Shown here piece by piece: positions 1-20,261 of a DNA stretch of 20,261 bases. Position numbers and translations under genes: made by a program. This stretch comes from Chloroflexota bacterium. Lineage in GTDB: Bacteria; Chloroflexota; Anaerolineae; Promineifilales; Promineifilaceae. The stretch is taken from assembly GCA_020353135.1 (NCBI GenBank), contig CP070688.1, positions 3,239,741 to 3,260,001 of the forward strand, written 5' to 3'. Under the pieces are notes generated by a model. The model saw only the letters and a list, made by a program, of their open reading frames with translations. It did no database searches and was not told where the DNA came from. How positions within the stretch are numbered: position 1 is the stretch's first letter; the number at the start of each line of letters is the position of its first letter.

Positions 1-384
1 GACGTCGAGATGGTGTTCGCCGTCCGACGATAGCGTGGTAATGATGATCTGGACCTCGTTTCGCATTCCTTTCGGGAAGAGCGGCCGCAGCGGACGGTCC
101 GTCAGGCGACAGATAAGAATCGCCTCTGTAGTAGGCCGGCCCTCACGACGGAAGAAGCTTCCGGGAATGCGGCCGGCCGCGTACATCTTCTCTTCATAAT
201 CCACGCTCAACGGGAAGAAATCGAGTCCCTCTCGGGTTGATTTCGACATCGTTGCCGTGGCTAGCAGCATGCTGTCGCCGACGCGGGCGGTGACGGCGCC
301 ACCAGCTTGCCCGGCCAGTTTGCCGGTTGAGATGGTGAAATCTTCTCCACCTATCTCCGTAGTGAACGTGCGTTCGTTTGACAT
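1..384 (-). CDS. pnp: Polyribonucleotide nucleotidyltransferase (PNPase), N-terminal part
   Basis: PNPase degrades RNA 3'-to-5' by phosphorolysis and is a core part of bacterial RNA decay complexes. The first 128 residues are present; the gene continues past the left edge (the family is usually about 700 aa). Translation from the ATG at 384 begins [20 protein letters not shown] and carries the hallmark first RNase PH domain motifs: [19 protein letters not shown] (residues 66-84) and [11 protein letters not shown] (about 94-104). The start is supported by a Shine-Dalgarno GGAGG (394-398) nine bases upstream. It lies downstream of rpsO on the same strand, the classical rpsO-pnp order. A terminator and a long hairpin sit between the two genes. 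The identification is firm; only the 3' end is missing. Confidence 0.97.
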
Positions 385-444
385 AACAAAAAACCTCCAG
401 CTGAGTAGGCGACCAGGTAAACGGCCTTTAGGAACAACGCCGAG

Positions 445-472
445 AGCCGCCGGGAGCTTTTTCCTGGCGGCT
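445..472 (-). promoter_or_regulatory. Hairpin in the pnp 5' leader
   Basis: An inverted repeat with two 11-base arms (AGCCGCCAGGA / TCCCGGCGGCT on the minus strand, one internal A-C mismatch) and a 6-base loop lies about 60 bases upstream of the pnp start. No T-run follows it in the direction of transcription, so it is not a terminator. In E. coli the pnp leader folds into a long stem cut by RNase III, which starts PNPase autoregulation. This hairpin sits in the equivalent place, but a shared function is inference. Confidence 0.5.
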
Positions 473-656
473 GACAACGCTGACATACCTGACGGCAGAC
501 AGACTCATCCGACGTATCTCGGCTATTTACCTCGTTAATGAATTGGCGCTGGAGGGATTAGGGACTGGGGACTGGCTCGCAAGAGACATACGACGATCTG
601 CCTCAATGCGGGACAATGCCCAATACCTAATCCGCCACTCCAGGACCAAATGTCGC

Positions 657-694
657 AAAAAAGCGCGCGACCCGTCTCAGACATGGCCACGCGC
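657..694 (-). terminator. Intrinsic terminator after rpsO
   Basis: On the minus strand a 10-bp stem (GCGCGTGGCC / GGTCGCGCGC, two G-T wobbles) closes a 12-base loop and is followed at once by TTTTTT (657-662). It begins 11 bases past the rpsO stop codon. pnp on the same strand lies beyond it, so pnp would depend on readthrough or on its own promoter. Confidence 0.8.
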
Positions 695-705
695 TGCCAA
701 TAGAT

Positions 706-975
706 TTATCTGCGCAAACCGAGCCTTTCAATGATGGCTCGATAGCGTTCTGGGTGATTTCTGCGCAAATAGGCAAGAAGACGACGGCGCTTGCCAACCA
801 GCATCAACAGGCCACGGCGCGAGCTTTCGTCATGCTTGTGGCCAGCCAGATGATCCTGCAGCTGCTTGATGCGCCGGTCAAAGATCGCTATCTGCACTTC
901 GGGCGACCCAGTGTCGCCTGGATGTGTCGCAAATTCCTCAATTATCTCGGACTTCTCTGCCACTGATAACGGCAT
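706..975 (-). CDS. rpsO: 30S ribosomal protein S15
   Basis: This 89-aa protein matches the usual S15 length and sequence throughout: [20 protein letters not shown] at the N-terminus, then GSPEVQIA, the [20 protein letters not shown] helix-loop signature (residues about 46-65), and a C-terminal [13 protein letters not shown]15 binds the three-way junction of 16S rRNA helices 20-22 and starts assembly of the small-subunit platform. The ATG is preceded by GAAGGAG at good spacing. A consensus-like promoter lies about 75 bases upstream, and a terminator follows immediately. pnp is the next gene on the strand. Confidence 0.98.
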
Positions 976-1041
976 AGTTTATACTCCTTCAAAGAAACTG
1001 CCCGATGGGCCGCCGCGCCGAAAGCGTCGAACCCTCGAGCC
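976..1041 (-). promoter_or_regulatory. rpsO 5' leader, possible S15 autoregulatory structure
   Basis: The predicted untranslated leader is about 65 bases and G+C rich. It contains small potential stems (CTGC with GCAG as outer arms, GCCC-ATC-GGGC inside) just ahead of the ribosome site. Many bacteria regulate rpsO through an S15-binding leader RNA, and those leaders differ greatly between phyla. I see potential structure but cannot recognise a known S15 leader class. Confidence 0.25.
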
Positions 1042-1047
1042 GCAGTG

Positions 1048-1077
1048 ATTATAGCTAAGTCGCCAGCAGCGCGCCAA
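1048..1077 (-). promoter_or_regulatory. Sigma-70-type promoter for rpsO
   Basis: On the minus strand TTGGCG (1077-1072) and a perfect TATAAT (1053-1048) are separated by 18 bases. Transcription would start near 1041, giving a leader of about 65 bases ahead of rpsO. It is back to back with the ltaE promoter. Confidence 0.7.
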
Positions 1078-1094
1078 TCGGCGCTGAAACACTC

Positions 1095-1123
1095 TTGCCG
1101 AGCAAAATGATTTAACATAAACT
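1095..1123 (+). promoter_or_regulatory. Putative promoter for ltaE
   Basis: TTGCCG (1095-1100), a 17-base spacer and TAAACT (1118-1123) form a reasonable sigma-70-like promoter. Only seven bases separate the -10 box from the ATG at 1131, so the transcript would start at or next to the start codon. Confidence 0.45.
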
Positions 1124-1130
1124 AACGAAC

Positions 1131-2174
1131 ATGGACGCAATTGATTTTCGATCGGACACTGTGACCTGGCCAACCCCTCCAATGCGGGAAGCCATGATGG
1201 AGGCCCGTGTCGGGGATGACGTCTACGGTGAAGATCCGACGATCGACGAACTCGAGGCCATGGCGGCCGAATTGACTGGCAAGGAAGCCGGGCTATTTGT
1301 TGCCAGCGGTACAATGGGCAATCTAGTGGGCATCCTGGCCCAGGCAACACGCGGCGAGCAAGTGTTACTGGGCATTGACGCCCATTGCTTCCGAAGCGAA
1401 GCCGGCAGCTTGTCGGCGCTCGGCGGTGTCGTTCCCAGACCGATGCCGACAGACTCCACGGGCCGGATGCGCGTCGCTGAACTTGAGCAAGCCATCAGTC
1501 CAGATGATCCACACTATCCACGCAATCGACTGGTCGCCCTCGAGAATTCATACGGCGCTAAGCAGGGTATGCCTTTAGCTGCCGACTATTTCGCCGGAAT
1601 CCGGTTATTCGCCGACAAGCACGGTCTGTCGATTCATCTGGACGGCGCCAGGTTGTTCAATGCGGCCGTGGCGCTAGGCGTTCGGGCTTCCGATATCACG
1701 CGCCATGTTGATAGCGTCAGCTTCTGTTTAAGCAAAGGCCTCTGCGCGCCAGTAGGTTCGGTGGTCTGCGGTTCGACCGCGTTCATAAAAGAGGCGAGGC
1801 GCATTCGAAAAGCCTTGGGAGGAGGCATGCGCCAGGCCGGTATTCTGGCCGCCGCCGGAATCGTGGCCCTTAATGAGATGACTGATCGGCTGGTAGAAGA
1901 TCATGAGAACGCCAGGCGGTTGGCCTTGGGGCTTGCAGCCATACCCGGCATCGACCTCAATCCAGAAGAAATACGAACCAACATTGTTTTCTTTGAGCTG
2001 TCAGAAGACGTGCCCTGGACGGCAGCTGAAATAGCACGCGAATTGCGCGAGAAGGAACGGCTACTGATAAGTGTCACCAGCGAGCGCGGTTTTCGGGCAG
2101 TCACGCACTATTGGGTAGGGCCAGACGAGGTTGCAATATTGCTTGGTCAACTGCAATTAGCTTTGGCGGGTTGA
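1131..2174 (+). CDS. ltaE: Low-specificity L-threonine aldolase (PLP-dependent)
   Basis: This enzyme cleaves L-threonine or L-allo-threonine to glycine and acetaldehyde with pyridoxal phosphate. The 347-aa length is normal. Family motifs are present in order: IDFRSDTVTWPTPPMREAM at the N-terminus, VYGEDPT (31-37), the PLP-stacking His region GIDAH (81-85), HLDGARLFNA (169-178) and SFCLSKGLCAPVGS with the Schiff-base lysine K202. The N-terminal motif fixes the ATG at 1131 as the start. No Shine-Dalgarno precedes it, and the promoter lies so close that a leaderless mRNA is likely. One oddity is that the usual LENTHN segment reads LENSYG (137-142), replacing the substrate-contacting His by Tyr. 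The kinase gene follows on the same strand after about 120 bp. Confidence 0.93.
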   Translation: MDAIDFRSDTVTWPTPPMREAMMEARVGDDVYGEDPTIDELEAMAAELTGKEAGLFVASGTMGNLVGILAQATRGEQVLLGIDAHCFRSEAGSLSALGGVVPRPMPTDSTGRMRVAELEQAISPDDPHYPRNRLVALENSYGAKQGMPLAADYFAGIRLFADKHGLSIHLDGARLFNAAVALGVRASDITRHVDSVSFCLSKGLCAPVGSVVCGSTAFIKEARRIRKALGGGMRQAGILAAAGIVALNEMTDRLVEDHENARRLALGLAAIPGIDLNPEEIRTNIVFFELSEDVPWTAAEIARELREKERLLISVTSERGFRAVTHYWVGPDEVAILLGQLQLALAG

Positions 2175-2285
2175 TGATCGTTATGGATTAGCGCGAACAA
2201 GCGATAACGCCCGAACGGTCGCCACTTGCGTATCAAGGATGCGACCCGGAGTCACATTCTATGTTGATGGCGGACAATCCGGCCC

Positions 2286-2289
2286 GGAG
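2286..2289 (+). promoter_or_regulatory. Ribosome binding site that fixes the kinase start
   Basis: GGAG lies six bases ahead of the ATG at 2296. An in-frame ATG at 2239 would add 19 residues without kinase-like sequence and has no comparable site. Kinases of this type usually begin a few residues before the 'G..Y.I...IG.GGMG' segment, as the 2296 start does. Confidence 0.65.
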
Positions 2290-2295
2290 AAGATC

Positions 2296-5200
2296 ATGAC
2301 AAGTCTGGTCGGCCAGATTATTGGACATTATCGCATTGATAGCTTCATTGGCGATGGGGGAATGGGGACGGCTTACAAGGCCTATGATCTGAGGCTTGAA
2401 CGGCCGGTGGCCATCAAGGTAATGCACGAACATTTGGCTCGCCAGGACGAATTCCGAGCTCGATTGTCGATTGAGGCGAAGACGGCGGCGCAACTCGATC
2501 ATGCATCCATAGTCAATGTGTATGAGCTCGGTGAGCAGGGGACCGGATTGTACCTGGTTATGGAGTTTATAGGCGGTGGTAGCCTGCGCGAGCACTTGCA
2601 GCGGCTTCAAATGCGCAAGCGATTCTTGCCTATCGATCAAGGCCTGCAGATAGGGCTGCAGATCGCTGGGGCGCTTGACTATGCTCACCAGCGTGGCGTC
2701 ATACATAGGGACGTGAAGCCGGGCAACATCATACTCAAGCAGTTGGCCAGGCCCGATCGGCAGCATGAATATCCGTTCAGAGCGATCTTAACTGATTTTG
2801 GCTTGGTCAAGCTGCTCGACGGCGAGTCGATAACGAAGAGCGGGACGACGTGGGGTACTCCGGCATACATGTCACCCGAACAATGTGAAGGTCGCCAGCT
2901 TGGCGGTCGGAGCGATCTGTATTCGCTGGGCGTTGTCCTGTATGAGTTGACTACCAGTCGACTGCCATTCAAGTTTCAATCTTTATCAGAGGCGATAGCC
3001 GTGCATCGGCGGGGGCTAATGCCTAGACCGGCCGAGGAATTGCGGGGTGACGTACCTCGAGTAGTCGTTGACCTTTTGGATAAGTTGCTGGCGAAAGATC
3101 CGCGACGTCGGTTTAGCTCTGGGCAGGAGATGGCCGGGGCGCTCGCAGAAGCGTTAGAGGAAGTATGGAGGCGGCCGACCCGGGCCAGCGCACCGCTGTT
3201 TCGTGACCCGGCTGCTGAGAAGAAAAGGCGTCCGGGCAGCAATTACCAAGTACGAATCACGGCCGCCGACCGGAACGAACGCGTGGCAAAGGTCGAAGCG
3301 CCGGAAGTGACGATCGGCCGTGACGATAGCAATGATATCGTACTGCAGGATGATCGTATCTCTCGCACACATGCAAGACTCAAGTGGAACGATGGCACAT
3401 GGGTTTTGACGGATCTGGGCGGGCTGAACGGCACATGGTTAGAGGACCAACGCCTCATAGTCGGTAGGGCTGTGTCGCTTACCCTGGGCGCTGCTTTTCG
3501 TATAGGACCGTACTTACTACGCCTGGAGTTGGCTGACCCGGCAAGCGACTCGCAGGCCGGTTTCACAGATGATGAAGATACCCATCTGCCAGGGGCAGAC
3601 AAGATCGAGCCACTGCGAGTGGTGCTCGAACGCGAACAATCAAAAGTCATTCCAGGCCACGAATCGCAATTAAGAGTTGAGATCGTTAACAGCGGTTCAA
3701 TGACCGACAGAGTAAGCTTGCGGGTTAAGGGTGTGCCCGATAGGTGGGTTCGACTACCTCTGGCTGATACACAAATCGGACCCGGGCAGCACATCGAACT
3801 ACCGATAGTCTGGAAGCTACCTCGCAGGAATGGCATCCCGGTAGGAAGGCAACGATTCCGAGTGGAGGTAATCTCGCAGAGGTACCAGGGACTTATTCCG
3901 GCGGTCAGCGGCAGCTTATCCATTGAACCGTTCGAGGTACTCACTGTATCAATGAATCCACGGACGCTGGTCCTGCCCGGGCACGTGCAACTAGAGATCG
4001 GCAACCAGGGCAACGCGACGGCCGAAGTCAGCGTAGTTGGCCACGATAGCCAGAATGAGATCCGGTATGATGGTGAGAGCGGTCATACGCCACTTAAACC
4101 GGCCCAATCAACGCAGATTGGCATAGAGATGAAGGCCCGCAAACGTACTCTCTTCGGGGAACCTGAGTTCATAGATTTCTCAGTCATAGTCGGATCCAGG
4201 CGCGGAAGCAGGCGAGAGATCACCGGGCGGGCAGAAAGCAGGCCCTATGTGCCGACCGGTATCGTGTATTTGGCTGCATTCGTGCTTGTATTCCTCTGTG
4301 TCATCTTGACATTCATGTTGCTCATCCCGTTTGACCGTTCAAATCAAGATTTGACTTCGACGGTAGAGAACGCACTTAACTCTACACGCCAGGCGCAAGC
4401 CGGCCCTGTCGGGACGCCAACATTACCGGCGGTTGTGGAGACAACTCCGGCCGCTACTGCGACACCGCCAGTCATTGTTGATAGCGACGGCGATAGACTC
4501 AACGACGATCAAGAACTGTCACTTGGAACGAACCCGGAGAGTCCCGACACTGACGGAGATGGATTGTCTGATGGCGATGAGGCCTTGACGCGGGCGACCG
4601 ATCCGTTGAATAAGGACACTGACAACGATATTCTGTCGGACGGCGATGAGGTTAATCTGTACGGAACGAGTCCCCTAATGGCAGATACTGACGGCGATGG
4701 CGTGAATGATGGTGTTGAAGCCGCGTCACAAACCGACCCGCTAGACGCACTTGATCCACTGCCGACCGATACGCCGACCCTGGTATTGCCCACCAACACG
4801 CCAACTCCGGTGCCGCCGACGGCCACCCCGACGTCAACCCCAACCAACACGCCGACGGCTACACCAACAGCAACCGCGACTGAAAGTCCGACGGAAACGT
4901 CCACGGTCACGGTAACGCCGACGGCCACGGCCACTGGCCCACCCGCGGCAACTTCGACGGTGGCCACGGGCTTTGAGCTTGGTTGCAGCAGCGCACTGCC
5001 GAACCTGGACGGCGTTGTCTTGTCCGAGGAGTGGGGCAACACGCCAATGGTTTCTTTTACAGCTGGGGCTGACGCGTCCTGGCTCGTGAGTGGGTACATG
5101 AACTGGGTGGCAGATCAGTTGTTCATGGCTTTTGTCGTCGACGACGATCAGACTGGGGACAGCGAATCGCTTTCACTCTTCATCGACGCTGATGGAAGCG

Positions 5201-5538
5201 GTGGAGATATCGGCGCCGAGGATAGGGCGTACCGGATCGGCCGGGATGGACGCCTTAGCACGGGCGTTTGGGTCAATTCCAGAACAGACGGTTCAATGTG
5301 GAACTGGGTAGAAGTGAATGAAAACTGGGTGGCGCAAAGTGGCGACGGCCCGGACGGACAGTGGATGCTGGAACTGAGGATGAATGCGGCGCTTGATGCG
5401 CCTGGGTTGCTTGCCGGAAACCCATTTGGCCTCATGATTAGCCTGGGTGACGACGACAGCCAGGGTCTATGGCCAGAGGGCGGGCAGACTCAGGAACCGG
5501 ACACCTGGCAGGCTATAAGCAATGATTTGTGCAACTGA
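2296..5538 (+). CDS. Transmembrane Ser/Thr protein kinase with FHA domain, TSP3 repeats and CBM9-like sensor
   Basis: This 1080-aa protein is a bacterial Hanks-type kinase of composite build. Kinase domain (about 11-285): glycine loop GDGGMG (19-24), VAIK with K41, HRDVKPGN with D139, DFG (167-169), YMSPEQ (191-196). FHA domain (about 330-410): [10 protein letters not shown]356-R-T-H359 and LNGTW (377-381), the phosphothreonine-binding pattern. Residues 440-650 look like beta-sandwich (NEW/Ig-like) domains. One TM helix lies at about 656-677. Outside are DxDGDGxxD type-3 thrombospondin/calcium repeats (728-812), a Thr/Pro-rich linker (about 813-890) and a C-terminal domain (894-1080) with the look of CBM9/DOMON-like ligand-binding domains. 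Likely role: sensing an extracellular ligand, possibly carbohydrate, and signalling by phosphorylation inside. The ligand assignment is inference; the kinase and FHA calls are firm. It converges on the WS/DGAT gene 36 bp away. Confidence 0.9.
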
Positions 5539-5574
5539 GCGCGCGGCACAGGGAACCTGACAGAGGTTGTCTGC

Positions 5575-7095
5575 TTACTCTTGGCGATGCAAGTGGCAGT
5601 ATTCCTCGCCTGGCTGAGGCCGATTCTTGCACTGGCGGCCGCTCTTCGTTTGGCCCAGACAGCGCTGGTTAATTGGCGTTTCTTCAAGCTGCGCATCTGC
5701 CTGGCGAGCCCAGGTAACCAACTGCATCAGGCTGTCAAACTCAACATGGATAGCCTCCACGATGGACTCAGGATCAGGAGTGAGGCCCGCGTCGCTGGCG
5801 ATGCCCACCAGAACCTCACCTGCGTAGCTCAGGATGCTCACCCCAAGACCCAGGCGCCCGGACTGGGGTACCCAGAACATGATGCCCTTGATTGGTTTGC
5901 CGGCGAAGTAGCGGACTTCTTTCGGGCCGGGCACGTTGGTCATGACAGTGGTGGCTTTCTTCTCGAATATCGATACGACGATATCTTCGACTTGCGGCCC
6001 GGCCGCCCCCATAGCGTTTAAGATGCCGAAAGTTACCAGCGCCTCTGGCGTTCCTTTGATCGTATCCATGCGGCGCTTGAGCTCAATCAGGCGATCCAAT
6101 GGATCGTCGATACCTACGGGCAGGGAAAGAAAGACTAGCCCAAAGGTGTTGCCGAGTTTTAGAGGTTCGTCGGGCGGTCGAAGATTTACCGGCACCACCG
6201 CACGCAGATTCAGTCCGCCGATGGTCTCGCCACGGCTACGCAAGTAGCGTCCCAGCGCCCCGGCCACTGCGGTCAAAAGGACGTCGTTGACGGTGCCGCC
6301 GGTTACCCGGCCGACGGCCTTGACATCATCCAGGGGAATCGGAAATGACCAGGCGCATCGCTTTTGCACGCCAAGCGACCCTTTGAGCGGCGTTGGCGGG
6401 TCAGGGCTTAGCAGGAGAAGGTTGGCCAGCGCGGCCGCGCCCTCGGCGCCCATTCTCGCGGCCGCCCGCCTACGTTCGCGGTCGGCCAGCATGTCCAAAC
6501 CCTGGCTCATCAGTCTTGCTCCATATGTCGCAGCGCCACCTGCCGGAGCCGTGTCCTGCCCAGAGGAGCGCCCGTCCTGGTCGGCGGTCATTGGTTCAGA
6601 TTCGTTCTTCACTTCGACCGTATCGTCGGTAAGTGATAGCAAGACGCGCATTAGGGCTATGCCGTCGGCGATGCAGTGGTGCAGCCGGCATACCAGGGCG
6701 CAGCCGTCGCCAAAGCCCTCCACCAGGTGTATTTGCCAGAGGGGTTTGCTGAAATCAAGAGGTGTGCTCATAAGGTCATTTGTCAGCTTTTGCAGGGCGA
6801 ACTGATTTCCTGGAGACGGTAGAGCAATGCGGTGGAGATGAGCGTCAACATCGAAGCGGGGATCATCGATCCAGATTGGCGCCATGATGCTCAACGGGGG
6901 CTGGGCAACCTTTTGTCTAAATCGACGGAATTTGAGGAGTCGAGCTTCAATTACGGCTCGCAATGACTCAAACTCGATAGGCTCGTCAAACATGAAAATC
7001 CCGCTGATCATCATCAGGTTTGTCGGATCTTCCATGCGTAGCCAAGCCGTATCTACCGGTGACAAACGATTTTTCGATATCCTAGAACGAAGCAC
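5575..7095 (-). CDS. Wax ester synthase / diacylglycerol O-acyltransferase (WS/DGAT family) with zinc-knuckle-like tail
   Basis: Members transfer fatty acyl groups from acyl-CoA to long-chain alcohols or diacylglycerol, making wax esters or triacylglycerol at the membrane. The 506-aa protein has the family start (LSPVDTAWLRMEDPTNLM, from residue 11), the catalytic HHxxxDG motif (H139-H140-C-I-A-D144-G145), TGGTVNDVLLTAVAGAL, and a C-terminal VTNVPGP-like MTNVPGPKE motif. The GTG start at 7095 has AGAGG seven bases upstream. The last about 30 residues are unusual for the family: C479-x9-C489-x10-C500-x2-H503, a small putative Zn-binding module (similar to the DUF5763-type 'C..TKKG..C......YC..H' pattern). 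It has its own promoter (7137-7165). The substrate (wax or TAG) cannot be told from sequence. Confidence 0.92.
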   Translation of the reverse strand: MLRSRISKNRLSPVDTAWLRMEDPTNLMMISGIFMFDEPIEFESLRAVIEARLLKFRRFRQKVAQPPLSIMAPIWIDDPRFDVDAHLHRIALPSPGNQFALQKLTNDLMSTPLDFSKPLWQIHLVEGFGDGCALVCRLHHCIADGIALMRVLLSLTDDTVEVKNESEPMTADQDGRSSGQDTAPAGGAATYGARLMSQGLDMLADRERRRAAARMGAEGAAALANLLLLSPDPPTPLKGSLGVQKRCAWSFPIPLDDVKAVGRVTGGTVNDVLLTAVAGALGRYLRSRGETIGGLNLRAVVPVNLRPPDEPLKLGNTFGLVFLSLPVGIDDPLDRLIELKRRMDTIKGTPEALVTFGILNAMGAAGPQVEDIVVSIFEKKATTVMTNVPGPKEVRYFAGKPIKGIMFWVPQSGRLGLGVSILSYAGEVLVGIASDAGLTPDPESIVEAIHVEFDSLMQLVTWARQADAQLEETPINQRCLGQTKSGRQCKNRPQPGEEYCHLHRQE

Positions 7096-7136
7096 AGGCT
7101 GACCTCTTTGCTCAACGATGCCGACTAATAAAGCGG

Positions 7137-7165
7137 ATTGTAGAGTGGACTATTTGGTTTGGCAA
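7137..7165 (-). promoter_or_regulatory. Sigma-70-type promoter for the WS/DGAT gene
   Basis: On the minus strand TTGCCA (7165-7160), a 17-base spacer and TACAAT (7142-7137) match the consensus at 5/6 in each box. It lies about 40 bases ahead of the GTG start. ACGTAC repeats abut the upstream edge of the -35 box. Confidence 0.7.
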
Positions 7166-7166
7166 T

Positions 7167-7196
7167 ACGTACGTTCTCACGTACCTGCGTACGTGA
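7167..7196. promoter_or_regulatory. ACGTAC palindrome cluster, candidate operator between divergent promoters
   Basis: The stretch holds the palindrome ACGTACGT (7167-7174) and the perfect inverted repeat TCACGTAC-CTGC-GTACGTGA (7177-7196), so three copies of an ACGTAC(G) core lie within 30 bp. It sits between the WS/DGAT promoter and a -10-like box for the ybaK-type gene. The arrangement suits a dimeric regulator acting on one or both genes, but the regulator is unknown. Confidence 0.45.
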
Positions 7197-7219
7197 CTAG
7201 CCCGGGTTCACTAGCGCGG

Positions 7220-7225
7220 TAAAAT
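7220..7225 (+). promoter_or_regulatory. Putative -10 box for the ybaK-type gene
   Basis: TAAAAT matches the -10 consensus at 5/6, but no good -35 box lies 16-18 bases upstream. The palindrome cluster ends 23 bases upstream, so an activator-assisted promoter is possible. The predicted leader is about 75 bases and contains the hairpin at 7237-7268. Confidence 0.35.
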
Positions 7226-7236
7226 AGAGACGGAAA

Positions 7237-7268
7237 AGTTACGCGCCACGCATGACAGGTGCGTAACT
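7237..7268 (+). promoter_or_regulatory. Hairpin in the leader of the ybaK-type gene
   Basis: AGTTACGCGCC and GGTGCGTAACT form an 11-bp stem (one G-U wobble) around a 10-base loop. It starts about 12 bases after the -10-like box and ends 39 bases before the GTG start. No T-run follows it, so it is not a classical terminator. It may stabilise the transcript or act as a regulatory leader. Confidence 0.4.
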
Positions 7269-7307
7269 GGGCCAGGTAATTCTCGATCTTTCCAGAGGTA
7301 GTGTCAC

Positions 7308-7778
7308 GTGTCGGAGAAGACTCTTGCTATGCTCGTTCTCGAAGGGCAGAAAGTGCCGTACCACGCGAACCACTACCCATCCTCGCTGCGCGATGCTGAA
7401 GAAATCGCTCATGAAATTGGGGTTGAACCAGGAAGGGTATTCAAGACGCTAGTAGTGACGCGGCCGGCTGGAAAGCCGTTCTTGGTCATGTTGGCTGCGG
7501 ACAGGCAGCTTGACCTGAAGAGAATGGCCAAAGCGGTTGGCGAGAAGAAGGTGAAAATGGCCAGCCAGCGCGAGGCCGAGAAGATAACCGGCTTGCAAGT
7601 GGGTGGCATATCTGCGTTGGCGCTTTTGAATCGTGGATTCGCCGCATGCCTGGACAGCGATGCGAGGAAGTTCAAAAGGATCCATATTAGCGCCGGCAAA
7701 CGCGGGGTTCAACTGGAAGTACCCGTGGACGACCTAATTCGAATTACATCCTCCCGCCTCATGTCTGTGTCGCGCTAA
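7308..7778 (+). CDS. ybaK: YbaK/EbsC-type Cys-tRNA(Pro) deacylase
   Basis: YbaK proteins hydrolyse cysteine mischarged onto tRNA(Pro) by prolyl-tRNA synthetase. The 156-aa length fits stand-alone family members. Family features are the VPY..H.YPSSLRDAEEIAHEIGV N-terminal region, VFKTLVV with the key lysine K46, a GKPFLVMLAADRQLDLK strand pair, GLQVGGISAL (the conserved GxxxGGxSPxG-like loop, here without the Pro), and ISAGKRGVQLEVPVDDL at the end. The GTG at 7308 has AGAGGT eight bases upstream. The gene is divergent from the WS/DGAT gene and its stop codon overlaps that of the convergent peptidase gene (7775-7778). Confidence 0.92.
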   Translation: MSEKTLAMLVLEGQKVPYHANHYPSSLRDAEEIAHEIGVEPGRVFKTLVVTRPAGKPFLVMLAADRQLDLKRMAKAVGEKKVKMASQREAEKITGLQVGGISALALLNRGFAACLDSDARKFKRIHISAGKRGVQLEVPVDDLIRITSSRLMSVSR

Positions 7779-10700
7779 GGCTTGCCTCGGGCCACGACCG
7801 GCAAGTGGCTCGTATGTGGTCTAGCCTCCAGAAGCGTATCGAGGATAACAGGATCGGTCACGCCGTCTTCGACGATCGCTGTCGCCGGCAGCCAGGCGGG
7901 CCTGACCGCGAACGGCGCCTTCATGACCACGGTGACGGTAACTGCCTCTCCGGGCTGGAGCCAGCCTTGCCAATCCAACTGGCTATCTGTCAACATCACT
8001 TCTCCCCGTGGTGCATGAGCCGTATCGGTAATTGGTGTAAGAGATTCAGGCAATTTCACCCTGGCATCTAGCAATCCTGCCGTATGTCCCTGATTAAACA
8101 ACTCGAGTTCGTATGTTACCAACTGACCTGGGGCCGCTATGCCAGGAGTTACCAGCATTCGCGATGCGGTGGGATCTGGCGCCTCTAGCCAGAACGGCAC
8201 AGCGCGTTCGAGGAGCAAATCGTGGTCGTCATAATGAATCTGTACCGAGTTTTCGATTCGCGCACCGGGCGACAGGCCTTGCCGCGCAACTGCCTTATAT
8301 GTGATCTGGTGCTGTTGGCCAGGATCCAGATGGCCGCGCCAGGTAAGCTGATGTCGATCCGGGTCATAATCGATGCCTTCGCTAATTGTCGCCAAATCGA
8401 CGTTCAGGCTAAAAGGCAGTGAGTTCGTTACAGCTACCATGCTGCCGGGTCCGGCCGAAGAGTAGCGAAGCGTCAGCGTGAACGTCCGCAGGTCAGAAAC
8501 GAGCCCTGATCGACGGTCAACTTGGAAGGAGGACTCGCCCAGATCGCTCAGCCAACCAAGAATTCGATTCATCGACTTGGCTTGACTCACAACGGGCAAG
8601 GTCTCAAATGGTAGCCCCCAAAATACCGTGCGCCAGTCAGAACCGGAATTGGCGACCCCGGCCGCATAACCCTGATCGTGCCATAGCGATACGAGGGTTC
8701 CCGGAGCGGGTACTAGACCATCGCTATAGTTATTGTAAGGGTCATATTCCAAACTTAGTGGGCCAACCAATTCGGCGAATGGCGAATCGTACGCGCCGCC
8801 GTAGGCGACTGTAGGCGTCACCGTTTCGGCGTAATCTACAACGCCCAGGTAGTCCCGGGTAAAGGCGTCTGACTGATGGTAATAGAGATAGTCTTGGCTC
8901 GTCAGAAACAATCGTCCACCTTGTTCGGCGTAGGCGGAAAGGGCTTCACTCTCTTCGGCCGTGATCGGCCTGAACCAGTCGTAGCCGGTATACCACACGA
9001 CGAAGTCATAGGCGCTGAGTAAATCCAGGGGAGGACTGGCGGGCGCGATGGCTCTGGATTCAATCTCCCAGAAGTCAAAATCCAGGTCGGCCGCGCTCAT
9101 CGCTTCTTTAAATTCGGGAGCTTGATCGTACCAGCGGTCGTCGTCGACCATCAATATGCTCCCAGGTGTCTCCAACCGAATCTCAAGCGTGCGCTCATAT
9201 TCGGGGAAGTTCAGCGAGGAAGCAACTAGTCTGAGAATCTCCAAGCTGTCTGGTGGCGCGTCCTCGGGGATATCGATTTCCAGCGCAGTCGAGCCACTCT
9301 GACAAGGCCCTAGCTCCATCGTGTCCGTGATGATCTTGGCTGACCAGGCCGGCTCTGCAAATTCCAACCTGATCGTGTCAGTCAACGTTTCGCTGAGATT
9401 AACAACCTGGATCGGATAGCTGCGGCGGCCGCCTGGCGGTACGAAATCTTCAATAATCGGCCGATCGAAATGAACACCGACGGTGGATTCCGGTTGGTCA
9501 AAATAATCAAGTGTTCTGGCGATCAAGTCGGCGCGCTTCACAGAGTCCCTGACATTCTGTAGCCCAAAACCGAAGTGAGCGAGGTGAAATGGATTGCATT
9601 GATCGGCGAGGAGAACAGCTGCAGTCCCGTCAGCGTACCTCAGACCGATCTGCGTAAGCGCCCCAGGGCGGGGAAGACTGGCATCAGGTGCCATTTCCGC
9701 GCCGTCTTCGCTCGTATCTTCAAGCACAAGCTGCAAATCCTCAAAAACCGATCCCACCTCGCCGGCGAGCTCAAAAGGCGCTTCAGCCTTGCCAAGATAT
9801 AGACCGCGCAGCTGAGTGTGCCACCATTGTTGGAAATGAGCCCAGTTCTGGTCGATGACGGCTGTATTCTGCCCGGCGACCAGGACATTGCCGCCATCGG
9901 CAAGGTACTCTGTAAGAGCACCGCCAGCATCTATCGTTCCTGGCGAATCTTCCGGCGCTGACCAGATGATCACCTCATATTGGGACAACAACTCTACTGT
10001 CGGCCGGTCCAGGAAAGGATTTCTTACTGATAGCGTGGAGAAAGAGAAGTCGTTGTCCCGCAAAGCCGTAGCATAGATCTCCTCCTGGCTATTACCGTAC
10101 CATTGGCCGCTGTCGATCAACAGGATTCTAGGCGCCGACGGCAACAGAAAATCATGGACCAGGTCCTCATCGGCGGAGAGAGTGACGCTGAAGCGGCCTA
10201 GACGATGACCGCCGACCCAGGCTACCAGCTCATATTGACCGGCCGGTAGTTCGGCCTCATAGCGCCCATCGGCGCCAACAGGAATTGCCTGAGGTCCTTT
10301 GTCAACCCGAATTTCACCTGACAAGGGTAAGCCAGTTTCGAGATCCAGCAATTGGCCGGTTATCTTTCCGTGTGGTAGGCGCATCAGGATTACGCTAAGT
10401 TCAGTTTCGCTGCCGTAATTTATCGTGACATCCTGGTTGACATAGGTTTCATAGCCGAAGGCGGCGATTTCGACACGATAGGTCCCTGATATCAATTCGG
10501 CTACGAATGAGCCGTCACTGTCAAAGGTGAAGCCAAGCTCAATATCAGCGGGCGTCGTTATGGTGATGGCTGTGCCAGGCAGAGGCGCAGCACCTTGCAC
10601 GACGCCATGCAACCGCCCGGCGACCACAATCGACGAAAGCGACGCGTACGCGTCAACTTGCCCCCAGCCGTAGTCATCGTTTGGCAGGACACGAGCAGGT

Positions 10701-12160
10701 CGGGTGGCGGTAGCGGTTAATACTCGTGTGGCCTGAGCTGGGCTAAGCTGGTCATCGGCCGAAAGCAGCAGAGCATATAGGCCGGCAACGTGAGGCGCCG
10801 ACATAGATGTGCCATTCTTGTGTCCGTATTGGCCACCTGGTAAGGATGAGAATATCTGCATGCCTGGAGCAACAACCGTGGGCTTAACCTGGCTGGTCCA
10901 ATTCGATGGCCCACGGGAAGAGAACCATGCGACTTGGTCGATGTCGTCTGAAGCTCCGACGGCGACGACGCCCGGATAATTGGCCGGTGACCTGATACTG
11001 CCTGTTGCAGGGCCGCTATTGCCGGCCGAGAAAACGGTGATGATGCCGGCCGCGTGCAGAGCGTCGACATCAGGGAAAAAGTCTTCCAGTTCCGGGTCGG
11101 CGGACCAGGATCCGTTGACGACGTTTGGACCTGATGAGGGATCGCCGCCCGGGGCGAGTAGCCACTGGAATCCAGCGTGGATATCGCCAAGATATCCATA
11201 ACCGCGCTCGTCGAGGACACGCACTGCCATCCACTTGCTTCCTGGCGCCACACCAATTCCATTCCGGCCACTGGCTGTGCCGGCGACATGCGTACCGTGG
11301 CCATTCGGATCGAACGGCTCCGGTGCGCCATCAATGGCGTCGAACCAACTTGAATCGGGGGTAGGTGACGCCACATCGGTGGCGCCGCGGTAGCTACCTT
11401 TCAGGGCAGGGTGAAGCCAATCAACGCCAGTATCCATAATGGCCACTGTCACGCCCGTTCCGGTAATATCAAGTCCGGCCCAGACGTGACTCACCCTGGT
11501 GCGCTCCAGGCTCCAGGGAAGCCCAGCCGGAATCTCGGCCAGGCTGCTCTCCGTCGACGTGACTGGGCTTAACAACTGAATCTTAGAATCCGGGCCTACG
11601 CGAGCGACGTCGCCGCGGCCGGCCAGGGTGGCGATGGCTGGCGCTGTCGCCGAAACTTGCAGTGCATTTATGATCCACAAAGAGCGATAGGAGCTAACTT
11701 GGCCGTCGGCTTCATGGCGCTGCAACTCTCTCACAATAGCCTGTTGCGATTCTGAGGTGCCTTTCTGCAAGGTTTCAGCTACCGCGGTGCGTCTCTCGAT
11801 GCCGGCCTCGGGTAGGTCGGCGAGATTATCGTGGGCAGTGTCCTGCATGTAGATGATGACCCGAAATAGCTCATCCTCGTCTGTGAGTTGCATTGCTGTA
11901 GCTAGTGGTGGATCGATCTTTGCCGATATGCGGGCCGGTCGAGCGGCCGAAGACGTGTGGTAGTCAACCAGAAATGCAACTAGGCCGAGCGTGCAGATGC
12001 TCAACAAGAGTATACCCAGCAACACGCCGAACCGGGTCCTTGAATTGGGTTCCTTGAACTCTTTGCCGGAACCCAGCGACAAGACCAACAGACGTTCCGT
12101 CGACGGCTCTTCGGTTTGCTGATTCCTGCCGGTTTTGATGCGCAATTCTTTGCCTTTCAT
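7775..12160 (-). CDS. Large membrane-anchored or secreted subtilisin-like (S8) serine peptidase
   Basis: This 1461-aa protein has a hydrophobic segment at about 44-65 after a 43-residue polar N-terminus (signal anchor or long signal peptide). An I9-like propeptide region (about 96-197) comes next. The S8 catalytic domain (about 230-505) shows D243 (AIMDTGVD), H288 (NGHGTHVAG), oxyanion N381 (SAGNSGP) and S452 (NGTSMSAPHVAG). It continues with two carboxypeptidase-regulatory-like beta domains (about 515-673), two ThuA/glutamine-amidotransferase-like folds starting RILLIDSG (678) and SILMVDDDRWY (1001), and two DUF11-like beta domains (about 1206-1445). It ends TSHLPVVARGKP, resembling a C-terminal LP-x-V motif often seen in exported Chloroflexota proteins. 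The catalytic call is firm; later domain calls rest on pattern and are softer. The ATG is the only plausible Met; its GGGAG is unusually close. An extended -10 promoter lies about 28 bases upstream. Confidence 0.9.
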   Translation of the reverse strand: MKGKELRIKTGRNQQTEEPSTERLLVLSLGSGKEFKEPNSRTRFGVLLGILLLSICTLGLVAFLVDYHTSSAARPARISAKIDPPLATAMQLTDEDELFRVIIYMQDTAHDNLADLPEAGIERRTAVAETLQKGTSESQQAIVRELQRHEADGQVSSYRSLWIINALQVSATAPAIATLAGRGDVARVGPDSKIQLLSPVTSTESSLAEIPAGLPWSLERTRVSHVWAGLDITGTGVTVAIMDTGVDWLHPALKGSYRGATDVASPTPDSSWFDAIDGAPEPFDPNGHGTHVAGTASGRNGIGVAPGSKWMAVRVLDERGYGYLGDIHAGFQWLLAPGGDPSSGPNVVNGSWSADPELEDFFPDVDALHAAGIITVFSAGNSGPATGSIRSPANYPGVVAVGASDDIDQVAWFSSRGPSNWTSQVKPTVVAPGMQIFSSLPGGQYGHKNGTSMSAPHVAGLYALLLSADDQLSPAQATRVLTATATRPARVLPNDDYGWGQVDAYASLSSIVVAGRLHGVVQGAAPLPGTAITITTPADIELGFTFDSDGSFVAELISGTYRVEIAAFGYETYVNQDVTINYGSETELSVILMRLPHGKITGQLLDLETGLPLSGEIRVDKGPQAIPVGADGRYEAELPAGQYELVAWVGGHRLGRFSVTLSADEDLVHDFLLPSAPRILLIDSGQWYGNSQEEIYATALRDNDFSFSTLSVRNPFLDRPTVELLSQYEVIIWSAPEDSPGTIDAGGALTEYLADGGNVLVAGQNTAVIDQNWAHFQQWWHTQLRGLYLGKAEAPFELAGEVGSVFEDLQLVLEDTSEDGAEMAPDASLPRPGALTQIGLRYADGTAAVLLADQCNPFHLAHFGFGLQNVRDSVKRADLIARTLDYFDQPESTVGVHFDRPIIEDFVPPGGRRSYPIQVVNLSETLTDTIRLEFAEPAWSAKIITDTMELGPCQSGSTALEIDIPEDAPPDSLEILRLVASSLNFPEYERTLEIRLETPGSILMVDDDRWYDQAPEFKEAMSAADLDFDFWEIESRAIAPASPPLDLLSAYDFVVWYTGYDWFRPITAEESEALSAYAEQGGRLFLTSQDYLYYHQSDAFTRDYLGVVDYAETVTPTVAYGGAYDSPFAELVGPLSLEYDPYNNYSDGLVPAPGTLVSLWHDQGYAAGVANSGSDWRTVFWGLPFETLPVVSQAKSMNRILGWLSDLGESSFQVDRRSGLVSDLRTFTLTLRYSSAGPGSMVAVTNSLPFSLNVDLATISEGIDYDPDRHQLTWRGHLDPGQQHQITYKAVARQGLSPGARIENSVQIHYDDHDLLLERAVPFWLEAPDPTASRMLVTPGIAAPGQLVTYELELFNQGHTAGLLDARVKLPESLTPITDTAHAPRGEVMLTDSQLDWQGWLQPGEAVTVTVVMKAPFAVRPAWLPATAIVEDGVTDPVILDTLLEARPHTSHLPVVARGKP

Positions 12161-12187
12161 GCTCCCTGTTCTTCAGCACTGGGCAGT

Positions 12188-12214
12188 ATTATATCAGCCA
12201 ACGACCACAACCAA
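12188..12214 (-). promoter_or_regulatory. Extended -10 promoter for the S8 peptidase gene
   Basis: On the minus strand TGATATAAT (12196-12188) combines an extended TGn with a perfect TATAAT. A TTGGTT (12214-12209) lies 15 bases upstream and may serve as a weak -35 box. The start codon is about 28 bases downstream, giving a short leader. Confidence 0.55.
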
Positions 12215-12301
12215 GCTTGCTTCTGAGGCACGGTTAACCAGAAGAATTCTCTCCGAGTCAGCATTCCATGACCATGGCTGGTCCGATTCATCAGTAGTTC
12301 G

Positions 12302-12850
12302 CTAGCGTTTCAACAGGGTTATAATCCGGGCGACGAGGGCGACCACCGTATAGAGCAGGCCGGCGATGACCAGGCTGAACTTAATGGCCGCGCACCACCG
12401 GGCAATTTGGGGCCAGGGTTCGGCTGGCTGATTGACCAACATGGCAAATAGGGCGAGATTCTCGGTGGCGTCGAGCGCAGCAGCCAGCCATTGCCCCCAG
12501 GCCAAGGCGACGGCGATGATTATGATGAAGCGTGCTTGAGCCAGGCCATCAGTGAGCCAGAGGACGACCATGGCGATCGTCGTCGAGTATAGGACCAGGT
12601 AGAGATAATCTAGTCCAAGATTGATACCGGCATATGTCTGCGCTGCGGCGTCCCAAGAGTCGATTATCAAGGTGGCCGTGACCACATCACCAGCGAACTC
12701 ATATGAGATGATCCCAGACGGCGCGGCTCCAGTCATGAGGGGCCGACCGGTGACACTCAGGGCTAGCATGGTCGACAAGGTGAGGGCCAGAAATAGCAGG
12801 AAGATCGCTAACCTGTTGTTCTTCGGGATGCTGATCAAAGGATGTTTCAT
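12302..12850 (-). CDS. Small multi-TM membrane protein of unknown function
   Basis: The 182-aa protein has four likely membrane helices (about 13-33, 79-99, 107-126, 152-180) with a loop outside the first helix carrying GIISYEFAG and a D/W-rich stretch. The pattern 'SYEFAG ... GLDYLYLVLY ... ALDATENLALFAML ... ARWCAAIKFSLVIAGLLY' recurs in uncharacterised membrane proteins of several phyla, but I know no function for it. It is the last gene of the minus-strand run, 33 bp after the methyltransferase gene, so it is probably cotranscribed. No clear Shine-Dalgarno or downstream terminator was found. Confidence 0.75.
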   Translation of the reverse strand: MKHPLISIPKNNRLAIFLLFLALTLSTMLALSVTGRPLMTGAAPSGIISYEFAGDVVTATLIIDSWDAAAQTYAGINLGLDYLYLVLYSTTIAMVVLWLTDGLAQARFIIIIAVALAWGQWLAAALDATENLALFAMLVNQPAEPWPQIARWCAAIKFSLVIAGLLYTVVALVARIITLLKR

Positions 12851-12883
12851 AATACGCCAGCCCCGGACGAATTTGGCAAGCGG

Positions 12884-13615
12884 TTACTCCCGACGCACGG
12901 CATTGATGAGAAATAGAGGCAAATGGGCAATGTGCTGCCAGCCAGCCAGATTGGCGGCCGCTTCTTCGGCAGCGGTCAAGACGGCCGCTTCCTCCGGTTC
13001 CAAAGGTAGCTCGCGCAACATCTCGAACCGAAGAGGGGAAGGCGGCTGTAACTGGTCCAGAAGACGGACGTTGACTTCGAAGCCCTGCGTTTCGAGCAAT
13101 CGCGGCAGCCGCCGGCCGACGTCACAAGTGGCGCCGCAGCGATTCAAGGCCGCGCGCCAGATTTCGGCCATGGCGACCTCTGGAGGATATTCTATCAGCC
13201 CGAAATAATCGGGTTCGATCGCGCAGAATTCCCCACCTGATCTAAGTGTGCGCCATATTTCGCCAATAACGCGGGCCAAATCGCCAACCCACAACATAGT
13301 AAACTGGCTGAAGATCAGCTCAAAGCTCTTGCCAGGGAAAGGCATCTCTTTCGCATCACCTACTATACGAATCGCAGAAGACGATAATGGGATTTCGTGT
13401 AGAGCTTGCTGTGACAGATCCATAGTTACAGGCAAGCCGCCGCCGCGGCGGGCGAGCTCGGGGGTAACAGCTCCGCTGCCGGCTCCTAAATCCAGGATAC
13501 TCTGTCGACGGGCAATGGCCGCGCGCCGTAACAGGCCGGCGCGAGCCGGCGCCAGCCAACCAGCCTGGCTCTTGAGCAGAGTGGCCGATGGCAGCGAGGG
13601 AGAACTTGTAGACAT
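12884..13615 (-). CDS. Class I SAM-dependent methyltransferase
   Basis: The 243-aa protein is a Methyltransf_11-type Rossmann methyltransferase. Motif I is ILDLGAGSGAVTPELA (40-55), the ribose-binding acidic residue is D66 (VTMDLS), and the motif III/IV region reads GDAKEMPFPGKSFELIFSQF, typical of small-molecule or peptide O/N/C-methyltransferases. The substrate is not evident. It lies 76 bp after the Cys-Ala tail protein gene and 33 bp ahead of the small membrane protein gene on the same strand. Co-expression with the radical SAM genes is likely, but a shared pathway is inference. The ATG start lacks a strong ribosome site. Confidence 0.87.
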   Translation of the reverse strand: MSTSSPSLPSATLLKSQAGWLAPARAGLLRRAAIARRQSILDLGAGSGAVTPELARRGGGLPVTMDLSQQALHEIPLSSSAIRIVGDAKEMPFPGKSFELIFSQFTMLWVGDLARVIGEIWRTLRSGGEFCAIEPDYFGLIEYPPEVAMAEIWRAALNRCGATCDVGRRLPRLLETQGFEVNVRLLDQLQPPSPLRFEMLRELPLEPEEAAVLTAAEEAAANLAGWQHIAHLPLFLINAVRRE

Positions 13616-13691
13616 GTCCGGGGTCTCTTTGACCAGACTACCAGTGCTTCAACCGAGTAAGCAACAGCAAGGGCTTGACTTCAATGTCGTG

Positions 13692-15599
13692 CTAGCGGCC
13701 GCCGCCAGCACAGGCGCAGGCACATGCACAGCCGGCGCAAGCGCAGGCGCAACCGCCGCCCGAACTGCCGCCGCCGCCGGACGATGTGGTCAATGCTTTG
13801 AAGATATCGCCAGTGACTTTGTCGGCGCCGCTGAGATTGACCATGCCCGCTGGAGCTTCTACTTGCAAGATGTCCGGCGATATGGCCGAGGCCATGCTGC
13901 CCATGGTGTTTTCGGTCCATCCGGCAAACGAAGCGGCCACGTCGCCGAATGAGGTCCGGCCGCCCGGTGATGCAGGAGATGACTTGCCTGGGCCGGCCGG
14001 GATTCCTAACCGATCACTGCTGGCAAAAGGACGCACCCAGATCGGCCGGTAATGGTAGCGTCTGGTGGTCAGTATCGTCGGGTACGCTTCGTCAAGAAGC
14101 AGCCACTGCAAATGGCGGTCGACGTAGCGCTCTAGTTCGGGCACGTCGCCAATGGACTGGGCCTGACTCATGGCCCGGGCGATGATCTTTCGATAATACT
14201 CTTGTGTGTCTGAGAGATCGAAGCCCTTCATCCGCCTGGCGGTGTGCTCAATCAGCGCCTTCATGGGTTCGCTCAAATCCAGCTTGTGAACAGGTTTTCC
14301 AGGGCTTTCTTCAATGCGGTCGATGAAGGCATGCTCGTAGCTCCGCAGCACGATTCCCAGACGCTGAGCGACGGCGAGCCGGTGTGCACGGCGTTTCTTG
14401 CGGCTCATTTTAGCCGCCTCATATTCGGGTCTCACCTCGACCGTTAACGGCGAATCTTGGACCTGAGCGACGACGCTCTTTTCAAGCAGGCCGAAAATGA
14501 TCAGCATAAGGACTTTGTTCAGCGGCAGCTCCAACAGGATAGCCGCCTCGGGCGCGGTCAAACCTCGCTTTATGCCGCCCCCTTCAACCTGGGCAATTGC
14601 CGGCAGATAGCGTCTCTTTCGGCGAGAGATGTACGTTTCGTTCAATGCAAACAGCACAATGCTCGCCGGCAAGACCAGCAGGATTGAAGCCGGCTGGACC
14701 ACCAAAACGGCCACAATGCCGATGGCCAGAATGACGAAGACAGAAATCCCGGTGCCGCCAGAAAAGCGGAAAAAGGCGATCGCCATGAGCAGCAGAATGG
14801 CGCCAGCCAGGAAGAAAGTGATTCCTGGATGATCTTCGAACCACTTGTTGGTCAAGTCGAGCAAGCTTTGGGCGATGACCCGGCTCATACCCCGCTGCGG
14901 AAACGAAACGCCAACCGGGAACGTCCCGGACGGTTGTACGTTTTCCCACTGCCACACTGCGACCGGATGCTCCTCAAAGATGACCTTGTTGGTAAACGGT
15001 ACATCCTGGAAGAGGACTTCTTCGGGAAGTATATCGGGCAGCATGTGGACCAGGATCCAGACATTGCCGTTGCCGGTCAAGAATTGCTGGTCAAACCAGG
15101 TTGTGCCGATTTGCAGGGAGGCGTAGTCATCGCGCGTCGTGTCCTGGTAAACCATGTCAGGCATTGTCGCTTCGAAGTGGATCGTTCCGGTTCTGCCCTG
15201 ACCGATGGCCCGGTCGTGCAAATGGATCTCGACGCCGTCCTCCACGTACTCAGAAACCCGGATATCATCTAGAGTCGCCCCGTCAATTGAAGCGCTCATG
15301 TTGGTGAAGTCGAATCCACCATGGGGCAAGCCAATGTCGACGATGTCGATAAGGCCGCCTTCGTTCTCGAATGTGATGTCGTAGACGATTCTGGCTGAGG
15401 CATCAGGCAACACAAAGACCTGCATTCGCAACTCAGGAACATTGAAGCGATAGGACTGGGCAGCATCGATCGGCCCAACAGCCACCAGCAAAAGAATGAG
15501 GGCAAGGAGTAGCACTCCGAACCGGCTGGCGGCGAAGTGCTGTAGCGAGCGGCGATATGACTGATCGGCTTTTACAAAGCTCATAATAGTTAGCCTCAT
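13692..15599 (-). CDS. DUF2207-like membrane protein with C-terminal Cys-Ala repeat tail
   Basis: The 635-aa protein has a signal peptide or TM segment (about 27-47, cleavage possible after PIDA), an extracellular beta-rich domain (48-250), three further hydrophobic helices (about 259-278, 286-302, 303-320) and a cytoplasmic part. That part has a winged-helix-like stretch (GLTAPEAAILLELPLNKVLMLIIFGLLEK, quoted only in part by its positions 346-373), the layout of DUF2207 predicted membrane proteins. It ends in a Gly/Ser stretch and CACACAGCACACACAGGGR (617-635). These seven Cys are the only ones in the protein. The topology puts the tail in the cytoplasm. The start ATG overlaps the stop of the upstream radical SAM-like gene (ATGA); a second ATG at 15584 with GAGG upstream is an alternative start. 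I propose it as the substrate of the neighbouring radical SAM proteins; DUF2207 itself has no established function. Confidence 0.85.
   Translation of the reverse strand: MRLTIMSFVKADQSYRRSLQHFAASRFGVLLLALILLLVAVGPIDAAQSYRFNVPELRMQVFVLPDASARIVYDITFENEGGLIDIVDIGLPHGGFDFTNMSASIDGATLDDIRVSEYVEDGVEIHLHDRAIGQGRTGTIHFEATMPDMVYQDTTRDDYASLQIGTTWFDQQFLTGNGNVWILVHMLPDILPEEVLFQDVPFTNKVIFEEHPVAVWQWENVQPSGTFPVGVSFPQRGMSRVIAQSLLDLTNKWFEDHPGITFFLAGAILLLMAIAFFRFSGGTGISVFVILAIGIVAVLVVQPASILLVLPASIVLFALNETYISRRKRRYLPAIAQVEGGGIKRGLTAPEAAILLELPLNKVLMLIIFGLLEKSVVAQVQDSPLTVEVRPEYEAAKMSRKKRRAHRLAVAQRLGIVLRSYEHAFIDRIEESPGKPVHKLDLSEPMKALIEHTARRMKGFDLSDTQEYYRKIIARAMSQAQSIGDVPELERYVDRHLQWLLLDEAYPTILTTRRYHYRPIWVRPFASSDRLGIPAGPGKSSPASPGGRTSFGDVAASFAGWTENTMGSMASAISPDILQVEAPAGMVNLSGADKVTGDIFKALTTSSGGGGSSGGGCACACAGCACACACAGGGR
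13695..13751 (-). repeat. Coding repeat for the alternating Cys-Ala tail
   Basis: The 57 bases before the stop codon encode (Cys-Ala)3-Gly-(Cys-Ala)4-Gly-Gly-Gly-Arg. Cys codons alternate between TGC and TGT, and Ala codons between GCC, GCT and GCA. The DNA is therefore not an exact tandem repeat, and the pattern seems kept at the protein level. A Gly/Ser-rich linker (13752-13784) precedes it. Confidence 0.9.
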
Positions 15600-16912
15600 G
15601 CGTTCAGCGCCCAGCCGGCCGGTTCACGCGGACAGTCAGCCGCACAAATAATCAATCCAGGACATTCCTCGCAGCGGGTGGGTCGCTCGACGCGCTCGCG
15701 ATATCTGACGAAAGCCTGATTGGCCCAAATCCTATCCCAATCGCCCTGTAGGAGATTTCCGGCGGCGACGTTGGGGCCCCGAGGCGAGATGATGTCGCCA
15801 TTCGGCTCCACACGAATCGAGACGTCGGCCGTACAACGTGGACCAAGCTGTACCTGTTCGGCGATGGTCAGGGCCGGGTCGCGCTGCACTGGCGGCTGCC
15901 AGATAAAGCGAACGTTCATTTCGGCCGCCGTTTCTTCGACCAGGTCGGCTATCTGGGGCAGGGCTGAAGCCAGCAGGGCGTCGGATCGCTGATCGGCCGC
16001 CATGTCATTTTCGGCGACTATGACCAGGAAATTTGTGTTACCGACTCCGATCTGTTGAAGCAGATCAAGTGTCGATTCCAAGCCGGCAATCGTGCTGCCA
16101 ACCAAAGGCACCTCTGCCACCGGCGCGATTTCGTTGGCCTGGATCGACTCAAACAAAGGAATTGATAGGTCATGGTCGCCAGAACCGCAGAGCGAGTCGT
16201 GCGTCTCGGCGTCGGCAGCGGCAAAGATCAGACAGCAGTGATCCAGACCGGCCATGGCCATGTTCTCCAGAAGTGCGGGCCGGTTCAGATCGGTGGCCCG
16301 GCCGCGCACACCGGCGATCATGCCCAAGTCTTCAGCCCTCTCAATGGCTCGGACCAGCGTATCGGGATCAACCTCGGCTTGGGCCAGGAATGTCACATGG
16401 GGAATAGCCGCCCGCCACAGATGGTCCAAGATATCAACTATGTCTGACGTTGGCGAAACGACTACATCGGCCTGGAATGGGGCCATCAATGTCGCATCGT
16501 AGGGCGATATTGCCGCATCTTCAAGATTCATCACCGGATAGTTGTCGCCGGGCGCGACCAGGGTCGCGATCATGGCCGCGACCCGCTCAAGATCGGCTTC
16601 CATTGTTTCCTGAGTTGCTCCGTGGAAGGAACTTTTGAGCTCAGCGATTATTGTCTGCTCGTCAAGGTCGTCGAGCAGGCCCTTGGCGATCACGACTCCA
16701 GCCGGCGATAGGTGCAAGGCAGCGCTGGCATTGGCCAATAGCAGGCCCGAGCCGCCAGGATCGACGCGCAGATGGAATCTGGTGTAGGCGCCGTCGGAAT
16801 ATTCCTCCTCACCGGAAGAACGCATGTAGTGATACAGGCCTGCCTTGACCGGATCAGGCGGCACAGGGCGGGTCGGGTAGAATAGTCTTGTTAGCAAATC
16901 GCTCTTGCTCAT
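15596..16912 (-). CDS. Degenerate radical SAM/SPASM paralogue lacking the CX3CX2C motif
   Basis: The 438-aa protein aligns by eye with the upstream radical SAM enzyme along its whole length. Both share a PqqD-like N-terminal region (here about 24-97, with 'HLRVDPGGSGLLL' and 'LHLSPAG'), the 'APF.AD' strand that leads into the radical SAM barrel (144-150), 'IPHVTFL' (170-176), 'AGLDH' (221-225), and a SPASM-like end (C360, VEPNGDI, AAGNLL, C414-x2-C417, C423-x3-C427). Where the active paralogue has CNNACGHC, this one has VVSPTSDI, and the GGE motif is gone too; two SPASM Cys are replaced by Arg. It should not bind the radical SAM [4Fe-4S] cluster, so it is probably a non-catalytic partner that binds substrate or scaffolds. 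ATGA overlaps link it to both neighbours. The start has GAGGA six bases upstream. Confidence 0.85.
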   Translation of the reverse strand: MSKSDLLTRLFYPTRPVPPDPVKAGLYHYMRSSGEEEYSDGAYTRFHLRVDPGGSGLLLANASAALHLSPAGVVIAKGLLDDLDEQTIIAELKSSFHGATQETMEADLERVAAMIATLVAPGDNYPVMNLEDAAISPYDATLMAPFQADVVVSPTSDIVDILDHLWRAAIPHVTFLAQAEVDPDTLVRAIERAEDLGMIAGVRGRATDLNRPALLENMAMAGLDHCCLIFAAADAETHDSLCGSGDHDLSIPLFESIQANEIAPVAEVPLVGSTIAGLESTLDLLQQIGVGNTNFLVIVAENDMAADQRSDALLASALPQIADLVEETAAEMNVRFIWQPPVQRDPALTIAEQVQLGPRCTADVSIRVEPNGDIISPRGPNVAAGNLLQGDWDRIWANQAFVRYRERVERPTRCEECPGLIICAADCPREPAGWALNA

Positions 16913-18522
16913 TGAGAATCCTCAGACGCTGCCATATTCTTGATATCGCCGAGATTCACCAGGCTCAACCAACCGCCGCGGCCGCGCGTGCTACCGTTCG
17001 CCGAACCGGGAGACGGTACATATCCAAAGCTTTCTCCAATACGCGATGGTCCATTTCCGGCGCAACTGCCCGAACAGCTGGCCGCAACAGGCGCGACATG
17101 ATCGGCGTCGGCCAGCCCAAGATGCGCTTCGCGCTCCAGCCGGCAGCCGCCGCCGCACAAAGGTAGATCTGGGCATGACCAACACTTCTCTGGCAAACCA
17201 GTTCCACGCGGGTCCGCGTTCCGATCGCGAAACGAACGAAACAGCGCGCCCTGCCAGATTGACGACCAGGGATCGGTCAGAATATTCCCAGCGGCGGCAT
17301 AGTACGATTGACATGGCAGAACATCGCCATTTGGTTCGACGCAAATTGAATACTCGGCGGCGTTGCATCGCTTGGCGCCAAGATCAAGTTCGACGGGCGA
17401 CATACGGCAATACTCAGTCGGCGTATACCAGAGGAATCGCATGCCCAGGTTGGCAGCTTGATCGCGAATGCGAATCAGCATGGGCGGCATTTCGGACTCA
17501 GGGATTGCGTTCGGATCAAACAGTCCGCCACCAGAATAGATCATGCCATTCATGGCGAAAGTGCGCAGGCCAAGATCGAACAGGAAGTCGAGAATCTCGT
17601 CGGTATGATCCTTGTTGCAGCGCATGAGGGTTGTGTTGGTAATGCAATGAACGCCCGACGCCAGGGCATTTCTAATACCGCGCACGGTCTGGTCGAAACT
17701 TCGAGCATTCATGATCGCATCGTGTACTTCAGGGCGGTTTGAACCCAACGTGACTTGGACATGATTTAAACCGGCGTCGGCAAGGGCGCCCATGTAGGGG
17801 TCCTTGGCGATTCGCCGGCCGTTGGTATTCAGGCCGGTCACCAGGCCTAGCGAGTCCGCATAGCGTATCAGTTCGGGCAAGTCCGGGTGGAGCGTCGCTT
17901 CGCCGCCCGTGAATATGATGTGGGGCACGCCCAGGCCATGTAGACGGCCAAGCACTTGGCGCCACTCCTTCGTGGTGAGCGACGGCATGGAAAAACGTTC
18001 AGGTTCGTTGTAGCAATGGCCGCAGGCGTTATTGCAGCCGTAGGTGAGGGCCAGATCCGCTTTGTAAGGGGCCAGGGCTGGAACGCTAAAGAGAGGTGCG
18101 TTTTCCAGGGCCGTCAGAGCGCAGGTCGGGCATTCTCCGCCAGGGACACGGAGCCGATCGATCATGCTGTAGATGGCCTGGAGGTCTTGTTTCAGGCGCT
18201 TACGCTCAGAAGGGCCAATGCGCGGCAGAAGTCGCGCCTGAGCTTGATCTAGAGGGGTATTGTCGAGCGCAAGTTTGGCCATTTCGGCGGCCGTCTCATT
18301 AAGGTGGATAACGTCAGTCACGTCGACGAAGAGCACGCCCCGGCCGTCGTCGTCGATGCGCAGGTGTATTCGACGTCGGTCTCCGTCGCTGCCAAATCGG
18401 TAGGTAAACAAACCTGTTTCGGGCACCCGTGCGCCTTCGGCGAGACTCATGAAGCCGGTCAGATCCTGGTGCAGCGACCGCATAATCTGGCGGCCGGCCC
18501 CGGCAATCGTATCGATCACCAT
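16909..18522 (-). CDS. Radical SAM/SPASM enzyme with PqqD-like N-terminal region
   Basis: The 537-aa protein has an N-terminal region (about 36-98) resembling PqqD/RRE peptide-recognition domains, a CPTC pair (131-134), then the radical SAM core with C163-x3-C167-x2-C170, GGE (206-208) and NTNG (232-235). Its SPASM domain has Cys at 386, 394, 404, 447, 450, 456 and 460, enough for auxiliary Fe-S clusters. SPASM enzymes mature ribosomal peptides, pyrroloquinoline quinone and quinohemoprotein subunits by radical chemistry. A 75-residue extension carries C483-x3-C487 and is Gly/Ser rich. The start has GAGGAG at good spacing and overlaps the zinc-ribbon gene by 7 bp; the stop overlaps the paralogue start as ATGA. 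The likely target is the Cys-Ala tail protein encoded two genes downstream; this is inference from context. Confidence 0.93.
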   Translation of the reverse strand: MVIDTIAGAGRQIMRSLHQDLTGFMSLAEGARVPETGLFTYRFGSDGDRRRIHLRIDDDGRGVLFVDVTDVIHLNETAAEMAKLALDNTPLDQAQARLLPRIGPSERKRLKQDLQAIYSMIDRLRVPGGECPTCALTALENAPLFSVPALAPYKADLALTYGCNNACGHCYNEPERFSMPSLTTKEWRQVLGRLHGLGVPHIIFTGGEATLHPDLPELIRYADSLGLVTGLNTNGRRIAKDPYMGALADAGLNHVQVTLGSNRPEVHDAIMNARSFDQTVRGIRNALASGVHCITNTTLMRCNKDHTDEILDFLFDLGLRTFAMNGMIYSGGGLFDPNAIPESEMPPMLIRIRDQAANLGMRFLWYTPTEYCRMSPVELDLGAKRCNAAEYSICVEPNGDVLPCQSYYAAAGNILTDPWSSIWQGALFRSFRDRNADPRGTGLPEKCWSCPDLPLCGGGCRLEREAHLGLADADHVAPVAASCSGSCAGNGPSRIGESFGYVPSPGSANGSTRGRGGWLSLVNLGDIKNMAASEDSQ

Positions 18523-18857
18523 TTTGGCTCCTCCTCAAATTGATAGGTCGCGCCACAATGGCCGCACTCAACGAAAATGGCGCCAGCCTTTACCTCGATC
18601 TCTTCTTTGCTCAGCGGCGCATTGCAGGACCGGCAACGAATCTCTTCAATGTCGACGTCACCGCTGAGATCGATCTTTTGAATGGTGGTCGTCTGGCTTG
18701 GTCGGGCCTGGACACGAGTCAAGTAGACTATGGCGATTGCGGCAAAGATGAGGAAGGCTCCGACCACTAATCTAAGAACCTGTCCTTGGTTTCCGGCGAG
18801 GAAGACAAGTCCCAGGAGTCCTACAAAGGAGGCGATGAGGTAGGCCACAGCTTTCAC
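18516..18857 (-). CDS. Two-TM protein with C-terminal zinc ribbon
   Basis: The 113-aa protein has two hydrophobic helices (about 4-21 and 27-47) and a cytoplasmic C-terminal part with C75-x2-C78 and C98-x2-C101, a classical zinc-ribbon or rubredoxin-like spacing. It starts with GTG, supported by GGAGG just upstream. It is the first gene of the operon, and its end overlaps the radical SAM start by 7 bp, suggesting translational coupling. A role as membrane anchor, metal carrier or scaffold for the modification enzymes is possible, but I recognise no specific family. Confidence 0.8.
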   Translation of the reverse strand: MKAVAYLIASFVGLLGLVFLAGNQGQVLRLVVGAFLIFAAIAIVYLTRVQARPSQTTTIQKIDLSGDVDIEEIRCRSCNAPLSKEEIEVKAGAIFVECGHCGATYQFEEEPKW

Positions 18858-18938
18858 GCGAACCTCCAGGCTTAACAGCGAGCAATAACCGCGACGTTTC
18901 TATCACGATTGGCTCGAAATGGCTAACGACTTGGCCAG

Positions 18939-18944
18939 ATTATA
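18939..18944 (-). promoter_or_regulatory. Putative -10 box for the radical SAM operon
   Basis: A perfect TATAAT lies on the minus strand about 80 bases ahead of the first gene of the operon and downstream of the terminator at 18992-19025. No good -35 match lies at normal spacing (the region reads GCCCCT), so the promoter may need an activator or another sigma factor. Confidence 0.4.
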
Positions 18945-18991
18945 CACCGTCAGGCCAGGCCAGGGGCATAGGAAGAGGGTAAGTGGGAAAC

Positions 18992-19025
18992 AAAAAGAAA
19001 GGCCTCACTATCTGGCGGCCTTTCT
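18992..19025 (-). terminator. Intrinsic terminator after the NHL-repeat gene
   Basis: On the minus strand AGAAAGGCC and GGCCTTTCT form a 9-bp stem with a 12-base loop, followed by TTTTTG. It starts 64 bases past the stop of the NHL gene and separates it from the radical SAM operon, which therefore needs its own promoter. Confidence 0.8.
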
Positions 19026-19089
19026 CAGAGTCTAGTGAATTAGTGCAGGTTGGCGCCCGCGCCCAGTCGAGCCAGCGCGCAGCGCAATA

Positions 19090-20261
19090 TCAGCCTGAAT
19101 CGACAGTTGCGAACTTCAAGATCCGGCTGTTATTGGCGTCAGCCACGTACAGATTGCCTTGACCATCGGCAGCAAGGCCATTTGGCAGACCAAAACCGTC
19201 GGCGTCCGGGCTATACCGGCCGAATCGACCAAGATATTGACCTTCGAGGTCGAAGGTCAGCACGCGGAAGGCCTCGGGGTCGGTTACGTAGATACGGCCA
19301 TTCTCGTCGATAGCGATATAGGGCTTGTTGTTGATAGAGTCCCCAGACCAGGCATCGACGGGCCACTCGGCGACCGGCTGCAGAAAGGCATCTAGCTGCT
19401 GTATACGGCCGTTCCAGGTATCCACGACGAAAATCGAACCGTCGTCAGCAGCAGCGATGCCGACCGGTTCGAAGAACTGACCGGGCGAGGCGCCATTGCC
19501 GCCCACAGCCCGGATGAAGTTACCGTCAGAGTCAAACAGCTGGAGGCGGTGATTGCCGGTGTCGGTTACCAGCAGGTTGCCGTCAGCTAGAATGAGGATG
19601 TCGCGCGGCCCGAAAAATAGGCCACCACCAGATTCGGGCGATTCGGGCGAGCCGCTCTCGCCTATAGTCTCGAGCCACTGGCCTTCATGAGTAAACTTCT
19701 GTAGTCGATGGTTCCAGGTATCGGCCACGTAGACATGTTCGTCGTCAACGGCGACGCTCCAAGGCTCGTTGAACTGACCTGGTCCGTCGCCGAATTCACC
19801 CCAGGAGCGCAAGTAGCGGCCGTCGGCGTCGAAGACCTGAATGCGATGGTTGCCCGCGTCGGCGATGTAGAGCGTATTATCAGGGCCGACCGCTACATTT
19901 CGAGGCAACGTCAACTGTCCTTCCTCCGTGCCGGGGCGGCCGATCATGGTGTCAGGCTGAAATGGGCGCTCGCCCTCAGCGTACGGATCGACTGGCGGCT
20001 CAGAGGCAATAGCGTCGACGCCGTGATCCCAGATATTGGCCAGGGTATCTTTTCGGATGTACATGCGCAAGTCGTGTCGCGGCTGCCATTGACCACTTGA
20101 GAAGTCGCCTCCGAAGACCTGGCCATACTTCTGATAGTCGCGATAGAAGAAGATGTCCCACAACGCCTGTCTAACCTCGGGATTGCCTATGCCGCGGCGG
20201 AACTCAGGATCGGCTTCGGGATCGCCTAGCACGGAATTCCAGTTGAAGTTGCGATAGGCTT
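19090..20261 (-). CDS. NHL-repeat six-bladed beta-propeller protein, 5' end outside the window
   Basis: The frame is open to the right edge, so the first residues are missing; about 390 residues are seen. Six NHL-type repeats fill the C-terminal two thirds, each with the pattern 'P.(G/S)(I/V)AV....(I/L)YVAD..N(H/S)RIQ.F...G', enough for one closed propeller, which usually serves protein or ligand binding. The part ahead of the propeller (including ALWDIFFYRDYQKYGQVFGG and RHDLRMYIRKDTL) is not NHL. It reminds me of the C-terminal region of large glycosyltransferase-39/Agl23-like (TIGR03663) membrane proteins of Chloroflexota, so the full protein may be a membrane glycosyltransferase fused to a propeller. 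That is uncertain from memory alone. A GTG at 20232 exists, but the open frame upstream with similar character argues against it as the start. Confidence 0.85.
   Translation of the reverse strand, partial: AYRNFNWNSVLGDPEADPEFRRGIGNPEVRQALWDIFFYRDYQKYGQVFGGDFSSGQWQPRHDLRMYIRKDTLANIWDHGVDAIASEPPVDPYAEGERPFQPDTMIGRPGTEEGQLTLPRNVAVGPDNTLYIADAGNHRIQVFDADGRYLRSWGEFGDGPGQFNEPWSVAVDDEHVYVADTWNHRLQKFTHEGQWLETIGESGSPESPESGGGLFFGPRDILILADGNLLVTDTGNHRLQLFDSDGNFIRAVGGNGASPGQFFEPVGIAAADDGSIFVVDTWNGRIQQLDAFLQPVAEWPVDAWSGDSINNKPYIAIDENGRIYVTDPEAFRVLTFDLEGQYLGRFGRYSPDADGFGLPNGLAADGQGNLYVADANNSRILKFATVDSG

Follow-up and report, generated by a model that had tools for sequence, protein, structure and literature searches.

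The window, the whole stretch of 20,261 nucleotides that was analysed, contains four coupled genes on the minus strand (13692-18857), and this cassette, known here from genomes alone, probably makes a membrane-anchored cysteine tail that is modified after translation. The genes encode a zinc-ribbon protein (ZNR), a radical SAM/SPASM enzyme (RSAM), an RSAM-like protein (PSEUDO) and a membrane protein (MEM) that ends in the peptide CACACAGCACACACAGGGR. Comparison across genomes makes this tail a likely substrate of RSAM, and we tentatively predict thioether cross-linking as the likeliest chemistry. The gene set, the invariance of the tail, its co-occurrence with the enzyme, the pairing of tail types with enzyme types and the motifs of the enzyme are established.

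Organization of the gene set

The ORF list bears out the overlaps of 7, 4 and 4 bp given in the original prediction, with all genes on the minus strand; the last overlap varies with the choice of start codon, and the database copy P0001 begins 5 codons downstream. The order of the genes shifts between loci and the gene set itself is retained: group 1 shows ZNR-RSAM-PSEUDO-MEM in 16 of 32 loci, and group 2 shows ZNR-MEM-RSAM-PSEUDO in 13 of 14.

Features of the cassette and of the membrane protein, with positions in the window
Feature	Position	Strand	Evidence
ZNR, two-TM zinc-ribbon protein, 113 aa	18516..18857	-	ORF
RSAM, radical SAM/SPASM enzyme, 537 aa	16909..18522	-	Pfam, 36-row alignment, nearest solved relatives
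PSEUDO, RSAM-like protein without CxxxCxxC, 438 aa	15596..16912	-	ORF, alignment
MEM, membrane protein with Cys-Ala tail, 635 aa	13692..15599	-	ORF, AF2
MEM ectodomain, beta-rich, residues 47-245	14865..15461	-	AF2, Foldseek, DUF2207 profile
MEM helices 258-280, 285-301 and 303-327, TM in the model	14619..14828	-	AF2, hydropathy
MEM pre-tail segment, residues 547-606	13782..13961	-	conservation
MEM Gly/Ser linker, residues 607-616	13752..13781	-	sequence, conservation
MEM tail, residues 617-635, proposed modification target	13695..13751	-	sequence, conservation
MT, class I SAM methyltransferase (Methyltransf_11)	12884..13615	-	Pfam

A methyltransferase gene (MT), which was absent from the original gene list, often belongs to the set. 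Relatives of MT lie downstream in 23 of 32 group-1 and 12 of 14 group-2 loci, although those of group 2 score only 43-80 bits, so that some are perhaps generic methyltransferases. Besides these five genes, only an ABC-transporter ATPase-like gene was found in both type-A groups at at least 4 loci (4 of 47). Among the clustered neighbours from 47 sources no peptidase is common to both type-A groups, and since no protease recurs, the product probably remains attached. Some group-2 loci adjoin signal peptidase I-like and metallopeptidase-like genes.

The cysteine tail and its pairing with the enzyme

The C-terminus of MEM reads as the original prediction quoted it, with seven Cys within 15 residues of a 19-residue peptide of the general form (CA)n-G-(CA)m-GGGR. 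It is the best-conserved part of MEM, with a modal-residue frequency of 0.97, compared to 0.72 in the pre-tail segment, 0.68 in the ectodomain, 0.65 in the cytosolic domain and 0.55 in the TM region. The ending (CA)2-3-G-(CA)4-GGGR is present in 118 of the 120 homologues listed, the exceptions being one truncated and one frameshifted sequence. The 49 tails have 49 distinct DNA sequences, yet only 6 protein forms, and third-position identity is 0.39 among the 23 tails of the window's form. The back-translated tail pattern gave 34 matches in 31 of 31 MEM-bearing genomes and was found in 20 genomes out of 301 from Chloroflexota and in one out of 199 from Planctomycetota; the reversed-pattern control gave no match in any of the three genome scans, therefore the pattern is not due to chance. 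The tail, nearly invariant, is found in Chloroflexota, Planctomycetota, Sumerlaeota and candidate division WS1, and in all of these a single RSAM subfamily goes with it.

The co-occurrence check suggested with the original prediction came out positive: tail and type-A RSAM (378-764 bits) are present in the identical 20 genomes among 301 Chloroflexota (Fisher p = 1.2e-31, uncorrected for shared ancestry), and one additional Chloroflexota genome has the type-B enzyme only. Tails without RSAM are uncommon, as 28 of the 31 genomes found through MEM contain an RSAM homologue and it was not found in the three drafts G004, G020 and G024; this genomic evidence supports the proposal that the tail is the RSAM substrate. 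RSAM does not adjoin MEM at L003, L004, L005, L007, L008, L011 and L027, loci that have 3-8 kb of sequence upstream of PSEUDO-MEM, and six of these seven genomes carry it elsewhere.

The type-B RSAM, a paralogue, adjoins a homologous MEM (probability 99.3 over 432 columns) with a different Cys tail at 6 of 6 Chloroflexota loci. It does so at 8 of 9 Planctomycetota loci as well, the remaining locus being at a contig edge. These tails contain CHSA/CVHDA repeats in the Chloroflexota loci and CHSA repeats in the Planctomycetota loci, with Cys/His/Asp instead of strict Cys-Ala alternation. Both types are found in five genomes (G003, G007, G008, G011 and G042), and the RSAM tree parts A from B with a support of 100/100, a split that follows the tail type.

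These distributions bear on an alternative in which the tail is an unmodified Cys array, metal-binding (Zn, Cu(I), Fe-S) or redox-sensing, and RSAM and PSEUDO use another substrate. Seven Cys in 15 residues, or the Cys/His/Asp of type B, could bind metal unmodified, and ZNR is itself likely a metal-binding protein. Nevertheless, we consider this alternative unlikely, as it leaves unexplained why tail and enzyme share 20 of 301 genomes and why the tail type tracks the RSAM clade. An alternative peptide substrate did not emerge either: among 611 ORFs with lengths of 25-100 aa that lie no more than 4 kb from the type-A cassettes of 47 sources, one family is present in at least 4 loci, antisense to ZNR, and no second recurrent small ORF was found.

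Topology and relatives of the membrane protein

MEM consists of an N-terminal helix, which we infer to be a signal, a beta ectodomain with weak similarity to the N-domain of M1 aminopeptidases and Ost1 according to Foldseek, three TM helices, a cytosolic domain, the pre-tail segment, the linker and the tail. The pre-tail segment is a candidate leader-like recognition segment. By hydropathy, the group-2 MEM has, apart from its N-terminal segment, a single clear TM segment. The tail is likely cytoplasmic, as originally proposed; model and hydropathy favour this side, with some ambiguity from an extra hydrophobic stretch (354-381 in the window MEM, 324-351 in type B), which is read as cytosolic from the model and which, if it were a TM helix, would place the tail outside.

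A tail that lies and functions outside the membrane, as proposed for Cys-rich TIGR04222 tails, is very unlikely. It would have a precedent in those analogous tails, of the GCGGG type (L115, L116), which are predicted to be periplasmic (PMC12452194), and the stretch 354-381 could be misjudged. However, this stretch is modelled as a helix inside the folded alpha/beta cytosolic domain, and the same threshold reveals no such stretch in group 2; the N-terminal helix plus the three TM helices of the model, or the single TM segment of group 2, place the C-terminus inside; and the residues after the last TM helix (328-348) contain 5 K/R and 1 D/E.

The description of MEM as DUF2207-like was partly sustained. 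No Pfam family, DUF2207 (PF09972) included, matched the window MEM at E <= 0.1, and type B (15.1 bits) and B' (16.6 and 19.5 bits) score below the gathering score of 24.4 bits. Profile-profile comparison, made as single-pair hhalign whose E-values are not database-corrected, matched the MEM ectodomain to DUF2207 with a probability of 96.6 over 199 columns and the type-B MEM with 98.9 over 327 columns. MEM thus appears homologous to DUF2207, sharing the ectodomain in type A, and the ectodomain, the TM region and part of the cytosolic region in type B. Both have Gly/Ser-rich ends; unlike MEM, five of six DUF2207 matches have Cys-free Gly/Ser tails (L109-L113; 20 genomes), and the sixth, L114, is not counted as a tail here.

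Enzymes, proposed mechanism and known systems

RSAM exceeds the Pfam cut-offs for both of its domains, scoring 93.6 bits for Radical_SAM and 40.7 bits for SPASM, and SPASM was matched in 36 of 36 aligned rows. The CxxxCxxC motif (C163, C167 and C170) and C372, C386, C404, C447, C450, C456 and C460 are invariant in all 36. These intact motifs agree with the active enzyme originally described, its activity being predicted from sequence. An N-terminal RRE/PqqD-like domain, originally assigned to both RSAM and PSEUDO, is predicted for RSAM at the family level, since 20 of the 36 rows reach E <= 0.01 against PqqD and one type-B row scores 42.1 bits; the window copy is weak (15.4 bits, cut-off 23.4). 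PSEUDO is weaker still: Pfam finds no PqqD domain in it at E <= 0.1, and it scores 14.2 of 70 bits against an NCBIfam PqqD-type model (15.4 bits in a group-2 relative).

The absence of the cluster motif from PSEUDO holds in 36 of 36 aligned rows, and its SPASM Cys are partly retained in group 1 and gone in group 2. Its model shows a radical-SAM-type barrel preceded by N-terminal strands and helices of RRE-like layout; alignments to SkfB and SuiB begin at residues 28-44, and the region before 121 is barely tested by them. Fold matches include SkfB, CteB, SuiB, PqqE-type SPASM maturases and anSME. Neither the surroundings of L094 nor the six type-B loci showed PSEUDO, so it is not always required. 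ZNR has two hydrophobic segments, residues 3-21 and 27-45. Its C-terminal zinc ribbon, of the form CxxC...CxxC and ending in EEPKW, presumably lies on the cytosolic side, and the four Cys of this ribbon are kept in 30 of 30 aligned rows.

Against solved relatives, the RSAM profile scores 123 bits with SkfB, 114 with PqqE, 72 with SuiB (aligned over profile positions 31-455) and 56 with CteB. In the best 25 of 60 NCBIfam matches RSAM exceeds no curated cut-off; the best is PqqE, with 111.4 of 381.35 bits required, and the heme enzymes NirJ2 and AhbD match about as well, so a non-peptide substrate is possible. This resemblance to the cofactor-making PqqE, AhbD, NirJ2 and mycofactocin maturase, together with the methyltransferase often nearby, would fit a carrier tail to whose Cys RSAM, PSEUDO and MT attach a cofactor or small molecule that they build. 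Such a role is quite improbable: no attachment enzyme recurs among the neighbours, and MT is missing at L015, L019, L022, L027 and L030 despite room.

Taking the tail as the RSAM substrate, MEM would insert so that its ectodomain faces outward, whereas its C-terminal domain, flexible linker and tail lie in the cytoplasm. RSAM would recognise MEM, perhaps via the conserved pre-tail segment, and PSEUDO, catalytically dead, would probably be a second subunit, a role that is a guess, as is that of ZNR, which may keep the enzymes close to the membrane. The radical chemistry of RSAM would then alter the tail, most likely by Cys-sulphur-to-carbon (sactionine-type) links, possibly Cys-to-Ala, along a hairpin with its turn at the central Gly. 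The modified tail would stay attached, like a non-excised RiPP core, and may, as a guess, bind metal or sense the redox state. According to PMC8172795, RumC1 takes Ala as acceptor and QhpD modifies a protein subunit, but AlbA did not use Ala as acceptor in subtilosin variants, which counts against Cys-to-Ala links.

Modification of another kind is a doubtful yet real possibility: epimerisation of alternating Ala (a D/L strand), Cys oxidation modelled on anaerobic sulfatase maturation, or C-C links such as PqqE and SuiB form. Strict Cys-Ala alternation fits a two-residue repeat chemistry, and the SPASM group performs many reactions, with anSME among the PSEUDO fold matches; type-B tails lack this alternation. 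However, SkfB and CteB, which are among the solved proteins closest to RSAM, form thioethers (for CteB, title of 5wgg/5why).

The nearest analogue of the cassette is the proposed MNIO/TIGR04222 system. According to PMC12452194, TIGR04222 proteins are, like MEM, multi-TM proteins with a low-complexity Cys tail and a linked peptide-modifying metalloenzyme (MNIO, DUF692), and tail modification on the full-length membrane protein was proposed; the enzyme is an MNIO instead of a radical SAM enzyme, and 490 of 1372 TIGR04222 genomes are without MNIO, a looser linkage than that of MEM and RSAM. MEM types A, A2, B and B' gave no TIGR04222 match at E <= 0.1 in the NCBIfam scans, the G042 type-B MEM reached 25.2 bits in the genome scan (cut-off 43), and the hhalign probability was 6.5. 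SkfB, CteB, SuiB and PqqE share with RSAM the radical SAM domain, SPASM/twitch and N-terminal RRE; these SPASM maturases act on short precursor peptides, whereas the substrate proposed for RSAM is the end of a membrane protein of 635 aa, and the gene set also has a paralogue that is catalytically dead and a zinc ribbon with TM segments. QhpD makes thioethers within a protein subunit, QhpC, as proposed for RSAM, but QhpC is an enzyme subunit (PMC8172795), whereas the tail of MEM is a disordered repeat that belongs to a membrane protein. The name of TIGR04347 (pseudo-SAM/SPASM) denotes an inactive RSAM-like protein, as PSEUDO is predicted to be, a comparison by name; RSAM scores 101.4 of 525 bits required and PSEUDO has no match at E <= 0.1 in NCBIfam. 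No curated family among the NCBIfam matches listed passed its cut-off and no description of the cassette was found in the literature.

The conserved pre-tail segment and the repeat tail of the gene-encoded MEM may correspond to the leader and core of a RiPP precursor. More generally, and at somewhat less than even confidence, MEMs of a DUF2207-related superfamily may form an undescribed class whose Cys-repeat tails are interchangeable, each tail having a dedicated radical SAM/SPASM enzyme that makes it a cross-linked, permanently membrane-tethered cytoplasmic peptide. If so, the tethered peptide would be a metal or redox device, and MNIO/TIGR04222 pairs a parallel branch with another enzyme. 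The tail, with 19 residues, seven Cys and a known sequence, offers a clean testable substrate. The results suggest an undescribed chemical remodelling of the end of a membrane protein in several little-studied bacterial groups. Radical SAM maturation is known mainly on small peptides, and would, if this is true, extend to lasting parts of membrane proteins.

Gene set in the window

The original prediction described a coupled set of four genes in this region, and its overlaps of 7, 4, and 4 bp were reproduced in the ORF caller listing. The set encodes a two-transmembrane zinc-ribbon protein (ZNR), a radical SAM/SPASM enzyme (RSAM), an RSAM-like protein without CxxxCxxC (PSEUDO) and a DUF2207-related membrane protein (MEM) with a Cys-Ala tail at the C-terminus. 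A methyltransferase gene (MT), often found in the set, starts 76 bp past MEM on the shared strand.

Features of the cassette in the window
Feature	Position	Strand	Basis
ZNR	18516-18857	minus	ORF caller
RSAM	16909-18522	minus	ORF caller
PSEUDO	15596-16912	minus	ORF caller
MEM	13692-15599	minus	ORF caller
MEM tail CACACAGCACACACAGGGR	13695-13751	minus	C-terminal end of MEM ORF
MT	12884-13615	minus	Methyltransf_11 58.4 bits (Pfam)

The window MEM matched no Pfam or NCBIfam family at E ≤ 0.1, and neither RSAM nor MEM has an NCBIfam match above cut-off among the matches listed; membership of MEM in TIGR04222 was ruled out, its score lying below the cut-off. A fold search with the MEM model matched the ectodomain only, to M1 aminopeptidase N-domain and Ost1-like sheets, with TM-scores of 0.19-0.24 of the query among the 50 matches listed. 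The PSEUDO profile found nothing at E ≤ 0.01 among PDB sequences, and its match is by fold only.

Upstream of the cassette, a gene encoding an NHL-repeat beta-propeller protein (19090-20259; NHL 156.3 bits) is separated from ZNR, on the same strand, by a stretch that reads as terminator-like. A 1461-aa ORF (7775-12160), on the cassette strand and two genes downstream of MT, reads as a subtilisin-like protease. Elsewhere in the window, a 1099-aa ORF (2239-5538) is Ser/Thr kinase-like, with an apparent FHA region and a Thr/Pro-rich stretch.

Conservation and distribution of the tail

Out of 7,994 scored candidates, 889 homologues of the type-A MEM, whose (CA)n-G-(CA)m-GGGR tail goes with its own RSAM subfamily, were found at E ≤ 1e-3, and tail endings were read from the best 120. 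The sequence CACACAGCACACACAGGGR terminates 104 of these 120 and CACAGCACACACAGGGR terminates 14; the two exceptions are P0041, frameshifted at its end, and P0099, which stops inside the tail. In a 58-row MEM alignment, the mean modal-residue frequency of the tail is 0.97, against 0.21 for the N-terminus, 0.68 for the ectodomain, 0.55 for the TM region, 0.65 for the cytosolic domain, 0.39 for the variable linker, 0.72 for the pre-tail segment and 0.70 for the Gly/Ser linker.

At the DNA level, tails were compared from 47 sources (the window plus 32 and 14 loci). No two of the 49 tails share a DNA sequence, yet as protein they take only six forms. Among the 23 tails of the window form, third-position agreement is 39% and the final Arg is coded by all six codons. 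Without the window, all 48 intact tails follow (CA)n-G-(CA)m-GGGR, with (n,m) of (3,4) in 22, (2,4) in 11, (4,3) in 11, (5,3) in two, and (2,3) and (3,3) in one each. A chance or low-complexity DNA repeat as the origin of the tail is ruled out by these 49 DNA sequences with six protein forms and by a reversed-pattern control, which gave no match in any of three scans (31 MEM-bearing, 301 Chloroflexota and 199 Planctomycetota genomes). As judged from sequence, the tail is under strong selection.

The 32 loci came from a scan of named genomes, with titles of Anaerolineae/Chloroflexi, Planctomycetota, Pirellulales, Armatimonadetes, candidate division WS1, Zipacnadia, Sumerlaeota and unplaced bacteria. 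The tail pattern matched all 31 MEM-bearing genomes (34 matches), 20 of 301 Chloroflexota genomes and one of 199 Planctomycetota genomes, the latter being the centre genome of its scan; G006 and G015 belong to their phylum scans by construction, and many scanned genomes are drafts. The tail as a tag carried by many proteins was rejected for the scanned genomes, since the tail ORF is MEM wherever a locus was given (30/30). The other four of the 34 matches (G001 and the second ones of G002, G009 and G022) equal in number the tails in MEM of L001, L002, L009 and L022. A MEM homologue likewise carries the tail in each of 19 additional Chloroflexota genomes.

Among the 301 Chloroflexota genomes, two partial matches to MEM lack a tail. 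L177 (G286:C47:38889-39530; 236 aa) has the TM and cytosolic region without the ectodomain, and in G231/L176 the ectodomain region lies inside a kinase/FGE-type ORF. By eye, this L176 stretch (G231:C13:303230-303892) stands in a long frame with a Ser/Thr kinase start and an FGE-sulfatase-like end. At L172/L175 (G263:C87), MEM is split over two reading frames in the assembly, and the second piece keeps an intact tail.

Gene order and co-occurrence with RSAM

Type-A cassettes show two gene orders. In group 1, ZNR-RSAM-PSEUDO-MEM was found in 16 of 32 loci and PSEUDO adjoins MEM in 27 of 32; ten loci show PSEUDO-MEM without RSAM in the sequence covered. Of these, L019, L024 and L028 lie at contig edges; the other seven have 3-8 kb of sequence upstream, and for six of these seven RSAM is elsewhere in the genome. 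Tandem MEM pairs are present in L002, L009 and L022, every copy being tailed. Group 2 has ZNR-MEM-RSAM-PSEUDO in 13 of 14 loci, only MEM and RSAM being seen in L094. Both groups share the genes but arrange them differently, which is good evidence that they form a functional set. A downstream MT accompanies 23 of 32 group-1 and 12 of 14 group-2 loci, and is missing despite room in L015, L019, L022, L027 and L030; part of the group-2 matches may be generic methyltransferases, because they score 43-80 bits.

When all ORFs of at least 60 aa from the 47 type-A sources were clustered, the genes recurring in group 1 as well as group 2, at no fewer than four sources, were only MEM, RSAM/PSEUDO, MT, ZNR and one ABC-ATPase-like gene (four sources). 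A separate small precursor peptide was sought among 611 ORFs (25-100 aa) lying no more than 4 kb from type-A cassettes; a single family recurs (seven loci), and it is antisense over ZNR in the rows listed. Peptides that are shorter, lie farther away or change quickly may have escaped this search. Around the group-2 loci L087-L095, signal peptidase I-like and dual-specificity-phosphatase-like genes (both by eye), PAS-domain genes and Peptidase_Mx-like lipoprotein genes occur at three to five loci each, which could simply reflect synteny between related genomes. Several group-1 RSAMs (window, L006, L010, L013, L017, L018) have a Gly/Ser-rich, low-complexity stretch of 50-77 residues with up to four Cys past the SPASM domain; in L014, L015 and L016 this stretch is short and lacks Cys. 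The Cys-bearing extension could possibly be a self-substrate or relay.

Co-occurrence was tested on the tail, RSAM and MEM. RSAM homologues at E ≤ 1e-50 were found in 21 of 301 Chloroflexota genomes, namely the 20 tail genomes (378-764 bits) and G167 (201 bits), and the MEM profile at E ≤ 1e-10 found the same 21; at most 4 to 7 candidates were scored per genome in the phylum scans, and weakly scoring relatives of RSAM may for that reason have gone unnoticed. The association of tail and RSAM in Chloroflexota has a Fisher p of 1.2e-31, with shared ancestry ignored and G006, the centre genome, included by construction. Tails without an RSAM partner had been set beforehand as the test of the original prediction: RSAM accompanies the tail in all 20 Chloroflexota tail genomes and was detected in 28 of the 31 genomes found through MEM, the others being the draft assemblies G004, G020 and G024.

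Other Cys tails and a possible maturation role

Paralogous RSAMs stand beside MEM homologues with other Cys tails (type B in Chloroflexota, B' in Planctomycetota). In Chloroflexota (L096-L101), RSAM relatives of 201-243 bits adjoin a MEM homologue tailed with CHSA and CVHDA units in six of six loci, and in Planctomycetota seven relatives of 174-196 bits adjoin an ORF with a CHSA-repeat tail in 7/7 loci (in L102 this ORF is a contig-edge fragment). Ten of the 199 Planctomycetota genomes match the type-B profile: G015, which is type A, plus nine more. Eight of the nine have the adjacent tail, and the locus of the ninth, G364, begins at a contig edge. In Chloroflexota, matches to this profile are confined to G167 and the 20 tail genomes. 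MEM of types A and B are homologous by profile comparison (432 columns, probability 99.3), both types are present together in five genomes, and a 40-row RSAM tree splits A (30) from B (10) with support of 100/100. Among 21 type-B homologues, the tail is complete in six, short in one and cut off partway in two, and 12 have none; several of these 12 are marked partial, and P0131 terminates in zinc-ribbon-like sequence. No PSEUDO was seen in any of the six type-B loci of Chloroflexota. Five of them encode a coiled-coil-like protein together with one of ZNR layout, which has a zinc ribbon and two hydrophobic segments; in the sequence clustered, L100 has just the coiled-coil-like protein. At L103 (8389-9486) and L107 (5997-6986), both type B', a hydrophobic protein of 330-366 aa without meaningful family match lies next to RSAM.

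Selection at the peptide level, the restriction of co-occurrence to one RSAM subfamily and the exchange of tail together with enzyme point to the MEM tail as the putative RSAM substrate. The closest analogue is the TIGR04222/MNIO (DUF692) system, in which, according to PMC12452194, TIGR04222 membrane proteins have Cys-rich ends that are the proposed targets of modification by MNIO enzymes. Unlike the Cys-rich MEM tail, the ends of ordinary DUF2207 proteins in 20 of these genomes are Cys-free and Gly/Ser-rich in the five matches, of six, whose ends were read; Gly-rich ends may therefore be ancestral, and Cys tails may have been gained later, each with its own enzyme. PMC10457818 concerns a DUF2207 deletion in Streptococcus mutans. 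Hydropathy and an AF2 model of MEM make a cytoplasmic tail likely, and on the same basis a tail outside the membrane is improbable.

Thioether cross-linking of the tail would be our first guess, by analogy, because of the kinship of the enzyme and the Cys common to all tails. The review PMC8172795 records an Ala acceptor for RumC1 and QhpD as acting on a protein, but according to it Ala is not accepted by AlbA. No description of the gene set was found in the open-licence literature. Any function of the tail once modified would be a guess; the gene set itself was rated, from its sequences, as a candidate for radical SAM protein/peptide maturation.
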